A DNA stretch of 64,000 bases from Microbacterium aurantiacum (GTDB lineage Bacteria; Actinomycetota; Actinomycetes; Actinomycetales; Microbacteriaceae). Positions 1 to 64,000 of the stretch are shown piece after piece (within the stretch, counting starts at the first letter, position 1; each line of letters opens with the position of its first letter). A program made the translations under genes and the position numbers. The DNA is taken from NCBI RefSeq assembly GCF_002872075.1, contig NZ_PGGU01000029.1, forward strand, positions 71,435 through 135,434, in the 5' to 3' direction. Below the pieces are notes generated by a model that was not told the DNA's origin, made no database searches, and saw nothing but the letters and a program-made list of their open reading frames with translations.

Positions 1-831
1 ACCGTCACGGTCATCGCCTACATCGTGATGCGCGTCGCGATGATCGTGCAATGGCTGCGTGCATCCCGGTCCGCGGGCACAGCGCGCACGGCGACGCTGA
101 TCTACGCTGCGGGCATCGCGGTCGTCCAGGTCTTCTGGGTGGCCTTCCTCTTCGTCCCCGCCGAGACCAAGCCGGCATTCTTCGTCGTGTTCCTCGTCTT
201 CGAGCTCCTCGTGCCGATAATCGCCGAGACGCGCAGTCAAGGAAGGACGCCCTGGCATCCGCATCACATCACCGAGCGTTACAGCCTGTTCACGCTGATC
301 GTGCTCGGCGAGAGCCTGCTCGCCTCCTCCAACGCGATCATCGAGGCGCTCGACGAGGTCGAATCACTCGGACCGCTCATCTCCATCGCGGTGCTCACGC
401 TCGTCGTCACCGCGTCGCTGTGGTGGATCTATTTCTGGCCGCCGCACCACCGCGCCATCACCACCTTCGCGCGCTCGCTGCGATACGGCTACACCCACTT
501 CTTCGTGTTCGCCGCCGCCGCGGCGTTCTCCTCCGGCATCGAGGTCGAGATCGACCGATTGACCGGGCATTCCGAGCTCGATGCAGTCCAGGCCTCCTTC
601 ACCGTCACCGTGCCGATCGCGGTGTTCCTGCTCGGCATCTGGTGGATCGCGATCCGCGACAACGCCGACAGGGTCGTCAACACCGTCATCCCGATCGCTG
701 CCCTGCTGGTGCTGCTCGATCCGCTGCTGCCGACTCCCGTCGTGTTCACGGCGATCGTGCTGGTGGCCGTCGTCGTGCTCCTGGTCGTGCGGCCGCCGGT
801 GGCCCAGGAGGCGGCCAGATCTCAGTCCTGA
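1..831 (+). CDS. LtrA-type (low temperature requirement A) membrane protein, 5' truncated by the window edge
   Basis: The reading frame is open from the first base, so the true start lies to the left; 276 C-terminal residues are visible. The motif HHITERYSLFTLIVLGES is characteristic of LtrA proteins (Pfam LtrA), polytopic membrane proteins of unclear function first linked to growth of Listeria at low temperature. About six hydrophobic segments follow one another to the C terminus, which ends in a short polar tail. In-frame GTG and ATG codons at 25 and 28 fall inside conserved coding sequence and are not credible starts. A perfect stem-loop follows the stop. The family assignment is firm; the substrate or role is unknown. 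Confidence 0.85.
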   Translation, partial: TVTVIAYIVMRVAMIVQWLRASRSAGTARTATLIYAAGIAVVQVFWVAFLFVPAETKPAFFVVFLVFELLVPIIAETRSQGRTPWHPHHITERYSLFTLIVLGESLLASSNAIIEALDEVESLGPLISIAVLTLVVTASLWWIYFWPPHHRAITTFARSLRYGYTHFFVFAAAAAFSSGIEVEIDRLTGHSELDAVQASFTVTVPIAVFLLGIWWIAIRDNADRVVNTVIPIAALLVLLDPLLPTPVVFTAIVLVAVVVLLVVRPPVAQEAARSQS

Positions 832-846
832 GTATCAGAAGGATCA

Positions 847-880
847 CCCCTGCGTATGCCCGAACTCGCATACGCAGGGG
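847..880. terminator. 12-bp perfect hairpin downstream of the ltrA-like gene
   Basis: Two perfectly complementary 12-nt arms (847-858 and 869-880) enclose a 10-nt loop, 16 nt after the ltrA-like stop codon. No T-run follows on either strand, so it is not a classic intrinsic terminator, but hairpins without U-tails are common at gene ends in actinobacteria. It could also act in the leader of the desaturase gene that follows. Confidence 0.6.
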
Positions 881-1042
881 CGTAGCCTGACGTGAAGCCT
901 TCGGCATCCGCCATCGGCTTCTCGCAGCTCCAGGGCTCCGCACGGGAAGGAGAGCATCATCTCCATCACCCAGGTCGCATCGACCACCAGCACACTTGGC
1001 CCGGTACGCCAGACGTACGCGGGTACGGCCGACATCCCGCCC

Positions 1043-2074
1043 ATGGCCCAGGCATTCAAGCAGGTTTCGCAAGTTGTCCGTGAGACCGGGCTTCTGCGCC
1101 GCGCGACCTGGTTCTACATCGCTGTCGCCTCCGGCATCGCCGTCGCCCTCGGCGGTTTGATCACCGGCTTCATCCTGCTCGGCGACAGCTGGTTCCAGCT
1201 GCTCATCGCCGCCGGACTCGGCATCGTGCTCACGCAGATCGCCTTTCTCGGACATGAGGCCGCGCACCGCCAGATCCTGACGTCGGGGCCGGCGAACTTC
1301 AAGCTCGCCCGCATCGTCATCGCCAGCATCGGCATGAGCTACTCCTGGTGGGACTCGAAGCACACCAAGCACCACGGCAACCCGAACCAGGTCGGCAAGG
1401 ACCCCGACATCGAAGTCGACACGATCTCGTTCCTCGAAGAGGATGCCGCGAAGGCCAAGGGCCTGATCAAGCTGATCACCCGCAAGCAGGGGTGGTTCTT
1501 CTTCCCGCTGCTCACGCTCGAGGGGCTGAACCTCCATTACCTCGGCCTGAAGTACCTCATGACGACGAAGAACGTCAAGGGACGCTGGATCGAGCTCAGC
1601 ATCATCGCCGCTCGTTTCGCGCTCATCCTCATCCCGGTGTTCATGATGCTCCCGCTCGGAATGGCGTTCGCCTTCATGGGCGTGCAGTTCGCCGTCTTCG
1701 GCGTGTACATGGGTGCCGCGTTCGCGCCGAACCACAAGGGCATGCCGATCATCGATCCGAACGCCCGCCTCGACTTCTTCTCCAAGCAGGTGCGCACCTC
1801 CCGGAACGTCACCGGTGGATGGCCCACCACCTGGCTGATGGGCGGCCTGAACTACCAGGTCGAGCACCACCTCTTCCCGAACATGCCGCGCCCGCATCTG
1901 TCCAAGGCGCGCGAGATCGTCCGTGACTACTGCGCCGCGAACAACGTACCGTACACCGAGACGACCGTCCTCCAGTCGTACAAGATCGTCATCGAGTACC
2001 TGAACCGCGTGGGCCTCGCCGCGGGCAGCGACCCGTTCGACTGCCCCGCAGCCGGGCAGATGCGCCGGGCGTAA
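1043..2074 (+). CDS. Membrane fatty acid desaturase
   Basis: Di-iron membrane desaturase (Pfam FA_desaturase) that introduces a double bond into acyl chains of membrane lipids. All three histidine clusters are present: GHEAAH, HTKHH and QVEHH. Hydrophobic pairs lie between them, as expected for catalytic loops on the cytoplasmic side. The first canonical start in frame is ATG 1043, but it has no Shine-Dalgarno sequence. The frame is open back to 896 without ATG, GTG or TTG. A strong AAGGAG at 947-952 lies 6 nt before an ATC codon at 959, which would add 28 residues. Translation may therefore begin at a non-canonical ATC, or the base may be a mutation or sequencing error. The family call is firm; the start is not. 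Confidence 0.9.
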   Translation: MAQAFKQVSQVVRETGLLRRATWFYIAVASGIAVALGGLITGFILLGDSWFQLLIAAGLGIVLTQIAFLGHEAAHRQILTSGPANFKLARIVIASIGMSYSWWDSKHTKHHGNPNQVGKDPDIEVDTISFLEEDAAKAKGLIKLITRKQGWFFFPLLTLEGLNLHYLGLKYLMTTKNVKGRWIELSIIAARFALILIPVFMMLPLGMAFAFMGVQFAVFGVYMGAAFAPNHKGMPIIDPNARLDFFSKQVRTSRNVTGGWPTTWLMGGLNYQVEHHLFPNMPRPHLSKAREIVRDYCAANNVPYTETTVLQSYKIVIEYLNRVGLAAGSDPFDCPAAGQMRRA

Positions 2075-2086
2075 CCCCACGCAGAA

Positions 2087-2145
2087 TTCAAAGAGCGCAA
2101 ACGGCTCCATCCCTCGGGGATATCGAGCCGTTTGCGCTCTTTGAA
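2087..2145. terminator. Strong bidirectional terminator hairpin, 21-bp stem
   Basis: Arms 2087-2107 and 2125-2145 are perfectly complementary over 21 bp. The 17-nt loop contains a smaller hairpin (2109-2121, ATCCC/GGGAT). It lies between the convergent desaturase and DivIVA-like genes. The AAAGAG/CTCTTT ends give short A- and U-rich edges, so it can serve both strands. Confidence 0.8.
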
Positions 2146-2169
2146 CGTTAGGCAGTCGTCAGATCGACG

Positions 2170-2205
2170 ACGAAGGCGCGAACGGAAACCCGTTCGCGCC
2201 TTCGT
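2170..2205 (-). terminator. Second hairpin after the DivIVA-like gene
   Basis: Arms 2170-2184 and 2191-2205 form a perfect 15-bp stem with a 6-nt loop, 13 nt beyond the stop codon of the minus-strand coiled-coil gene. Together with the hairpin at 2087-2145 it forms a tandem terminator between convergent genes. Confidence 0.7.
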
Positions 2206-2218
2206 CTGAGAACGGCGT

Positions 2219-3622
2219 TCAGCGCGCTGCGTGCTCTTCGTCGGCCTCGACGACCTCGATGGTGATCTTGTTGTCGACGATGGACTCATCGTCGCTCAGC
2301 TCGTCCTCGAGAGCCTCGTCGCCGAGGAAGTCGTCATCGCCGGCGAGCGGATCCGGAGCGGTGGTCTCTGCCTCGACCGTGTCGTCGGCGTTCGCTGTCG
2401 CGGACGCGCCGGCCACTGTCGGCTCGGGCGCGAGGATGCCGTCGGGGCGGATCAGCTCGCGCACCTCCGACATGAAGCTCGACAGCTGCTGCTGCTGCCA
2501 GCGCAGCTGACGGGTGCGGTCCTCGGCGTCGTGCAGCACGCTCGTCGCGTGCTCCATGACGGTGTCGACGATCTTCTGCGACTTGAGCCGGGCGCGGTCG
2601 AGGGTCTCGCGGGCTCGCACCTGCGTGTCGGCTTCGATCGCCGCGGCCTGCGCGCGCATCAGGCGCTCGTAGTCGTCTGCCTTGCCGGAGATGCGCTGGG
2701 CGTGCTCCAGCGAGGCGGCGACCTGCTCGTTCGCGTCGGTCGTGATGCGCTCGGCGTGCGCCACCGCCTGGTTGTGCAGCACCAGGAACTCCTGCTGCGC
2801 GTCGTCCTGACGGCGCGTGAGCGTCTCCTCGAACTCGAGAACGCGGGCGTTCATCTCGCGGACCTCGCGCTCGGCATCCGCCCGCAGCTGTGTCGTCTCC
2901 CGTGTCACCAGCGAGCGCAGTGCGGCGGCGCCCTTCTCCGCCTCGGTGCGGATCGCGGTGGCCTCCTGAGCGGCCTGCGCGACCTTCTCGTCGGCGTGCG
3001 CTGCTTCGCGCTGGATCCGTGCCTCGTGCGCGGTGTACTCGGTCTCCATCTTCAGGCGCACCTGGTCGGCGTCGCGCTGCGCCTGGGCGGTGATGCGGGT
3101 GGCGTCGGCCTCGGCCTCGGCGCGCTGGGCGGCCACCTCTTCGCGAGCGGCTGCCATCAGCCGGTCGGCCTGCACGGCGGCGTTCTGGATGAGCACGTTG
3201 GCCTGCTCCTCGGCGACCCGGAGGATCGCCTCGAACTGCTGACGCGACGGTGCCTCCGTGCCTTCGGGGCGCGGTGCGTCGACGAGCTCGGAGGTGAGGG
3301 TGCTGACCTGCTGCTCGGCATCGGCGGCCTGCGCCTTGGCGGCGGCGATCTGCGCCTCCAGGGCTTCCTTGACGGCCTGTTCCTCGGCGCGCACGGCCTC
3401 GAGCTCGGAGGCGTGGCGTCCGTTGACGTCTTCGAGGTCGGCCGTGACCTGCTGCAGCTGCTGCCGCAGAGCCGCGAGTGCGGCCTCGACCTCGCCCTTG
3501 TCGTAGCCGCGGAAGCCCACGGTGAACGCGGACTGCTCGCGGGCGTTGCCCTGGGGGTTGCTCTGGACCAGCTGGTCGAAGAAGTCGTCTCCGCGATCGC
3601 CGGTGCCGGGGGAGTCGCTCAT
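2219..3622 (-). CDS. DivIVA-like coiled-coil cell-organisation protein
   Basis: 467 residues. A short polar N terminus leads to the segment FTVGFRGYDKGEVEAAL (about residues 33-49), which resembles the DivIVA N-terminal membrane-targeting motif. Then come more than 300 residues of Ala/Glu/Arg/Gln-rich coiled coil and an acidic tail with repeated Asp-Glu stretches. DivIVA proteins (Wag31 in mycobacteria) recruit growth machinery to curved membrane at poles and septa. The main actinobacterial divIVA normally lies beside ftsZ and the sepF region, which is not here, so this is probably a paralogue. AAGG lies just upstream of the ATG. The function is inferred from architecture only. Confidence 0.75.
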   Translation of the reverse strand: MSDSPGTGDRGDDFFDQLVQSNPQGNAREQSAFTVGFRGYDKGEVEAALAALRQQLQQVTADLEDVNGRHASELEAVRAEEQAVKEALEAQIAAAKAQAADAEQQVSTLTSELVDAPRPEGTEAPSRQQFEAILRVAEEQANVLIQNAAVQADRLMAAAREEVAAQRAEAEADATRITAQAQRDADQVRLKMETEYTAHEARIQREAAHADEKVAQAAQEATAIRTEAEKGAAALRSLVTRETTQLRADAEREVREMNARVLEFEETLTRRQDDAQQEFLVLHNQAVAHAERITTDANEQVAASLEHAQRISGKADDYERLMRAQAAAIEADTQVRARETLDRARLKSQKIVDTVMEHATSVLHDAEDRTRQLRWQQQQLSSFMSEVRELIRPDGILAPEPTVAGASATANADDTVEAETTAPDPLAGDDDFLGDEALEDELSDDESIVDNKITIEVVEADEEHAAR

Positions 3623-3844
3623 GTGCTCAGGCCTTTCTGGGGTAGCCGCATCCGCCGAACTCGGCCCGCCCGGATCAAGCGGCAGGGACGGAGCGATTTC
3701 GCGGGGGCCAGAGGATGTCGTGGGGGAACACCGCCGCGTCGTCCTGCCTGAAGCCGGTCGGAGCGATGGCGCGCACTCAGCTTATCTTCGCGCGCCGGGA
3801 TTCGGGAGGGAGTCTTCCCACGGGCTTGCCGGCTGGAAGCTAGT

Positions 3845-3862
3845 TAGCACTGGTGCTATATT
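3845..3862 (+). promoter_or_regulatory. ArsR-type operator overlapping a leaderless promoter
   Basis: The inverted repeat TAGCAC-TG-GTGCTA (3845-3858) overlaps the -10 hexamer TATATT (3857-3862). The -10 ends 7 nt before the first base of the ATG at 3869, so the transcript should begin at or next to the start codon. Binding of a dimeric ArsR repressor to the dyad would block the promoter, consistent with autorepression. Confidence 0.65.
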
Positions 3863-3868
3863 GCGAAC

Positions 3869-4204
3869 ATGGACGACGCAACCACGGTCTTCGAGGCACT
3901 GGCACATCCGACCCGCCGGCAGATCCTGCAGGACCTGAAAGAGGGTGAGCTCGCCGCCGGTGAGATCGCCGGGCGGTTCGCGGCGACGGGGCCGACCATC
4001 TCGCGCCACCTCCGCGTCCTCCGAAGCGCGGGGCTGATCAGCGAACGGCGCGAGGCGAACCGCATCCTCTACTCGCTCGTCAGCGGGCGGCTCGCGCTCA
4101 CGGTCGGGGACTTCCTCTCCACGGTGTGCCCAGAGCAGATCGTCGTGCGCGAAGTGCGCAAGCGGCGTTCGGCGAATGCGGCGAACAATGGGGCGATCGC
4201 ATGA
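3869..4204 (+). CDS. ArsR-family winged-helix transcriptional regulator
   Basis: 111-residue ArsR/SmtB-type regulator. The HTH region runs from EALAHPTRRQILQDL through TISRHLRVLRSAGLISERR and a short wing. No cysteine-rich metal site is visible; the only Cys is near the C terminus. It therefore resembles the SdpR-like, non-metal branch associated with DUF2071 or SRPBCC partner genes. Its stop overlaps the next gene by 4 nt (ATGA), so the pair is translationally coupled. A palindrome over its own -10 suggests autoregulation. The ligand is unknown. Confidence 0.88.
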   Translation: MDDATTVFEALAHPTRRQILQDLKEGELAAGEIAGRFAATGPTISRHLRVLRSAGLISERREANRILYSLVSGRLALTVGDFLSTVCPEQIVVREVRKRRSANAANNGAIA

Positions 4205-4902
4205 CGCTCGTGCGCGAGGTGCGGGCGCACCTGCGCCGGAGGCTCCTTCTCAGTTATCGACTCGACCCGGTGGTCGCACGTGGGCTGCTCCCCGAGCGGT
4301 TCCGCCCGCAGCTCGTCAACGGATATGCGCTGGCCGGGGTGTGCGTCCTCGGGATCGAGGACATTCGTCCGAGGTGGTTCCGCGGCCGGTGGGGCCTCCG
4401 CTCGGAGAACGCGGCGCACCGGATGGCCGTGGAATGGGACGAGAACGGCGAGATCCACCGCGGCGTGTACATCTTCGAGCGGCACAGTTCCGCGTGGAGC
4501 CCAGTGCTGCTCGGAGGGCGGCTGTTCCCCGGGGTGCATCGGAAGGCGCGGTTCACGATCGACGAGTCCGGCGACAGGTACGCGTTGACGATGGACGCGA
4601 AGGGTGAGAGCCTCGCCGCCGATGTCGAGATCGGCGGCGAGTGGCGCAGTGGCGTCTTCGCCACCGTCGAGGAGGCCTCGGACTTCTACCGCGCCGGCCG
4701 GATCGGCTGGTCGCGACGGCACGACGGCGAGACCTTCGAACCGGTGACGCTCACGTCTGAGGAGTGGTCTGTGGAGGGCGCGCGGATGCTGAGTCTGCGC
4801 TCGTCGTTCTTCGACGCACTGCCGCCCGGTGCGGCCGAGTTCGACAGCGTCGTCGTGATGCGCGACCTGCCGCTGACGCTCTCGGCGCCGCCGCGCCGCT
4901 GA
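4201..4902 (+). CDS. DUF2071-type protein (YqjF-like)
   Basis: 233 residues. The N-terminal pattern LSYRLDPVVARGLLPERFRPQLVNGYALAGVC matches in style the DUF2071/YqjF group, which has an acetoacetate-decarboxylase-like fold; 'substitute for SRPBCC' proteins of this kind often sit next to ArsR regulators. No membrane segment or signal peptide is present, so it is cytoplasmic. ATG 4201 overlaps the ArsR stop by 4 nt. The gene abuts the convergent SDR gene with no gap. No substrate can be proposed from sequence. Confidence 0.7.
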   Translation: MTLVREVRAHLRRRLLLSYRLDPVVARGLLPERFRPQLVNGYALAGVCVLGIEDIRPRWFRGRWGLRSENAAHRMAVEWDENGEIHRGVYIFERHSSAWSPVLLGGRLFPGVHRKARFTIDESGDRYALTMDAKGESLAADVEIGGEWRSGVFATVEEASDFYRAGRIGWSRRHDGETFEPVTLTSEEWSVEGARMLSLRSSFFDALPPGAAEFDSVVVMRDLPLTLSAPPRR

Positions 4903-5496
4903 TCAGTCGAGCCGGAACACCCGACCGGTCTGCACTCCCTCGACCGACTTCGCGAATGCCTGGCCGACGGTGGCGGCCGACACCGGGATGAACCCGGGGA
5001 ACGCGTCGTGGTAGCCGGTGGCCTCCTCGAGCACGGTGGGGCTGACGGCGTTGATGCGGATGCCGCGGGGCAGTTCGGTCGCGGCGGCGAGCACGAACGA
5101 CTCCAGCGCACCGTTCGCCATCGAGGCAGCGGCGCCGGTGGCGATGGGTTCCCGCGCCAGGATGCCGGTGGTGAGGGTGAACGAGCCGCCGTTGGACACG
5201 TAGGGCGTGCCGATGCGGACGACATCGATCTGGGAGAGGACCTTGCCGGCGAACGCCTGGCGGTAGTCGTCGGCTCCCAACTCGGCCAGCGGCTTGAACG
5301 GAACGGATCCCACGGCGACGACGACGGCATCGATCTGGCCGACGGCCTCGAACAGCGCGGCGATCGATGCGGCATCCGTCACGTCCACGCCCGGCGATGT
5401 GGAGCGCCCTGCCGGGATGACGGTGTGGCGGGTCTCGAGTGCGCGGGATGCGCCGACGCCGACGTGTCCGCTCGCGCCGATCAGCAGAATCTTCAT
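4903..5496 (-). CDS. Short-chain dehydrogenase/reductase
   Basis: 197 residues, short for an SDR. The N-terminal dinucleotide site is GASGHVGVG, followed by VTDAASIAALFEAVGQIDAVVVAVG (Asp-binding and NNAG-like region) and a C-terminal RINAVSP motif. The usual YxxxK is not evident; SMANGALESF occupies that place, so catalysis may be atypical. ATG 5496 was chosen over longer starts because of the preceding GAAGGA. Members of this small SDR group are usually annotated only as 'short chain dehydrogenase'. The substrate is unknown. Confidence 0.8.
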   Translation of the reverse strand: MKILLIGASGHVGVGASRALETRHTVIPAGRSTSPGVDVTDAASIAALFEAVGQIDAVVVAVGSVPFKPLAELGADDYRQAFAGKVLSQIDVVRIGTPYVSNGGSFTLTTGILAREPIATGAAASMANGALESFVLAAATELPRGIRINAVSPTVLEEATGYHDAFPGFIPVSAATVGQAFAKSVEGVQTGRVFRLD

Positions 5497-5568
5497 GTGG
5501 TCCTTCTCGTCGGTGCTTCCGGTCGCTCGCTGCAACCGGCGACGAGTCGGAGCTATTCCGGGGTCAGG

Positions 5569-5880
5569 TCAGCCCCGATGGGGGTCCAGGCGGATCCGCC
5601 CGCGGAGGAAAGGCAGCATCGGTGCGCGGTACACGAGGGCCGGCGCGTGGTCGGGCTGCAGCTCGAACTCGGCCTGGCCGAAGCGCCACAGCCGATTGAA
5701 GAGGAACACCCCGATCGTCACGGTGCGATCGGACGGAACCTGCCATGTGCCGAGGCCCCACTGGGTCGGCTGGCCGCGTCCGCCGATGACGAGCGTCGGC
5801 TTGATCCCGGCGTAGAGCGCGAACCACGGCTTGACGAGCGTCAGCTCGATGCGGCGGGAGACCGGGGCGTCATCGCTCAC
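5569..5880 (-). CDS. Hypothetical protein, about 100 residues
   Basis: 103 residues from a GTG start. No transmembrane segment or recognisable domain is visible. The composition is rich in Trp, Phe and Arg (for example KPWFALYAG and LFNRLWRFGQAEF), with some resemblance to small beta-rich proteins. It lies alone between the SDR gene and the tRNA cluster. Coding status rests on typical codon bias and the lack of a better frame. No function is assigned. Confidence 0.55.
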   Translation of the reverse strand: MSDDAPVSRRIELTLVKPWFALYAGIKPTLVIGGRGQPTQWGLGTWQVPSDRTVTIGVFLFNRLWRFGQAEFELQPDHAPALVYRAPMLPFLRGRIRLDPHRG

Positions 5881-6002
5881 TGGTGCGTCGACTCTCGGGC
5901 GATGGATGTCGGGAGGGCAAGTGCCACGTTGTGCTCATTCCTCGCGTGATTCCGGGGGCGGAAACCCGACCGTGCGCTGAACGTTCGATGCCGGCGCCGG
6001 AA

Positions 6003-6042
6003 AAGCAAAACCCCCGCCATGTAGAAGCTAGGCGAGGGTTTC
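6003..6042 (-). terminator. Intrinsic terminator of the tRNA operon
   Basis: On the minus strand an imperfect 11-bp stem (one mismatch; 6031-6041 against 6007-6018) is followed by a T-rich tail containing GTTTTGCTTTT. It lies 27 nt downstream of tRNA-Phe, the last gene of the Glu-Asp-Phe cluster. It is the best canonical rho-independent terminator in the window. Confidence 0.75.
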
Positions 6043-6068
6043 TGGGATGACTGTAATGATCATCCGTG

Positions 6069-6141
6069 TGGCTCCGACGGGCGTCGATCCCGTGACCTCT
6101 CGATTTTCAGTCGAACGCTCTACCAACTGAGCTACAGAGCC
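6069..6141 (-). tRNA. tRNA-Phe (GAA)
   Basis: 73-nt cloverleaf on the minus strand. The acceptor stem is GGCTCTG paired with CGGAGCC (one G-T), the D arm contains AGCTCAGTTGGTAGAGC, the anticodon loop CTGAAAA has anticodon GAA, and the T arm is GGGATCGACGCCC. The discriminator is A. CCA is not encoded. It is the last of three tandem tRNAs. Confidence 0.97.
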
Positions 6142-6208
6142 GCGCGACCGGCGAACCTGTCGCGTCCTAGACGAAGAGCCTCCTCGAAAGAAGGCTCAAC
6201 GCGTGGAG

Positions 6209-6282
6209 CGACCCTGACGGGACTTGAACCCGCGACCTCCGCCGTGACAGGGCGGCACGCTAACCAACTGCGCTACAGGGCC
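6209..6282 (-). tRNA. tRNA-Asp (GTC)
   Basis: 74-nt cloverleaf on the minus strand. The acceptor is GGCCCTG with CAGGGTC, the anticodon stem CCGCC/GGCGG encloses CTGTCAC (anticodon GTC), and the T arm is CGGGTTCAAGTCCCG. The discriminator G is the expected identity base for Asp. It is the middle gene of the Glu-Asp-Phe cluster. Confidence 0.97.
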
Positions 6283-6311
6283 ATACTTGTATTCAATTAT
6301 ATCGGTGTGAG

Positions 6312-6384
6312 TGACCCCAACGGGATTCGAACCCGTGCTACCGCCGTGAAAGGGCGGCGTCCTAGGCCGCTAAACGATGGGGCC
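6312..6384 (-). tRNA. tRNA-Glu (TTC)
   Basis: 73-nt cloverleaf on the minus strand. The acceptor is GGCCCCA with TGGGGTC, the anticodon stem CCGCC/GGCGG encloses CTTTCAC (anticodon TTC), and the T arm is CGGGTTCGAATCCCG. The discriminator is A. It is the first gene of the cluster; the order Glu-Asp-Phe is common in actinobacteria. Confidence 0.97.
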
Positions 6385-6422
6385 GTTGCGCTTCCCAGAG
6401 GAGCACTCCTTGCCGACGCTCA

Positions 6423-6428
6423 AGCATA
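6423..6428 (-). promoter_or_regulatory. Possible -10 of the tRNA operon
   Basis: TATGCT on the minus strand lies 38 nt before tRNA-Glu. A matching -35 at 16-18 nt is poor (TTGCCT is only 11 nt upstream), so this is a weak candidate. The 210 nt between tRNA-Glu and the M23 gene hold nothing else I can recognise. Confidence 0.3.
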
Positions 6429-6595
6429 AACGACGATCGAGGCAAAACGCGAATCGAGGGCGAGTCCACCCCCGAACTGCCCCGAACAGGAGGACGATGA
6501 GAGCGTCACCATGCCACCTCTTCCGCATCCCACCCTGGTGTGGATGTGGTTGTTGTTGTTAGTGTGACATGTGTGAATCCGGCGAAAGGGGCCGC

Positions 6596-7963
6596 GTGAA
6601 CGACAGGAACACGCTGGATGCTGCTGCTGCGGCATCCGCCGAATGCGGGTGCGCGCCCACTCCGGTGGAACGCAAAGCGCTCTGGAATCGCGGATCCATC
6701 AGCCGACGCGGCGTCCTTGGCCTCGGTGCACTCAGCGTCGTCGCGCTCAGCGCGTTCGGCGTCTCATCAGGTGTTTCCGCCGCTCATGCCGCCTCGTACC
6801 CCAGCTGGGACGACGTGCAGGCCGCGATGCAGAACGAGGGCGCCAAGGCTGCCGAAGTCACGCGCATCGAAGGCCTGATCCAGTCGCTGACGCAGAAGGT
6901 CGCCGACGCCCAGGCGGCTGCCAAAGTCGCCGGCGATGAGTTCTACGTCGCGCAGCAGGCCTTCTTCCAGGCCGTCACCGACGCCGAGGAACTGCAGGCC
7001 AAGGCCGACGAGCAGGCCGGCATCGCCGACGAATCGGCCCGCAAGGCCGGTCAGGTCGCCGCTCAGCTCTACCGCAACGGCGGCGACGACACGTCGCTCG
7101 AACTCTTCTTCGCCGGCTCCGCCGCGAACGCCGACCAGCTGCTCACGCGCCTCGGCACGATGGACAAGCTGCTGCAGTACAACCAGTCCATCTATGACGA
7201 CGCCGTCGCCGCCCGCAACTCGTCCCAGTCGCTCAGCGATCAGGCCGTCGTCGCCCGCACCGAGCGCGACCGCCTGCAGCAGGTGGCCGAGCAGAAGATG
7301 ATCGCGGCGCAGCAGGCGGCGCAGGCCGCGCAGGCCGCGCTCGACGAGCAGGCCGCGAACCTCACCACGCTGCAGGGACAGCTCGCTGCGCTGAAGGACG
7401 CCACGGCCACCACGGTCGCCGGCTACCAGGCCGGTGTCGCGGCGCGGGAGGCCGAAGAGCAGGCGCGGAGAGAACGCGAGGCTGCTGAGCGCGAAAACGG
7501 TTCCGGAGGCCAGAACGGCGGCGGTGGCGGTGGCGGTAGCGCTCCTTCGTCGAGCGGCTGGGCCCGCCCGCACGGCGGATTCAAGTCCTCCGACTACGGT
7601 CCCCGCGATTCGCAGTGCGGCTCGCAGGGATGCTCGTCCAGCTTCCACCGCGGCGTCGACCTCGCGAACGGCTGCGGCGCGGCGATCTACGCGGCCTACG
7701 CCGGGACCGTCGACGCGGCCTTCTACAACGGGGGCTACGGCAACTACATCCGCATCCAGCACGGCGGCGGCCTCGCCACCGGCTACGCGCACATCGACTC
7801 GTACGCGGTCGGCTACGGCCAGTGGGTGGAGGCCGGTCAGGTCATCGCCTACGCCGGCAACACCGGCGGCTCGTTCGGCTGCCACCTGCACTTCGAGGTG
7901 TACGAGAACGGCGGCACCATCAACCCCCAGTGGTTCATGGCTGACCGGGGCATCTACTTCTGA
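6596..7963 (+). CDS. Tat-exported coiled-coil M23 peptidase (murein hydrolase or activator)
   Basis: 455 residues from GTG 6596, chosen for the AAAGGGG just upstream; an ATG at 6569 has no ribosome site. Residues 1-65 form a long signal with a twin-arginine motif SRRGVLGLG (RR at 37-38), a hydrophobic core and AHA-A cleavage. Residues 70-280 are Ala/Gln-rich coiled coil, about 305-325 a Gly/Ser linker, and 335-455 an M23 domain with HRGVDLA and HLHFE zinc-ligand motifs, so it is probably active. The layout matches EnvC/NlpD- and RipA-like proteins that open peptidoglycan during division or growth. The unusually long cytoplasmic N-region contains ECGC, of unknown meaning. Confidence 0.88.
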   Translation: MNDRNTLDAAAAASAECGCAPTPVERKALWNRGSISRRGVLGLGALSVVALSAFGVSSGVSAAHAASYPSWDDVQAAMQNEGAKAAEVTRIEGLIQSLTQKVADAQAAAKVAGDEFYVAQQAFFQAVTDAEELQAKADEQAGIADESARKAGQVAAQLYRNGGDDTSLELFFAGSAANADQLLTRLGTMDKLLQYNQSIYDDAVAARNSSQSLSDQAVVARTERDRLQQVAEQKMIAAQQAAQAAQAALDEQAANLTTLQGQLAALKDATATTVAGYQAGVAAREAEEQARREREAAERENGSGGQNGGGGGGGSAPSSSGWARPHGGFKSSDYGPRDSQCGSQGCSSSFHRGVDLANGCGAAIYAAYAGTVDAAFYNGGYGNYIRIQHGGGLATGYAHIDSYAVGYGQWVEAGQVIAYAGNTGGSFGCHLHFEVYENGGTINPQWFMADRGIYF

Positions 7964-8008
7964 GCATCCGCTCGCTGAACACCGCCGGAAAGACCCCCGG
8001 CCGCTGAA

Positions 8009-8380
8009 TCACTTCGAGGTCGAGGTCGGCTGCTCCCGAGTGAAGTAGGCCCTCGACGGCGGCGCGAAGATCAGGACAACGGCCGCACCGGTGAGCACGG
8101 CCGCAACGATGAGAGCCGGGAAGAAGCCTTCCCACGTGGACATCGCCACAGCGGCCGCCGCGAAGGAGACCGGGAACAATGGCGTCCCGTATCGAGCCCA
8201 CGACTTGCGAATCATCACGAGGATGGTCACCGCTGCGTATGCGACGAGCAGCGCGAGTGGAAGCAGGCCACGCCACCCTCCCCAGGCGCCCATGAAGAGA
8301 GCAAGCCCGAGGAGGGGTGTCGCGATCAGCGCCGTGACGGCGCCCAGAATGGTGAAGGCCACGCGAAGGGTCAGCGGCAT
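8009..8380 (-). CDS. Small integral membrane protein of unknown function
   Basis: 123 residues with four predicted transmembrane helices (about 8-30, 37-57, 66-84, 87-107) and a polar C terminus ending TSTSK. A GGTGAG sits upstream of the ATG. It lies between the convergent M23 gene and ppa on the same strand, separated from ppa by 29 nt. No domain is recognised. Confidence 0.7.
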   Translation of the reverse strand: MPLTLRVAFTILGAVTALIATPLLGLALFMGAWGGWRGLLPLALLVAYAAVTILVMIRKSWARYGTPLFPVSFAAAAVAMSTWEGFFPALIVAAVLTGAAVVLIFAPPSRAYFTREQPTSTSK

Positions 8381-8409
8381 GCGATCCTCACCGGAGTCGG
8401 TGCGAACGA

Positions 8410-8901
8410 TCAGTGACCCTGCTCGCCGAACCGCACGATCGCCTCGTCGAGGATGCGCTGCGCTTCAGCGGCGTCGCCCCACGCGTCGACCTTGACCCAC
8501 TTGTTGGGCTCGAGATCCTTGTAGTGCTCGAAGAAGTGCTCGATCTCCTTCTTCGTGTACTCGGCGACGTCGCCGATGTCCTGGATGTGCGCCCAGCGCG
8601 GGTCCTTGGACAGCACGGCGACGAGCTTGTCGTCGCCACCGGCCTCGTCGCTCATCTTCAGGACCGCGACGGGGCGGACCTCGACGACGACGCCCGGGTA
8701 GATGGCGTGGTCCAGCAGCACCAGCACGTCCAGCGGGTCGCCGTCCTCGCCGAGGGTGTTGTCGAAGTAGCCGTAGTCGGCCGGGTAGCCGAAGGTCGTG
8801 TACAGGACGCGGTCGAGGTGGACTCGCCCGGTCTCGTGGTCGACCTCGTACTTCACGCGGCTGCCGCGCGGGATCTCGATGACGGCGTCGTGTGCGCCCA
8901 T
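8410..8901 (-). CDS. ppa: Inorganic pyrophosphatase, family I
   Basis: 163 residues, normal for bacterial soluble family I pyrophosphatase, which hydrolyses PPi to two phosphates with Mg2+ and pulls biosynthetic reactions forward. The signature DGDPLDVLV is intact, and IPRGSRVKYEVD, YPADYGY and DPRW also match the family. AGGAGC lies 7 nt before the ATG. In many actinobacteria ppa neighbours dacB-tilS-hpt; here a different set of genes lies between ppa and tilS. Confidence 0.97.
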   Translation of the reverse strand: MGAHDAVIEIPRGSRVKYEVDHETGRVHLDRVLYTTFGYPADYGYFDNTLGEDGDPLDVLVLLDHAIYPGVVVEVRPVAVLKMSDEAGGDDKLVAVLSKDPRWAHIQDIGDVAEYTKKEIEHFFEHYKDLEPNKWVKVDAWGDAAEAQRILDEAIVRFGEQGH

Positions 8902-8943
8902 GCGTGTGCTCCTCAGAAAGACGGTTGGATGCCGCCGACCAGC

Positions 8944-9564
8944 CTACCGGGGCAGTCGCGTCAGAATCCTGGTGACGGGTCCGGTCAGCGCGATCAGCAG
9001 GAGGGCGTAGTACCCGATGGGATGCACCCAGGCCGCGATCGGCAGGGCTATCGCGAACAGGATGATCGCCGCGACGTCGCCGAGTGCGCCGTGGCGCATC
9101 TCTTCAGCCGGGAAATCGTGAAGCTCCGGATGCCGCAGCAGATAGAGCTTCGCGGCGAGGGTCGTCACCTGCGTCAGGATCAGGGTGCCGATGTAGAGCA
9201 CGGCCTGCACGGCGTCGCCCTCCATCTGGCCGAGCATCGCCGTCGGCACCGGAAGCCAGACGATCGTCAGCAACCAGCCGGCGTTGATCCACAGCAACGG
9301 ACCGGTCATGCCCTCGACCCGCGAGTACATGCGGTGGTGCTCCATCCAGAACGCGGCGATGAGGACGAAGCTCAAACCGAAGCTCAGCAGTTGCCCGCTG
9401 TGCTCGCCGAGGAATTCCGCCGTGCCGAGTCCTTCGCTCGCCGCTTCGGACACCGACTCCAGCAGCGGCAGGATGAGCAGCGTCATCGCGATCGCAACCA
9501 CCGCGTCGACGAACGCCTTGAACCGCTCGGCCTTGAGCGGGTGGGGCGTTCTCTCGTCGGTCAC
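8944..9564 (-). CDS. DUF1211/TMEM175-type membrane protein (putative K+ channel family)
   Basis: 206 residues with about six hydrophobic segments. The N-terminal ERFKAFVDAVVAIAMTLLILPL matches the family pattern RxxxFxD-gvxAIaiTLL that forms the pore helix in bacterial TMEM175 channels; Phe and Asp are kept although the usual Ser is Val. WMEHHRMY and LLWINAGWLL are also typical. Start GTG 9564 is supported by a TACTCT hexamer ending 7 nt upstream, which predicts a leaderless transcript. Channel activity and ion preference are inferred from the family only. Confidence 0.8.
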   Translation of the reverse strand: MTDERTPHPLKAERFKAFVDAVVAIAMTLLILPLLESVSEAASEGLGTAEFLGEHSGQLLSFGLSFVLIAAFWMEHHRMYSRVEGMTGPLLWINAGWLLTIVWLPVPTAMLGQMEGDAVQAVLYIGTLILTQVTTLAAKLYLLRHPELHDFPAEEMRHGALGDVAAIILFAIALPIAAWVHPIGYYALLLIALTGPVTRILTRLPR

Positions 9565-9570
9565 GCGCTC

Positions 9571-9576
9571 AGAGTA
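9571..9576 (-). promoter_or_regulatory. -10 of a predicted leaderless promoter (DUF1211 gene)
   Basis: TACTCT on the minus strand ends 7 nt before the first base of GTG 9564. This matches the spacing seen at eight other genes in the window. No convincing -35 is visible. Confidence 0.5.
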
Positions 9577-9625
9577 CGACTGCGCACCCGGCTCGCGCCA
9601 CCTCTGGGCGCGGCGGTTCGCGGCG

Positions 9626-10558
9626 TCAGTGCTCCAGCGGCACGATGCCGAGGAGTGCGTCGTGCACGGCGGCCGTGCGGCGACGCAGCGCGTCGGCCAC
9701 CGCCGCGACGGCAGGCTGACGCAGCGAGTCCGGTCGCAGCACCATCCAGTAGGGCAGGCGTTCGGCGAAGTCGTCGGGCAGCAGGCGCACCAGATCAGGA
9801 TGCCGGCCCGCCATGAAGCACGGAAGGAAGCCGATCCCGGCTCCGGCGCGGGTGGCCTCGACGTGGACGAAGACATTCGTGGAACTGAGCGAATCCAGCA
9901 TCCCCGGAACCAGACGCCGTGGTGCGTCGAGGTCGTCGACCTGCAGCATCGAATCGACGAAGTACACCAACGGATGCGCGCTCAGCTCTGCGATACCGGT
10001 GGGAGTGCCGAACTCGTCGAGGTAGTCGCGCGAGGCGTACATCCCCAGCGTGTAGTCGCCGAGCCGGATCGCCTCGGCGCGGTGCACCTGCGGCTCGCCG
10101 ACCACGACCTCCAGATCCAGCCCCGAACGGTGCTGGAGGGCGCGGCGGGTGACGTTGACGATCTCGACGCTGAGCCTCGGGTGCCTCCTCCGCAGCTGCG
10201 CCACGGCCGGTGCGACGATGAATGCGCTGAATCCGTCGGTGGCGGAGATGCGCACGACGCCCGCGATCTGATCGGCCTCCCCGTCGCCTTCGTGGATGGT
10301 GGCGACCGCGGTCTCGACGTCTTCGGCTGCGCGCACGGCCCGGCGTCCGAGGTCGGTCAGCTCCCACCCGCCGGGTGTGCGGGAAAGAGTGCGGCCGCCG
10401 AGCGTCGTCTCCAGGGCGGTGATCCGGCGCGACACCGTGGTGTGGTTCAACCCCAGGCTCTCGGCCGCGGTCGTGAAGCGTCCGGAGCGTGCCACGGCGA
10501 GAAGGATGAGGAGATCGTCGGGGTTCGCGGCAGCGGCGCCACGGAGCGGGATGTTCAT
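9626..10558 (-). CDS. LysR-family transcriptional regulator
   Basis: 310 residues. The N-terminal HTH covers LLILLAVARSGRFTTAAESLGLNHTTVSRRITALE (about residues 16-50) and is followed by a periplasmic-binding-like effector domain from about residue 95. ATG 10558 is used; a longer frame upstream lacks support. It is divergent from the MHS transporter/dehydrogenase pair across a 151-bp region with repeated TGCACACG. LysR proteins normally control a divergent operon in response to its substrate or an intermediate, so a small hydroxy acid is a reasonable ligand. Confidence 0.92.
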   Translation of the reverse strand: MNIPLRGAAAANPDDLLILLAVARSGRFTTAAESLGLNHTTVSRRITALETTLGGRTLSRTPGGWELTDLGRRAVRAAEDVETAVATIHEGDGEADQIAGVVRISATDGFSAFIVAPAVAQLRRRHPRLSVEIVNVTRRALQHRSGLDLEVVVGEPQVHRAEAIRLGDYTLGMYASRDYLDEFGTPTGIAELSAHPLVYFVDSMLQVDDLDAPRRLVPGMLDSLSSTNVFVHVEATRAGAGIGFLPCFMAGRHPDLVRLLPDDFAERLPYWMVLRPDSLRQPAVAAVADALRRRTAAVHDALLGIVPLEH

Positions 10559-10709
10559 ATCTGCAATTGTGCACACGATCTCTGCTCGACTGGTCATTGA
10601 TGCACACGCTTGGGCGTGCCCATACTGACTGAGGCCGCCCGGCCGGCGAGTGCACGGGCGCCGCACGCCGACGTCAACGCGGACGTCGGCAGGACACGAA
10701 GGAGTGAGC
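10559..10709. promoter_or_regulatory. Divergent LysR/transporter control region with repeated TGCACACG boxes
   Basis: TGCACACG occurs at 10570-10577 and again at 10601-10608, 31 bp apart (about three helical turns), each preceded by ATTG. The first copy also forms the dyad TGCA-N4-TGCA (10562-10573). Such spaced, partly dyadic sites suit a tetrameric LysR protein. AAGGAG at 10699-10704 serves the transporter start at 10710. Confidence 0.5.
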
Positions 10710-12083
10710 GTGAGCGCCGAGAAGACGACCAGCGTCCCGGAGACGAAGACATCCGGACTCAAGAAGATCGTGGCCGCCTCGATGGTGGGCACCGTGGTGG
10801 AGTGGTACGAGTTCTTCCTCTACGCCACCGCCGCCTCACTGGTGTTCGGCACCTTCTTCTTCCCGAACGCCGGTACCGAGCTGGACGGCATCATCGCCGC
10901 ATTCCTGACTTATGCCGTGGGATTCGTCGCCCGGCCGCTCGGCGGCATCGTGTTCGGCCAGATCGGCGACAAGCTCGGCCGCAAGCACACGCTGCAGGTC
11001 ACCATCATCCTCGTCGGCGTCGCCACCTTCCTGATGGGCTGCCTGCCCGGCTTCACGTCGATCGGCTACTGGGCACCCGCGCTGCTGGTGATCCTGCGAT
11101 TCGTGCAGGGCTTCGCCGTGGGCGGCGAGTGGGGCGGAGCAGTGCTGCTGGTGGCCGAGCACAGCCCGGACAAGTCACGCGGTTTCTGGTCGAGCTGGCC
11201 CCAGGCCGCTGTTCCGGTGGGCAACCTGCTGGCGACGCTGGTGCTGCTGGGCATGTCCTGGATGCTCCCCGCGGACCAGTTCCTCAGCTGGGGCTGGCGC
11301 GTGGCCTTCTGGGTGTCGGCCATCGTCGTCATCATCGGCTACTACATCCGCACCCACGTCAGCGAGGCGCCGATCTTCCTGGAGGCCCGCGCCCAGGCGG
11401 AAGCCGAGAAGGCCGTCAGCTACGGCGTGCTGGAGGTCGTGAGGAAGTACCCGCGCGGCATCTTCGGAGCGATGGGACTGCGCTTCGCCGAGAACATCCT
11501 CTACTACATCATCGTGTCCTTCACCATCGTGTACCTGAAGACCGTGCACGCGTACGACACGAGCCAGCTGCTGCTGGCGCTGCTGGTGGCCCACGTCATC
11601 CACTTCATCGTGATCCCGCAGGTGGGGCGGCTCTCCGACGCTTTCGGCCGCAAGCCGGTCTACCTGGCCGGCGCGGTGCTCGGAGCATCCTGGGCGTTCT
11701 TCGCCTTCCCGATGTTCGACACCCTGAACCCGTTCATCATCACCGCGGCGGTCGCCATCGGCCTGTGCTTCCACGCTCTGATGTACGCGGGGCAGCCGGC
11801 CATCATGGCCGAGATGTTCCCCACCCGGATGCGCTACTCCGGTGTCTCCCTCGGCTACCAGGTCACCTCGATCGTGGCGGGCTCGCTGGCGCCGATCATC
11901 GCGACAGCTTTGCTGCAGGACTTCGGCTCCTGGCTGCCGGTGGCGCTCTACGTCGCGGCCGCCTGTGCCGTCACAGCGGTCGCGGTGATCACCCTCAAGG
12001 AGACCCACGGCATCTCCCTGCACGACATCGATGACGCCGACGCGCGCAAGCACGGCCTGAACACCGCACGGGTACGCAGTTGA
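10710..12083 (+). CDS. MFS transporter, metabolite:H+ symporter (MHS/ShiA-ProP type)
   Basis: 457 residues with 12 predicted membrane helices. The N-terminal MVGTVVEWYEFFLYATAA, loop GQIGDKLGRK and RFVQGFAVGGEWGGAVLL are hallmarks of the metabolite:H+ symporter family, which imports shikimate, alpha-ketoglutarate, betaine or hydroxy acids. GTG 10710 follows AAGGAG by 5 nt. Its stop overlaps the dehydrogenase start by 4 nt (TTGA), so uptake and oxidation are co-produced. With a 3-hydroxybutyrate-dehydrogenase-like partner, 3-hydroxybutyrate or a similar acid is the likely substrate; this is inference. Confidence 0.92.
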   Translation: MSAEKTTSVPETKTSGLKKIVAASMVGTVVEWYEFFLYATAASLVFGTFFFPNAGTELDGIIAAFLTYAVGFVARPLGGIVFGQIGDKLGRKHTLQVTIILVGVATFLMGCLPGFTSIGYWAPALLVILRFVQGFAVGGEWGGAVLLVAEHSPDKSRGFWSSWPQAAVPVGNLLATLVLLGMSWMLPADQFLSWGWRVAFWVSAIVVIIGYYIRTHVSEAPIFLEARAQAEAEKAVSYGVLEVVRKYPRGIFGAMGLRFAENILYYIIVSFTIVYLKTVHAYDTSQLLLALLVAHVIHFIVIPQVGRLSDAFGRKPVYLAGAVLGASWAFFAFPMFDTLNPFIITAAVAIGLCFHALMYAGQPAIMAEMFPTRMRYSGVSLGYQVTSIVAGSLAPIIATALLQDFGSWLPVALYVAAACAVTAVAVITLKETHGISLHDIDDADARKHGLNTARVRS

Positions 12084-12853
12084 GTACGGCAGCGGAGCCC
12101 CTCTCCGGGATGCGGGCACTGGTGACCGGCGGTGCCAGCGGGATCGGCGCGGCCGCCGTGCGGGCGCTGGCCGCGCGTGGTGCACACGTCATCGTCGCGG
12201 ACAAGGACCGAGCCGGTGCGGAAGCACTGGCGGCGGCGGTGGGCGGGTCCAGCTGGGTCGTCGACCTGCTGGACCCCGCCGCCCTCGCCGACGACCGGCT
12301 CTCGGAGGCGCTCGCCGGAGTGGACATCCTCGTGAACAACGCCGGCATCCAGCACATCAGCCCGATCCAGGACTTCGATCCTCAGGACTTCCGACGGATC
12401 ATGTCGCTCATGCTCGAGGTGCCCTTCCTGCTGATCCGGGCGGCGCTGCCGAGCATGTACGCGCGGGAGTTCGGCCGGATCATCAACATCTCGTCCGTGC
12501 ACGGCCTGCGCGCTTCGCCCTTCAAGTCGGCCTATGTCACCGCCAAGCACGGACTCGAGGGTCTCTCGAAGGTCACCGCGCTGGAAGGCGGCGAGCGCGG
12601 GGTGACCAGCAACTGCATCAACCCCGGGTACGTCCGGACCCCGCTGGTGGAGAAGCAGATCGCGGACCAGGCCCGGGTCCACGGGATCCCGGAGGCGGAG
12701 GTGCTGGCGAGGATCATGCTCACCGAGAGCGCCATCAAGCGGCTCGTCGAGCCGGAAGAGGTCGCCGCCCTGGTGGCGTGGCTGGCCGACGCCGAATCCG
12801 CGATGGTGACCGGTGCCAGCTACACGATGGACGGCGGCTGGTCCGCCCGGTAG
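12080..12853 (+). CDS. SDR oxidoreductase, probable 3-hydroxybutyrate dehydrogenase
   Basis: 257 residues from TTG 12080, overlapping the transporter stop by 4 nt. TGGASGIGAAA (NAD site), NNAG, the catalytic Ser in INISSVHG and YVTAK (Tyr/Lys) are all present. The segment INPGYVRTPLVEKQIADQA followed by a HGIPEAEV-like stretch is characteristic of D-3-hydroxybutyrate dehydrogenases, which convert 3-hydroxybutyrate to acetoacetate with NAD+. The neighbouring MHS transporter and LysR regulator fit a dedicated uptake-oxidation unit. No acetoacetate-CoA transferase is nearby, so acetoacetate would have to be activated elsewhere. Other hydroxy acids cannot be excluded. Confidence 0.85.
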   Translation: MSTAAEPLSGMRALVTGGASGIGAAAVRALAARGAHVIVADKDRAGAEALAAAVGGSSWVVDLLDPAALADDRLSEALAGVDILVNNAGIQHISPIQDFDPQDFRRIMSLMLEVPFLLIRAALPSMYAREFGRIINISSVHGLRASPFKSAYVTAKHGLEGLSKVTALEGGERGVTSNCINPGYVRTPLVEKQIADQARVHGIPEAEVLARIMLTESAIKRLVEPEEVAALVAWLADAESAMVTGASYTMDGGWSAR

Positions 12854-12856
12854 TAC

Positions 12857-12862
12857 TACCGT
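12857..12862 (+). promoter_or_regulatory. -10 of a predicted leaderless tilS promoter
   Basis: TACCGT ends 7 nt before GTG 12869, inside the 15-nt gap after the dehydrogenase stop. It implies that tilS has its own transcript in addition to any read-through. Confidence 0.5.
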
Positions 12863-12868
12863 TGTGCT

Positions 12869-13858
12869 GTGCCTTCCCTGTCGCCGGCCATCGCCGAGAT
12901 CCGCCTCGCGGTGCGTACCGCGCTCGCCGCACTGCCCGACGGCGCGACGGTGATCGTCGCCCTCTCCGGGGGCGCCGATTCGCTCGCGCTCGCCGCGGCC
13001 GTCGGCTTCGAGGCGCCCAAGCGGGGTCTGCGTGCTGCATCGGTGACCGTCGATCACGGACTGCAGGAGGGGTCGGATGCGGTCGCGGCCCGTGCCGGTC
13101 GAGCCGCCGCCGGCCTCGGCGTCGACCCGCTGATCGTGAAGGTCAAGGTCGGTACCGAAGGCGGTCCCGAGAACGCGGCGCGTGAGGTGCGCTACGGCGT
13201 GCTTCGCGATGCGGCTCTCGACGTGCGCGCGTCCGCGGTACTGCTGGGGCACACCCTCGACGACCAGGCCGAGACGGTGCTGCTGGGCCTCGCCCGCGGC
13301 TCGGGCGCGGCCAGTCTGCAGGGCATGGCGCCGGTCCGCGAGGATGAGGACGGCATCCGCTGGCTGCGTCCGCTGCTCGGCGTGCGACGTGAGACGACCC
13401 GGGCCTTCTGCGCAGCATCCGGTCTCGAGGCGTGGGAAGACCCGCACAACCTTGAGGATCGTTTCGCCAGGGTGCGCGTGCGCGAGCGGGTGCTGCCGGT
13501 GCTCGAGGCCGAGCTCGGCCCGGGGATCGCCGAAGCTCTCGCACGCACGGCGGAACAACTGCGCGAAGACGCCGAAGCCTTCGACGAGATGATCCACGAG
13601 ACCATCGAAGACATCGTCGAGCATGCCGAGGCGGGCATCTCCGTCAGCGCGGCGGCGCTCGCCGCGAACCCCGCCGCGTTGCGCAACCGCGTCATCCGCC
13701 TCATCGTCGACAGCGAGTTCGGAGTGAGCCTGACGCGCTCGCAGACGCTGGAGGTCGCGCGCCTCGCCACCGACTGGTCCGGTCAGGGGCCGATCGATCT
13801 GCCCGGTTGCTCAGCGCAGCGCCACGGCGGACGGATCACCTTCACGGCCCGCCGTTGA
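12869..13858 (+). CDS. tilS: tRNA(Ile)-lysidine synthetase
   Basis: 329 residues. The PP-loop ATPase motif VALSGGADSLAL lies near residues 30-41, and VDHGLQEGS and LGHTLDDQAETVLLGLARGSG follow, as in TilS. The enzyme ligates lysine to C34 of tRNA-Ile(CAU) so that it reads AUA; it is essential in most bacteria. The C-terminal region is shorter than in the E. coli enzyme, as usual in actinobacteria. The start is GTG 12869. In the conserved order tilS is followed by hpt; here a minus-strand DUF937 gene lies between them. Confidence 0.95.
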   Translation: MPSLSPAIAEIRLAVRTALAALPDGATVIVALSGGADSLALAAAVGFEAPKRGLRAASVTVDHGLQEGSDAVAARAGRAAAGLGVDPLIVKVKVGTEGGPENAAREVRYGVLRDAALDVRASAVLLGHTLDDQAETVLLGLARGSGAASLQGMAPVREDEDGIRWLRPLLGVRRETTRAFCAASGLEAWEDPHNLEDRFARVRVRERVLPVLEAELGPGIAEALARTAEQLREDAEAFDEMIHETIEDIVEHAEAGISVSAAALAANPAALRNRVIRLIVDSEFGVSLTRSQTLEVARLATDWSGQGPIDLPGCSAQRHGGRITFTARR

Positions 13859-13872
13859 CGCACGCCGTCTGA

Positions 13873-14478
13873 CTACTTCTTGCCGCCGAGCAGGCCGCCC
13901 AGGAGGTCTCCGAGGCCGCCCCCGCCGGAGCCGGAGCCGCTGCCACCGCCCAGGATGCCTCCGAGCAGGTCGCCGATTCCGCCGCCGCTCTTCCCCGAGC
14001 CGGTGCTGTCGCCGCCGCCGAGCAGCCCGCCGATGAGGTCGCCGATTCCGCCGCCGGACTGCTCCGGTGCAGCCTCGGTCGTGCCTGACTTGCCCTTGGT
14101 CGCGTTGGCGATCAGGCCCATCACGATCGGGGCGAGGATCGGCAGGAGCTTGCCGAAGTCGATACCGGCGGTCTCCTTGGACTCGGTGAGCGTGGTGGTG
14201 ACCTCCTTCTCCTTCCCGCCGAGGATGTGCGAGACGATCTTTCCGCCGTCGGCCTGATCGATGTCGTCGACCTTCGTCGCGCCCTTCGCGCCCTTGTGCT
14301 TCTTGAGGGCGTTCTCGATCGCGGTCGATCCTTCCGGGGTCTCGGCGTTCTTCGCGAGGCCGCCGAGCAGCACTGCTCCGCCCTGTTCCACCGCCTTCTT
14401 CGCGACGTCGGGCGAGACGCCCAGCTTCTTCGCGATGTCGTCGATCGGCACCTGGTTGAGGATGTCGTCAAGAGCCAT
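13873..14478 (-). CDS. DUF937-type protein with glycine-rich C-terminal repeats
   Basis: 201 residues. The N-terminal half (LDDILNQVPIDDIAKKLG and AVEQGGAVLLGGLAKNAE) matches DUF937, a helical family of unknown function. The C-terminal 70 residues repeat the unit GGGIGDLLGGILGGG three times with Gly/Ser spacers. GGAAGGA precedes the ATG. No signal peptide is present. It is convergent with tilS and divergent from hpt. Repeats of this kind suggest self-association, which is inference. Confidence 0.85.
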   Translation of the reverse strand: MALDDILNQVPIDDIAKKLGVSPDVAKKAVEQGGAVLLGGLAKNAETPEGSTAIENALKKHKGAKGATKVDDIDQADGGKIVSHILGGKEKEVTTTLTESKETAGIDFGKLLPILAPIVMGLIANATKGKSGTTEAAPEQSGGGIGDLIGGLLGGGDSTGSGKSGGGIGDLLGGILGGGSGSGSGGGGLGDLLGGLLGGKK

Positions 14479-14606
14479 GGGTGAGTCCTTCCGTCGGTGG
14501 GCGTCAGCGCCTCTCTCCCGATCACAGTAGTGCGGATGCCGGCCGCGGAGGAGGGTTCGCGGAATGCGTTCATCCGGGCTGTGACCGAGCATCCGGTCAG
14601 GTCACC

Positions 14607-14612
14607 TAAAAT
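14607..14612 (+). promoter_or_regulatory. -10 of a predicted leaderless hpt promoter
   Basis: TAAAAT ends 7 nt before ATG 14619 and no Shine-Dalgarno sequence is present, so the hpt mRNA should be leaderless. Confidence 0.6.
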
Positions 14613-14618
14613 CGATCC

Positions 14619-15170
14619 ATGCGCGCCGCGGAAATCCAGGATGACCTTGCCCAGATCCTCGTCACCGAGGAGGAGATCCGCGCGAAGCTCGACGAGCTCG
14701 CCGCCCGCGTCGCCGTCGACTACGAGGGCAAGGACCTGATCCTCATCGGGGTGCTCAAGGGCGCGATCATGGTGATGGCGGACTTCTCCCGCGCCCTCCC
14801 CTTCCACGCTCCGATGGACTGGATGGCCGTGTCCAGTTACGGCGCCAGCACGAGATCCAGCGGCGTGGTGCAGATCCGCAAGGACCTCGACGTCGACATC
14901 AACGGCAAGCACGTCCTGATCGTCGAGGACATCATCGACTCGGGCCTCACCCTCAGCTGGCTGCTGGAGAACTTCGAATCCCGCGGGGCGGAGTCGATCG
15001 AGGTGCTGGCGCTGCTGCGCAAGCCCGAGGCGGCGAAGGTCGAGATCGACTGCCGCTACGTCGGCTTCGACATCCCCACCGATTTCGTCGTCGGCTACGG
15101 GCTCGACTACAACGAGCGCTATCGCAACCTGCGCGACGTCGCGGTGCTCGCCCCGCACGTCTACAGCTGA
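14619..15170 (+). CDS. hpt: Hypoxanthine phosphoribosyltransferase
   Basis: 183 residues. It converts hypoxanthine or guanine plus PRPP to IMP or GMP in purine salvage. The PRPP-binding motif VLIVEDIIDSGLT is intact, and LIGVLKGAIMVMADFSRAL (flexible loop region) and VGYGLDYNERYRNL (base-binding C terminus) also match. The tilS-hpt-ftsH order is conserved in actinobacteria. No ribosome site precedes the ATG; a TAAAAT hexamer 7 nt upstream predicts a leaderless mRNA. Confidence 0.97.
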   Translation: MRAAEIQDDLAQILVTEEEIRAKLDELAARVAVDYEGKDLILIGVLKGAIMVMADFSRALPFHAPMDWMAVSSYGASTRSSGVVQIRKDLDVDINGKHVLIVEDIIDSGLTLSWLLENFESRGAESIEVLALLRKPEAAKVEIDCRYVGFDIPTDFVVGYGLDYNERYRNLRDVAVLAPHVYS

Positions 15171-15250
15171 CGCCCCGACGAGCTCAGCGATCCGACTTTC
15201 GAAGGGTACGCCGTGGGTGAACGCACAGCGCCACCAAAGAAAGCCCGCGA

Positions 15251-15256
15251 TACGCT
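15251..15256 (+). promoter_or_regulatory. Possible -10 of ftsH
   Basis: TACGCT ends 10 nt before ATG 15266, which would give a leader of only a few nucleotides. It has the same style as the leaderless promoters but different spacing. Confidence 0.4.
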
Positions 15257-15265
15257 GAACGGATC

Positions 15266-17271
<2,006 letters not shown>

Positions 17272-17275
<4 letters not shown>

Positions 17276-17898
17276 CTGTGACCGTCGACAGGGCGCGTGT
17301 CGAACGGCTCACCCGTGAGCTGCTCGAGGCGATCGGCGAGGACCCGGACCGCCCCGGCCTCAAGCAGACGCCTGCCCGGGTCGCCGAGCTGTATTCCGAG
17401 TACTTCGCCGGCGTCGGACAGGATGCCGCGGCACCTCTCGCACACACGATCAGCGTGACCCGCGGCCCCGCCCCGAGCACGCTTCCGTCGGGCGCCGTGC
17501 TGCTGCGCGACATCCGCTTCCGCTCCGTGTGCGAGCACCACCTGCTGCCCTTCGCCGGTCACGCGCACCTCGCCTACCTTCCCGGCGAGCAGGTCGTCGG
17601 CCTCGGCGCGCTGGTGCGCGTCGTGGAGACCCTCGCAGCCCGGCCGCAGGTGCAGGAGCGACTCGGCGAGCAGATCGCGGACACGATCGCGGAGCACCTC
17701 GACACCCGCGGCGTGCTCGTCGTCCTCGACGCCAGCCACGGATGCGTCACGATGCGCGGTGGCCGTCAGCCCGAGGCATCCACCCTGACCATCGCGGCCC
17801 GCGGCGAGTACACCGATCCGGTCGCCCGTGCGGAGCTGATCACGCTGATCGGCAGCCGATTCGGCGCACCGGCCGGATCGGGGGCCCAGATCCGATGA
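17272..17898 (+). CDS. folE: GTP cyclohydrolase I
   Basis: 208 residues from GTG 17272, which overlaps the ftsH stop. It catalyses the first step of tetrahydrofolate synthesis, GTP to 7,8-dihydroneopterin triphosphate plus formate. The zinc-site residues are present in CEHHLLPF and [13 protein letters not shown], and [12 protein letters not shown] matches the family helix. It heads a folE-folP-folB-folK block; its stop overlaps folP by 4 nt. A second in-frame GTG at 17278 is possible but would lose the coupling. Confidence 0.97.
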
Positions 17899-18698
17899 CG
17901 GCGATCTGGGGCATCCTCAACGTCACGCCGGATTCGTTCAGCGACGGCGGGCGCTATCTCGACGTCGAGCAGGCCGTCGCCCACGGCCTGCTGCTGCGCG
18001 ACCAGGGCGCGTCCATCCTCGACATCGGCGGCGAATCGACCCGCCCCGGAGCGGAGCGCATCGGCGCCGACGTCGAGCAGCAACGCGTCATCCCCGTCAT
18101 CGAGCGGCTCGCCGAGGCCGGTGTGCCGATCAGCATCGACACGCTCAATGCCGCCACCGCGACCGCTGCGGTACGCGCCGGAGCGCGCATCGTCAATGAC
18201 GTATCCGGCGGACTGGCCGACCCCGGGATGCTCGCGGCCGTCGCCGACTCCGGCGCCGACTTCGCGATCGGCCACTGGCGCGGCCCCTCCGCCGACATGT
18301 ACGCGCGGGCCGCATACGTCCGCATCGCGCGCGAGGTCGCGGGGGAGCTGCAGGAGCGGATCGGCGACGCTGCGGCGGCCGGCATCGCGCCGTCCCGCCT
18401 CATCGTCGATCCGGGCATCGGGTTCTCCAAGGCCGGTGCGCAGAACTGGGACCTGCTGCGCGGCCTCGACGATATCGTCGCGCTGGGCCCGCGAGTGCTC
18501 ATCGGCACATCACGCAAGCGCTTCCTCGCCGAGACCCTGCAGGCGGATGCCCACGACGACGTCTCGGAGGCGCGCCGCGATCTCGCCACCGCCGTGACCA
18601 GCGCGCTCGCCCTGCGGGCGGGAGTCTGGGGCGTGCGGGTGCACGATGTCGCCGGAACCCGCGATGCCCTCGCCATCGCTCACGCCTGGGAAGGATAG
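17895..18698 (+). CDS. folP: Dihydropteroate synthase
   Basis: 267 residues. It joins 6-hydroxymethyl-dihydropterin pyrophosphate to p-aminobenzoate, the step blocked by sulfonamides. The N-terminal WGILNVTPDSFSDGGRY, DIGGESTRPGA, INDVSGG-type (IVNDVSGGLAD), DPGIGFSK and GTSRKRFL motifs are all present. It overlaps folE by 4 nt, and folB starts 5 nt after its stop. Confidence 0.97.
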   Translation: MTAIWGILNVTPDSFSDGGRYLDVEQAVAHGLLLRDQGASILDIGGESTRPGAERIGADVEQQRVIPVIERLAEAGVPISIDTLNAATATAAVRAGARIVNDVSGGLADPGMLAAVADSGADFAIGHWRGPSADMYARAAYVRIAREVAGELQERIGDAAAAGIAPSRLIVDPGIGFSKAGAQNWDLLRGLDDIVALGPRVLIGTSRKRFLAETLQADAHDDVSEARRDLATAVTSALALRAGVWGVRVHDVAGTRDALAIAHAWEG

Positions 18699-18703
18699 GA
18701 CTC

Positions 18704-19105
18704 ATGTTCGAGCTCGATCAGATCGTCCTCACGGGACTCACGGTGTTCGGACGCCATGGCGTCTACGCACACGAACGCGAGAACGGCCAGGAGTTCACCA
18801 TCGACCTGCGCCTGACGGTCTCGCTGCAGCGGGCCGCGGAGTCCGACGACGTCACCGATACGGTGCACTACGGCGAGCTCGCGGAGAAGGTCGCGGCGGT
18901 GGTCGCGGGCGAACCGGTGAACCTCATCGAGACGCTCGCCGCGCGGATCGCCGACGTCGCCCTCGAAGACCCGCGCGTGCAGCACGCCGCGGTGACCGTG
19001 CACAAGCCGCACGCCCCGATCCCGCTCACGTTCGCCGACGTCGCGGTGACGCTGCACCGCGGCCGCACCTCCGACAGCGCATCGACGTCGGAGTGGCCCG
19101 CATGA
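18704..19105 (+). CDS. folB: Dihydroneopterin aldolase
   Basis: 133 residues. It converts 7,8-dihydroneopterin to 6-hydroxymethyl-dihydropterin and glycolaldehyde. The N-terminal LTGLTVFGRHGVYAHERENGQ, VHYGEL and the VTVHKPHAPI segment with its conserved Lys match the family. GAAGGA precedes the ATG. The last codons overlap folK by 4 nt. The C-terminal tail after VTLHRG is a little longer than usual. Confidence 0.96.
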   Translation: MFELDQIVLTGLTVFGRHGVYAHERENGQEFTIDLRLTVSLQRAAESDDVTDTVHYGELAEKVAAVVAGEPVNLIETLAARIADVALEDPRVQHAAVTVHKPHAPIPLTFADVAVTLHRGRTSDSASTSEWPA

Positions 19106-19641
19106 GCCGCAACCTCACCATCCCGCCGCCGTCACCGGCCGTACGCCCTGGGCGACCGGATGCCGTCGCCGTCGTCGCGTTCGGGGCCAATCTCGGCGAC
19201 CGGCAGACGACCATCCGGCGCGCCGCCGAGCGCATCGGGCGTCTGCCGCTGGTGAGCGATGTGCGCATGTCCTCGCTCTTCGAGACCGTCGCGGTGCGCC
19301 TCGACGGGCCGGATCCGGATGCTCCGGGCTACGTGAACGCGGTCGCTCTGGTGACCACGCGTCTCGCGCCGGAGATCCTGCTCGGCATGCTGCACGCGAT
19401 CGAGGACGAGAACGGCAGGGAGCGTCATGAGCGCTGGGGCGACCGCACACTCGACCTCGACCTGATCGCCTACGGCGAGGTCGCCTCCGACGACGAACGC
19501 CTGCAGCTGCCGCATCCGCGCGCCGCTGAACGGCTGTTCGTGCTCGAGCCGTGGCTGAGCCTCGACCCGGACGCCGAGCTCGCCGGCCATGGCCGCGTGG
19601 CGGACCTGGCGATGCGACTGCGCGCAGAGGGCACGGAATGA
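19102..19641 (+). CDS. folK: 6-hydroxymethyl-7,8-dihydropterin pyrophosphokinase
   Basis: 179 residues. It transfers pyrophosphate from ATP to 6-hydroxymethyl-dihydropterin, giving the FolP substrate. FGANLGDR, the YVNAVALVTT region, ERWGDRTLDLDLIAYG and LPHPRAAERLFVLEP are typical HPPK motifs. An additional N-terminal stretch of about 20 proline-rich residues precedes the domain. It overlaps both neighbours by 4 nt. Confidence 0.96.
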   Translation: MSRNLTIPPPSPAVRPGRPDAVAVVAFGANLGDRQTTIRRAAERIGRLPLVSDVRMSSLFETVAVRLDGPDPDAPGYVNAVALVTTRLAPEILLGMLHAIEDENGRERHERWGDRTLDLDLIAYGEVASDDERLQLPHPRAAERLFVLEPWLSLDPDAELAGHGRVADLAMRLRAEGTE

Positions 19642-20120
19642 GACGCACCTCGGCCGGTCTTCTGGCGGTGCTCGCACTCCTCGGAACCGGCGCCGGGTTC
19701 GTGCTCGACCAGGTCCTCACGGCGACGGGCCGCGTGACCTTCACCCCGTCGCTACTGCTGCCGGTGCTCCTTCTTCTCGTCGGCGCCGCATCGCTCGGGG
19801 TGGCCTGGCCGGTGCGGCGCAGTGTGCGCGGAGCCGGACGCATCGACCCCTTCCGCGCACTGCGGGCGGCGACTCTCGCCCGTGCGTCGAGTCTGCTCGG
19901 CGCGATCATGGCCGGGTTCGGCGCAGGACTGCTCGTGTTCCTGCTGACCCGTCCGATCGATCCCCCGGTAGGGTCGACAGTGGCGATGCTGGCGCTGATG
20001 GGGAGCGCGATCGTCCTCGTGATCGCCGGCCTCATCGCCGAACAGTTCTGCACCCTGCCGAAGGATCCTGATGACTCAGAACCCAGAGACCGCGCCCCTG
20101 AACCCTACGGAGGGCGCTGA
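19638..20120 (+). CDS. DUF3180 membrane protein
   Basis: 160 residues with four transmembrane helices and a polar, charged C terminus. The internal segment RIDPFRALRAATLARASSLLGAIMAGFGAG matches actinobacterial DUF3180 proteins, which regularly follow folK. ATG 19638 overlaps the folK stop. Its 3' end overlaps the next gene by 50 nt, so translation of the two must be coupled or compete. Function unknown. Confidence 0.88.
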   Translation: MRRTSAGLLAVLALLGTGAGFVLDQVLTATGRVTFTPSLLLPVLLLLVGAASLGVAWPVRRSVRGAGRIDPFRALRAATLARASSLLGAIMAGFGAGLLVFLLTRPIDPPVGSTVAMLALMGSAIVLVIAGLIAEQFCTLPKDPDDSEPRDRAPEPYGGR

Positions 20121-20652
20121 CCGCACGGCCCTGGACCAGGGCACGTACGAGCAGCTGCGCACGGTGCGCAGTGAGAACCGGCTCGAACTCGACGGCACCT
20201 GGCACCAGATCTCGCCGCGCTATGTCGTGTCGCAGGTCGTGCAGAACGTGATCTTCATCGTGGTCGTCGCGATCGCGGCATCCGTTCTGGCACTCGGATT
20301 CGAGCAGACGTGGGCATGGATCCCCGCCGGTGCGATCGTGCTGGTCACGCTGATCACTCTCATCATCCTGCCGCGTCAGGCGAAGGCGATCGGCTACATG
20401 CTCCGTGCCGACGACATCGTCTTCCGCAAGGGCATCCTCTGGCAGCGCATGATCGCCGTCCCCTACGGGCGGATGCAGCTGGTCGACATCACCCAGGGCC
20501 CGCTGGACCGCGCGTTCGGGGTCAGCCAGCTGAAGATGGTCACCGCCGCGGCGACGACAGGCGTGCAGATCCCCGGACTCACGCAGGCGGCCGCCGAGGC
20601 CCTCCGCGACACCCTCATCCAGGTCGCCGAGACCCGCCGGACCGGCCTGTGA
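20071..20652 (+). CDS. Membrane PH-domain protein (bPH2, YdbS-like)
   Basis: 193 residues. Two adjacent transmembrane helices (about 50-90) are followed by a bacterial pleckstrin-homology domain: MLRADDIVFRKGILWQRMIAVPYGRMQLVDITQGPLDRAFGVSQL is the diagnostic region. Such proteins are paired with a larger multi-PH protein, as in Bacillus ydbS-ydbT. It begins within the DUF3180 gene and overlaps the next gene by 4 nt (GTGA). The role is uncertain; cell-envelope defence or stress is suggested by work on the Bacillus pair. Confidence 0.88.
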   Translation: MTQNPETAPLNPTEGADRTALDQGTYEQLRTVRSENRLELDGTWHQISPRYVVSQVVQNVIFIVVVAIAASVLALGFEQTWAWIPAGAIVLVTLITLIILPRQAKAIGYMLRADDIVFRKGILWQRMIAVPYGRMQLVDITQGPLDRAFGVSQLKMVTAAATTGVQIPGLTQAAAEALRDTLIQVAETRRTGL

Positions 20653-22745
20653 GCGAGCCGCAGTTCCCGCAGCCTCCCGCCGTGGCGTCGGCGCCGCCTG
20701 CCATGGAATCGTCGTCGCTCGCCGACGGCGAGTGGCACCGGATGCATCCGCTCACCCCGCTGTTCAAGGGCGGCCTGGCGCTGCTCATCATCGCCGGCAT
20801 CGTGATCACGAACATGCGCGACCGGGTCATCGCCTGGCTCGTCGGCCTGTTCACGCCCGAAGAGGCGCACTACGACTATAGCGGCGGCGACCCCGTCGAC
20901 TGGGTGCTTGAGAACAACCTGATCCTGATCGTGCTGCTCAGCGTGCTGGGACTGGTCGTCGTGCTGGTCGCCGCATTCTGGCTCGTCTGGCGTTTCCAGG
21001 AATTCCGCATCACCGGCGAGCACGTCGAGGTGCGCAAGGGCATCATCTTCCGTTCTCATCGCCGCGCACCGCTCGACCGGGTGCAGGGCGTCAACCTGAC
21101 CCGCCCCTTCCCGGCGCGCATCATCGGGCTCGCCAAGCTCGAGGTCGTGGGCGCCGGCACCGATGCGAACGTGCCGCTCGAGTACCTGGCGACCCCGCGG
21201 GCGGAGTCGGTTCGCGCCGACATCCTGCGTCTCGCCTCGGGGGCGCGTGCGGCTCGGCATGCGGCGGCGGATGCTGCGAGCGGTATCGCGGGTGCGCCCG
21301 TGGTTCCCGGTGCTCCCGCCGTCCCCGGCTCGGCGCGGGCGCAGCTCGTCGGATCGGTGAACGCCGGCGTGACCGGCCTCATCGAAGGCGTCGACCTCGC
21401 CGATGTGGCGCCGGAGAGCGTCGTCAAGATCCCCACCGGCCGGCTGGTCGGATCGCAGCTGATCGCCGGCGTGCTCTGGCTGCTGTTCTTTGGAGCCATC
21501 TTCGCGGTCGCCATGGGCAGCGCGGTCATCGGGAGCATCGCCGACGGCGATGGTGAGACGGGGGTCGTCGTCCTCGCCATCGGTCTGGGAATGGGAATCC
21601 CCCTGATCATCGCCGCCGTCGGTATCACCTGGGCGCAGATCTCCAAGTCGCTGCGGTACTCGATCGCCCCCACGCCCGACGGCGTGCGCATCACATACGG
21701 CCTGCTGACCACGGTGACCGAGACGCTGCCCCCCGGCCGCATCTTCGCCGTCGAGGTGTCGCAGTCGCTGCTGTGGCGTCCGTTCGGCTGGTGGACGATC
21801 AAGATCAACCGGATGAGCGGCAAGAGCGTCGCGCAGCAGTCGTCGGGGAGTGCTCAGCAGTTCAACATCGTGCTGCCGGTGGGCAAGCGCGCCGATGTCG
21901 AGCGCGTGCTCGCGCTGATCCTTCCGGATGCTCCGGTCGCCGACATCCCGCTGGTCTGGGAGCACGGCATCCTGGGGCCGGTCGAGGGCGACCCCTATCG
22001 CACGATGCCGGCCAGAGCCGGGTGGCGCCGTCCGCTGTCGTGGAAGCGTCACGGGTACGTGCTCACCGAGTTCGGGCTCGTGCTGCGCCGGGGATTGGTG
22101 TGGCGGAAGCTCGCCGTCTTCCCGCTCGCACGACTGCAGGGGGTTTCGCTCTCGCAGGGTCCGATCGACCGCGCGCAACGTGTGTCCGGCGCTCAGGTGC
22201 ACACGGTCCCCGGCCCGATCCACGGGTACCTCTCCGGTCTGGAACGCGATGACGCCCTCGCCCTCATCAGCGCCGTCGGCCGCGCTGCGGCTGAGGCGGC
22301 GAACCGGGACCACACGCACCGCTGGGGCGAATACGCACCGCAGGTGCAGGCGCCGGCATTCGCTCCCGCCCCGCCGGCCTTCCTGCCCCCGCCTCCGGCG
22401 TTAGCTCAGCCGCCCCAGGCGTTCGCTCAGCCGCCGACGCCGGCCGGATACAGGCAGCCGCCGGTCGCGCAGCATCCGGTTCCGCCGGTGTACGCGCCCG
22501 CGCCGCCGGTGTACGCGCCTGCGCCTCCGGCGTACGCGCCCGCGCCTCCTGCACCGCCCGTGGTGGCGCAGCCTCCCGCTCCTCCCGCGTCCACGCAGGC
22601 ACCTGCGGTGACGCCTCCCGCGTTCACGCCGCCAACCGCGCCGCCCGCCAGGGATCCGGATACCGCGGCTCGGCCGACGTCGGAGCCCGCGCCGCCGATC
22701 ACGCGCCCGCCGGCTCCGCCTGTCGCCCCGCCTTCGGGGGAGTAG
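20649..22745 (+). CDS. Large membrane PH-domain protein (YdbT-like) with proline-rich tail
   Basis: 698 residues from GTG 20649. Three bPH2-type units are visible, each with a pattern like REFRITGEHVEVRKGI or RYSIAPTPDGVRITYGLL followed by a region like GYVLTEFGLVLRRGLVW, separated by pairs of transmembrane helices. From about residue 560 the protein becomes a long Pro/Ala tail with repeats of VYAPAPP and PPAFAQ. It partners the preceding smaller PH protein. Function not established. Confidence 0.86.
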   Translation: MSEPQFPQPPAVASAPPAMESSSLADGEWHRMHPLTPLFKGGLALLIIAGIVITNMRDRVIAWLVGLFTPEEAHYDYSGGDPVDWVLENNLILIVLLSVLGLVVVLVAAFWLVWRFQEFRITGEHVEVRKGIIFRSHRRAPLDRVQGVNLTRPFPARIIGLAKLEVVGAGTDANVPLEYLATPRAESVRADILRLASGARAARHAAADAASGIAGAPVVPGAPAVPGSARAQLVGSVNAGVTGLIEGVDLADVAPESVVKIPTGRLVGSQLIAGVLWLLFFGAIFAVAMGSAVIGSIADGDGETGVVVLAIGLGMGIPLIIAAVGITWAQISKSLRYSIAPTPDGVRITYGLLTTVTETLPPGRIFAVEVSQSLLWRPFGWWTIKINRMSGKSVAQQSSGSAQQFNIVLPVGKRADVERVLALILPDAPVADIPLVWEHGILGPVEGDPYRTMPARAGWRRPLSWKRHGYVLTEFGLVLRRGLVWRKLAVFPLARLQGVSLSQGPIDRAQRVSGAQVHTVPGPIHGYLSGLERDDALALISAVGRAAAEAANRDHTHRWGEYAPQVQAPAFAPAPPAFLPPPPALAQPPQAFAQPPTPAGYRQPPVAQHPVPPVYAPAPPVYAPAPPAYAPAPPAPPVVAQPPAPPASTQAPAVTPPAFTPPTAPPARDPDTAARPTSEPAPPITRPPAPPVAPPSGE

Positions 22746-22747
22746 CC

Positions 22748-23449
22748 GTGCCGCGGGACGGACGCCTCGGCGTCGGCATCATCGGCGCGGGCCGGGTCGG
22801 ACCGGTCATCGGCGCAGCCCTGGCGGGCGCCGGACATGCGATCACGGGAATCACCACCGGATCCGATGACGATCGCGCATCAGCCGTGCTTCCCGGCGTG
22901 CCCGTGCTGGACGTGCTGGAGGTCGTCAGACGCAGTGAGCTCGTCGTGATCGCCGTCCCGCATGACCAGCTTCCGTCGCTCGTCGCCGGCATCGCCGAGA
23001 TCGGCGGCTGGCAGATCGGGCAGCTCGTGCTGCACACCGACCCTGCCTACGGCATCGAGGTGCTGCGTCCTGCGGCCGAGCGCGGCGCGATCCCGCTCGC
23101 GGTGCATCCGGCCATCACGTTCACCGGTACGTCGATCGATCTGCGTCAGCTGCAGGCGGGTTTCGCTGCGGTGACCGCCCCGGCTGCCGTCCTGCCGATC
23201 GGTCAGGCGCTCGCCGTCGAGATGGGCTGCGAGCCGGTGGTGATCGCGGAGGCTGATCGGGTGGCGTACGCCGACGCGATCCAGACCGCGACCGAGTTCT
23301 CCCGCTCGATCATCGGCCAGTCGACGAGCCGGCTGCGTGAGATCGGCGTGGAGAATCCCGGGAGCTATCTCTCGGCTCTCGTGCAGTCCACGGTCGAACG
23401 CGCGCTGCGCGAGGCATCCGGGCCCATCGATCCGCTCCTCGGCATCTGA
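22748..23449 (+). CDS. Rossmann-like DUF2520 protein
   Basis: 233 residues from GTG 22748, 2 nt after the preceding stop. The N-terminal VGIIGAGRVGPVIGAALAGAGH is a clear NAD(P) site, and the C-terminal half (VHPAITFTGT and GNPGS-like region) matches DUF2520. Proteins of this type commonly precede panC in actinobacteria and resemble ketopantoate or pyrroline-5-carboxylate reductases. Here panC is absent and a convergent DUF2207 gene follows. The reaction is unknown. Confidence 0.87.
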   Translation: MPRDGRLGVGIIGAGRVGPVIGAALAGAGHAITGITTGSDDDRASAVLPGVPVLDVLEVVRRSELVVIAVPHDQLPSLVAGIAEIGGWQIGQLVLHTDPAYGIEVLRPAAERGAIPLAVHPAITFTGTSIDLRQLQAGFAAVTAPAAVLPIGQALAVEMGCEPVVIAEADRVAYADAIQTATEFSRSIIGQSTSRLREIGVENPGSYLSALVQSTVERALREASGPIDPLLGI

Positions 23450-23467
23450 GCGCGTCGCCGATCCGAT

Positions 23468-23521
23468 GGAAGAAGGAACTCGTCGGTCATCGGACCGCAT
23501 TCTCGACGTCTTCCTCCTTCC
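23468..23521. terminator. Possible terminator between convergent genes
   Basis: A 12-nt arm at 23468-23479 is complementary to 23510-23521 with one mismatch (GGAAGAAGGAA with TTCCTCCTTCC). The loop is 30 nt, so the structure is weak, but it lies between the convergent DUF2520 and DUF2207 genes. Confidence 0.35.
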
Positions 23522-23564
23522 ACGGGGCCGCCGTCGGCCGACGGCTCCATCCGGAGAGCTGCGC

Positions 23565-25409
23565 TCACCGCCCGCCTGAGAACCCGCCGCCTCCGCCGCC
23601 CCCGGAGAACCCGCCGCCGGACGATCCGCCGGAGCTCGAGGAACTGCTCGAATAGGTGGCGGCCGCGTGCGACGACACGGCGAACGCGGCGAGATGGGTG
23701 CGGAGGTACGGAGAAGAGGGATCCCCGATCCACCCCGGCCCACGTTGCTCCCGTACGTAGGCGGATTCGAGCACGCCGCCCCACTCGTCCTCCTGCCCGA
23801 ACAGCATCGCGTAGGGGAGCAGGCGCTCATAGAGCAGGACGACGTTCACGCTGCCGTCCTGCCGCCGCTCGGCGCCGGTGTACGACTGCAGCATCTGCAG
23901 CCGGTCGGCTTCGGCGACGCGGATGAACTCGCGCACGCCGAGGAGGTACTCGTGTGCAACGGCTCCCTCTGGGGTGAGGACGGTGTGCTTCGAGAAGGTG
24001 TACAGGCTCGAAGCGAGCACGGCCAACGCGCCGAAGCAGACCGCGACGAGGGCTGGGATGGCCGTCACCCGACCGGATACCGCACCCCACAGGCTCAGAC
24101 CGAGCCCGGCGGCGACGACGGCGATGGCGCACCACTGCAGGATCATCGCCCCGCGGCTGCGCGCCTTCGTGGTGAGGCCGCGCGACGTCGCCGCGCTCTT
24201 GCCGCTCTGGATGAGGGCGTTCATGCGCCCGGCGAACGCGTCGTCGGTCAGAGGGAGGCTCACCACGCCCGCGGCATCCGCCCCGAGGAACAGCGCATCG
24301 AGCGACTCCACGTCCAGCTGATCGGGAATCCGGCCTCCGGGTGTGCGCCGCAGTTGCGGCTGCCCGGCGGTGCCGGGCTCTTCGCCGCCTCCGGATTCCT
24401 CGATGCGCAGGGTGCCGCGCACCGCGAGGTGCACGATCTCGGCGGGGATCGGGTCCTTCGCATTCGGCGTGATCGCGGCCGCGAGCAGCGGCGGCATCCA
24501 GTCGGGGACGTCGTACTGTGCGATGACCAGGCCGGTGGCGGTGCGGCGACGGCGCTTCAGCAGGGTCACGGCCAGGCATCCGCCGGCCGACAGGCCGAAC
24601 GCGCCGACCGCCGCGAGCGCCGGCACGGTGTCGGTCACGGTGTTCGGCTCGCGCGCGGAGGGCTGCGCGGCGGTGCCCGGCTCGAAACCGATCGCGACGG
24701 TCACGCCGTCCCCGGCGGCCCGTTCGCCGGACTCGACACGGAATACGGCCGCATCGCCCTCCGCGTCGGGCCCCTGCAGCGCGCACTCCTCGGTGGAGCC
24801 CGAGAAACCGGTGTAGCACCGTGCGGAGCCCGTGAGCCGCGCGGCCATCGCCGCGTCGAACGTGATCTCGGCCTGGAACGACTCGATCGCCTGGGAGCTG
24901 TCCAGCGGCAGCAGATCCCAGTAGAACTCGTCGGCGCGGCCGTCGTCGCGGTGCAGGATCACATCCGACATCTCGTACTCGATGACGTAGGTCGTGAGCC
25001 CGCGCACATAGTCGTCGTCTCCGGTGAGGACGAGGAGGAAGCCGTCTTCCTGCTCGGTCTCGAACGGGACGGCCGCGCCGGTCTCGTCGGTCACGGAGAG
25101 CACACTCGTCTCCAGGTGCGCGTTCTCATAGGTGAGGGGGAGGCCGCGGACGATGCCCCGGTTCTGGTCGAAGTCCGGGAAACGGGCGACGAGGGTCTCG
25201 GTGACGCGCAGCTGCGACCGGCCGTCCTCGTCGAGCCCGACGTCGTAGTGCGCATCCCACGACGCGTAGGAGAAGTCGTCCACATCGGCGGTGGAGGCCA
25301 CGGGCGCCGTGTGATGCGTATCGGCGGCGGATGCAGCGGCGGGAACGAGCAGAACCGTGCCGGCGACGGCGACCGCGGCGAGGGCGTGGAGCATCCGTGT
25401 GGCGAGCAT
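23565..25409 (-). CDS. DUF2207 family membrane protein
   Basis: 614 residues. A Sec signal peptide (about 1-28) is followed by an extracytoplasmic DUF2207 domain ([45 protein letters not shown]). Then come one helix near 269-290, a cytoplasmic region with a winged-helix-like part, two further helices near 425-475 and a C terminus of Ser and Gly repeats ([14 protein letters not shown]). This is the typical architecture. TAGCCT on the minus strand ends 7 nt before the ATG, predicting a leaderless mRNA. Function unknown. Confidence 0.88.
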
Positions 25410-25415
25410 TCTCCG

Positions 25416-25421
25416 AGGCTA
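25416..25421 (-). promoter_or_regulatory. -10 of a predicted leaderless promoter (DUF2207 gene)
   Basis: TAGCCT on the minus strand ends 7 nt before the first base of ATG 25409. No ribosome-binding sequence lies between them. Confidence 0.5.
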
Positions 25422-25457
25422 CCCAGCGGCCGCCATCGTCGGCGGAAATCGCCCCGG

Positions 25458-25463
25458 TAAACT
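25458..25463 (+). promoter_or_regulatory. Possible -10 of lysS
   Basis: TAAACT lies 26 nt before ATG 25490. Unlike the leaderless genes, lysS has AAGGAG at 25478-25483, so this transcript would have a normal leader. Confidence 0.45.
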
Positions 25464-25489
25464 GGGACCGACTTTCCAAGGAGCCCCGA

Positions 25490-27019
<1,530 letters not shown>

Positions 27020-27024
27020 CAGCC

Positions 27025-28134
27025 TCACCCTCGCTGGAACGCCCATTCCGGCAGCATGGCGGCGCTGATCATCGAGCCCAGAAGTGCGGCCAGCCCGTAT
27101 TCGGGATCGATCTCGCGCACGAGGTCGAGGTAGTGCGCGGCGTGGCTGGAGCGTCCGAGCGCCCAGGACAGCCAGGCTGCAGCGGTGAGCGGGCCCGGTC
27201 GTGAGTCCCGTGGTGCCCGGGCGGCTGCATGGCGGGCGATGGTGAGCGCGCGCTGCAGGCGGGAGGGGTCGGGCTTCGGCCCCTGCCCGAGGAACACGGC
27301 GCCGAGGTCGTCCGGGATCGCCGTGCCGCTGTGCGAGTACGCGAGCTGCGCCTCGAGGGTGCCGATGCCGTGACCCACGTCGGTCGCCCACTGGGTGAGC
27401 GCCACGTCGCGGAAGATCGGTCGATCCAGGCACCACAGCAGCGCCGCGGTCGCGAACGGAGGGAGATTCTCCGGCTCAGCCAGGAGCATCTCGAAGAAGG
27501 CCGGGATGTCGTCGAGGAGTACGGCGGCGGCGAGCGCCTGCGGATGCTCGCCACCGGTCAGCCGGCCGGCGGCATCGTGGGCGAGAACCTCGTCGAGACC
27601 GCGGAGGGCGGTGCCGACACGTTCCTTCTCGGCCAGGTCGACGTGCGGAAGCTCTGCGCCGGCGAGCTGGTCGACGGCGACGTCGCCCGCGCGCGCGGCA
27701 GCCGGTGGCGCAGGGATGTCTCCGAGCGGGGCGAGCGCCGGCTCCGCATCCAGATAGCTCGCCCACCCCTCCGGCGTCACGCAGAGCGCGTCGACGATGC
27801 GCAGCCCGACGTCTTCCGCGCAGTCGAGGAGATCGTCGACGGCTACAGCCACCGGGAGCACGAGCCCGTCACGCGTCGCCAGGGCGCGCTCGTCGGTGTA
27901 GACGACGACGGCGACCGCATCCATCGCCGTCACGCGGGAGACGAGGGCGATGGCCGTCTCGACGTACCGGTCGAGGTCGACCTCATCGGAGGGAAGGTCG
28001 AGGCGCATCGCGCCATGGGCGCGTTTGCCCCGGAACGGAAGCAGGACGATGCTCTCGTGCGGGGTGAAACCGGCGAGGGCGGGGACGAGGCCGAGGAACT
28101 CGGCGGAGCCTGAGGCGGTGAGAACTGTGGTCAT
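27025..28134 (-). CDS. DUF4192 protein
   Basis: 369 residues. The opening motif SAEFLGLVPALAGFTPHESIVLLPFRGKR is typical of actinobacterial DUF4192 proteins, which are cytoplasmic and uncharacterised. The C-terminal half (LTAAAWLSWALGRSSHAAHYLDLVREIDPEYGLAALL) looks like helical TPR-type repeats. The start at ATG 28134 was chosen by homology pattern; there is no strong Shine-Dalgarno. Function unknown. Confidence 0.85.
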   Translation of the reverse strand: MTTVLTASGSAEFLGLVPALAGFTPHESIVLLPFRGKRAHGAMRLDLPSDEVDLDRYVETAIALVSRVTAMDAVAVVVYTDERALATRDGLVLPVAVAVDDLLDCAEDVGLRIVDALCVTPEGWASYLDAEPALAPLGDIPAPPAAARAGDVAVDQLAGAELPHVDLAEKERVGTALRGLDEVLAHDAAGRLTGGEHPQALAAAVLLDDIPAFFEMLLAEPENLPPFATAALLWCLDRPIFRDVALTQWATDVGHGIGTLEAQLAYSHSGTAIPDDLGAVFLGQGPKPDPSRLQRALTIARHAAARAPRDSRPGPLTAAAWLSWALGRSSHAAHYLDLVREIDPEYGLAALLGSMISAAMLPEWAFQRG

Positions 28135-28246
28135 CACGTGAGTGTGCTCGACCGCTTCACCGCGCGGGGGCCGAAAGGCTCGATGTGGATGGATTCTCGA
28201 GGAAGCCCCGATTGTGCAGGAGGAGTCGAGGCCGCGCGCGGCCGCG

Positions 28247-28252
28247 TACCAT
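28247..28252 (+). promoter_or_regulatory. -10 of a predicted leaderless promoter (small membrane protein)
   Basis: TACCAT ends 7 nt before ATG 28259. A GGAGG directly next to the ATG is too close to act as a ribosome site, which supports leaderless initiation. Confidence 0.5.
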
Positions 28253-28258
28253 GGAGGC

Positions 28259-28432
28259 ATGGAGAACTTCTGGCTCGCCGCGGCATGGTCGATCCTGCCG
28301 ACCATCGGTGTCAGCGCCGTCTTCTTCATGGTGATCCGCGGCATCCTGCGCTTCGACCGCACCGAGCGCAAGGTGCACGCGCAGATCGAGGCCGAGGAGC
28401 GCGCTGCGCGCGGCCTCCCGCCCCGTCTCTGA
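28259..28432 (+). CDS. Small single-span membrane protein
   Basis: 57 residues: one transmembrane helix (about 5-27, AAAWSILPTIGVSAVFFMVIRGIL) followed by a basic/acidic amphipathic tail RTERKVHAQIEAEERAARG. It is divergent from DUF4192 and precedes the cardiolipin synthase gene by 93 nt. Short proteins of this composition are conserved in Microbacteriaceae beside DUF4192, as I recall. No function is known. Confidence 0.65.
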   Translation: MENFWLAAAWSILPTIGVSAVFFMVIRGILRFDRTERKVHAQIEAEERAARGLPPRL

Positions 28433-28525
28433 CGCACCGGCATCCGCTACTGTGAAGCGAAGCGCCGCGTATGGCGCGACACCGTGGCGACCGCCGTCGT
28501 GGCGAGGAGAGGTCGAGGGGACGCG

Positions 28526-29986
28526 ATGATTCCGGAGGCCTGGCCGTGGTGGGTCATCGCCTTCCTGCTGATCCTCGACATCGCAATCCGTGTCACGGCG
28601 ATCATCGTCATCCCGCGCAATCGCCGGCCCACATCTGCGATGGCCTGGCTGCTCGCGATCTTCTTCATCCCGTATGTCGGAGTGTTCCTCTTCCTGCTGA
28701 TCGGAAACCCGCGACTGCCGCGCGCCCGTCGTCGCAAGCAGGACCAGATCAACGAGTACATCAAGGAGACGAGCGAGAATCTGCACTTCGGCACCCTGCG
28801 GCCGAATGCTCCGGAGTGGTTCCAGGCTCTCGTGCAGATGAATCAGAACATGGGCGCGCTGCCGTTGTCGGGCGACAACGGCGCCCGGCTGATCTCCGAC
28901 TACCAGGAGTCGCTGGATGCGATGGCCGACGCCATCCGCAGGGCCGAGACCTATGTGCACGTGGAGTTCTACATCCTTCAGACGGATGCCGCCACCGACA
29001 ACTTCTTCCGTGCACTGGAAGAGGTCGCGGCGAGAGGCATCCCGGTGCGCGTACTGCTGGATCACTGGGCGAACCGGTGGAAGCCCCGCTACCGGAAGAC
29101 CATCGCACGGCTCGACGCGATGGGCGCACGCTGGCACCTGATGCTGCCGGTGCAGCCGCTCAAGGGCCGGATGCAGCGGCCCGATCTGCGCAACCACCGC
29201 AAACTCCTCGTCGTCGACGGACGCGTCGGGTTCCTCGGTTCGCAGAACGTCACCGACTCGACCTACAACCTGCCCAAGAACATCAAGCGCGGCCTGCACT
29301 GGGTCGACCTGATGGTGCGCGTCGACGGTCCGGTCGTCGCGAGCGTGAACGCGGTCTTCCTCGCCGACTGGTACAGCGAGACCGGCGAGGTCCTGACCGA
29401 CCTCGACATCACCAAGGTCGAGACCGGTACCGGCGATCTGGACTGCCAGGTCGTGCCGTCGGGGCCGGGGTTCGAGACCGAGAACAATCTGCGCCTCTTC
29501 CTCGGCCTGCTCTATGCCGCCAAGCAGCGGATCATGATCGTGAGCCCGTACTTCGTGCCGGACGAGGCGTTGCTGATCGCGGTCTCCGCGGCGTGCGATC
29601 GCGGCGTCGCCGTCGAGCTCTTCGTCTCGGAGGAGGGCGATCAGGCGGTCGTCTACCACGCGCAGCGCAGCTACTACGAGGCGCTGCTGAGGGCCGGCGT
29701 GCGCATCTGGATGTACCGCCAGCCGTACATCCTGCACACCAAGAGCCTCACCATCGACGACGAGACGGCGGTCATCGGCTCCAGCAACATGGACATGCGC
29801 TCGTTCGGCCTGAACCTCGAGGTCTCCATGCTGGTGCGCGGCGCGGAGTTCGTCACCGGGATGCGGAAGGTCGAGGATCGCTACCGCGCGCTGAGCCGCG
29901 AGCTGACGCTGGAGGAGTGGATGCAGCAGCCGCTGCGCTCCACCGTGCTCGACAACCTGGCCCGGCTCACCTCGGCATTGCAGTGA
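28526..29986 (+). CDS. cls: Cardiolipin synthase, phospholipase D type
   Basis: 486 residues from ATG 28526, preceded by GAGGGG; longer in-frame starts lack support. Two N-terminal membrane helices (about 5-25 and 33-55) precede two PLD domains. HKD motifs are HRKLLVVDG (His at 224) and HTKSLTIDD (His at 404), both intact and followed by GSxN. The enzyme joins two phosphatidylglycerols, or CDP-diacylglycerol and phosphatidylglycerol, into cardiolipin at the cytoplasmic membrane. Confidence 0.95.
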   Translation: MIPEAWPWWVIAFLLILDIAIRVTAIIVIPRNRRPTSAMAWLLAIFFIPYVGVFLFLLIGNPRLPRARRRKQDQINEYIKETSENLHFGTLRPNAPEWFQALVQMNQNMGALPLSGDNGARLISDYQESLDAMADAIRRAETYVHVEFYILQTDAATDNFFRALEEVAARGIPVRVLLDHWANRWKPRYRKTIARLDAMGARWHLMLPVQPLKGRMQRPDLRNHRKLLVVDGRVGFLGSQNVTDSTYNLPKNIKRGLHWVDLMVRVDGPVVASVNAVFLADWYSETGEVLTDLDITKVETGTGDLDCQVVPSGPGFETENNLRLFLGLLYAAKQRIMIVSPYFVPDEALLIAVSAACDRGVAVELFVSEEGDQAVVYHAQRSYYEALLRAGVRIWMYRQPYILHTKSLTIDDETAVIGSSNMDMRSFGLNLEVSMLVRGAEFVTGMRKVEDRYRALSRELTLEEWMQQPLRSTVLDNLARLTSALQ

Positions 29987-29993
29987 GCGAGGG

Positions 29994-29999
29994 TACCCT
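29994..29999 (+). promoter_or_regulatory. -10 of a predicted leaderless promoter (lipoprotein gene)
   Basis: TACCCT ends 7 nt before ATG 30006, just after the cls stop codon. Confidence 0.45.
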
Positions 30000-30005
30000 G
30001 GGGGC

Positions 30006-30737
30006 ATGACCTCCCCCCAGCGTCTCGCCACCGCACTCTCCGCGCTCGCCGCCACGGCGCTGCTCATCGCCGGCTGCACGGCGACACCCGGTTCGGCAAC
30101 GCCGACCAGCACCGCCACGACGCAGCCGTCGAGCTCGCCGGATGACGACTTCGGCGACATCGAGGGCACGCTCCTGGACGGCGGGCGCATGTTCGCCGTC
30201 GTCACCTGGGGATCGTCCACCTGCGTGCCGGCCGTCGACACCGTCACGGCCGAGGGGCAGACCGTCACGGTCACGCTCGTGGACACGGACGCCGATGCGG
30301 TCTGCACGAAGGACATGGCGCCGCGAGCGAGCGCCGGAATGCTGCCGGAGGGCGTCGATCCGACGCAGGACATCACGCTGAACGTCACCTACGGCGACGT
30401 CGTCGACGACGTGGATCTCGACGGCGACCCCGCGCTGGCGGGCGCGGCCGGAACGCCGACGGACTACCAGCCCTCCGCCGGCTGGGTCGGCGACGGCGGA
30501 CTCGTGCTGCTCACCTGGGGCTCGTCCGGCTGCCCGCCGGTCATCGAGTCGGTGCAGGGTGCGGGCAACGCCGGCACTGTGACGTTCTCGACCGATCCGG
30601 ACCAGATCTGCACGATGGACATGGCGCCGCGCGCGACGCTGATCAGCTTCGGCGATGACGCCGTCGAGGAGGACGGTTTCACCCTCACGCTCGTCGGAGA
30701 CAACCTCGACGGCACCGTGGCCGTCATGGGCGACTGA
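30006..30737 (+). CDS. Lipoprotein with two tandem cysteine-bearing repeats
   Basis: 243 residues. A lipoprotein signal ends in LIAGC (Cys24), followed by a Ser/Thr/Pro spacer. Two homologous units then occur 93 residues apart: TWGSSTCVPAV...C...DMAPRAS (Cys73, Cys100) and TWGSSGCPPVI...C...DMAPRAT (Cys166, Cys192). Each probably forms a small beta domain with one disulfide on the outer face of the membrane. I do not recognise the family. It lies between cls and the convergent lipid-kinase gene. Confidence 0.82.
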   Translation: MTSPQRLATALSALAATALLIAGCTATPGSATPTSTATTQPSSSPDDDFGDIEGTLLDGGRMFAVVTWGSSTCVPAVDTVTAEGQTVTVTLVDTDADAVCTKDMAPRASAGMLPEGVDPTQDITLNVTYGDVVDDVDLDGDPALAGAAGTPTDYQPSAGWVGDGGLVLLTWGSSGCPPVIESVQGAGNAGTVTFSTDPDQICTMDMAPRATLISFGDDAVEEDGFTLTLVGDNLDGTVAVMGD

Positions 30738-30747
30738 CGCCCGAGCC

Positions 30748-31746
30748 TCAGAGCGCGTCGACCGGGTGCCCGGCGGGCAGCGCCAGCAGGAGCGCCTTCG
30801 GCTCGACACGGCAGCGGATGCGGATCGCCAGCCCGAACTCGTCGCCGTCGAGCTCGATGGGGGTTGGCCCGTTCCCGGCCACCTCGGCGCTCAGCCCGCG
30901 CAGGTAGTGAACGGATGCGTCCTTGCCGCGCCGCTGCAGCACGAGCCGGCCGGCACGGAATCGCCGGAGCACGGAATTGTCCCACCAGATCTTTCGCCAC
31001 ACGCCCAGCCAGCCGAGCACTCCGGTGGGCTGGATCACGGCGATGTCCATGATGCCGTCGGCGATCGAGGCATCCGGGATGAGCGCGATCCCGGCAGGGA
31101 GGGTGCCGCAGTTGGCGAACAGGATGCTGTGCACCTTGGTCGTGTGCAGGCGGCCGTCGTCGATCTGATACATCGCTCGGAACGGCTTCGCCCCGGCGAG
31201 GGAGCGCGCAGCGCCGTCGACGTAGGCGATCCAGCCGACGGACTTCTTCAGGTCGGAACGGGTGTTCGCGATCATGTCGGCATCCAGCCCGATGCCGGCC
31301 AATACGACGAAGGCGTGCTCCGAGGTCTCGCCGCCGGTGCGGGTGAGCGCCGCCCAGCAGACGTCGATCGGGTGCGTGAAGTCGCCGAGTGCCGCCCTGA
31401 TCATCTCGGCGGGGTCGCCGAGGGGCAGGCCGAGGTTGCGGGCGAGGAGGTTGCCGGTGCCGCTGGGCAGGATCGCCAGTGGCACGCCGGTGCCGCTGAT
31501 CGCCTCGGCCACGGCCCGGACCGTCCCGTCGCCACCGGCGACGAGCACCACGTCGACGTTGCGGGCGAGCGCCTGTGCGGTCGCCCCCTGGCCGGCGTCC
31601 TCGATCGTCGTCGGATAGAAGGCGGGGTGGGCCCACCCGGCCTTCTTCGACTGGTCGCGGAGCAGGGCGCGCAATCGCTTCTCGTCGACCTTGACCGGGT
31701 TGTAGACGAGGGCCGCCTGGCGCTGTGCTGCGGCAGGCTTGGTCAT
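30748..31746 (-). CDS. Diacylglycerol/sphingosine kinase-family lipid kinase
   Basis: 332 residues. The catalytic domain carries VLVAGGDGTVRAVAEAISGTG (ATP-binding GGDGT) and ILPSGTGNLLARNLGLPLG, typical of the DgkB/YegS family that phosphorylates lipid substrates at the membrane. The C-terminal beta domain (VELDGDEFG-like, PIELDGDEFGLAIRIRCRVEP) is complete. A TAGAGT hexamer 7 nt upstream of the ATG predicts a leaderless mRNA, back to back with the serS promoter. It is convergent with the lipoprotein gene. The exact lipid is unknown. Confidence 0.9.
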   Translation of the reverse strand: MTKPAAAQRQAALVYNPVKVDEKRLRALLRDQSKKAGWAHPAFYPTTIEDAGQGATAQALARNVDVVLVAGGDGTVRAVAEAISGTGVPLAILPSGTGNLLARNLGLPLGDPAEMIRAALGDFTHPIDVCWAALTRTGGETSEHAFVVLAGIGLDADMIANTRSDLKKSVGWIAYVDGAARSLAGAKPFRAMYQIDDGRLHTTKVHSILFANCGTLPAGIALIPDASIADGIMDIAVIQPTGVLGWLGVWRKIWWDNSVLRRFRAGRLVLQRRGKDASVHYLRGLSAEVAGNGPTPIELDGDEFGLAIRIRCRVEPKALLLALPAGHPVDAL

Positions 31747-31752
31747 GGCGCT

Positions 31753-31758
31753 ACTCTA
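31753..31758 (-). promoter_or_regulatory. -10 of a predicted leaderless promoter (lipid kinase)
   Basis: TAGAGT on the minus strand ends 7 nt before the first base of ATG 31746. It forms a compact divergent pair with the serS promoter in a 57-bp gap. Confidence 0.5.
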
Positions 31759-31791
31759 ATCCCGGCATCCGGTCCGTACTCGCGCGCGCCC

Positions 31792-31797
31792 TAGACT
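31792..31797 (+). promoter_or_regulatory. -10 of a predicted leaderless serS promoter
   Basis: TAGACT ends 7 nt before ATG 31804; no Shine-Dalgarno sequence fits in the gap. Confidence 0.55.
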
Positions 31798-31803
31798 TGA
31801 CGG

Positions 31804-33093
31804 ATGATCGACCTCGCACTCCTCCGCGACCAGCCCGAGATCGTCCGCCGTTCGCAGGCCGCGCGCGGCAACGACCAGGGATCCGTCGACGCAGCGCTCG
31901 AGGCCGATCGATCGCGCCGCGCGGCGCTGGCCGCATTCGAAGAGCTGCGGGCCGAGCAGAACGCTTTCGGCAAGCAGGTCGCGAAGGCGCCGAAGGATGA
32001 GAAGGCCGCGCTCGTCGCGCAGGCGAAGGGACTCGCCGATCGCGTCAAGCAGGCCCAGATCGCCGCGAACGAGGCGGCGGATGCCGCATCCGCCGCTCTC
32101 GGCCGCATCGAGAACGTCGTCATCGACGGCGTGCCCGCAGGCGGCGAGGCGGACTTCGTCGAGCTGCGCCGGGTCGGCGACGTGCCCGCGTTCGACTTCG
32201 AGCCGCGCGATCACCTGGAACTCGGCGAGATCCTCGGCGCGATCGACATGGAGCGCGGCGCGAAGGTCTCCGGCGCGCGCTTCTACTTCCTCCGCGGCAT
32301 CGGCGCCCGCCTCGAGATCGCACTGATGAACCTCGCACTCGACAAGGCGCTGCAGAACGGCTTCGTGCCGCTGATCACGCCGACGCTCGTGCGCCCGGAG
32401 ATCATGCAGGGCACCGGCTTCCTCGGCGAGCACGCCGATGAGGTCTACCACCTCGACAAGGACGACGACCTCTACCTCGTCGGCACCAGCGAGGTCGCGC
32501 TCGCCGGATACCACAAGGACGAGATCGTCGACCTGTCCAAGGGCCCGCTGCGCTACGCCGGGTGGTCGACCTGCTACCGCCGCGAGGCCGGATCGCACGG
32601 CAAGGACACCCGCGGCATCATCCGCGTGCACCAGTTCAACAAGCTGGAGATGTTCGTCTACACGACGGCCGAGGAGGCCGAGGCAGAACACCTTCGCCTG
32701 GTCGCGCTGCAGGAGGAGATGCTCACCTCGCTCGGGCTCGCGTACCGGGTGATCGACGTCGCCGCCGGCGACCTCGGCTCGAGCGCCGCCCGGAAGTACG
32801 ACATCGAGGCGTGGGTGCCGACGCAGGGCGCGTTCCGTGAACTCACGTCGACCTCGAACTGCACGACCTTCCAGGCCCGCCGCCTCGACATCCGGCACCG
32901 GCCGGAGTCCGACGCGTCCACGGCCTCGGGCGCGAAGACGCAGCACGTCGCGACGCTGAACGGCACGCTTGCCACCACCAGGTGGATCGTCGCGCTGCTG
33001 GAGACCCACCAGCGCGCCGACGGCTCGGTGCGCGTGCCGGAGGTGCTGCAGCCGTATCTCGGCGGCCTCGCCGTGCTGGAGCCGGAGGCGTGA
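31804..33093 (+). CDS. serS: Serine--tRNA ligase
   Basis: 429 residues. The N-terminal antiparallel coiled-coil arm (about 25-110, Ala/Lys/Glu-rich) binds the long variable arm of tRNA-Ser. The class II core follows with [15 protein letters not shown], motif 2 in [26 protein letters not shown] and motif 3 in [15 protein letters not shown]. The start at ATG 31804 gives the conserved N terminus [15 protein letters not shown]. The stop overlaps the HAD gene by 4 nt. Confidence 0.98.
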
Positions 33094-33944
33094 CCGCCGC
33101 TCCGGTCGGCACCGGAACCGCGTGGCTCGTCGGGCTCGACGTCGACGGCACCATCCTGCTGCAGGACGAGACGATGAGCCCCGGCGTGCCCGAGGCGGTC
33201 GCGCGGCTCCGAGACGGCGGCCACGAGGTCACCATCGCGACGGGACGCAGCTGGATGGGTACGCAGCGCTACGTCGAGGAGCTCGGGCTCACCGCGGAGT
33301 ACGTGGTGTGCTCGAACGGCGCGGTGACCATGCGACGCGCAGGTGACGGGTGGGAGCGGTGGCACGTGGAGACGTTCGATCCGTCGACGGTGCTGTCGCT
33401 GCTGCGCGAGCGCCTGCCGGATGCGCGCTACATGGTCGAGCTCGGCTCCGGGCAGCGGCTGTACACCGCCCAGCTCGACGACTGGACGCTCGACGGCGGG
33501 CGTCAGGTGCTCTTCGAGGAACTCGCCGCGGCGCCCGTCTCGCGCATCGTCGTGGTCTCGCCCGGGCACGATGAGGAGGACTTCCACCGTCTCGTCGCGG
33601 ATGCCGGACTCAACGAGGTCTCGTATGCCATCGGCTGGACGGCCTGGCTCGACATCGCCCCGCAGGGCGTCGACAAGGGCACGGCGATGGAACGGGTGCG
33701 GGCGCGGCTCGGCATCGACGGCCGGCAGGTGCTCGTCGCCGGCGACGGCCGCAACGACATCGGCATGTTCGGCTGGGCGCTCGGCGTCGGCGGCCGCGCG
33801 GTGGCGATGGGCCAGGCGCCCGATGTGGTGAAGGATGCCGCGGGTGAGACCACCGGCGACGTGGTCGACGGTGGGCTCGCGACGGCGCTGGACACCGTTC
33901 CCGCGCCGATCGACGTCGGCGCCGGCGAGGTGGCGTCCGCCTAG
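33090..33944 (+). CDS. HAD-superfamily (Cof-type) hydrolase
   Basis: 284 residues from GTG 33090, overlapping the serS stop by 4 nt. Motif I is GLDVDGTIL, motif II lies in TIATGRSW, motif III uses the Lys in [11 protein letters not shown] and motif IV is [10 protein letters not shown]. This is a C2-cap Cof/SupH-type phosphatase, probably acting on sugar phosphates or similar small molecules. Association with serS is common in actinobacteria. The substrate is unknown. Confidence 0.92.
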
Positions 33945-33983
33945 ATCGATCCGCGCAGGACGCCCGTCCACGAGCTCGGCGGG

Positions 33984-34739
33984 CTAGATCGTCGTCATCC
34001 CTCCGTCGACGGCGAACAGCGCACCGGTCGCGAACTCGGCGTCGTCCGACGCGAGGAACACCATGATGCCCTCGACGTCCTCCGGTCGCCCCGCGCGGCC
34101 CAGAGGAATGCGGCCGATGATCGCCGCCCGGGTCTCCGGGTCCTCAGAGATCGTGCTCACGAGCGCGGTCTCGGTGTACGCGGGCACCACGGTGTTCACG
34201 CGGATGCCGTCGCCGGCGTATGCCGCGGCGACGGTGCGGGCGAGTCCGTGGATTCCGGCCTTCGAGGCCGAGTACGCCGTGAAGTCCCGGCCCTCGCCGT
34301 TCACGCCGGTGGGACTGCCGGTGAGGATGATCGACCCGCTGCCGGTGGCCAGCATCGCCCGCACCGCATGTTTGACGGTGAGGAACGTGCCCGTGAGGTT
34401 CACGTCGATCGTGCGGCGCCACACCTCCAGATCGAGATCGGCGGCCCTGGCATCCCGACCGAACAACTGCACGCCGGCGTTCGCCACGACGACGTCGGGG
34501 CTCCATCCTGCCGCGACCACCTCGGCGAAGCCTGCTTCCACGGATGCCTCATCCGAGATGTCGACGATGACGGCGCGCCCGGCGTCTCCGATCGCCGACG
34601 CGACCGCGGAAGCGGCATCCGCATCTCGATCGGCGATGATGACGCGGGCGCCCTCACGAGCGAAGCGCTCAGCCACGGACCGGCCGATTCCCGCGCCCGC
34701 GCCGGTCACCAGGGCGGTCTTCCCGCGCAACCGCGTCAT
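33984..34739 (-). CDS. SDR oxidoreductase at the end of the glycosidase operon
   Basis: 251 residues. TGAGAGIGRSVAE (NAD site), VANAGVQ in place of NNAG, the catalytic Ser in ILTGSPTG and YSASK (Tyr/Lys) are present, and the C terminus VDGGMTTI is typical of classical SDRs. ATG 34739 overlaps the upstream hydrolase stop by 4 nt, so it is the last cistron of the Opp/glycosidase operon. This position suggests oxidation of a released sugar, such as L-rhamnose or another aldose, or a 3-keto sugar step. Substrate not determinable from sequence. Confidence 0.9.
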   Translation of the reverse strand: MTRLRGKTALVTGAGAGIGRSVAERFAREGARVIIADRDADAASAVASAIGDAGRAVIVDISDEASVEAGFAEVVAAGWSPDVVVANAGVQLFGRDARAADLDLEVWRRTIDVNLTGTFLTVKHAVRAMLATGSGSIILTGSPTGVNGEGRDFTAYSASKAGIHGLARTVAAAYAGDGIRVNTVVPAYTETALVSTISEDPETRAAIIGRIPLGRAGRPEDVEGIMVFLASDDAEFATGALFAVDGGMTTI

Positions 34740-36505
34740 CTCGATGCTCCATCGACGCGCGTGGCCCGCACCGCCATGAACTGCCTGCCCGGCAGCTCGA
34801 CGCGCAGCGATCCTTCGGAGTGCGTTCCGGGCACCGGCTCTACGCTCATGTTCCAGGTGTCGATCACGTCGATCGCCCACTCGCCCTCGCCGAGCAGGAT
34901 GTTGCGGAAGCGCGGTCGGTTGAAGCCGAAATAGCCCACGCGCACGCGCCCCTCGACGCCGCCCCAGGGGACGTCCCAGTCGCTCGGCAACGGATCCCAC
35001 ACCCCGTCCGGAGCCTCGGCGAGGAGCTGGTCGAGGAAGCGGATGCGGTGAGGGGAGGTGCCGTGCAGTTCGCCGCCCTTGGACCACCACAGGATCTCGT
35101 CATCCCTCCCCGCTGCCTCCGGGTAGTAGGTCTCGCCGTGACCGACGTACCCGCCGCGGACGGCGCCCTCCCAGAAGCGGCGGATCATCTCCTCCCCGGT
35201 GATGTTTCCCCAGCCCTGGTCGATGTCGCCCTCGTACGCGCATTCGTCGATGACCACCGGCTTGCCCCAGCGCTCACGCCAGTCGTCGGTGTTCTCGGCC
35301 GTGCGATAGACGTCGACGCGCTGGATGCTCACGTGGGTGATCCAGGGTGCCGAATAGTCGTAGAAGGGACGGCAGTTGTGGATCGAGTTGAGATGGCCGA
35401 CCGCGTCCTCCTCGCCGACGATCGCGGCGAGACGCTCCCAGTCGGCCACGTCCTTGGCCCAGAGCAGGTCGTACTCGTTCGCCATCGACCACCACACGTT
35501 CGCGAACGCCGAGAGGCGCCGCACCACGTAGCGCAGGTAGCGCTCGTCGACGGCGGGCCCCAGGTCGGCGAATCCCCACCGGTCGTAGGCATGGAACAGG
35601 ATCAGGTCCGCTTCGATGCCGAGCTCGGCGAGCTGAAGGATCCGCCGTTCGAGCCTGCGGAAATGCTCCGGGTCGAACCGTTCGAGATCGAATCCATCGG
35701 CGAGCGATCCGGGGAAGGGGAAGTCGGCCGGCTCGTTGGCGTTGTACAGGTACGACTTCGGGAACACGCACATGCGCATCTTCGTGAAAGGAGCCGCCGC
35801 GAGAGTGGCGAGGGTCTGCTCCTGCAGGCCCTCGGGCTGATGCGTCCATGCGTACGCCGTCGTTCCGAGCGGGCGGTGCCGGGTGCCGTCGGCGTGCCGG
35901 AAGTGGAAGCCGTCCACCCGTACCGGACCGTGCGTTCCTTCCAGGGGAGCCCCCACGGTGACCGTGCCGGAGAGACCGTCGAGCGAGCGTGCCGTCGAGC
36001 GGGTCTCGAAGGTCCAGTCGCCCTCGACGTCGGCGAGAGCGCGGATGAGGTACACGCCGTCGCCGTCGTAGAACCCGCCGACGCGCAGCTGCTCCCCGGC
36101 GCGGGTGAACACGGCATCCAGCTCGACGTCGACGAAGGGGTTGCCGTGCGACGGGCCGGCGATGCGCACCTCCAGCACACCCCATCTCGGGGTCGACTCC
36201 GGCAGGATGACCGTCGCGGACGCGCGCGCGACCGTGACATCCTCGTAGGCGGCGTCCGGCTCGATCGCCGGAGCATAGGGTGGGCGCTGCACGTCGGATT
36301 CGACGGCGGCGAGCTCCTCCCACAGCGCCTGCCGTGCCGTCTCATCCTCCAGCGCAGGCACCAGCGCGACGAGCGAGCCGAGGTGCCCGTCCCGGAACTG
36401 AGCCGCCATGGGCGACGCGGCGATGCCGGGCATCAGCCGCTCGAGGACGGCGCGCGCCCCGGCGTGATCCAGGGCTTCGCCGAAGGTGGAGCGTCGATCG
36501 AACAT
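34736..36505 (-). CDS. DUF5060/DUF5605-type putative glycoside hydrolase
   Basis: 589 residues, no signal peptide. The N-terminal beta domain (VTVARASATVILPESTPRWGVLEVRIAGPS, then TFETRSTARSLDGLSGTVTVG) matches DUF5060. A TIM-barrel part follows (HADGTRHRPLGTTAYAWTHQ), then a C-terminal beta domain with YFGFNRPRFRNILL as in DUF5605. WWSMANEYDLLW gives a candidate acid/base Glu344 after Asn, and VVIDECAYEGD a candidate nucleophile Glu421, the clan GH-A arrangement. ATG 36505 was chosen for GGGAG 6 nt upstream; a TTG at 36526 would give a 4-nt overlap with GH78. The substrate is unknown; apiose- or arabinose-containing links are possible. Confidence 0.8.
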   Translation of the reverse strand: MFDRRSTFGEALDHAGARAVLERLMPGIAASPMAAQFRDGHLGSLVALVPALEDETARQALWEELAAVESDVQRPPYAPAIEPDAAYEDVTVARASATVILPESTPRWGVLEVRIAGPSHGNPFVDVELDAVFTRAGEQLRVGGFYDGDGVYLIRALADVEGDWTFETRSTARSLDGLSGTVTVGAPLEGTHGPVRVDGFHFRHADGTRHRPLGTTAYAWTHQPEGLQEQTLATLAAAPFTKMRMCVFPKSYLYNANEPADFPFPGSLADGFDLERFDPEHFRRLERRILQLAELGIEADLILFHAYDRWGFADLGPAVDERYLRYVVRRLSAFANVWWSMANEYDLLWAKDVADWERLAAIVGEEDAVGHLNSIHNCRPFYDYSAPWITHVSIQRVDVYRTAENTDDWRERWGKPVVIDECAYEGDIDQGWGNITGEEMIRRFWEGAVRGGYVGHGETYYPEAAGRDDEILWWSKGGELHGTSPHRIRFLDQLLAEAPDGVWDPLPSDWDVPWGGVEGRVRVGYFGFNRPRFRNILLGEGEWAIDVIDTWNMSVEPVPGTHSEGSLRVELPGRQFMAVRATRVDGASR

Positions 36506-36522
36506 GAGGGTCTCCCGTGGGG

Positions 36523-39318
36523 TCAATCGGCTGTCGCCGAGCGGATGGCCGCATCGACGTCGGCCAGGATGTGCGGCGGTGTGAACATGAGGGCGTTCGC
36601 CACGCGCCGACCGCGGCCCCAGAGCGTTTCTGTGCGCAGGGCCTCAGCGCGGTCGGTGTCGAAGGCCGAGACGGTGTCGAGCATCGCCCGGTACGCCCGG
36701 GGGTCGTCGATGACGTCTGCCAGGGAGGCGTCGAGGCCGGCCAACTGCGGTCGGGCCGGCGGTGCTTCCGCGGTGAAACGCCACTCGAAGGTCCCCGAAC
36801 CGATGACGAACTCGTCGCGACCCGGGAGCGCCACCGTCGCCGTCGTGTTCGCCGGCACCGTGGCCGTGACGACGATGTCGGCGCCTTCTCGCCGCCACCC
36901 CGATGACGCCGAACCATAGGGGGTGAGGTGCCGCGCGGATGCGTGCTCGAGCTCCGTGATCGGCCTCGGAGCGATGCGCAGTTCGCGGTAGCCGGGTGAT
37001 GCCGTGGCCAGACCCGCGACCGAACGATGCAGCCAGTCGGCCACTGCCCCGAGCGCGTAGTGGTTGAACGACGTCATCTCGCCGGGGTTCACGGTCCCGT
37101 CCGGAAGCAGGCTGTCCCAGCGCTCCCACACCGTGGTCGCGCCCATCGTGACCGGGTACAGCCAGGACGGGCATTCGGTCTGGGTCAGCAGACGGCCGGC
37201 CTCCGCCAGACGACCGCCGCGGGTGAGCGCATCGGCGACGAGCGGAGTGCCGACGAAACCCGTGCCGATCCGGTAGCCGCCCTCGCGGACGAGATCGGCG
37301 AGTCGGTCGGCGAGCGACTGCCGCAGGGCGGTGTCAGTCACGAGATCGAACTCCAGAGCCAGCGCGTATGCGGTCGGCGCATCGCTCATCATCCGCCCGG
37401 CCGGTGTCACGTACTCGTCGACGAAGGCGCGGCGGCTCCGCTCCGCGAGTGCCGAGTAGACCGCCGCATCCCGGTCATGGCCGAGGACGGCCGCGGCATC
37501 CGCCACCAGCCGGAGGGACCGGGCCAGATACGCGGTCGCGACGATGTCCCCGTCGACCTTCGCAGCTCCCGGCTTGTCCGGCGGTGCCGCGGGGTCGAGC
37601 CAATCGCCGAGCTGCATCTGCCCTGCCCAGAGGCCGCTGTCCCCGGCGACGTTCAAGACCGCGTCGACCCAGGCCCGCATGCTCGGGAACTGATCGCGCA
37701 GCAGGCCGAGATCGCCGAAGCGCTCGAACAGCACGCTCGGCACGACGGCCGCCGCATCGCCCCACGCCGCGATCGGTCCGCCCCCGCCGAACCCCGGCAG
37801 GGCTGCGGGAATGACCAGGGGCACGTCTCCGTCTCGCCGCCCCTGTTCGACGGCGAGGTCGCGCAACCACGACGTGAGGAAGCCGTCGCAGTCGTAGAGG
37901 AAGCTCGCCGTCGGTGCGAACACCTGGATGTCGCCGGTCCAGCCGAGCCGTTCATCGCGTTGCGGGCAGTCGGTGGGGATCGAGAGGAAGTTGCCTCGCA
38001 TGCCCCAGACGACGTTCTCGTGCAGGCGGTCGATCAGAGCGTGGGACGACGCGAACCAGCCCGCGCGCCGCATGTCGGTGTGCAGCACGACGGCTTCGAC
38101 ATCGTCCGGATCGACGTCGAGGCCGGTGAGCTCGGCGTAGCGGAAACCGTAGAAGGAGAACCGGGACTCGAGCACGTCGTCGCCGCCGGACAGGTCGAAA
38201 GTCGCGGTCGCCGCGGCGTTGCGCAGTGGACGCAGGGCCAGTTCGCCCACCTCGAGCACCTCGGCGTGGCGGATCACCAGCCGGTCACCGGCGCGTCCGC
38301 GGACGCGGATGCGCAGGCGCCCCACGAGATTCTGCCCGAAGTCGAGGATGCGCCCCCCGGAGGGGGACTCGAAGACGGATGCGACCGGGATGCTCTCGAT
38401 GCGCCGCACCGGCGGGGCGATGCGGGCCTCCGGCACCGGCACGTGCTCGTATCCCGGGAGAGCGGCCGCGCCGGCGCGGGCCGGCGCCCAGGTCGATGGG
38501 ATCCGGCGCAGGTCCTGATGCTCACCCGCATAGACGCCGCTGTCGACGATCGGGCCGTCTCCCGCGGCATCCCAGCCTTCGCCGGTCGCTGCGAGCGTCT
38601 CGACCGTTCCGTCGACGTAGGTCACCCGCAGCTGGGCGAGGAACGACGGCTGAGTGCCGTACAGCCGGTCGGTGAAGGTGAAGAACCCGTATTTCTCCGT
38701 GTACCAGGCGCCGGCGATCGTCGCCGACAACTCGTTGTCGCCTTCGCGGACCAGGGCGGTCACGTCGACGGTCTCATGCACGAGGCGGTCGCGGTACGCG
38801 GTCCAGCCCGGTGCCATGACGTCGTCGGATACGGGAGTGCCGTTGACCTCGGGTTCGGCGACGCCCAGCGCGGTCCAGAACAGCAGCGCCCGCCGGGCAG
38901 CTCGGTCGAGGCGGAACGCCGTGCGCACCACGGCGGGCTGCGCTTCGCGCTCTGCATCCGCCAGCCCGATCGGCTGCGCGACCCACTCGTCCACCTCGAG
39001 GAAACCTGCCTCCACCCGCAGGGGCGCGCTCCAGCCGGTTCGGCCTCCGTCTGCCGACAGCGCCCGCACCGTGATGTCGCGCGTTTCGCCGGCTGCGAGC
39101 GGCTCGAACGGCCAGGGCACGAGCACACTGTCCCGCCCGGGGAGCGCGATCGTCGTGGAGCCGTCGCTGAGCTCGGCGGATCCCTGGATCCAGCCGTGCG
39201 CGTCCCCGGCCACCGTCCAGGTCAGCCGCGGCTCCGGCGTCGCGACGAACGCCGTGTCGTCGCGGAGCTCGGCGCGCAGCGTGTCGATGCGCCATTCGGC
39301 GCCTGCGGCATCCGTCAT
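36523..39318 (-). CDS. GH78 alpha-L-rhamnosidase
   Basis: 931 residues, a normal length for GH78, with no signal peptide, so it acts in the cytoplasm on imported glycosides. The N-terminal beta domains (RLTWTVAGDAHGWIQGSAEL and RTAFRLDRAARRALLFWTALG) precede the (alpha/alpha)6 catalytic barrel with IPTDCPQRDERLGWTGD (Glu456 within the acidic motif) and AWGDAAAVVPSVL. A C-terminal beta domain follows. It removes terminal alpha-L-rhamnose. ATG 39318 overlaps the GH43 stop by 4 nt and has GAAGGG upstream. The released rhamnose could feed the rha operon 20 kb to the right. Confidence 0.95.
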   Translation of the reverse strand: MTDAAGAEWRIDTLRAELRDDTAFVATPEPRLTWTVAGDAHGWIQGSAELSDGSTTIALPGRDSVLVPWPFEPLAAGETRDITVRALSADGGRTGWSAPLRVEAGFLEVDEWVAQPIGLADAEREAQPAVVRTAFRLDRAARRALLFWTALGVAEPEVNGTPVSDDVMAPGWTAYRDRLVHETVDVTALVREGDNELSATIAGAWYTEKYGFFTFTDRLYGTQPSFLAQLRVTYVDGTVETLAATGEGWDAAGDGPIVDSGVYAGEHQDLRRIPSTWAPARAGAAALPGYEHVPVPEARIAPPVRRIESIPVASVFESPSGGRILDFGQNLVGRLRIRVRGRAGDRLVIRHAEVLEVGELALRPLRNAAATATFDLSGGDDVLESRFSFYGFRYAELTGLDVDPDDVEAVVLHTDMRRAGWFASSHALIDRLHENVVWGMRGNFLSIPTDCPQRDERLGWTGDIQVFAPTASFLYDCDGFLTSWLRDLAVEQGRRDGDVPLVIPAALPGFGGGGPIAAWGDAAAVVPSVLFERFGDLGLLRDQFPSMRAWVDAVLNVAGDSGLWAGQMQLGDWLDPAAPPDKPGAAKVDGDIVATAYLARSLRLVADAAAVLGHDRDAAVYSALAERSRRAFVDEYVTPAGRMMSDAPTAYALALEFDLVTDTALRQSLADRLADLVREGGYRIGTGFVGTPLVADALTRGGRLAEAGRLLTQTECPSWLYPVTMGATTVWERWDSLLPDGTVNPGEMTSFNHYALGAVADWLHRSVAGLATASPGYRELRIAPRPITELEHASARHLTPYGSASSGWRREGADIVVTATVPANTTATVALPGRDEFVIGSGTFEWRFTAEAPPARPQLAGLDASLADVIDDPRAYRAMLDTVSAFDTDRAEALRTETLWGRGRRVANALMFTPPHILADVDAAIRSATAD

Positions 39319-40841
39319 TCGTCGTTCCCTTCTGCCGTCCAGCTCTCGACCGCCACGTCTCCGGAGCGGGCGTACACCCCGATGACCCGGCCGGTGAACG
39401 ATTCGCACGTCTCCGAGGAAAGGAATCGCCCGTCGACCTCGGCCAGTTCGACGCGCGCCCGATCGACCGTCGCACCGAGACGGAACACGTCACTCGTGCG
39501 GGCGAACCCGGCTTCCGCCTCGGGCTTGACCGAGTCGATGTGCAGGAGCAGGACATCGGACGACAGTGGAGCACTCCACTCCTGCACGAGATCGCCGACG
39601 ACAGCCCGCGCGGTGACCGCGCCGCCCCCGGCCTCGACCTCGACGTGGAACCTCTCGTCGTAACGCACCGCCAGCCCTCCGATGCCGGCGCTGACGTCGA
39701 TGCGCACCGTGACGGAGTTGGTCAGGTGCTCCTGTCTGCGGCCGACGAACACCGGACGGGGGTCGTCGAGAGTCGTGCCCCGGCCGTGCAGCACGAGTGC
39801 GCCGGGTCGGGAGGTGAGGTCGGCGAGCGAACCGGGAGTGGCGCGCACGGCGATCCACTCGCCGTCGAGAGGCCGGTCCTCGGCGAAAGAAACCTCGACG
39901 CGGGTCCCCGGTCGCGGATTGAGCAGGACGGGGGCGATCGCCGGCCATCCGTCGTCCTGCCAGCGCACCGGGGTCACGAACGTCTCCCGGCCGAGAGCCG
40001 AGAAAGCGCGGGTCATGCTCCGCGGACGCACCCCGAGCAGCACGCACAGCCAGTCGTGGTCCGGGCCGATCACGAGGTCGCCATGACCGGTGTTCTGAAC
40101 CGGGCGGATCGTCGATCGTGCGGACACCAGCGGATTCTGCGGCGCCGTCTCGAACGGCCCGCGAGGCGAGTCGCCGCGCGCGATGGAGACGGCATGGCCG
40201 CGCTCGGTCCCCCCTTCCGCGATCATCAGATACCAGCGTCCGTCCACCGCGTACAGATGAGGGGCCTCGGGGAACTGCCCTCCGGAACCGGACCACACGG
40301 ACCGCGGCTCCTCGAGCGCGACGTGGCGATCGAGGTCGACGGCCACCTGCTGGATGCCCAGGTGCGTGCCGGCATCCGGCCCGTCGAGGATGAGACCCGA
40401 GAACGTGATGTACACAGTGCCGTCATCATCCCAGGCGATGTCGGGATCGATGCCGTCGAGCGAACCGGATCCGTCCTGCTTCAGGATCAGTTCACCATCG
40501 CTCCAGCGGCCCGCGGGGTCCGTCGCGGTGAAGTGCAGCATGCCACGGCCCATGGCATCGGTGATGACGAGATGGAAGACGCCGTCGCGGTGGCGGATCG
40601 TCGGAGCCCACGCACCACCCGCCGTCCGGACGCTCTCCACGCCGAGCTGACCCTGGCGCGTGGCGACGTGCCCCACCAGCTCCCACGTCTCGAAGTCACG
40701 GGATCGATGGATCGGGATGCCGGGGAGGTACTCGAAGCTCGAGGTCGCGAGGTACCAGACGTCTTGGCCCTCCTCGCTCACTCGTACGACCGAGGGGTCG
40801 GGGTGGAAGCCGTTGATCAGCGGGTTGTACAGCGTGGTCAC
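39315..40841 (-). CDS. GH43 family beta-xylosidase/alpha-L-arabinofuranosidase
   Basis: 508 residues from GTG 40841. The five-bladed catalytic domain begins with LYNPLINGFHPDPSVVRV (general base Asp) and contains GIDPDIAWDDDG (pKa-modulating Asp) and GGQFPEAPHLYAVDG (general acid Glu). The C-terminal beta-sandwich (about 320-508; FVGRRQEHLTNSVTVRIDVS) matches the GH43 C-terminal domain found in xylosidase subfamilies. No signal peptide, so cytoplasmic. It overlaps GH3 by 4 nt (GTGA). Arabinofuranose or xylose removal fits pectin or arabinoxylan side chains; specificity is not clear. Confidence 0.93.
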   Translation of the reverse strand: MTTLYNPLINGFHPDPSVVRVSEEGQDVWYLATSSFEYLPGIPIHRSRDFETWELVGHVATRQGQLGVESVRTAGGAWAPTIRHRDGVFHLVITDAMGRGMLHFTATDPAGRWSDGELILKQDGSGSLDGIDPDIAWDDDGTVYITFSGLILDGPDAGTHLGIQQVAVDLDRHVALEEPRSVWSGSGGQFPEAPHLYAVDGRWYLMIAEGGTERGHAVSIARGDSPRGPFETAPQNPLVSARSTIRPVQNTGHGDLVIGPDHDWLCVLLGVRPRSMTRAFSALGRETFVTPVRWQDDGWPAIAPVLLNPRPGTRVEVSFAEDRPLDGEWIAVRATPGSLADLTSRPGALVLHGRGTTLDDPRPVFVGRRQEHLTNSVTVRIDVSAGIGGLAVRYDERFHVEVEAGGGAVTARAVVGDLVQEWSAPLSSDVLLLHIDSVKPEAEAGFARTSDVFRLGATVDRARVELAEVDGRFLSSETCESFTGRVIGVYARSGDVAVESWTAEGNDE

Positions 40842-43273
40842 GATAGGCGCCACTCCACGCTGAGCGGGAGGTCCATGACCGACGAGCCGATGCGCAGCGT
40901 GTACTCGCCCGGTTCCACCACCCACTCACCGGCCCAGTGGGCGAGCCGTCGTCGCGGGACGGGGATGGTGACCTCGACGGCCCGGCCCGGCTCGGCGTGC
41001 ACGGCGGCGAACCCGACGAGCCATCGCGTGGGTCGCTCGACCGTCGAGTCCGCGCGCTCGGCGTAGACCTGCACGACCTGCTTGCCCGCCCTGGATCCGC
41101 TGTTCGAGAGGCTCACCTGAACGATGTCGTCGTCGCGCCGGGCGCCGTCCCACGACCAGGTGGTGTAGCCGAGACCGTGGCCGAACGGATACGCGGGTGT
41201 CACGGCATCCTTCAACCAGGCCCGGTAGCCGATGTGGAGGCCCTCGCGGTACACCAGCCGGCCGTCCGCCGGCATCACCTCCGTCACAGGGACGTCTTCG
41301 AGCGACGCGGGCCAGGTGGTCGGAAGCCGCCCGCCGGGCTCGACGGTGCCGGTGAGCACGTCGGCGATCGCATGGCCGAACTCCTGCCCGCCGAAGTAGC
41401 CCTGCACGATCGCGGCGACGTCGCCGGCCCAGGGGAGCACCACCGGAGAGCCGGCGTTCACGACGACGACGACCGGAGTGCCGGTCGCGGCGACCGCGCG
41501 CACGAGGTCGTCCTGACGGCCGGGCAGATCGAGGTCGACGCGGTCGTAGCCCTCGGACTCGACCCTCGAGTTGGTTCCGACGACGACGACCGCGACCTCT
41601 GCCCCGCGCGCCGCGTCGACGGCGCGGGCGATCAGGGCATCCGGATCTGTGCGCTCCGGGGCGATCCCGAGCGTCACGCTCAGTGCGCCGGCCAGCGCTC
41701 CGTGCCGACTGCGCGCGAACTCGCCGCGGATGTCGATCGGGCGGCCCGCCTCGACCCGCACACCGGTGGTCAGCGACGGCGGGTTCAGGAATGCGGCGCC
41801 GAGGTCCGTCCCCTCGAGCTTCGGGGTGTCGTCGAGCACCAGCCGCCCGTCGACGAACACCTTGCCCGGGTTGGCGCCGGCGAAGCCGAGCTGGATCTCA
41901 CCGGTTTCGTCGGGCGTGAAGCGTGTCTCGAGGACGATCGTGCTGCTCGCCCCGATGGGGGCATCGCCGCCGAACCAGACCAGGGCTGTGGCCCGGCGAT
42001 CCTCGGTGAACAGCGCGGTGCCGTCGGCGTCGCGGAAGGTGACGCGCAGACCGGGCGTCCCCGTGGCCGGGTTGACGATCGAGTGGAGCGGGATCTCGGC
42101 GACGCCCTCCTGCACGATGGCGCCGATCTCGTAGCGCACGCCGGCGCCGGGCAGCGCGGCCCGGATCGCATCGAGCGGCGAGACGACCTCCTCCGGCAGG
42201 ACGGTGGCCGATCCGCCGCCCTGGGTACGGGCGTCGCGGGCGTTGTGCCCGATGACGGCGACAGTGCGCAGCTGCTCCGCCGCCAGCGGAAGGATGCCGT
42301 CGTTCTGCAGCAGCACAGCGCCCTCGGTCGCGGCCGACCGCACGAAGGCGGGCCCGTCGATGGGTGCGGGCTCGGCCGCCGTCGACCCCTCGAGCGCGCC
42401 GACGCGCTCGGCGAGCAGCAGGATGCGCAGCACCTTGCGGTCCAGATCGGCTTCCTGCACGCGTCCATCGCGCACCGCCGCGACGAGCTCCGCCCACGCC
42501 GGAGCAGGCCCGGGCATCGCGAGGTCCTGGGCGGCGGCCACGGCACCGAGGGAGCGCACGGCGGTCCAGTCGCTGACCACGACGCCGTCGAAGCCCCACT
42601 CGCTGTTGAGCGGAGACTCCAGCAGGTCGTTCTCCGTCATCGTCACGCCGTCGACCGAGTTGTACGCGCTCATGAGGGACCAGGCGCCGGCTTCGACGGC
42701 GCGCTCGAACGGAAGCAGATAGAGCTCGCGGAGAGCGCGCTCACCGACCTCGACGTCGACCGTGAACCGGTCGGTCTCGGAGTCGTTCGCCACGTAGTGC
42801 TTGGGAGTCGCGGCCACGCCGTTGTCCTGAAGTCCGCGCACGTATGCTGCGGCGAGTTCGGCCGTGAGCTCGGGGTCTTCGCTGAAGCACTCGAAGTGGC
42901 GGCCGCCGAGGGGGGAGCGATGCAGGTTGATCGTCGGGCCGAGCACGACGTCGACACCCTTGCGGCGGGCTTCGGACGCCGCAGCCGCACCGTAGCGGTA
43001 CGCGAGGTCCACGTCCCACGACGCTGCCAGAGCAGAGCCCGAGGGCATGTTCAGTGACGGCTCGCGTTCGTCCCATCGCGGGCCCCGTACTCCCGCAGGA
43101 CCGTCCGAGAGCGTGAGGGCGCGCAGGCCGATCTCCGGCAGCGGCACCGTCGTCCAGAAGTCGGCGCCCTGCACGAGAGACGCCTTCTGCTCGAGCGTGA
43201 GGCGGTCCAGCAGCGGCAACAGGTGCGTGGCCGCCTCGGGATGGGCGGCAGTCTCGGGGTGGGCGGCGGTCAT
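40838..43273 (-). CDS. GH3 beta-glycosidase with inserted PA14-like domain
   Basis: 811 residues. The N-terminal barrel has the nucleophile Asp235 in VVVSDWTA, and KHYVAND and RHFECFSEDP line the site. The (alpha/beta)6 domain follows with GGSATVLPEEVVSP. A PA14-type beta domain (about 390-530; GEIQLGFAGANPGKVFVDGRLVLDD) is inserted, and a fibronectin-III-like domain closes the protein. This order is typical of GH3 beta-glucosidases acting on aryl or plant glycosides. No signal peptide. AAGGAG precedes the ATG, which overlaps oppF-like by 4 nt. Confidence 0.95.
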   Translation of the reverse strand: MTAAHPETAAHPEAATHLLPLLDRLTLEQKASLVQGADFWTTVPLPEIGLRALTLSDGPAGVRGPRWDEREPSLNMPSGSALAASWDVDLAYRYGAAAASEARRKGVDVVLGPTINLHRSPLGGRHFECFSEDPELTAELAAAYVRGLQDNGVAATPKHYVANDSETDRFTVDVEVGERALRELYLLPFERAVEAGAWSLMSAYNSVDGVTMTENDLLESPLNSEWGFDGVVVSDWTAVRSLGAVAAAQDLAMPGPAPAWAELVAAVRDGRVQEADLDRKVLRILLLAERVGALEGSTAAEPAPIDGPAFVRSAATEGAVLLQNDGILPLAAEQLRTVAVIGHNARDARTQGGGSATVLPEEVVSPLDAIRAALPGAGVRYEIGAIVQEGVAEIPLHSIVNPATGTPGLRVTFRDADGTALFTEDRRATALVWFGGDAPIGASSTIVLETRFTPDETGEIQLGFAGANPGKVFVDGRLVLDDTPKLEGTDLGAAFLNPPSLTTGVRVEAGRPIDIRGEFARSRHGALAGALSVTLGIAPERTDPDALIARAVDAARGAEVAVVVVGTNSRVESEGYDRVDLDLPGRQDDLVRAVAATGTPVVVVVNAGSPVVLPWAGDVAAIVQGYFGGQEFGHAIADVLTGTVEPGGRLPTTWPASLEDVPVTEVMPADGRLVYREGLHIGYRAWLKDAVTPAYPFGHGLGYTTWSWDGARRDDDIVQVSLSNSGSRAGKQVVQVYAERADSTVERPTRWLVGFAAVHAEPGRAVEVTIPVPRRRLAHWAGEWVVEPGEYTLRIGSSVMDLPLSVEWRLS

Positions 43274-44121
43274 GCGACGGCTCCTTCAATGCTCTTGTGC
43301 GCATCGAGAAGAGCGCGACGATCGGCCCGGCGCTGTTGTTGCGCGTCGGGGTCGGGCACAGGGGCTGCGAGGAACAGCCGCTGCGTGTAGGGGTGCTCGG
43401 GACGGGCGGTGACCTGGTCGCCATCGCCGGTCTCGACCAGCTCGCCGCGGTACATCACCGCGACGCGGTGGCTGATGTGGCGGACCACGGCGAGGTCATG
43501 GGAGATGAAGAGGTAGGCGACGCCGGTGCGCTCCTGGATCTCGATGAACAGGTCCAGCACCCGGGCCTGCGTCGACAGGTCCAGCGCCGACACCGGCTCG
43601 TCGCAGACGATGAGCCGGGGATCCAGCGCCAGCGCGCGGGCGATCGCCACGCGCTGGCGCTGCCCGCCCGAGAACTCGCGGGGCAGCCGGCGGGCAGCAT
43701 CCGCCGGAAGACCGACGCGGTCGAGCAGGTCGGAGATACGGGCGTTCGCCTCTTTGGCGGCCGTGCCGCGTGCGGTGAGCGGCTCCGCGAGGATCTGAGC
43801 GATCGTCATCGACGGGTTCAGCGAAGAGTAGGGGTCCTGGAAGACGACCTGGATCTCACTGGAGAGCCCCCGGCGCGCGCGGCGGCCGAGGTGGCCGATC
43901 TCGCGGCCGTCGTAGCGGATCGAGCCGCCGGTGACCGGGGCCAGTCCGAGCACGGCTCGCCCCAGCGTCGTCTTGCCCGAGCCGGATTCCCCGACGAGGC
44001 CGACGGTCTCGCCGGGGCGGATGTCCAGTGAGACGCCCTTCAGCGCGTGGAACGGCTGAGCTCGGAATCCCTTGCCCGGGTACGTGACGTGGAGGTCCTC
44101 GACCTCGAGGAGCATGTTCAT
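43270..44121 (-). CDS. Opp/Dpp-type ABC transporter ATP-binding protein (OppF-like)
   Basis: 283 residues. Walker A is GESGSGKTT, the signature motif FSGGQRQRV, Walker B LIVCDEP, with a Q-loop ([15 protein letters not shown]) and H-loop SHDL. The C-terminal [14 protein letters not shown] is the conserved OppD/F tail. It supplies the second ATPase for the importer encoded by the three preceding genes. It overlaps the permease-ATPase fusion and GH3 by 4 nt each, tying transport to intracellular hydrolysis. Confidence 0.95.
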
Positions 44122-45992
44122 GACCGGCCTCCTTCGGCGGTGACGAGTGCGCCGCGGGCTGGACCCTCATCGAGGATCGCATCCAGCAGCGACTGCGTGT
44201 AGGGGTGCGACGGGGCGCGCAGGATCGTGCGGACGGGGCCCTGCTCCACGAACAGCCCCTGCTGCATGACCGTGACCCGGTCGCAGAGGTCGGACACGAC
44301 GCCGAAGTTGTGCGTGACCAGCAGCATCGCCATCTGCCGTTCGCGCTGCAGATCGCGCAGCAGGTCGAGAACCTCGGCCTGAACGGTGACGTCGAGGGCG
44401 GTGGTCGGCTCGTCGGCGATGATGAGGTCGGGATCGGTCGAGACCGCCCCGGCGATGAGTACGCGCTGCGCCATGCCGCCGGAGACCTCGAACGGATATG
44501 CCTCGAACGTGCGCTTCGGGTCGGGGATGCCGACCCGGTCGAGCAGCGCCAGCGCCCTCTCCGTGGCGTCCTTCTTCGACAGCCCCAGGTTCTTGCGCAG
44601 CGGCTCGACCAGCTGGTAGCCGATGGTGAAAGACGGGTCGAGGTTGCTCATCGGCTCCTGAGGGATGTACCCGATCCGCTTGCCCCGGATGCCGGCATAC
44701 GCCTGCTCCGAGGCGTCGGCGAGCTCGGTGCCCTCGTAGTCGATCGACCCGGCGGTCACCCGTCCTCCTCGCGGCAGCAGGCCCAGCACGGCGAACGCGG
44801 TCTGCGTCTTTCCCGAACCGGACTCACCGATCAGGCCGTGCACCTCGCCCTTGCGTATCTGCAGCGAGACGCCGTGGACGACCTCGATGTCCTCGCCCTG
44901 CGCCTGCTCGTAGGCGACGCGGAGGTCGGAGACCGTGAGGATCGGGGATCCGGAGATCCGCGCGGTGCGCTCGTCATCCGGATGCACGATCGTGTCGCCC
45001 ACGACGGGAAGAGGAGCGGAGTCCTCCATGGCGTCGAGATCCCCGCCGGACAGGCTGAAGGATGTGGTCACCGCAGCGATCGAGCCGGTCGCGGTCGTGA
45101 CGGCGCGGCGGCGGCGCCGACGGGCGGGGGTCGTGCGCTCGAGTGCATCGCGCATGCCGTTGGCGAGCAGTGTCAGGGCGATCGCGGTGAAGGCGATGGC
45201 GAGCGAGGGCCAGAGCATCAGCAGCGGCTGCTTGTAGATGTTTGTGAATCCGTCGTTCAGCATGCCGCCCCAGGTCGGAACGCTCATGTCGCCGAGTCCG
45301 AGGAACTCGAGGCCGGACTGGATGGCGATCGCGATGCCCGTGATGATGGCGGACTGGATGATGATCGGCGCCCGCACGACTGAGAGGATGTGGCGGCCGA
45401 TGATGCGCAGGTCGGAGAGCCCTGACACCCGCGCGGCGTCGACGTACAGCTCGCCGCGCACCGCGCTCACGGCCGCGTACACCAGCCGGAAGTAGGCGGG
45501 GGCGAGCATGATGCCGAAGATGAACATCGCCAGCCATACGCTGGGCCCGAGCACCGCGCGGGCCGCCAGCAGCACGACGATGCTCGGCAGCGCCATCACC
45601 AGCGAGGTCACCCACGAGGCCACCGAATCGAACCATCCCCGGTAGTACCCGGCGATGAGTCCGGAGATGACTCCGATGAGGATCGCCGTGACGACGGCGA
45701 CCAGCGCCGCGGCCAGGGTGATCTGCGTGGCGGCGAGCAGCCGTGAGAGCACGTCGCGGCCCGCGCTGTCGGCACCGAGCAGGTGCTCTGCGCTGGGCTT
45801 CGCGAGCACCAGCTGCAGCGAGGCGAAGTTCGGATCGTAGGGAGCGATCCAGCGACCGGTGATCGCGATGGCCGCGATCACCGACAGGAAGATCAGCGAG
45901 ACGAGGGACACCGGGCGGCGGACCAGCCGGCGCAGCAGGGAGGTCCCCACCACGGGGCTCGGCACCGTCACCGGAACATCGATTGCGGTCAT
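44118..45992 (-). CDS. Fused ABC permease (OppC-like) and ATPase (OppD-like)
   Basis: 624 residues. The N-terminal part (about 1-300) has six transmembrane helices and the EAA-type loop around YVDAARVSGLSDLRIIGRHIL, as in OppC/DppC. A linker rich in Arg and acidic residues (300-345) joins it to an OppD-type ATPase with [19 protein letters not shown] and LIIADEPTTALDVTVQ, and an HPYTQSLL tail. The fusion fixes one permease and one ATPase in a single chain. Such fusions are known in Opp/Dpp systems of actinobacteria and rhizobia. It overlaps both neighbours by 4 nt. Confidence 0.94.
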   Translation of the reverse strand: MTAIDVPVTVPSPVVGTSLLRRLVRRPVSLVSLIFLSVIAAIAITGRWIAPYDPNFASLQLVLAKPSAEHLLGADSAGRDVLSRLLAATQITLAAALVAVVTAILIGVISGLIAGYYRGWFDSVASWVTSLVMALPSIVVLLAARAVLGPSVWLAMFIFGIMLAPAYFRLVYAAVSAVRGELYVDAARVSGLSDLRIIGRHILSVVRAPIIIQSAIITGIAIAIQSGLEFLGLGDMSVPTWGGMLNDGFTNIYKQPLLMLWPSLAIAFTAIALTLLANGMRDALERTTPARRRRRRAVTTATGSIAAVTTSFSLSGGDLDAMEDSAPLPVVGDTIVHPDDERTARISGSPILTVSDLRVAYEQAQGEDIEVVHGVSLQIRKGEVHGLIGESGSGKTQTAFAVLGLLPRGGRVTAGSIDYEGTELADASEQAYAGIRGKRIGYIPQEPMSNLDPSFTIGYQLVEPLRKNLGLSKKDATERALALLDRVGIPDPKRTFEAYPFEVSGGMAQRVLIAGAVSTDPDLIIADEPTTALDVTVQAEVLDLLRDLQRERQMAMLLVTHNFGVVSDLCDRVTVMQQGLFVEQGPVRTILRAPSHPYTQSLLDAILDEGPARGALVTAEGGRS

Positions 45993-46930
45993 GAGAGTCG
46001 CACCTTCGGGTTGAGCGCTGCCTGCGCGAGGTCGATGACGAGGTTCACGATGAGGACGATCAGGGCGAAGACGATCACGAGCCCCATCACCACCGGGATG
46101 TCACCCTGCGTGGTGGCCGAGACGGTGAGTTGACCCATCCCGGGAAGGGCGAAGACCTGCTCCACGACGACGGCGCCGCCGAGCAGGCCGATGAACTGCA
46201 CCGCGAGCACCGCCAGCGCGGGCCCGCCGGCGTTGCGGAGCACGTGCTTGTAGACGACGCTTCCGCTGGAGAGACCGCGGGACCGCAGCGTGCGCACATA
46301 GTCGCGGGACATCGCGTCGAGGACCGAGCCGCGCACCTGCTGCGCCACGGCAGCGATGGCGCCGATGGAGAGGGCGATGATCGGCAGCGTGACCGACGTC
46401 AGCCATCCGGCGAACGACTGGGTGATCGGGATGTACCCGGTCGCCTTGAACCAGTGCAGGTTGATGGCGAAGAGCAGCACGAGATAGAGCGCGATGAGGA
46501 ACCCGGGGATCGCGAAGCCGATGACCGAGACGAACTGGACGACGGCGTCGACCCAGCCGCCCCGGCGGGCGGCGAGCACGCCGAGGACGATCGCCAGGAC
46601 CGCCGAGATCACGGTCGCCCCGATGACCAGCGACAGGCTCACGCTCAGACGACCGCTCAGGCTCACCGAGACGAGCTGGCCGTTGAACCACGACCGGCCG
46701 AGATCTCCGGTCAGAGCGGAAGTCAGCCAATCCCAGTACTGCGCGGCCAGGGGCTTGTCGAGGCCGAGTTCGACGGACTTCTGCGCGACGAGCTCGGCCG
46801 TCGCGTTCTGTCCGAGGATGCGACGCGCGATGTTCGCGCCGTCGAGGAAGAGGAGCCCGAACGTCACCACGGAGATGACGAAGAGCAGGACGATGCCGGC
46901 GAGGACCCGGCGCACGATGAACATGAGCAT
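45989..46930 (-). CDS. ABC transporter permease (OppB/DppB-like)
   Basis: 313 residues with six transmembrane helices. The N-terminal FIVRRVLAGIVLLFVISVVTFGLLFL and the EAA-like loop with DYVRTLRSRGLSSGSVVYKHVLRNA are typical of OppB. Start ATG 46930 follows CAGGAG; a second ATG lies 6 nt downstream. It is the first gene after the hairpin at 46964-46989 and heads a chain of 4-nt overlaps running to the SDR gene. Confidence 0.95.
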   Translation of the reverse strand: MLMFIVRRVLAGIVLLFVISVVTFGLLFLDGANIARRILGQNATAELVAQKSVELGLDKPLAAQYWDWLTSALTGDLGRSWFNGQLVSVSLSGRLSVSLSLVIGATVISAVLAIVLGVLAARRGGWVDAVVQFVSVIGFAIPGFLIALYLVLLFAINLHWFKATGYIPITQSFAGWLTSVTLPIIALSIGAIAAVAQQVRGSVLDAMSRDYVRTLRSRGLSSGSVVYKHVLRNAGGPALAVLAVQFIGLLGGAVVVEQVFALPGMGQLTVSATTQGDIPVVMGLVIVFALIVLIVNLVIDLAQAALNPKVRLS

Positions 46931-46963
46931 GCTGCGCTCCTGTGTTGAGAGGAATGTGGATCC

Positions 46964-46989
46964 GGCCCGCCCACCGCGGCGGGCGGGCC
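46964..46989 (-). terminator. Intercistronic GC hairpin between binding protein and permease genes
   Basis: A perfect 9-bp stem (GGCCCGCCC/GGGCGGGCC; 46964-46972 and 46981-46989) with an 8-nt loop lies 11 nt after the binding-protein stop. There is no U-tract. Its place suits partial termination or mRNA 3'-end protection, giving more binding protein than permease. The second ABC operon has the same arrangement at 63064-63094. Confidence 0.6.
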
Positions 46990-47000
46990 GGGGAACCGGA

Positions 47001-48524
47001 TCAGGCCTTCGGAACGAAGTCGTAGATCGCGGGGTACACGTTCGTCGGGAGCATCTCGACAGTCGTGTTCGCGTCGGTGGCGAAGCTGCCCTGCACGCGG
47101 TAGAACGGTGCGAACCAGGCTTGCTCGACGAGGTAGGTGTTGAGTTCCTTGGCGACGGATTCCTGCGTCGCCTCGTCGCCGAACTGGATCTGCGCGATGA
47201 GCTCGTCGACCTTCGGGTCCTCCGACTTGAACGGGTTGAAGATCGCCGTCGGGGCCAGCATGAACTGCACCAGCTGCCAGTCCGGGTTCTGCTCCAGTGC
47301 CATGAACGCCGCCGGGAACTTCGGGGCCAGCATGTCGGCGATGAAGTTGGTGCCGGGGTCGGTGTACTCCGCCTTCACGCCGATGTCGGCGAGCTGCTGC
47401 TCCACCAGCGTGTACGTCGTGGCGCCCAGCACGGTCGACGACGGCATCGAGAGCGTGAATCCGTCGGCATAGCCGGCCTCGGCCAGCAGCTCCTTCGCCT
47501 TCTCGGGGTCGTAGGTGTAGTACTCGTCCAGCTCCGGGTCGTACGCTGCGGACGACTCGGGGAAGACCTGAGTGGTCACCGATCCGTTGCCGGACTGCAG
47601 GGCTTCCAGGAGCCCCTCTCGGTCGAAGGCGTAGTTCAGTGCCTGGCGCACGCGCACATCGGCGAGGGCGGGGTTCATCGTGCCCGCGCGGTCCAGGAGG
47701 AGCAGGCCCTGGAAGTCGAGCTCGTTCGCGTTGACGGTCCAGCCTGCGCTCTCCACCTCGGCCAGGTTGTCGTTGCTGGCGAGCTTCACGCCGTTGGCCT
47801 CGCCGGCCTTGATGGCGTTGAGGGACGCGGTGGCGTCGGCGAGCACGTTGATGACGAGCTTGTCGTAGTGCTGGACATCGGGGTTCCAGTACTCCGGGTT
47901 CTTCGTGTACGTGTAGCTCGTGCCGCTGACGGTGGCCGCGGTGTCGAGCATGTACGGGCCCGATCCGATCGGGTTCGTCGCGATGTCCTCGTTGCCGAGG
48001 GACTCGCCGCTCGCGACGAGGCCCGGGTCACGGGTGAGGTAGTTCAGCAGTGCCGGGTTGGGAGCAGCGAGTGTGATCACCACGGTGCTGTCGTCGGGTG
48101 CGGTGAAGCCGGTGACATCGGCGAAGTAGCTCGCATCGGGGGAGGTGCCCTCTTTGAACCGCTGCAGGTTGTCGACCACGACCTGGCCGGTGAGGGCCGA
48201 GCCGTCGGTGAAGGTGACATCGTCGCGGAGAGTGAGGGTGAGCTCGGTGTTGTCGTCGTTGTACGACCATTCGGTCGCCAACCACGGCTCGATCGTGCCC
48301 TCCGGGGTGGCGAGGAGGAGGGTGTCGAACACGGCCTGGTAGAACGGCGCGCGGTTGCCCCACTCCGAACCCGCCGGGTCGAACGTGGTGGGCGGAGTGA
48401 TCGCCCCGAGGGTGAGTGTGCCGCCACCGGCGTCGCCCGTGCTGCCTTCCGTCGCACCGGCGCAGCCGGTGAGAACGAGAGCGGCGATGGCGATGGTGGC
48501 TGCTGTGGCCTTCCAACGGAACAT
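47001..48524 (-). CDS. ABC transporter substrate-binding lipoprotein, family 5
   Basis: 507 residues. A lipoprotein signal ends in LVLTGC, so the protein is tethered outside the membrane. GAITPPTTFDPAGSEWGNRAPFYQAVFDTLL, GSGPYMLDTAATVSGTSYTYTKNPEYW and VRQALNYAFDREGLLEALQSG are the usual SBP_bac_5 segments. Family 5 proteins mostly bind peptides, but several bind oligosaccharides. In this operon, followed by four intracellular glycosidases, a sugar or plant glycoside is the likely ligand (inference). ATG 48524 has GAAGGGA upstream. Confidence 0.93.
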   Translation of the reverse strand: MFRWKATAATIAIAALVLTGCAGATEGSTGDAGGGTLTLGAITPPTTFDPAGSEWGNRAPFYQAVFDTLLLATPEGTIEPWLATEWSYNDDNTELTLTLRDDVTFTDGSALTGQVVVDNLQRFKEGTSPDASYFADVTGFTAPDDSTVVITLAAPNPALLNYLTRDPGLVASGESLGNEDIATNPIGSGPYMLDTAATVSGTSYTYTKNPEYWNPDVQHYDKLVINVLADATASLNAIKAGEANGVKLASNDNLAEVESAGWTVNANELDFQGLLLLDRAGTMNPALADVRVRQALNYAFDREGLLEALQSGNGSVTTQVFPESSAAYDPELDEYYTYDPEKAKELLAEAGYADGFTLSMPSSTVLGATTYTLVEQQLADIGVKAEYTDPGTNFIADMLAPKFPAAFMALEQNPDWQLVQFMLAPTAIFNPFKSEDPKVDELIAQIQFGDEATQESVAKELNTYLVEQAWFAPFYRVQGSFATDANTTVEMLPTNVYPAIYDFVPKA

Positions 48525-48709
48525 CCTTGGTCCCTTCATCGGGAGGCGATACCCCTGCGGATCACCTCTGACGGGAGAAGCTAGCAGCAAAAGCGAGCGA
48601 GCGCTAGGTTTTTGAAGCAAAAAGCTAGCGGAGGCTCGGAATTGGTGTAGAACGGTAGCGAGACGGTTGCACTCGCGCCCGATGGTGGTCGCGAGAGACG
48701 GGGGATACG
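48525..48709. promoter_or_regulatory. Divergent control region with three phased GCTAG boxes
   Basis: GCTAG occurs at 48580, 48603 and 48624 (spacings 23 and 21 bp); the outer two copies are the full palindrome GCTAGC. A-rich tracts lie between them. The array sits between the binding-protein gene and the TetR gene, where a TetR dimer would be expected to bind. Clear -35/-10 pairs are not obvious. Confidence 0.45.
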
Positions 48710-49390
48710 GTGACACTGATGACGAACACGACGAAGAAGAGCCCCCGGGTCGTCCGGGGGGCGCGCGGCGAGTACGCCAAGACCCGCGAACGGCGCAAGG
48801 CCATCCTGGATGCGGCGCTGGAGGTGTTCGCCGAGGGAGGCTATCGTTCGGGGTCTCTCCGGGAGATCGCGCAGCGCGTGGGAATCAGCGAAGCCGGGCT
48901 CCTGCATCACTTCTCCAACAAGGTCGCGCTCCTGGAGGCCGTGCTCGATCATCGCGACGACAGGTCGCGGGAGATGGTCCCGCTCGGAACCGATGACGGT
49001 GCCGCCACCCTGCGCGGCCTCGTGCGGCTCGCGGCCTACAACGCTTCGGTCCCCGGCGTCGTCGAGCTCTATTGCACCCTCTCGGCCGAGGCCACGTCCG
49101 CAGACCATCCTGCCCACGACTACTTCGTGCGCCGCTATGCGTTCACGCGCACGAACGTCGAACTCGCCTTCGCGAACCTCGAGGCGGAGGGCCGTCTGCG
49201 GCCGGGGATGACGCCCTACCGCGGGGCTGTCATCCTCATCGCCATGATGGACGGACTGCAGGTGCAGTGGCTTCTGGACCGATCCGCGGTGGACATGGCG
49301 GAGGAATTGCGGGTGCTGATCTCCGGCATCGTCGACATCGACTGGGACGTGATCGACGAATCGCTCGACGACGAGGCCGTCGGGCCGTGA
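48710..49390 (+). CDS. TetR-family transcriptional regulator
   Basis: 226 residues from GTG 48710. The HTH lies at about 25-70: RRKAILDAALEVFAEGGYRSGSLREIAQRVGISEAGLLHHFSNKVALLEAVL. The C-terminal ligand domain is helical. It is divergent from the Opp/glycosidase operon and overlaps the GH2 gene by 4 nt (GTGA). It therefore probably represses both transcription units until a glycoside or sugar binds. TetR control of a glycan operon is less usual than LacI or ROK control. Confidence 0.93.
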   Translation: MTLMTNTTKKSPRVVRGARGEYAKTRERRKAILDAALEVFAEGGYRSGSLREIAQRVGISEAGLLHHFSNKVALLEAVLDHRDDRSREMVPLGTDDGAATLRGLVRLAAYNASVPGVVELYCTLSAEATSADHPAHDYFVRRYAFTRTNVELAFANLEAEGRLRPGMTPYRGAVILIAMMDGLQVQWLLDRSAVDMAEELRVLISGIVDIDWDVIDESLDDEAVGP

Positions 49391-51804
49391 CGCGCGTCCC
49401 GTTCGGCGACGGCTGGACCGTCGGGGCCAAGCTCGGTGCGTTCGAGGCGCGCGACTCGTCGACCGCGGCGGTGCCCGTGCGAATCCCCCATGACGCGCTT
49501 CGCGACCTGCCGCGCTCGGCCGACAGTGTTCAGGGTGTGCACAGCGGATACATCCCGGGCGGTGTGTTCGAGTACACGAAGCTCTTCGACGTGCCTGCGG
49601 ATTGGCGCGACAAGACCGTGCGCATCGAGTTCGAGGGCGTCTACCGCGACGCGACCGTGTTCATCAACGGCGACTTCGCCGCGCACGAGGCGAACGGATA
49701 TTCCGCCTTCGTCATCGACGCCGATCCCTTCCTGCGCTTCGGCGAGACCAACACGATCGCGGTGGAAGCACGTGTGCACCGCGACAGCCGCTGGTACACC
49801 GGCGGAGGCATCTACCGCCCGGTTCACCTCATCGTCGACGAGCCGGTGCACATCGCTCTCGACGGCACTGTGGCGACGAGTTCCGACATCGACACGGAAC
49901 GGGCGATCGTCGAGATCGCCAGCCGCATCGAGAACCGGACGAGGCACACCGCCACTCGCCGGATCGCCTGGGCCATCGTCGATGACGAGGGCGCCGAAGT
50001 CGCGTCCGGAGCCGCGCCGGTCACGGTCCTTCCCGGCGCGACCGCCGTCGCCCGTATCCGTCTCGCCGTTCGGTCGCCACGACTGTGGGGGCCGGATTCT
50101 CCGCACCTGTACGGGGTGCGCACCGTTCTCGCCGACGCCGAAGGGGTCGATGCCGGTGGGCAGACGACCGTCTTCGGCATCCGCCGCCTGCAGCTCGACC
50201 CGGTACGCGGGCTGCGGATCAACGGTGTCCGCGTCGACCTCAGGGGCGCCTGCATCCATCACGACAACGGCCCACTCGGGGCGGTGTCGACGGCGGATGC
50301 CGAGGAGCGGCGCATCCGCCTGCTCAAAGCCGCCGGCTTCAACGCGATCCGCAGCGCGCACAATCCGGCCAGCCGCGCGCTGCTCGACGCCTGCGACGCG
50401 CACGGCATGATCGTGATGGACGAGCTCTCGGACGTATGGACGAAGTCGAAGACGGCGTTCGACGGCTCGCTCGGATTCGACGAACGCTGGCGACGCGACG
50501 TTGCCGCGCTCGTGCGGAAGGACGCCAATCACCCCAGCGTCGTGCTGTACTCGATCGGCAACGAGATCCTCGAGCTGGCCACCCCGCACGGGGCCACGTG
50601 GAGCAGGCGCATCGCCGAGGAGTTCCGCACGCTCGATCCGCACCGCTTCGTGACGAACGGCATCAACGGGGTCATCGCGAACCTCTCCGCCATCGCCGGC
50701 ACGATGGCGGAGAACGAGGCATCCGATCCGAACACGATGATGGCCGGCATGGGCGAGCAGATGGCGCTCCTGAACGCGTCGTCGCTGGTGACGGATTCGA
50801 CCGAGGAATCGGCGGCCGTTCTCGACGTCGTCGGGTTCAACTACGCCGACTCCCGTTACGATCTCGATGCGGACCTCTTCCCGAACCGGATCATCGTCGG
50901 ATCGGAGACCTTCCCCGATCGCATCGCGTCGCTGTGGGCCGACGTGCGCCGGCTGCCGCACGTGATCGGCGACTTCACCTGGACCGGCTGGGACTACATC
51001 GGAGAGGCCGGCATCGGCCGGGTGGACTACACCGACGTCGACGGCTATCACCCAACCGGCACCTCCGGACCGTTCCCGTACCTTCTGGGCGGATGCGGAG
51101 ACCTCGACATCACCGGTCATCGCCGTCCGGCGTCGTACTACCGCGAGATCGCGTTCGGGCTGCGGGCCGAGCCGGCGATCGCCGTGCACCGGCCGCAGCA
51201 TCATGGACGCCCGACGGCGAAGACGCCCTGGTCCTGGGACGACGTGGTCAGCAGCTGGACCTGGGGCGTGCCCGAGGGCTCTGCGGTGACGGTCGACGTG
51301 TACACGGATGCGGAAGAGATCGAGCTGCTCCTGGACGGCGTCCTGATCGCACGCGCCGCCGTCGGGGCTCCGCGACCGCTGATCGCCCGCTTCGAGACCG
51401 AGTACCGCGCCGGTGCGCTCACCGCCGTCGCCTACGACAGTGGCGCCGAAGTCGCCAGGACCACGCTGCGCACGGCCGGGCAGCCGAGACTCGTCGCTCG
51501 TGCAGAGCGACCCGAGATCACCGGCCGGGACGGGCTCGGCTACGTGGTCGTCACGATCGAAGACGACGCCGGCATCGTCGTCTGCGATATGGATCGTGCG
51601 GTCAGCGTCGAGGTCTCCGGCGGCACGCTCGCCGGGATCGGCTCCGGGAGGACACGCACCGAGGAGAGCTTCGCCGGCCCGCGCTGCACGACGTACGACG
51701 GACGCGTGCTCGCCATCGTGCGGCCCAGCGGGCCGGGCGAGATCCGTGTGACGGCGACGGCCGATGGCTTCGTTCCGGCAGAAGCCGTCATCGTCGCCGG
51801 ATAG
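49387..51804 (+). CDS. GH2 family glycosidase (beta-galactosidase-like)
   Basis: 805 residues from GTG 49387. The sugar-binding jelly roll (about 1-150; FEYTKLFDVPADWRDKTVRIEFEGVYRDATVFING) and the immunoglobulin-like domain precede the TIM barrel with acid/base Glu393 in YSIGNEI and nucleophile Glu507 in VGSETFP. DUF4982-like and GH2 C-terminal beta domains follow (about 610-805). No signal peptide. Related GH2 enzymes remove beta-galactose, beta-glucuronic acid or arabinose from plant glycans. Co-expressed with TetR, it completes the intracellular enzyme set. Confidence 0.93.
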   Translation: MTRVPFGDGWTVGAKLGAFEARDSSTAAVPVRIPHDALRDLPRSADSVQGVHSGYIPGGVFEYTKLFDVPADWRDKTVRIEFEGVYRDATVFINGDFAAHEANGYSAFVIDADPFLRFGETNTIAVEARVHRDSRWYTGGGIYRPVHLIVDEPVHIALDGTVATSSDIDTERAIVEIASRIENRTRHTATRRIAWAIVDDEGAEVASGAAPVTVLPGATAVARIRLAVRSPRLWGPDSPHLYGVRTVLADAEGVDAGGQTTVFGIRRLQLDPVRGLRINGVRVDLRGACIHHDNGPLGAVSTADAEERRIRLLKAAGFNAIRSAHNPASRALLDACDAHGMIVMDELSDVWTKSKTAFDGSLGFDERWRRDVAALVRKDANHPSVVLYSIGNEILELATPHGATWSRRIAEEFRTLDPHRFVTNGINGVIANLSAIAGTMAENEASDPNTMMAGMGEQMALLNASSLVTDSTEESAAVLDVVGFNYADSRYDLDADLFPNRIIVGSETFPDRIASLWADVRRLPHVIGDFTWTGWDYIGEAGIGRVDYTDVDGYHPTGTSGPFPYLLGGCGDLDITGHRRPASYYREIAFGLRAEPAIAVHRPQHHGRPTAKTPWSWDDVVSSWTWGVPEGSAVTVDVYTDAEEIELLLDGVLIARAAVGAPRPLIARFETEYRAGALTAVAYDSGAEVARTTLRTAGQPRLVARAERPEITGRDGLGYVVVTIEDDAGIVVCDMDRAVSVEVSGGTLAGIGSGRTRTEESFAGPRCTTYDGRVLAIVRPSGPGEIRVTATADGFVPAEAVIVAG

Positions 51805-51836
51805 ACAGCGCAGCTTCAGCGCCGGTGCGCCGAGGA

Positions 51837-53240
51837 TCAGCGCCGCGGGTCGTATCGTGCGGGCGGGTGCGTGGCGGCGACGAGCGCACGCAGCTCATCC
51901 AACGTCGCCGGCGCGGCGCCCAGCGCACGCGCCTGCACGAGCACGTTGCCCAGAGCAGTCGCCTCGACGGGACCCGCCAGCAGAGGAAGCCCGGAGCGAT
52001 CCGCCGTGGCCTGGCAGAGCGGCCGGTTCAGCGATCCGCCGCCGACGAGGTGGATCGCGTCGATGTCGCGGCCCGACAGCCTTCCGGCTGTGCGGATCGC
52101 GTCGGCGAACGCCTCGGCGATGCTCTCGACGATGCTCCGGACGAAGCGGGCTCGAGGCGCCGGGACCGGGCTGCCGGCCGCCTGCAGCAGCGCGGTGATG
52201 CGCGCGGGCATGTCGCCCGGTGCGCTGAGGGTGGAGTCGTTGGCATCGAAGAGAGGGATGTCGCCGGTGACCTCCGATGCCGCGGTCAGGAGCTCGGGCA
52301 GATCGATCGCGGACCCGTCCTCCGCCTCCCACGCCCGTACGCTCTCGCTGAGCAGCCAGAGACCGGTGACGTTGTGCAGGAAGCGGATGCGCCCGCCGAC
52401 GCCGCGTTCATTGGTGAAGTTCGCGTCGCGCGCAGCATCCGACAGCACCGGCTCCGCCAGCTCGACGCCGACGAGTCCCCAGGTGCCGCAGGAGATGTAC
52501 GCCGACTGCGGGGAGGAGAGAGGTGCGGCGACGACCGCGGATGCGGTGTCGTGCGAGCCCACGGCGATGACGGGAAGCGACGCGCCGATCCGAGCGGCGA
52601 CCTCGGGGCGCAGCATTCCGAGCACGGTTCCCTCGTCGACGAGGGTGGGAAGCAGTCGCTCCGGGATGCCCAGGCGCTCGGCGAGCTCGAGATCCCACTC
52701 GCCGGTGCGGACCCCGAGGAGCCCCGTCGTCGAGGCGTTCGTCCGCTCGGCGGCACGGGTTCCGGTGAGCAGGAACGTGATGAGATCCGGGATGAGGAGC
52801 GCGGTGTCGGCGTCGTGCGAACGCCCGTCTGCCCGGTACTGGTACAGCGTGTTGAACGGCAGGAACTGCAGGCCGTTGCGGGCATAGAGCTCGGCGAACG
52901 GCACGGCCCCGTGCACGTCCGCGGCACCCCGCTCGGTGCGCCCGTCGCGGTAGTGGAACGGTTCCGCGAGCAGTTCGCCGTCGCGGAGCAGGCCGTAGTC
53001 GACCGCCCACGAGTCGACGCCGATGCTCTCGATCGCAGGTTCCCGCCGCACCGCTTCGGCGAGACCGTCGAGGACGTGCTCGTACAACGCCGCGAAGTCC
53101 CAGTGCAGGCCGTCGTCGCGCTGCACCGGACCGTTCGGGAACCGTGAGACGAGTTCGAGATCGAGCCGGTCCGCACCCACGCGGCCGATCATGACCCGGC
53201 CGCTCGTGGCGCCGAGGTCCACCGCCGCGACGGCGCGCAT
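51837..53240 (-). CDS. rhaB: Rhamnulokinase
   Basis: 467 residues, FGGY sugar-kinase fold. AAVDLGATSGRVMIG (phosphate loop), DSWAVDYGLLRDG, RTERGAADVHG, YISCGTWGLVGVEL and VGGGSLNRPLCQATADRSG are characteristic of RhaB. It phosphorylates L-rhamnulose to rhamnulose-1-phosphate with ATP. ATG 53240 gives the conserved N terminus. It is the last gene of the rhamnose operon, separated from the aldolase by 121 nt containing a large inverted repeat, and is convergent with GH2. Confidence 0.95.
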   Translation of the reverse strand: MRAVAAVDLGATSGRVMIGRVGADRLDLELVSRFPNGPVQRDDGLHWDFAALYEHVLDGLAEAVRREPAIESIGVDSWAVDYGLLRDGELLAEPFHYRDGRTERGAADVHGAVPFAELYARNGLQFLPFNTLYQYRADGRSHDADTALLIPDLITFLLTGTRAAERTNASTTGLLGVRTGEWDLELAERLGIPERLLPTLVDEGTVLGMLRPEVAARIGASLPVIAVGSHDTASAVVAAPLSSPQSAYISCGTWGLVGVELAEPVLSDAARDANFTNERGVGGRIRFLHNVTGLWLLSESVRAWEAEDGSAIDLPELLTAASEVTGDIPLFDANDSTLSAPGDMPARITALLQAAGSPVPAPRARFVRSIVESIAEAFADAIRTAGRLSGRDIDAIHLVGGGSLNRPLCQATADRSGLPLLAGPVEATALGNVLVQARALGAAPATLDELRALVAATHPPARYDPRR

Positions 53241-53263
53241 CGTCACGAGCGTCCCGCCGCCGT

Positions 53264-53341
53264 CGAGTGCACGGCATCGCCGCGAGTGCACGGCCTGTCG
53301 GCGTCGACGACCCGTGCACTCGGCGACATGCCGTGCACTCG
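53264..53341. repeat. Four-copy GTGCAC inverted repeat between rhaB and the aldolase gene
   Basis: Two 30-nt arms (53264-53293 and 53312-53341) are complementary except for a short central part, with an 18-nt loop. Each arm contains two CGAGTGCACGG units; GTGCAC starts at 53267, 53286, 53314 and 53333 (spacings 19, 28, 19). It lies within the operon gap, so it will be transcribed as a strong hairpin. It may be a dispersed intergenic palindrome, a transcript-processing or attenuation signal, or a binding site. Confidence 0.8.
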
Positions 53342-53361
53342 GCGGTCCGCCGGTGCGCGGG

Positions 53362-55413
53362 TCATCGCAGGAACGCGGCGGCGACGCCGGAGTCGACCGG
53401 GATGTGCAGGCCGGTGGTGCGGCTCAGCTCGGGGCCGGTCAGCACGTACACGGCATCCGCGACGTTCTCCGGCACGACCTCGCGCTTGAGGATGGTGCGG
53501 TTCGCGTAGAACTGGCCCAGGTCCTCTTCGGCGACGCCGTAGGTGGCGGCGCGGTTGGCGCCCCAGCCGGAGGCGAAGATCCCGGATCCGCGCACCACCC
53601 CGTCGGGGTTGATGCCGTTGACGCGGATGCCGAACTCGCCCAGTTCCACAGCCAGCAGCCGCACCTGGTGGGCCTGGTCGGCCTTGGTCGCGGAGTAGGC
53701 GATGTTGTTCGGGCCGGCGAAGACGGAGTTCTTCGACGAGATGTAGATGATGTCACCGCCGAGCTTCTGGTCGATGAGCACCCGGGCGGCCGCCTTCGAC
53801 ACCAGGAACGAGCCCTTGGCCATCACATCGTGCTGCAGGTCCCAGTCCTTCTCGGTGGTCTCCAGCAGCGGCTTCGAGAGCGAGAGCCCGGCGTTGTTGA
53901 CGATGAGGTCGACGCCGCCGAAGGCGAGCACCGCCTCATCGAGCGCCGCCTGCACGGCACCGGCGTCGGCGACGTTCGCGGCGACGCCGATGGCGACATC
54001 GGTGTTGCCGAGCTCGGCGGCTGCGGCCTTCGCCTTCTCGAGATCGAGGTCGGCGATGACGACGCACGCCCCCTCGGCGGCCAGGCGAACGGCGATGGCC
54101 TTGCCGATGCCGGACGCCGCGCCGGTCACGAAGGCGATGCGTCCCTGGTGGGACTTCGGCTTCGGCATCCGCTGCAGCTTCGCCTCCTCCAGCGCCCAGT
54201 ACTCGATGCGGAACTTCTCGGCGTCGGAGATGGGGGAGTACGTCGACAGCGCCTCGGCACCGCGCATCACGTTGATCGCGTTGACGTAGAACTCGCCCGC
54301 GACCCGGGCGGTCTGCTTGTTCGCGCCATAGGAGAACATGCCGACCCCCGGAACGAGCACGATGAGCGGGTCGGCGCCGCGGATCGCCGGGGACTCGGCC
54401 GTGGCATGCGCGTCGTAGTAGGCCTGGTAGTCGGCGCGGTACTCGGCGTGCAGCTCGTGCAGTCGGGCGATCTGCTCGTCGACGGATGCCGTGGTGGGCA
54501 CGTCGAGGATGAGCGGCTTCACCTTGGTGCGCAGGAAGTGATCGGGGCAGCTGGTGCCGAGGGCGGCGAGCTCGGGGGCGCGCTCCGATGCGAGGAAGTC
54601 GAGGACGACGTCGGAATCGGTGAAGTGGCCGATCATCGGCCGGTCGGTCGAGGCGATGCCGCGGATCGTGCCGGCGAGGGAGGCGGCGCGCTCGCGGCGC
54701 TCGGCCTCGGGGAGCGCCTCGAAGCCGACGCGGGTAGCGCCGAACGGGTCGGCCGCGCCGTGCTCGGCGATGTAGGCCGCAGCCGTGTCGATGATCCACA
54801 GCGAATTCGCCTCGGCCTCCTCGGACGTGTCGCCCCACGCGGTGATGCCGTGGCCGCCGAGGATGCAGCCCACGGCCTGCGGATTCTTCGCCTTGATCGC
54901 CGCGATGTCGAGACCGAGCTGGAAGCCGGGTCGCCGCCAGGGCACCCAGACGACCTTCTGTCCACCGGCGCCGTCGCCGAAGATCTCGGCCGTGAGCTCC
55001 TCGCCGTCCGCGGCGGTCGCGATCGCGATGCCGGAGTCCGGGTGCAGGTGGTCGACGTGCGCGGCATCGACGAGCCCGTGCATGGCCGTGTCGATGGAGG
55101 GGGCGGCGCCGCCCTTGCCGTGGAGGCAGTAGTCGAACGCGGCGACCATCTCGTCCTCGCGGTCCAGGCCGGGGTAGACGTCGACGAGGGCGCGCATGCG
55201 GTCGAGGCGCAGCACCGCGAGCCCCTGCTCGGTCAGCGTGCCGAGGTCGCCGCCGGACCCCTTGACCCACAGCAGCTCGACGGGCTGCCCGGTGACCGGG
55301 TCGGTGTCGGTGCCCTTGGCAGAGGTGTTGCCGCCGGCGTAGTTCGTGTTCTTCGGATCGGCGCCGAGGCGGTTGCTCCGCGAGATCAGCGCTGCGGCTG
55401 TGTGGTTGGTCAT
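53362..55413 (-). CDS. rhaE: Bifunctional rhamnulose-1-phosphate aldolase / lactaldehyde dehydrogenase
   Basis: 683 residues. The N-terminal class II aldolase domain (about 1-400) has NTNYAGGNTSAKG, DHLHPDSGIAIA (metal-binding His) and GGHGITAWGDT. The C-terminal SDR domain (about 425-683) has TGAASGIGKAIAVRLA, NNAGLS, the catalytic Ser in IIYISSKNSV and YSATKADQAHQ. Proteins of this kind (RhaEW, YuxG) cleave rhamnulose-1-phosphate to DHAP and L-lactaldehyde and oxidise the aldehyde to L-lactate. It starts 14 nt after the esterase stop. Confidence 0.95.
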   Translation of the reverse strand: MTNHTAAALISRSNRLGADPKNTNYAGGNTSAKGTDTDPVTGQPVELLWVKGSGGDLGTLTEQGLAVLRLDRMRALVDVYPGLDREDEMVAAFDYCLHGKGGAAPSIDTAMHGLVDAAHVDHLHPDSGIAIATAADGEELTAEIFGDGAGGQKVVWVPWRRPGFQLGLDIAAIKAKNPQAVGCILGGHGITAWGDTSEEAEANSLWIIDTAAAYIAEHGAADPFGATRVGFEALPEAERRERAASLAGTIRGIASTDRPMIGHFTDSDVVLDFLASERAPELAALGTSCPDHFLRTKVKPLILDVPTTASVDEQIARLHELHAEYRADYQAYYDAHATAESPAIRGADPLIVLVPGVGMFSYGANKQTARVAGEFYVNAINVMRGAEALSTYSPISDAEKFRIEYWALEEAKLQRMPKPKSHQGRIAFVTGAASGIGKAIAVRLAAEGACVVIADLDLEKAKAAAAELGNTDVAIGVAANVADAGAVQAALDEAVLAFGGVDLIVNNAGLSLSKPLLETTEKDWDLQHDVMAKGSFLVSKAAARVLIDQKLGGDIIYISSKNSVFAGPNNIAYSATKADQAHQVRLLAVELGEFGIRVNGINPDGVVRGSGIFASGWGANRAATYGVAEEDLGQFYANRTILKREVVPENVADAVYVLTGPELSRTTGLHIPVDSGVAAAFLR

Positions 55414-55427
55414 CGGTGATCCTCGGG

Positions 55428-56255
55428 TCAGGGGGTGAGAGTCTTCAGGCGGGCAGCGATGCGCGCGGTCGTGCGTGTCGCCGCCTCTTCGTCGGGCCGG
55501 TTGAGGTGGCCGTGGTGCGTGCCGGGCTCGGTGACGACCTCGATGTCACGGCCGGCGGAAGCGAGGGTCGCCGCGAAGTGCTCGCCCGACACCCGGAGTT
55601 CGTCGACCTCGCCGTTGATCATGAGCGTCGGCGGGAAGTCCGTCAGGTCGGACGCGGTCGCAAGTCCGGGGATGGCGGTGAGAGGTGCCCCGTCGACCGG
55701 ACCGCCGAGATAGTTCTCGTACATCCACAGCACGGCGGCGGGGCCGAAGCGATCCGCCTCCGGATCAGCATCGAGGGCCGCGCGCAGCGCCGCGTCGGGA
55801 GCGGGCTGCACCGCGAGCAGGGTCGGATAGGCGAGCACGACGAGCGCGGGCGCATCCGCGCTGCCGGACAAGCGCAGGGCGGCACCGGCGGCGAGGTTGC
55901 CGCCGGCGCTCGTGCCGCCGATCGCGAGGGCGTCGGCGCGAATACCGAGGTCGTGTGCGTGCGCGTGCGTCCAGCGGAAAGCGGCGACCATGTCGTCTGA
56001 GCCGGCCGGGAAGTGTTCGCCGGGACGTTCGGCGACGTCGTCGAGACCGGCCGGAACAGGCGCGAGTCGGTAGTCGACCGACACGACCGTCGTTCCGCGC
56101 GCTGCGAGCTCGCGCGCGACCCGGTCGGATTCGGGCATGTCGAGGTCGCCGAAGGCGAAGCCGCCTCCGTGCGCCCAGACGAGTCCGGCGCCCCCGGCAT
56201 GTGCGGCCGGGTACACACGGACGAGTCCGTCCGCCGCCTCGTACGGCTCGCTCAC
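55428..56255 (-). CDS. Alpha/beta hydrolase (HSL-type esterase) in the rhamnose operon
   Basis: 275 residues from GTG 56255, which follows GGAG by 8 nt. The oxyanion motif HGGGFAFGD, nucleophile GTSAGGN, the Asp in GEVDELR and His in GTHHGHLN form the HSL-family set. No signal peptide. Within a rhamnose operon the likely role is removal of acetyl or other acyl groups from rhamnose or imported rhamnogalacturonan oligosaccharides. It lies between rhaI (32 nt gap) and the aldolase. Specificity is inferred from context only. Confidence 0.88.
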   Translation of the reverse strand: MSEPYEAADGLVRVYPAAHAGGAGLVWAHGGGFAFGDLDMPESDRVARELAARGTTVVSVDYRLAPVPAGLDDVAERPGEHFPAGSDDMVAAFRWTHAHAHDLGIRADALAIGGTSAGGNLAAGAALRLSGSADAPALVVLAYPTLLAVQPAPDAALRAALDADPEADRFGPAAVLWMYENYLGGPVDGAPLTAIPGLATASDLTDFPPTLMINGEVDELRVSGEHFAATLASAGRDIEVVTEPGTHHGHLNRPDEEAATRTTARIAARLKTLTP

Positions 56256-56287
56256 CGCATCCGCTCCACTCCTGCGAAGACCCTCGC

Positions 56288-57451
56288 TCACGCGCCCCAG
56301 CCCGCCTGCACGCCGCCGACGCGGTCGACCGCGATCGTCTGCTGGTAGCCGGATGCGGCGTACGCCGCCATCGGGTCGCCGGCGAGCCCGCGGGCTTCGC
56401 GCCACTCGGCCAGTGCCGGGCGCACGTCGGTGTAGAACGCGTCCATGAACACGGCGTTGGCCGCGAGCACATCTCCCGACTTCTGCGCCGCGGCGAGGGC
56501 ATCGCGATCGACGAGCAGCGCGCGCGCCGTCATCTCCTGCACGTTGAGCACCGAGCGGATCTGGCCGGGGATCTTGTCCTCGACGTTGTGGCACTGGTCG
56601 AGCATGAAGGCCACGTCGGGGTTGTTGAGGCCGTCGCCGCGGATGACCTCGAAGAGGATGCGGAACAGCTGGAACGGATCGGCGGCGCCCACGATCAGGT
56701 CGTCATCGGCGTAGAAGCGCGAGTTGAAGTCGAACGAGCCCAGCTTTCCGAGGCGCAGCAGCTGCATCACGATGAACTCGATGTTCGTGCCGGGTGCGTG
56801 GTGGCCGGTGTCAAGACACACCATGGCCCGGTCTCCGAGGGCGCTCACCTGGGCGTAGGACGTGCCCCAGTCCGGAACGTCGGTGTGGTAGAACGCAGGC
56901 TCGAAGAACTTGTACTCCAGCACCAGGCGCTGGTCGCCGGTGAGGCGAGCGTAGATCTCCTGCAGCGACTCCTGCAGCCGGTCCTGGCGGCCGCGGAGGT
57001 CGGCCTGCCCCGGGTAGTTCGAGCCCTCGGCGAGCCAGATCTTCAGGTCTCGCGAGCCCGTGGCATCCATCACGTCGATGCAGGCCAGGTGATGATCGAT
57101 CGCCTTCCGCCGCACGCCCGCATCTTCGTGCGTGAGCGCGCCGAACTTGTAGTCGTCGTCCTGGAACGTGTTGGAGTTGATCGTGCCGAGAGAGACACCG
57201 AGGTCTTCGGCATGCGCACGCAGGTCGGCGAAATCGCACATGTCCCACGGGATGTGCAGCGCCACGCTCGGGGCGAGTGCGGTGTACCTGTTGACCTGCG
57301 CGGCATCCGCGATCTTCTCGAACGGATCGCGCGGGGTGCCGGGAGTGCCGAACACCTTGAAGCGGGTGCCGGAATTCCCGAACGCCCAGGACGGGAGCTC
57401 GATCGCCTGCTGCTCGAGAGCTGCCAGGGTGTCGGGGGAGAGGATGCTCAT
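56288..57451 (-). CDS. rhaI: L-rhamnose isomerase
   Basis: 387 residues, the rhaI-type isomerase found in actinobacteria and Pseudomonas rather than the E. coli RhaA type. It converts L-rhamnose to L-rhamnulose. Barrel segments with metal ligands are visible: LVLEYKFFEPAFYHTD (Glu and His), MVCLDTGHHAPGTN (Asp, His) and FDFNSRFYADDDL. The motif WDMCDFADL also fits. ATG 57451 overlaps the mutarotase stop by 4 nt. Confidence 0.96.
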   Translation of the reverse strand: MSILSPDTLAALEQQAIELPSWAFGNSGTRFKVFGTPGTPRDPFEKIADAAQVNRYTALAPSVALHIPWDMCDFADLRAHAEDLGVSLGTINSNTFQDDDYKFGALTHEDAGVRRKAIDHHLACIDVMDATGSRDLKIWLAEGSNYPGQADLRGRQDRLQESLQEIYARLTGDQRLVLEYKFFEPAFYHTDVPDWGTSYAQVSALGDRAMVCLDTGHHAPGTNIEFIVMQLLRLGKLGSFDFNSRFYADDDLIVGAADPFQLFRILFEVIRGDGLNNPDVAFMLDQCHNVEDKIPGQIRSVLNVQEMTARALLVDRDALAAAQKSGDVLAANAVFMDAFYTDVRPALAEWREARGLAGDPMAAYAASGYQQTIAVDRVGGVQAGWGA

Positions 57452-57828
57452 GGGGCACTGCCTTCGTCGTCGATGTCGGATGCGGTGAAGCCGCCGGCGG
57501 CGGCGAGTTGGTCTTCGAGGTGGAAGACCTCGGAGAGCGGAGTGGCGGCCTGATCGGGACGGCCGTCGAGATCGACGAAGAAGCGGGCCATCTCGGCCTC
57601 CCACCGCGTGGCGACCTCGGAGCCGGCGAGGTACGCGCGGGCGGCCGCGTCGTCATCGGTCTCGTAGTAGCCGATGAGACGGCCCCCTTCGGCGAGGAAG
57701 AGCGAGTAGTTGCGGCGGCCGGCCGCCGCGATCTCGGCGAGCATCTCGGGCCGGACCGGGGAATGGCGAGCGACGTACTCCTCGAGCAACTCAGGACGGA
57801 CCTGGAGCTGGAAGACCACGCGGATCAT
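57448..57828 (-). CDS. rhaM: L-rhamnose mutarotase
   Basis: 126 residues from ATG 57828, with GAGG 8 nt upstream; a GTG at 57837 is less likely. It interconverts the alpha and beta anomers of L-rhamnose. RVVFQLQVRPELLEEYVARHSPV (catalytic His) and NYSLFLAEGGRLIGYYETDD match the family (former DUF718). A C-terminal tail of about 25 residues extends beyond the usual end. It is the first gene of the rhamnose operon, directly behind the promoter and LacI-type operator. Confidence 0.95.
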   Translation of the reverse strand: MIRVVFQLQVRPELLEEYVARHSPVRPEMLAEIAAAGRRNYSLFLAEGGRLIGYYETDDDAAARAYLAGSEVATRWEAEMARFFVDLDGRPDQAATPLSEVFHLEDQLAAAGGFTASDIDDEGSAP

Positions 57829-57843
57829 TGGATGCACCTCATT

Positions 57844-57855
57844 TGAATCGTTTCA
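57844..57855. promoter_or_regulatory. LacI-family operator of the rhamnose operon
   Basis: TGAATCGTTTCA is a perfect 6+6 dyad with central CG when read as TGAAwCGwTTCA, the classic LacI/GalR-type operator. It begins about 2 nt downstream of the predicted transcription start (near 57857) and 16 nt before the rhaM ATG. This is an ideal roadblock position. No LacI gene is present in the window. Confidence 0.75.
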
Positions 57856-57863
57856 CTACGTTG

Positions 57864-57893
57864 AGATTAGGTCGCGCAGCGCCCGCGTGTCAA
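57864..57893 (-). promoter_or_regulatory. Sigma-70-type promoter of the rhamnose operon
   Basis: On the minus strand TTGACA (57893-57888) and TAATCT (57869-57864) are separated by 18 nt. The -35 box overlaps the stop codon of the PL26 gene (57890-57892). This is the best canonical promoter in the window. The predicted start is close to 57857. Confidence 0.8.
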
Positions 57894-60538
57894 GCGCGGT
57901 CAAGGCGATCCCCGATGAGCGCGAGGTTCTGTATCGCGGCCAGTCCGTATTGCGCGGCATCGTTGGTGGATACGGTCGGCACCTCGTCGACCGGATGCAG
58001 CGACTGGGGCGGGGTGATCCGGATGAGACGGAGATCGCGGCGATGCACCAGCCACTCGCCCGTCCCGTCGAAGGCGCGCCAGGCGTCGTCAGCCAGCTTC
58101 GCATCCTGCGTCGCCGCTGCCGCATACGCGGCCAGCCGGCTGTGCGCCTGCTCCAGGTGGATGCCGGTGAGCGGCCTGCCCACCGCGCGCTGCTGCTCGT
58201 CCGGGGTGGCGAGGTACAGGCGGCAGTACTGGAGCCAGGCGTCGCGGAACCCGGGCATGTCGACGAGCGTGATCAGCTCACTGCAGATCTCGGCAAGCCC
58301 GAACACAGCACTGAGATGCGACACGGCGATCTGATCCCGTCGGCTGTCCAGGCGACCCGTGTCGATGTCGTACAGCGCCTCGCCCGTGAGGAATCCGTTC
58401 GGCAGCGCTGCGATGTCGGCCATGGTGCCGAGCAGCCGGTCGCGGGAGCGCTCGTTGCCCGTGCGCTCCCAGTCGCACAGCCACGTCGCGGCGAGCGATC
58501 CCCAGTCCGTCCCCAACCCGATGGCGAGGGCGTTGCGGGCCGGACGGTAGGTGGCCGCGTCCGGGCGGACCTTGCGCGTGGGGTCGGTGTCGAGGAACCG
58601 CGTATCGCTGTCCCGCAACTCGGTCAGCAGGTCACCCACACGCTCGTCGGCGGTGAGGTAGTGGAAGAAGCGCCGGTATGCGGGCGTGCTGATACGCAGC
58701 TGCTTCGCGCTGCAGCCCCAGTGCTGGACGTTGTGCCGCGACCCGAGCCCCTTCCATCGCCCGAGGTGGTACACGTCGACCTCACCGGTGTGGCGGGTCA
58801 TCGCCTCGGCGAACCGGAAGATGTCGGCTCGGCCGCTGCGGAGATAGGAGTACCAGAGCCAGAGGTCGGGGGACAGCTCGCTGTTGTCCCATGCATATCC
58901 TCCGACGTCGTACCGCCACACATGGCGGTCGCTGTCATAGGCGTGCATCACGTCGCCGTAGTTCCAGAACCCGTACCAGCTGCGCTGGTCGACCTGATCG
59001 AGATAGAAGCGGGTCAGGAAGTCCAGGCTGCCCTCGATCTCGGCGCGCGCCGGCGTGGACCGGTCGATCAGGTCCCAATCGCCGAACACGCCGACGGAGC
59101 GGAGGTACTGCGGTGTCGGCTGCAGCAGCGCCGGTCGCTGCACGTCATGCACGCCCGAGGAGATCTCGGTCGGAGACGGCGTCGTGGCGTAGGCGAACAG
59201 GGTCAGCTCGTGGGTCCGGGCGATCCCACGCGCATCTCCGTATCCGGGCTCGTAGTCCTCGTAGGTGATCTCGAGCGCTTCGAGCTGTGCGGCGTAGTCG
59301 TCCTGGCCGAGGCCATCGTGGTAGAACCGCATGTCCATCGGCGGCGCCTGAGGCGAGTAGAGCCAGGCGGTCAGTTGCGCCCGGTCCGACGCGGCATCCC
59401 GGATGTCCAGCTGTGCCGGATGCGACTCCCAGAACGATCTCATCCCGATGCCGAGGCCGCCGTCGGGCGAAGACAGCGAGACGAATCCCTCAGACCGCGC
59501 CCCGGCGGCCGCATCGATCCAGCTGTGTCCCGGCTTGGTTCTCTTGCGGATCGTGAAGCCGTCGGCGCTGAGCTGCGCGAGCGAGAAGTCCGCCCAGGAC
59601 GGGATGAGCGCCAGGCGGCCCGAGACCGCCGGATCCCAGTCCTCGAGGGGCGGTGTGGCATGTCCCGCGATCTGTGCGGCGCGGACCTCAGCGCCGGGGT
59701 CGCGGCGCAGACCGGTGATGCCGCGCACGGCTTCGGCGAAGAAGCCGTCGTCGGCACCGCTGAAGCGCACATGCCGGTCGTGGAGTGCGGAGGACTGCGG
59801 AGCGTCGATCCGCAGGCCGAGGCCGGCGAGGAAATCCTGTGACGCATCCCCGTCCCAGATGAAGGAGTGCACCATCCGGACAGAGCCCGAGCCCGCCATC
59901 GCCACGAAGCGCACGGCGAACGGGAGCCAGGTGCGGTCTCCATCCTCGGCGCGGTGAACGCCCTCGACCCGGATGACCGCGCGAACGGGGCCGCTCTGCT
60001 CGACGTGTACGGTGTGCACCTCGGAAGTGTAGGAATGGCGCTCGGATCGGCCGTCCTCTTCGACGATCTCGTGCTGGAGGAGACTGATGAGCCGGGCCCG
60101 TTCTGCGACGATGCGTCCGTCGCGGAGCAGACGATGGAAGAGCACCGGCGAGACCTCGCCATCTCGCAGGGCGGGGAACTCCAGACGCATCGGCCCCGTG
60201 TCGACCGCGATCACTTCGTTCTCGACGTCGACGCGAACAGCCGCATCACCGGGACGTGGTGCGCGTGCCTCCGCCCCCACGACGACGGCGTACTCTCCGG
60301 GATCGGACCCGCGGGCGCCGAGCGCCGCCCCGACCCATTTGAGGGAGCCGTCGGGCCAGGTGGCAAGAGGCCAGAACTGCGCGGGCTCATTTGAATCCGG
60401 AAGGCGGCGCAGGCGCAGCGAGGAGATGTCTCGTACGCGCCCCCGCGTGAGCGGGAAACCCCAGGTGGTCCCGTTCGGCAGCGTGCCGGGAGTCTCGTCA
60501 TCCAGCCATCGCAGGGGAACCAGATCATCACTGTTCAC
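57890..60538 (-). CDS. PL26-type exo-rhamnogalacturonan lyase
   Basis: 882 residues from GTG 60538, with no signal peptide. VPLRWLDDETPGTLPNGTTWGFPLTRGRV at the N terminus, LATWPDGSLKWVGAALG, VRMVHSFIWDGDASQDFLAGLGLRID and the (alpha/alpha)-barrel region SWYGFWNYGDVMHAYD, VYHLGRWKGLGSRHNVQHWGC match the exo-rhamnogalacturonan lyase family first described from Penicillium (PcRGLX, three Pfam segments). These enzymes release unsaturated galacturonosyl-rhamnose from the chain end by beta-elimination. It overlaps DUF1961 by 4 nt. A cytoplasmic place implies action on imported oligosaccharides. Confidence 0.9.
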   Translation of the reverse strand: MNSDDLVPLRWLDDETPGTLPNGTTWGFPLTRGRVRDISSLRLRRLPDSNEPAQFWPLATWPDGSLKWVGAALGARGSDPGEYAVVVGAEARAPRPGDAAVRVDVENEVIAVDTGPMRLEFPALRDGEVSPVLFHRLLRDGRIVAERARLISLLQHEIVEEDGRSERHSYTSEVHTVHVEQSGPVRAVIRVEGVHRAEDGDRTWLPFAVRFVAMAGSGSVRMVHSFIWDGDASQDFLAGLGLRIDAPQSSALHDRHVRFSGADDGFFAEAVRGITGLRRDPGAEVRAAQIAGHATPPLEDWDPAVSGRLALIPSWADFSLAQLSADGFTIRKRTKPGHSWIDAAAGARSEGFVSLSSPDGGLGIGMRSFWESHPAQLDIRDAASDRAQLTAWLYSPQAPPMDMRFYHDGLGQDDYAAQLEALEITYEDYEPGYGDARGIARTHELTLFAYATTPSPTEISSGVHDVQRPALLQPTPQYLRSVGVFGDWDLIDRSTPARAEIEGSLDFLTRFYLDQVDQRSWYGFWNYGDVMHAYDSDRHVWRYDVGGYAWDNSELSPDLWLWYSYLRSGRADIFRFAEAMTRHTGEVDVYHLGRWKGLGSRHNVQHWGCSAKQLRISTPAYRRFFHYLTADERVGDLLTELRDSDTRFLDTDPTRKVRPDAATYRPARNALAIGLGTDWGSLAATWLCDWERTGNERSRDRLLGTMADIAALPNGFLTGEALYDIDTGRLDSRRDQIAVSHLSAVFGLAEICSELITLVDMPGFRDAWLQYCRLYLATPDEQQRAVGRPLTGIHLEQAHSRLAAYAAAATQDAKLADDAWRAFDGTGEWLVHRRDLRLIRITPPQSLHPVDEVPTVSTNDAAQYGLAAIQNLALIGDRLDRA

Positions 60539-61185
60539 AGGGCGTGCACCTCCAGGTTGCGGTAACAGGCGACCAGCGGCGACATCTGCCGGAATCCGAT
60601 GCGTCCGGATCCGACCAGCGGGCCGGTCGAGCGGTCGTCCTCCCACGTGAACAGGAGGAGGTCGTCGATCGCGAATTCCACGCGGCTCTCGTCCTTGACG
60701 ACGCTGATGCGGTAGAAAGCCTCGCGGGCGTCGACCACCGGCGGCAGAGGATCCGCCCCCTGTGCGACGAGATGGAAGCCGGGTGATTTACGCAGGTTGC
60801 ACGTGTGGAACGCGCGCTCCTCCTCCCACCGCCGACGGAAGTACGAGACGTGGAGGGTGCGGATGTCACCGGAGTGGTACTGCGGATACGCGCCGCTGCG
60901 GGTCGCCAGGCTGGGATCGAAGATGTCCCCGCCCTCGTGCGAGGTCGAACCGAAGAAGAGCATCGCGAGTCCCGGCTCCGCACGCGGTGAGAACTCCCAG
61001 GTGATGCGGATGCGGTCGGGGAAGGTCTCCGGGCACCACATCGTCCAGTGGTCGTCGAAGCCCCCCGCCGAGGACAGGATGAGCCCGTCACTCGCGGTCG
61101 TCGCATCCACGGGGCCCTCCTTCACCCATCCGTCGAGGTCGTCGGGAGTGCGCAGCGGGTTGCTGTAGATCAGCATCCGGGTCAT
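60535..61185 (-). CDS. DUF1961 (YesU-like) concanavalin-type protein
   Basis: 216 residues, beta-rich, without a signal peptide. MLIYSNPLRTPDDLDGWVKEGP, MWCPETFPDRIRITWEFSPRAEPGLAMLFFG and YHSGDIRTLHVSYFRRRWEEERAFHTCNLRKSPGFHLVAQGADPLPP match DUF1961, which includes Bacillus YesU from the rhamnogalacturonan cluster. The fold is concanavalin-A-like, suggesting glycan binding or hydrolysis, but no activity is established. It overlaps the permease (ATGA) and PL26 (GTGA) genes. Confidence 0.88.
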   Translation of the reverse strand: MTRMLIYSNPLRTPDDLDGWVKEGPVDATTASDGLILSSAGGFDDHWTMWCPETFPDRIRITWEFSPRAEPGLAMLFFGSTSHEGGDIFDPSLATRSGAYPQYHSGDIRTLHVSYFRRRWEEERAFHTCNLRKSPGFHLVAQGADPLPPVVDAREAFYRISVVKDESRVEFAIDDLLLFTWEDDRSTGPLVGSGRIGFRQMSPLVACYRNLEVHAL

Positions 61186-62063
61186 CCCTTCACAGAGCCG
61201 ATGAGCATTCCCTTGGCGAAATGCTTCTGCAGGAAGGGGTAGAACAGCACGATCGGCAGAGTCGCCACGATGATCACGGCGAACTTGATGCCCTGCGCCG
61301 GGGGCAGTTCGGTGGCGCTCTGGTCCACGACCGAAAGGTCGGATGCCGCCGTCACCTGGCGCAGGAACATCTGCAGCGTCCACATCGAGTTGTCGTTGAG
61401 GTACAGCAGGGGCGACATGAAGTCGTTCCAGATTCCGACGGCGTAGAACAGTGCGAACGTCGCGAGCACCGGTTTCGAGAGCGGGAGGATGATGCTCCAG
61501 AGCGTCTGAAGTTCGTTCGCGCCGTCGATGGTCGCGGACTCCTCGAGCTCGTTGGGCAGCTGCTGGAAGAAGTTCTTGATGATGATGAGGCTGAACGGGT
61601 TGATCGCGGCGGGCAGGATCAGCGCCCAGTAGTTGTCCAGCAGCCCGAGGTCCTTGACGACCAGGAAGGTCGGGATCATGCCACCGGAGAACACCATCGT
61701 GAACACGACGAGCGTGATGATCACACGGCCGCCCGGGAGCTGCGCCTTGCTGAGCGGATACGCCATCGTGGCGGTCAGGAAGAGCTGCACCGCGGTGCCG
61801 ACGGCGGTGACCAGGACGGTGGTGACGAGTGCGCGCACGAACGAGGGGCTCGTGAAGATCGCTTCGTAGGCGTCGAGGGAGAACGTCTCGGGCCAGAGGA
61901 AGAACGATCGGCTCGCGAGTTCCGCCTCGGTGGCGAACGAGCCTGCGAGCACGAAGACGAACGGGATGAGCGCGATGACGCCGACGATGACCATCAGCGC
62001 GACATTGAAGACGTCGAAGACGCGTCCGCTCGGGGTGTTGAATCGGTCCTTCGGTCGAGTCAT
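61182..62063 (-). CDS. CUT1 sugar ABC permease (YesQ/LplC-like)
   Basis: 293 residues with six transmembrane helices. The EAA loop reads NELEESATIDGANELQTLWSIILPLSKPVLATF, and the C-terminal FYPFLQKHFAKGMLIGSVKG is the hallmark of YesQ/LplC/YtcP permeases. ATG 62063 shares one base with the preceding stop (TGATG). Together with the next gene it forms the membrane channel of an importer for rhamnogalacturonan oligosaccharides. The energising ATPase is not encoded here; such systems often use a shared MsmX-type protein. Confidence 0.95.
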   Translation of the reverse strand: MTRPKDRFNTPSGRVFDVFNVALMVIVGVIALIPFVFVLAGSFATEAELASRSFFLWPETFSLDAYEAIFTSPSFVRALVTTVLVTAVGTAVQLFLTATMAYPLSKAQLPGGRVIITLVVFTMVFSGGMIPTFLVVKDLGLLDNYWALILPAAINPFSLIIIKNFFQQLPNELEESATIDGANELQTLWSIILPLSKPVLATFALFYAVGIWNDFMSPLLYLNDNSMWTLQMFLRQVTAASDLSVVDQSATELPPAQGIKFAVIIVATLPIVLFYPFLQKHFAKGMLIGSVKG

Positions 62064-63043
62064 CAGAAGATCCCCGTCTGGTTGGTGCGTCGCGCGAGCC
62101 AGTTGGCCCCGAAGATCAGAACGACTCCGACGACGGCTTTGAACAAGCCGACCGCGGTCGCGTAGCTGTACGAGCCCTGCGTGATGCCCATGAAGTAGAC
62201 GTACGTGTCGAAGACATCGGCGACCGAACGGTTCAGCGCGTTGGTCATGAGATAGATCTGCTCGAAACCGGTGTTGAGCACCTGGCCCATCTGCAGCACG
62301 AGCATGACGATGATGGTCGGCATGATCGACGGGAGCGTGATGTGCCACACGCGCTGGAACCGTCCGGCGCCGTCGATGATGGCGGCTTCGTACTGCTCCT
62401 GGTCGACGGTGGCGAGAGCCGCGAGGAAGATGATGGTTCCCCAGCCGGTGTTCTTCCAGATGTCCTGCAGCACGATGATCGGGCGGAACCAGGAGGGGTC
62501 GGCCAGGAAGTCGACGTCTGTGCCCAGCACCCCGTTGATGAGCTGGAAGAGCGGCCCGACGTCGAGGGCGAAGAGCAGATAGGTCAGCGAGGCGACGACC
62601 GTCCAGGACAGGAAGTGCGGCACATAGAGCAGGGTCTGCACCGTGCGCTTGAGGACGATCACGCGCAGTTCGTTCAGCAGCAGCGCCGCGACGATCGTCA
62701 ACGGGAAGGCGATCACGAGGCTGAGCAGCGCGAGGATCAGCGTGTTCGTGAGCAGGCGGGGGAAGTCCGGACTGGAGAAGAAGTCCTCGAAATGACTCGT
62801 GCCGACCCAGGGGCTGTCGTTCACCCCGAGGAACGGGATGTAGTCCTTGAACGCGATGAGGGCGCCGTACATGGGCCAGTAACGGAAGACCAGGAAGTAG
62901 GCGACTCCCGGGACCAGCAGCAGGTACAGCCACTTGTATCTGCGGAAGTGCGCTGCGCTGGATCGTCGTCGTTGCTTCTTCGGCAGGACGAGGGTTTCGG
63001 TGACGGTTGCCGCCTGCAGCGTCGAGGTATCAGGGATTGCCAT
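62063..63043 (-). CDS. CUT1 sugar ABC permease (YesP/LplB-like)
   Basis: 326 residues. A cytoplasmic N terminus rich in basic residues is followed by six helices, with FRYWPMYGALIAFKDYIP and the EAA loop QYEAAIIDGAGRFQRVWHITLPSI. These and the C-terminal GLFKAVVGVVLIFGANWLARRTNQTGIF are typical of YesP/LplB permeases. The ATG lies 56 nt after the binding-protein stop, behind a strong hairpin. Confidence 0.95.
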   Translation of the reverse strand: MAIPDTSTLQAATVTETLVLPKKQRRRSSAAHFRRYKWLYLLLVPGVAYFLVFRYWPMYGALIAFKDYIPFLGVNDSPWVGTSHFEDFFSSPDFPRLLTNTLILALLSLVIAFPLTIVAALLLNELRVIVLKRTVQTLLYVPHFLSWTVVASLTYLLFALDVGPLFQLINGVLGTDVDFLADPSWFRPIIVLQDIWKNTGWGTIIFLAALATVDQEQYEAAIIDGAGRFQRVWHITLPSIMPTIIVMLVLQMGQVLNTGFEQIYLMTNALNRSVADVFDTYVYFMGITQGSYSYATAVGLFKAVVGVVLIFGANWLARRTNQTGIF

Positions 63044-63063
63044 GATCTTCTCTTCTCGAATAC

Positions 63064-63094
63064 GTCGGGCCGGCAGTGACCCTGCCGGCCCGAC
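63064..63094 (-). terminator. Intercistronic hairpin between binding protein and permease genes
   Basis: Arms 63064-63076 and 63082-63094 form a perfect 13-bp GC-rich stem with a 5-nt loop, beginning 5 nt after the binding-protein stop. There is no U-tract. It matches the hairpin in the Opp operon (46964-46989) in position and probable role. Confidence 0.65.
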
Positions 63095-63099
63095 CGGAC

Positions 63100-64000
63100 T
63101 CAGGAGCCGGCTTCGGCCAGTTCGTTGATCTCCTTGATCACGTCGTCACCGCCGCTCGAGCGCCAGAGCTCGATGGCCTTCTCGACGTCACCGAGGGTGA
63201 TCTGGCCCGCGAGGAACTGGATCCGGGCATCCGCCACGATCGTGTCGAGCTGCGCGCCCTTCGAGATGTACGTCTCGGACACGAACGGAGCGGACGGGTC
63301 GAACTCCGCATGCTCGAGGTCGGCCGCCTCGATCTCCTTGCGCTTGTCGTACATCTGCTGCTCGTACTCGGACGGCTGCTTGGGGAGGTAGCCCTTGAAC
63401 CCGTTGACGTTCATGCCCAGCTGCGAGTAGCTCAGCACGGCGTCTTTCAGCTCCTGCGGGACGCCGTCGACGGCGACAGCGAGATCGCCGTCGAGCGTGT
63501 AGGTGGTGCCTTCGATGCCGTTGTTGAGGATCGGCCCGGCCTCATCCGAGTTCAACTTGTCGAGCACCTCCAGGACACCGCGGAGTTCCGCCTCCGTGCG
63601 CACCGACGACTTCGGAATCGCGAGGAATCCGCTGTAGCCGGCGGTGGGCAGCGCGTGAAGCTCACCGTCCGGCCCTTCGAGGTTCCCCGTGATGTCGACG
63701 TACTCGCTGAATGCGTCGGGCTGCGACTGCTTCAGCAGGGAGATCAGCTGGCCGGCGCGCGAGTGCACGTCGAGGATGATGCCGCCCTTGCCATTGAGGA
63801 AGGGCTCGTTCCAGGTCGCGGAGTCGAAGGTCGCGAAGTCCCGGTTCACGAGTCCCTCATCGACGAGCCGGCGCTCGAACTCGACGGCTTCCAGCCATTC
63901 ATCGGTGGTGAAGTTCGGCACGAGTTCGCCATCGCGTTCCGTCCAGCGGTTGCCTGCGCCGTACCAGGTCTCGATGGCATCCCATGGGCTGTTGGTGCCG
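63100..64000 (-). CDS. Extracellular sugar-binding protein of a YesO/LplA-type ABC importer, N-terminal part missing
   Basis: The frame runs off the right edge; 299 C-terminal residues are visible and a GTG at 63921 is internal. WYGAGNRWTERDGELVP, LNSDEAGPILNNGIEGTTYTLDGD and QMYDKRKEIEAADLEHAEFDPSAPFVSETYISKG are typical of LplA/YtcQ-type binding proteins that pair with YesP/YesQ permeases. The protein captures the oligosaccharide outside the cell. It is the first known gene of the rhamnogalacturonan operon here; the promoter and signal peptide lie beyond the window. Confidence 0.93.
   Translation of the reverse strand, partial: GTNSPWDAIETWYGAGNRWTERDGELVPNFTTDEWLEAVEFERRLVDEGLVNRDFATFDSATWNEPFLNGKGGIILDVHSRAGQLISLLKQSQPDAFSEYVDITGNLEGPDGELHALPTAGYSGFLAIPKSSVRTEAELRGVLEVLDKLNSDEAGPILNNGIEGTTYTLDGDLAVAVDGVPQELKDAVLSYSQLGMNVNGFKGYLPKQPSEYEQQMYDKRKEIEAADLEHAEFDPSAPFVSETYISKGAQLDTIVADARIQFLAGQITLGDVEKAIELWRSSGGDDVIKEINELAEAGS

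Follow-up and report, generated by a model that had tools for sequence, protein, structure and literature searches.

The window analysed here, a stretch of 64,000 nucleotides of Microbacterium aurantiacum DNA, supports the prediction that an importer, a PL26 lyase without a signal peptide and the genes of rhamnose catabolism stand in one run. As the best explanation of the whole, to which we assign a probability of roughly 45%, the locus would feed on fragments of rhamnogalacturonan I (RG-I), with a DUF1961 protein of the YesU family splitting unsaturated galacturonosyl-rhamnose (dGalA-Rha). Acidic RG-I oligosaccharides would be imported by an Lpl/AlgQ-type importer, probably deacetylated by an SGNH esterase, and cut by the cytosolic PL26 lyase to dGalA-Rha, from which DUF1961 would produce rhamnose and an unsaturated uronate; the rhamnose would then be handled by RhaM, RhaI, RhaB and RhaEW. 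The substrate, the enzymatic step of DUF1961 and the fate of the uronate are what we infer from this arrangement.

Gene content and order of the locus

All the named genes (PL26, DUF1961, importer and rhamnose genes) are on the minus strand between 51837 and 64629 (Table 1). Profile matches confirmed the PL26 lyase, the YesU-like DUF1961 protein, rhaM, rhaI, the esterase, the aldolase/dehydrogenase and rhaB, all of which had been named in a first-pass annotation made from the letters alone. That annotation had also described two adjacent operons, one for import and lysis and one for rhamnose. The genes do adjoin; the DUF1961 gene overlaps each of its neighbours by 4 bases and only 52 bases separate PL26 from rhaM, a packing so tight that the importer/PL26 and rhamnose genes may form a single operon.

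Table 1. Predicted genes of the locus, with window coordinates and the matches on which the names rest.
Feature	Coordinates	Strand	Evidence
rhaB, rhamnulokinase-like FGGY kinase, start uncertain	51837..53291	-	PF02782 and PF00370; top NCBIfam match rhamnulokinase TIGR02627, 382 bits, below model cut-off of 528
rhaEW, bifunctional rhamnulose-1-phosphate aldolase/dehydrogenase	53362..55413	-	NF006188, 1326 bits, over cut-off
Alpha/beta hydrolase, esterase-like	55428..56255	-	Abhydrolase_3, PF07859, 138 bits
rhaI, L-rhamnose isomerase	56288..57451	-	TIGR02635, 619 bits, over cut-off
rhaM, L-rhamnose mutarotase	57448..57837	-	PF05336, 87 bits
PL26 exo-rhamnogalacturonan lyase (predicted)	57890..60538	-	PF21346, PF21345 and PF19501; 800 bits to 5xq3; Tyr of 5xqo kept
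DUF1961 (YesU family), proposed splitter of unsaturated galacturonosyl-rhamnose	60535..61185	-	PF09224, 331 bits (cut-off 25); nearest YesU 1oq1
ABC permease, second	61182..62063	-	PF00528, 56 bits
ABC permease, first	62063..63043	-	PF00528, 71 bits
Solute-binding lipoprotein, AlgQ-like	63100..64000, gene on to 64629 (629 bases past window end)	-	PF01547, 72 bits; AlgQ1, 62 bits

The PL26 protein has the three-domain architecture of PcRGLX from Penicillium chrysogenum (PDB: 5xq3), a member of the same family to which it aligns over nearly the full length; its Pfam domains score 615, 467 and 70 bits, all over cut-off. Unlike PcRGLX, it is bacterial, has no signal peptide and lies inside an import operon with DUF1961. 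Its start is a GTG that overlaps the DUF1961 stop, and the N-terminus, VNSDDLVPLRWLDDE, shows no signal peptide when judged by eye, in line with what had been claimed for the lyase. The importer, by comparison, had been called YesOPQ-like, a description that the sequence does not support: the matches of its binding protein are to AlgQ1/AlgQ2 and other long binding proteins related to them (50-70 bits, with AlgQ-type entries scoring 50-62), and YesO is absent from these matches at E up to 0.01.

No GH105/GH88 match (PF07470, E up to 0.001) is found among the window genes or anywhere in the 3.83 Mb genome, which is rated 100% complete. The first-pass annotation had treated GH105 as needed for rhamnose release and as lying out of view, suggesting a search to the right for GH105, PL11 and LacI genes. 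The absence from the window stands; a GH105 gene just beyond its edge is ruled out, and its genome-wide absence is common among cytosolic PL26 relatives: GH105 at the Pfam cut-off is missing genome-wide for 39 of the 48 cytosolic-clade PL26 rows that also have DUF1961. PL11 is likewise missing from the right-hand side and from the whole genome, and a LacI gene is present there. Since the genome has no GH105/GH88, we propose DUF1961 as the splitter of dGalA-Rha. This role for DUF1961 had not been weighed in the first-pass annotation.

PL26, DUF1961 and GH105 across genomes

PL26 proteins fall into two clades on their gene tree, one cytosolic and one Tat-exported, and the split is a single change on that tree. 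PL26 and DUF1961 are coupled: among cytosolic rows, 47 of 48 come from genomes with DUF1961 (L034 is the exception), vs 6 of 37 among Tat rows. For four of these six the genome has a cytosolic copy in addition, and canonical DUF1961 is also present in L070 and L075, two Tat-PL26 genomes where no cytosolic copy was seen. Tat motifs were identified by a simple pattern and not by a signal-peptide predictor; L072, called cytosolic by the script on its hydrophobicity threshold, was reassigned by hand to Tat as the motif is visible, and L073, whose N-terminus is missing, has no state. If our reading is true, PL26 would be an enzyme of two localisations with different partner genes.

The tyrosine that is altered to phenylalanine in PDB 5xqo, which we took as catalytic, is retained in the window protein and in 86 of 86 PL26 rows. 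Hydrolase activity is found on some lyase folds (GH145), and with this precedent the PL26-like protein of the cytosolic clade might be a hydrolase that gives saturated galacturonate and rhamnose, so that GH105 would be unneeded; a pathway from saturated galacturonate would likewise fit the adjoining enolase-superfamily, KdgD-like and dehydrogenase genes. We consider a hydrolase very improbable, given the retained tyrosine, the almost full-length match to PcRGLX at 800 bits, and a single alignment position that distinguishes the cytosolic from the Tat clade at 90% on both sides.

In the family to which the window belongs, with 299 genomes, the 7 that have PL26 are also the 7 that have DUF1961, and GH105 over cut-off is in none of these vs 25 of the 299. 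The wider sample shows that DUF1961 is not a plain one-for-one substitute for GH105. DUF1961 and GH105 of at least 100 bits occur together in 5 of 84 genomes, one Paenibacillus locus combines DUF1961 with a GH88/105 domain, and Bacillus subtilis, our control, has matches for PL26, DUF1961, GH105 and PL11. The anticorrelation of GH105 and DUF1961 was not significant on the tree (independent pairs 0 with and 2-3 against, p 0.25-0.5), at a 100-bit GH105 threshold that was chosen by the analyst and gives 24/78 vs 34/78 at the Pfam cut-off. In these counts G164 was treated as the genome of L023, and L078 and L096, assigned by the shared assembly prefix of their contigs to the L058 and L064 genomes as second loci, were left out of the genome searches and of the tree test.

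The surroundings of DUF1961 were compared at 49 loci, L141 having been removed from 50 as a repeat of L096. At 46 of the 49, importer genes lie no more than 6 kb from DUF1961, and 13 have at least two rha genes inside 10 kb. Of 12 Arthrobacter-group stretches (the loci of G306 and G315 excluded), 10 have the importer-DUF1961 operon adjoining the rhamnose operon and PL26 elsewhere, so that DUF1961 is apart from PL26 yet still between the importer and rhamnose genes; Occultella has the same placement beside rhamnose genes and distant from PL26. Taken together, the co-occurrence with cytosolic PL26, the absence of GH105 and the placement in Arthrobacter make DUF1961 the best candidate, on sequence evidence, for releasing rhamnose from dGalA-Rha.

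It is also conceivable, though we think it rather unlikely, that dGalA-Rha is split by a hydrolase from a different family, encoded elsewhere in the genome, and that DUF1961 has some other task in this pathway: it might open or isomerise the uronate once released, or make a different cut. Our glycosidase search covered part of the families, GH105/GH88 and GH78 among them, and GH78 is present with four matches in the window's own genome. Moreover, 14 of the 84 genomes have neither DUF1961 nor a strong GH105, and nine of them carry a DUF2264-type gene beside PL26, which implies that other solutions exist. Against such a hydrolase, no soluble enzyme but DUF1961 accompanies the importer with this regularity; apart from transport and PL26, the recurrent clusters of the neighbourhood table are DUF624, DUF1961, the SGNH esterase and the LacI gene.

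DUF1961 as a candidate glycosidase

The DUF1961 protein of the window belongs to the YesU family by both profile and fold. Its model superimposes on YesU (PDB: 1oq1) with an rmsd of 1.2 over 214 residues (Z 35.0) at 52% identity; the fold is galectin/L-lectin-like, and its nearest relatives after YesU are lectins. YesU is published as a lectin that binds fucosylated glycans at sub-micromolar level by SPR (PMC6120924), in contrast to the enzyme that we propose here. The pocket docked in that report is conserved in the window protein: nine of its ten residues, a His, two Arg and a Glu included, are invariant in 33 relatives, and only 1 of 20,000 random sets is as conserved. The tenth, Tyr121 of YesU, is Trp in 33 of 33. 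The 1oq1 crystal structure was released in 2003, and the family has been published as a possible adhesion lectin.

The fold and the glycan binding of YesU would suit a non-catalytic DUF1961, a cytosolic lectin-like oligosaccharide binder that helps PL26 or senses the substrate. We judge this to be improbable, since a mere binder does not readily account for the invariant pocket, for the placement of DUF1961 with rhamnose genes far from PL26 in the Arthrobacter group and Occultella, or for GH105-less genomes, which it would leave without a known rhamnose-releasing step.

If DUF1961 does split dGalA-Rha, the consequences would be wider than this locus. We suggest, more tentatively than the reading of the locus itself, that DUF1961/YesU, with its lectin-like jelly-roll fold, founds a new family of glycosidases, releasing L-rhamnose from dGalA-Rha in the cytosol of many actinobacteria that have PL26 and no GH105, and possibly of some haloarchaea, with the uronate perhaps oxidised directly at C1 to the substrate of KdgD, bypassing KduI. 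The use of RG-I by GH105-less actinobacteria would thereby be explained, and a family described as a possible adhesion lectin would gain a concrete, cheaply testable function. Should the reading be wrong, the GH105-less genomes would still need an unrecognised enzyme.

Known systems and the proposed fate of the uronate

The RG-I region of B. subtilis (yesLMNOPQRS, rhgT-yesUVWXYZ and yetA-lplABCD) also holds PL26 and DUF1961, the PL26 protein being, we presume, YetA. B. subtilis has GH105 (YesR and YteR) and PL11, whereas the window genome has neither family. In published accounts, yetA is listed beside lplABCD (PMC2885750), YesU and a DUF624 gene are paired with an acetylesterase (PMC6120924), and YesR is a cytosolic GH105 enzyme that hydrolyses the unsaturated RG disaccharide (PMC7596534). 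The ulvan route offers a parallel in that uronyl-rhamnose units are processed by an enzyme outside the classical families, an oligosaccharide dehydratase, together with GH105 (PMC8511951); there, GH105 still cleaves the unsaturated residue, unlike in the window genome, which has none. Our literature search, with bioRxiv and most subscription journals outside it, returned no paper mentioning PcRGLX, none joining unsaturated galacturonosyl, rhamnose and Arthrobacter, and none joining uronate dehydrogenase with 4-deoxy-L-threo-5-hexosulose; among the papers that it covered, one names DUF1961, a fungal effector study.

After cleavage by DUF1961, the unsaturated uronate would open to 5-dehydro-4-deoxyglucuronate. 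A neighbouring dehydrogenase may oxidise this at C1 to 5-dehydro-4-deoxyglucarate, which a KdgD-like enzyme and an aldehyde dehydrogenase would convert to 2-oxoglutarate without KduI. KduI, the one enzyme of the KduI/KduD route that was searched for, is ruled out in this genome, where the sole PF04962 match is IolB (TIGR04378 over cut-off). Right of the window, the LacI gene is accompanied by an SGNH esterase, hexarate-type genes and a GH35-like gene, and the neighbouring genes include enolase-superfamily, KdgD-like, dehydrogenase and aldehyde dehydrogenase genes. A Gfo/Idh gene among them has inositol and glucuronide-3-dehydrogenase relatives and was considered as a redox glycosidase; its cluster recurs at one other locus only (L070) and is thus not a general answer. 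The SDR of the proposed route is only weakly Udh-like.

Gene order, lyase and importer

The minus strand of the window carries, in downstream order, genes for a solute-binding lipoprotein, two permeases, DUF1961 (PF09224, the YesU family), an exo-rhamnogalacturonan lyase of family PL26, RhaM, RhaI, an esterase, RhaEW and RhaB, as the first-pass annotation had described. DUF1961 overlaps a permease gene and the PL26 gene by 4 bases each, and 52 bases separate PL26 from rhaM. Both RhaI and RhaEW score above their NCBIfam cut-offs; RhaB falls under its cut-off and has a rhamnulokinase as top match. The lyase matches Penicillium PcRGLX with 800 bits over residues 8-879, and a profile search found the three PcRGLX domains. 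In the printed alignments, the one difference noticed between PcRGLX (5xq3) and its variant 5xqo is a Tyr-to-Phe change; this Tyr, which is taken as a catalytic residue, is retained in the window PL26 and in 86 of 86 PL26 rows. The lyase had been described as lacking a signal peptide, and none was seen when we looked for one.

We put the probability that the locus is a pathway for rhamnogalacturonan-I oligosaccharides with cytosolic lysis at about 90%. The whole explanation, in which DUF1961 would in addition split the unsaturated galacturonosyl-rhamnose released by the lyase, falls a little short of even odds. Its strongest support is the coupling of DUF1961 to cytosolic PL26, the persistence of DUF1961 with importer and rhamnose genes where PL26 lies elsewhere, and the absence of any other recurrent enzyme in the neighbourhoods. 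Its weak points are that some lineages retain GH105 too and that the gene-tree test rests on too few changes. The interest lies in a GH105-free variant and a testable role for DUF1961.

The earlier interpretation is supported in part, and the observation behind it stands except for the type of the importer, which had been called YesOPQ-like. The binding protein matches AlgQ1/AlgQ2 and further long proteins of its class at 50-70 bits. Since YesO is unlisted for it at E up to 0.01, although a YesO structure has been solved (PMC7596534), we reject a YesO-like importer. In B. subtilis, yetA is listed as adjoining lplABCD (PMC2885750), which by analogy suggests an Lpl-type importer.

Elsewhere in the window are a GH78 alpha-rhamnosidase domain (37018-38067) and three consecutive tRNA genes (6069-6384, minus strand). 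Left of the rhamnose genes, 42002-51804 holds a GH2 protein and, by eye, a TetR-like regulator and genes resembling an ABC importer of the peptide type.

Distribution of DUF1961, PL26 and GH105

The known hydrolases that free rhamnose from unsaturated galacturonosyl-rhamnose belong to GH88/GH105 (PF07470). GH105 is missing from the window, as had been noted, and is not merely out of view to its right: PF07470 has no match in the M. aurantiacum genome (3.83 Mb, 35 contigs, rated 100% complete), with a positive B. subtilis control. PL11, also sought to the right, is absent from this whole genome and was found in 8 of 13 genomes tested, and the sole KduI-family match in the genome is IolB. GH78 has four matches there and at least one in each of 13 genomes. 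Among 299 family genomes, PL26 occurs in seven and DUF1961 in the identical seven; PF07470 is above cut-off in 25, none of them among the seven, one of which (G106) has a match below cut-off. The seven are spread over four genera, and three of these include sampled congeners lacking both PL26 and DUF1961 (G258 and G296 in g1, G227 in g58, G072 in g73).

A wide contig scan gave at least 572 relatives, of which the best 80 were kept as loci (78 genomes by our count). In this best-80 set, PF07470 is above cut-off in 34 of 78 genomes (14/50 plus 20/28) and reaches at least 100 bits in 24, and DUF1961 is present in 47 (37/50 plus 10/28). Two of these 47 copies are divergent, in the L074 genome (81 bits) and at locus L099 (8880-9533). 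The latter, in a genome carrying GH105, lacks the five pocket residues Tyr100, His104, Arg117, Trp120 and Glu123, and perhaps has another function. When the window genome and five relatives are added to the 78 and GH105 is scored at 100 bits or more, the 84 genomes divide into 46 with canonical DUF1961 alone, 19 with GH105 alone, five with both and 14 with neither. Nine of the 14 have a DUF2264-cluster gene beside PL26 (one cluster representative was tested with Pfam), perhaps a third partner enzyme. Such a gene at L049 (7742-9595; PF10022, 370 bits) lies beside a Tat-exported PL26; its ten counterparts in this setting, at L050-L052, L061, L063, L064, L067, L072, L085 and L087, were identified by clustering.

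A quick IQ-TREE phylogeny of 86 PL26 rows, made with no mixture model, separates a cytosolic clade (48 rows, SH-aLRT 100) from a Tat clade by a single change of state. The Tat clade has 37 Tat-motif rows, L072 being placed with them by hand, and L073, truncated at its start and counted apart. The genomes of 47 of the 48 cytosolic rows have DUF1961, the exception being L034, and by our count those of 39 of the 48 have DUF1961 with no PF07470 above cut-off. Canonical DUF1961 is found for six of the 37 Tat rows; four of these share a genome with a cytosolic PL26 (L064 with L096, L078 with L058, L077 with L139, and L089 in tandem), and the other two are L070 and L075. The Nonomuraea and Micromonospora species showing Tat PL26 alone (L063; L049, L052) lack DUF1961. 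For GH105 and DUF1961, independent pairs on the tree number 0 with and 2-3 against (p 0.25-0.5), the right direction but not significant. Tandem PL26 pairs occur in Kribbella, Hamadaea and Thermoactinospora (L088 10118-15261, L089 7290-12592, L098 10007-15223); in the Hamadaea pair one PL26 is cytosolic and the other has a Tat motif.

At 49 distinct canonical-DUF1961 loci (duplicate L141 removed), DUF1961 has importer genes no more than 6 kb away in 46 cases and PL26 no more than 6 kb away in 34; in 13, at least two rha genes lie within 10 kb. In 10 of 12 stretches of the Arthrobacter group (L125-L128, L130-L135), the importer-DUF1961 operon adjoins LacI-rhaM-rhaI-rhaEW, mostly with rhaB, and PL26 has a separate location in the genome. 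At L129 and L136, importer and DUF1961 are present with no rha genes in 19 kb. In Occultella (L137), DUF1961 is followed by rhaB-rhaEW-rhaI. Seven plasmid records carry DUF1961, four of them with PL26 (Nonomuraea, Paenibacillus, Pseudoalteromonas, Halomontanus). PL26 is immediately 5' of DUF1961 in Paenibacillus, with a GH88/105-domain gene downstream. The plasmid of the haloarchaeon Halomontanus rarus (L142, 2317-36669) holds a pectin island comprising PL22-type lyases, a rhamnogalacturonan lyase, GH78, a distant PL26 annotated as hypothetical, and DUF1961, whose gene overlaps that of a KdgF-sized cupin. On a Halocatena marina plasmid (L144, 12700-16720), DUF1961 is near a GH88 gene and sulfatases, and the record has no PL26 match; this setting may indicate a sulfated polymer of the uronyl-rhamnose type, for instance ulvan.

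The DUF1961 protein

The AlphaFold2 model of the window DUF1961 (pLDDT 94.2) is closest to YesU, with a Z of 35.0 and an rmsd of 1.2 across 214 residues. Next come L-type lectins, with Z of at most 17.6, and BT3469 at Z 16.8; GH16-type glucanases are among its Foldseek matches. According to PMC6120924, YesU binds fucosylated glycans, no signal peptide was found in it, and Lewis x was docked onto ten of its residues. Nine of the ten positions are invariant in 33 canonical relatives aligned, and YesU Tyr121 is Trp in 33 of 33. Mean identity is 95% in the pocket versus 68% overall, and was equally high in 1 of 20,000 random sets. Because L-fucose and L-rhamnose are both 6-deoxy-hexoses, it is a fair guess, by analogy, that the DUF1961 ligand contains rhamnose.

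The right flank

Features of the importer end and the right flank (window numbering, L001 position + 61565 in the flank; positions above 64000 are right flank, where all genes are on the minus strand)
Feature	Position	Strand	Basis or remark
Solute-binding lipoprotein	63100-64629	minus	extends beyond window end
DUF624	64712-65338	minus	PF04854
SGNH esterase	65451-66125	minus	PF13472
Aldehyde dehydrogenase	66122-67573	minus	PF00171
Enolase-superfamily dehydratase	67570-68658	minus	PF13378
KdgD-like protein	68655-69554	minus	PF00701
SDR	69565-70500	minus	PF01370
Gfo/Idh dehydrogenase	70497-71840	minus	PF01408, PF02894
LacI	71959-73074	minus	PF00356
Gfo/Idh-DUF6807 fusion	74147-76078	minus	PF01408, PF14100
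GH35-like gene	76200-78062	minus	named by eye

The LacI gene sought to the right of the window is present. The KdgD-like protein is above the NF002958 cut-off and matches keto-deoxy-galactarate dehydratase 4ur7 with 171 bits. The enolase-superfamily dehydratase is closest to a putative racemase, 3,6-anhydro-galactonate cycloisomerase and talarate/galactarate dehydratase, and the SDR is weakly uronate dehydrogenase-like (41 bits, not the top match). Oxidation of 5-dehydro-4-deoxyglucuronate at C1 would give 5-dehydro-4-deoxyglucarate, by name the KdgD substrate, in a putative shortcut. Glucuronide-3-dehydrogenase is among the solved relatives of the Gfo/Idh dehydrogenase at 70497-71840.

LacI-type palindromes lie around AAGCGCTT at 65393, in front of the DUF624-importer operon, and close to 76135; AAGCGCTT occurs three times in the M. 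aurantiacum stretch of 78,566 bases. Of 34 loci, 7, including this one, have sites of the GGAAAnCGnTT type upstream of DUF624.
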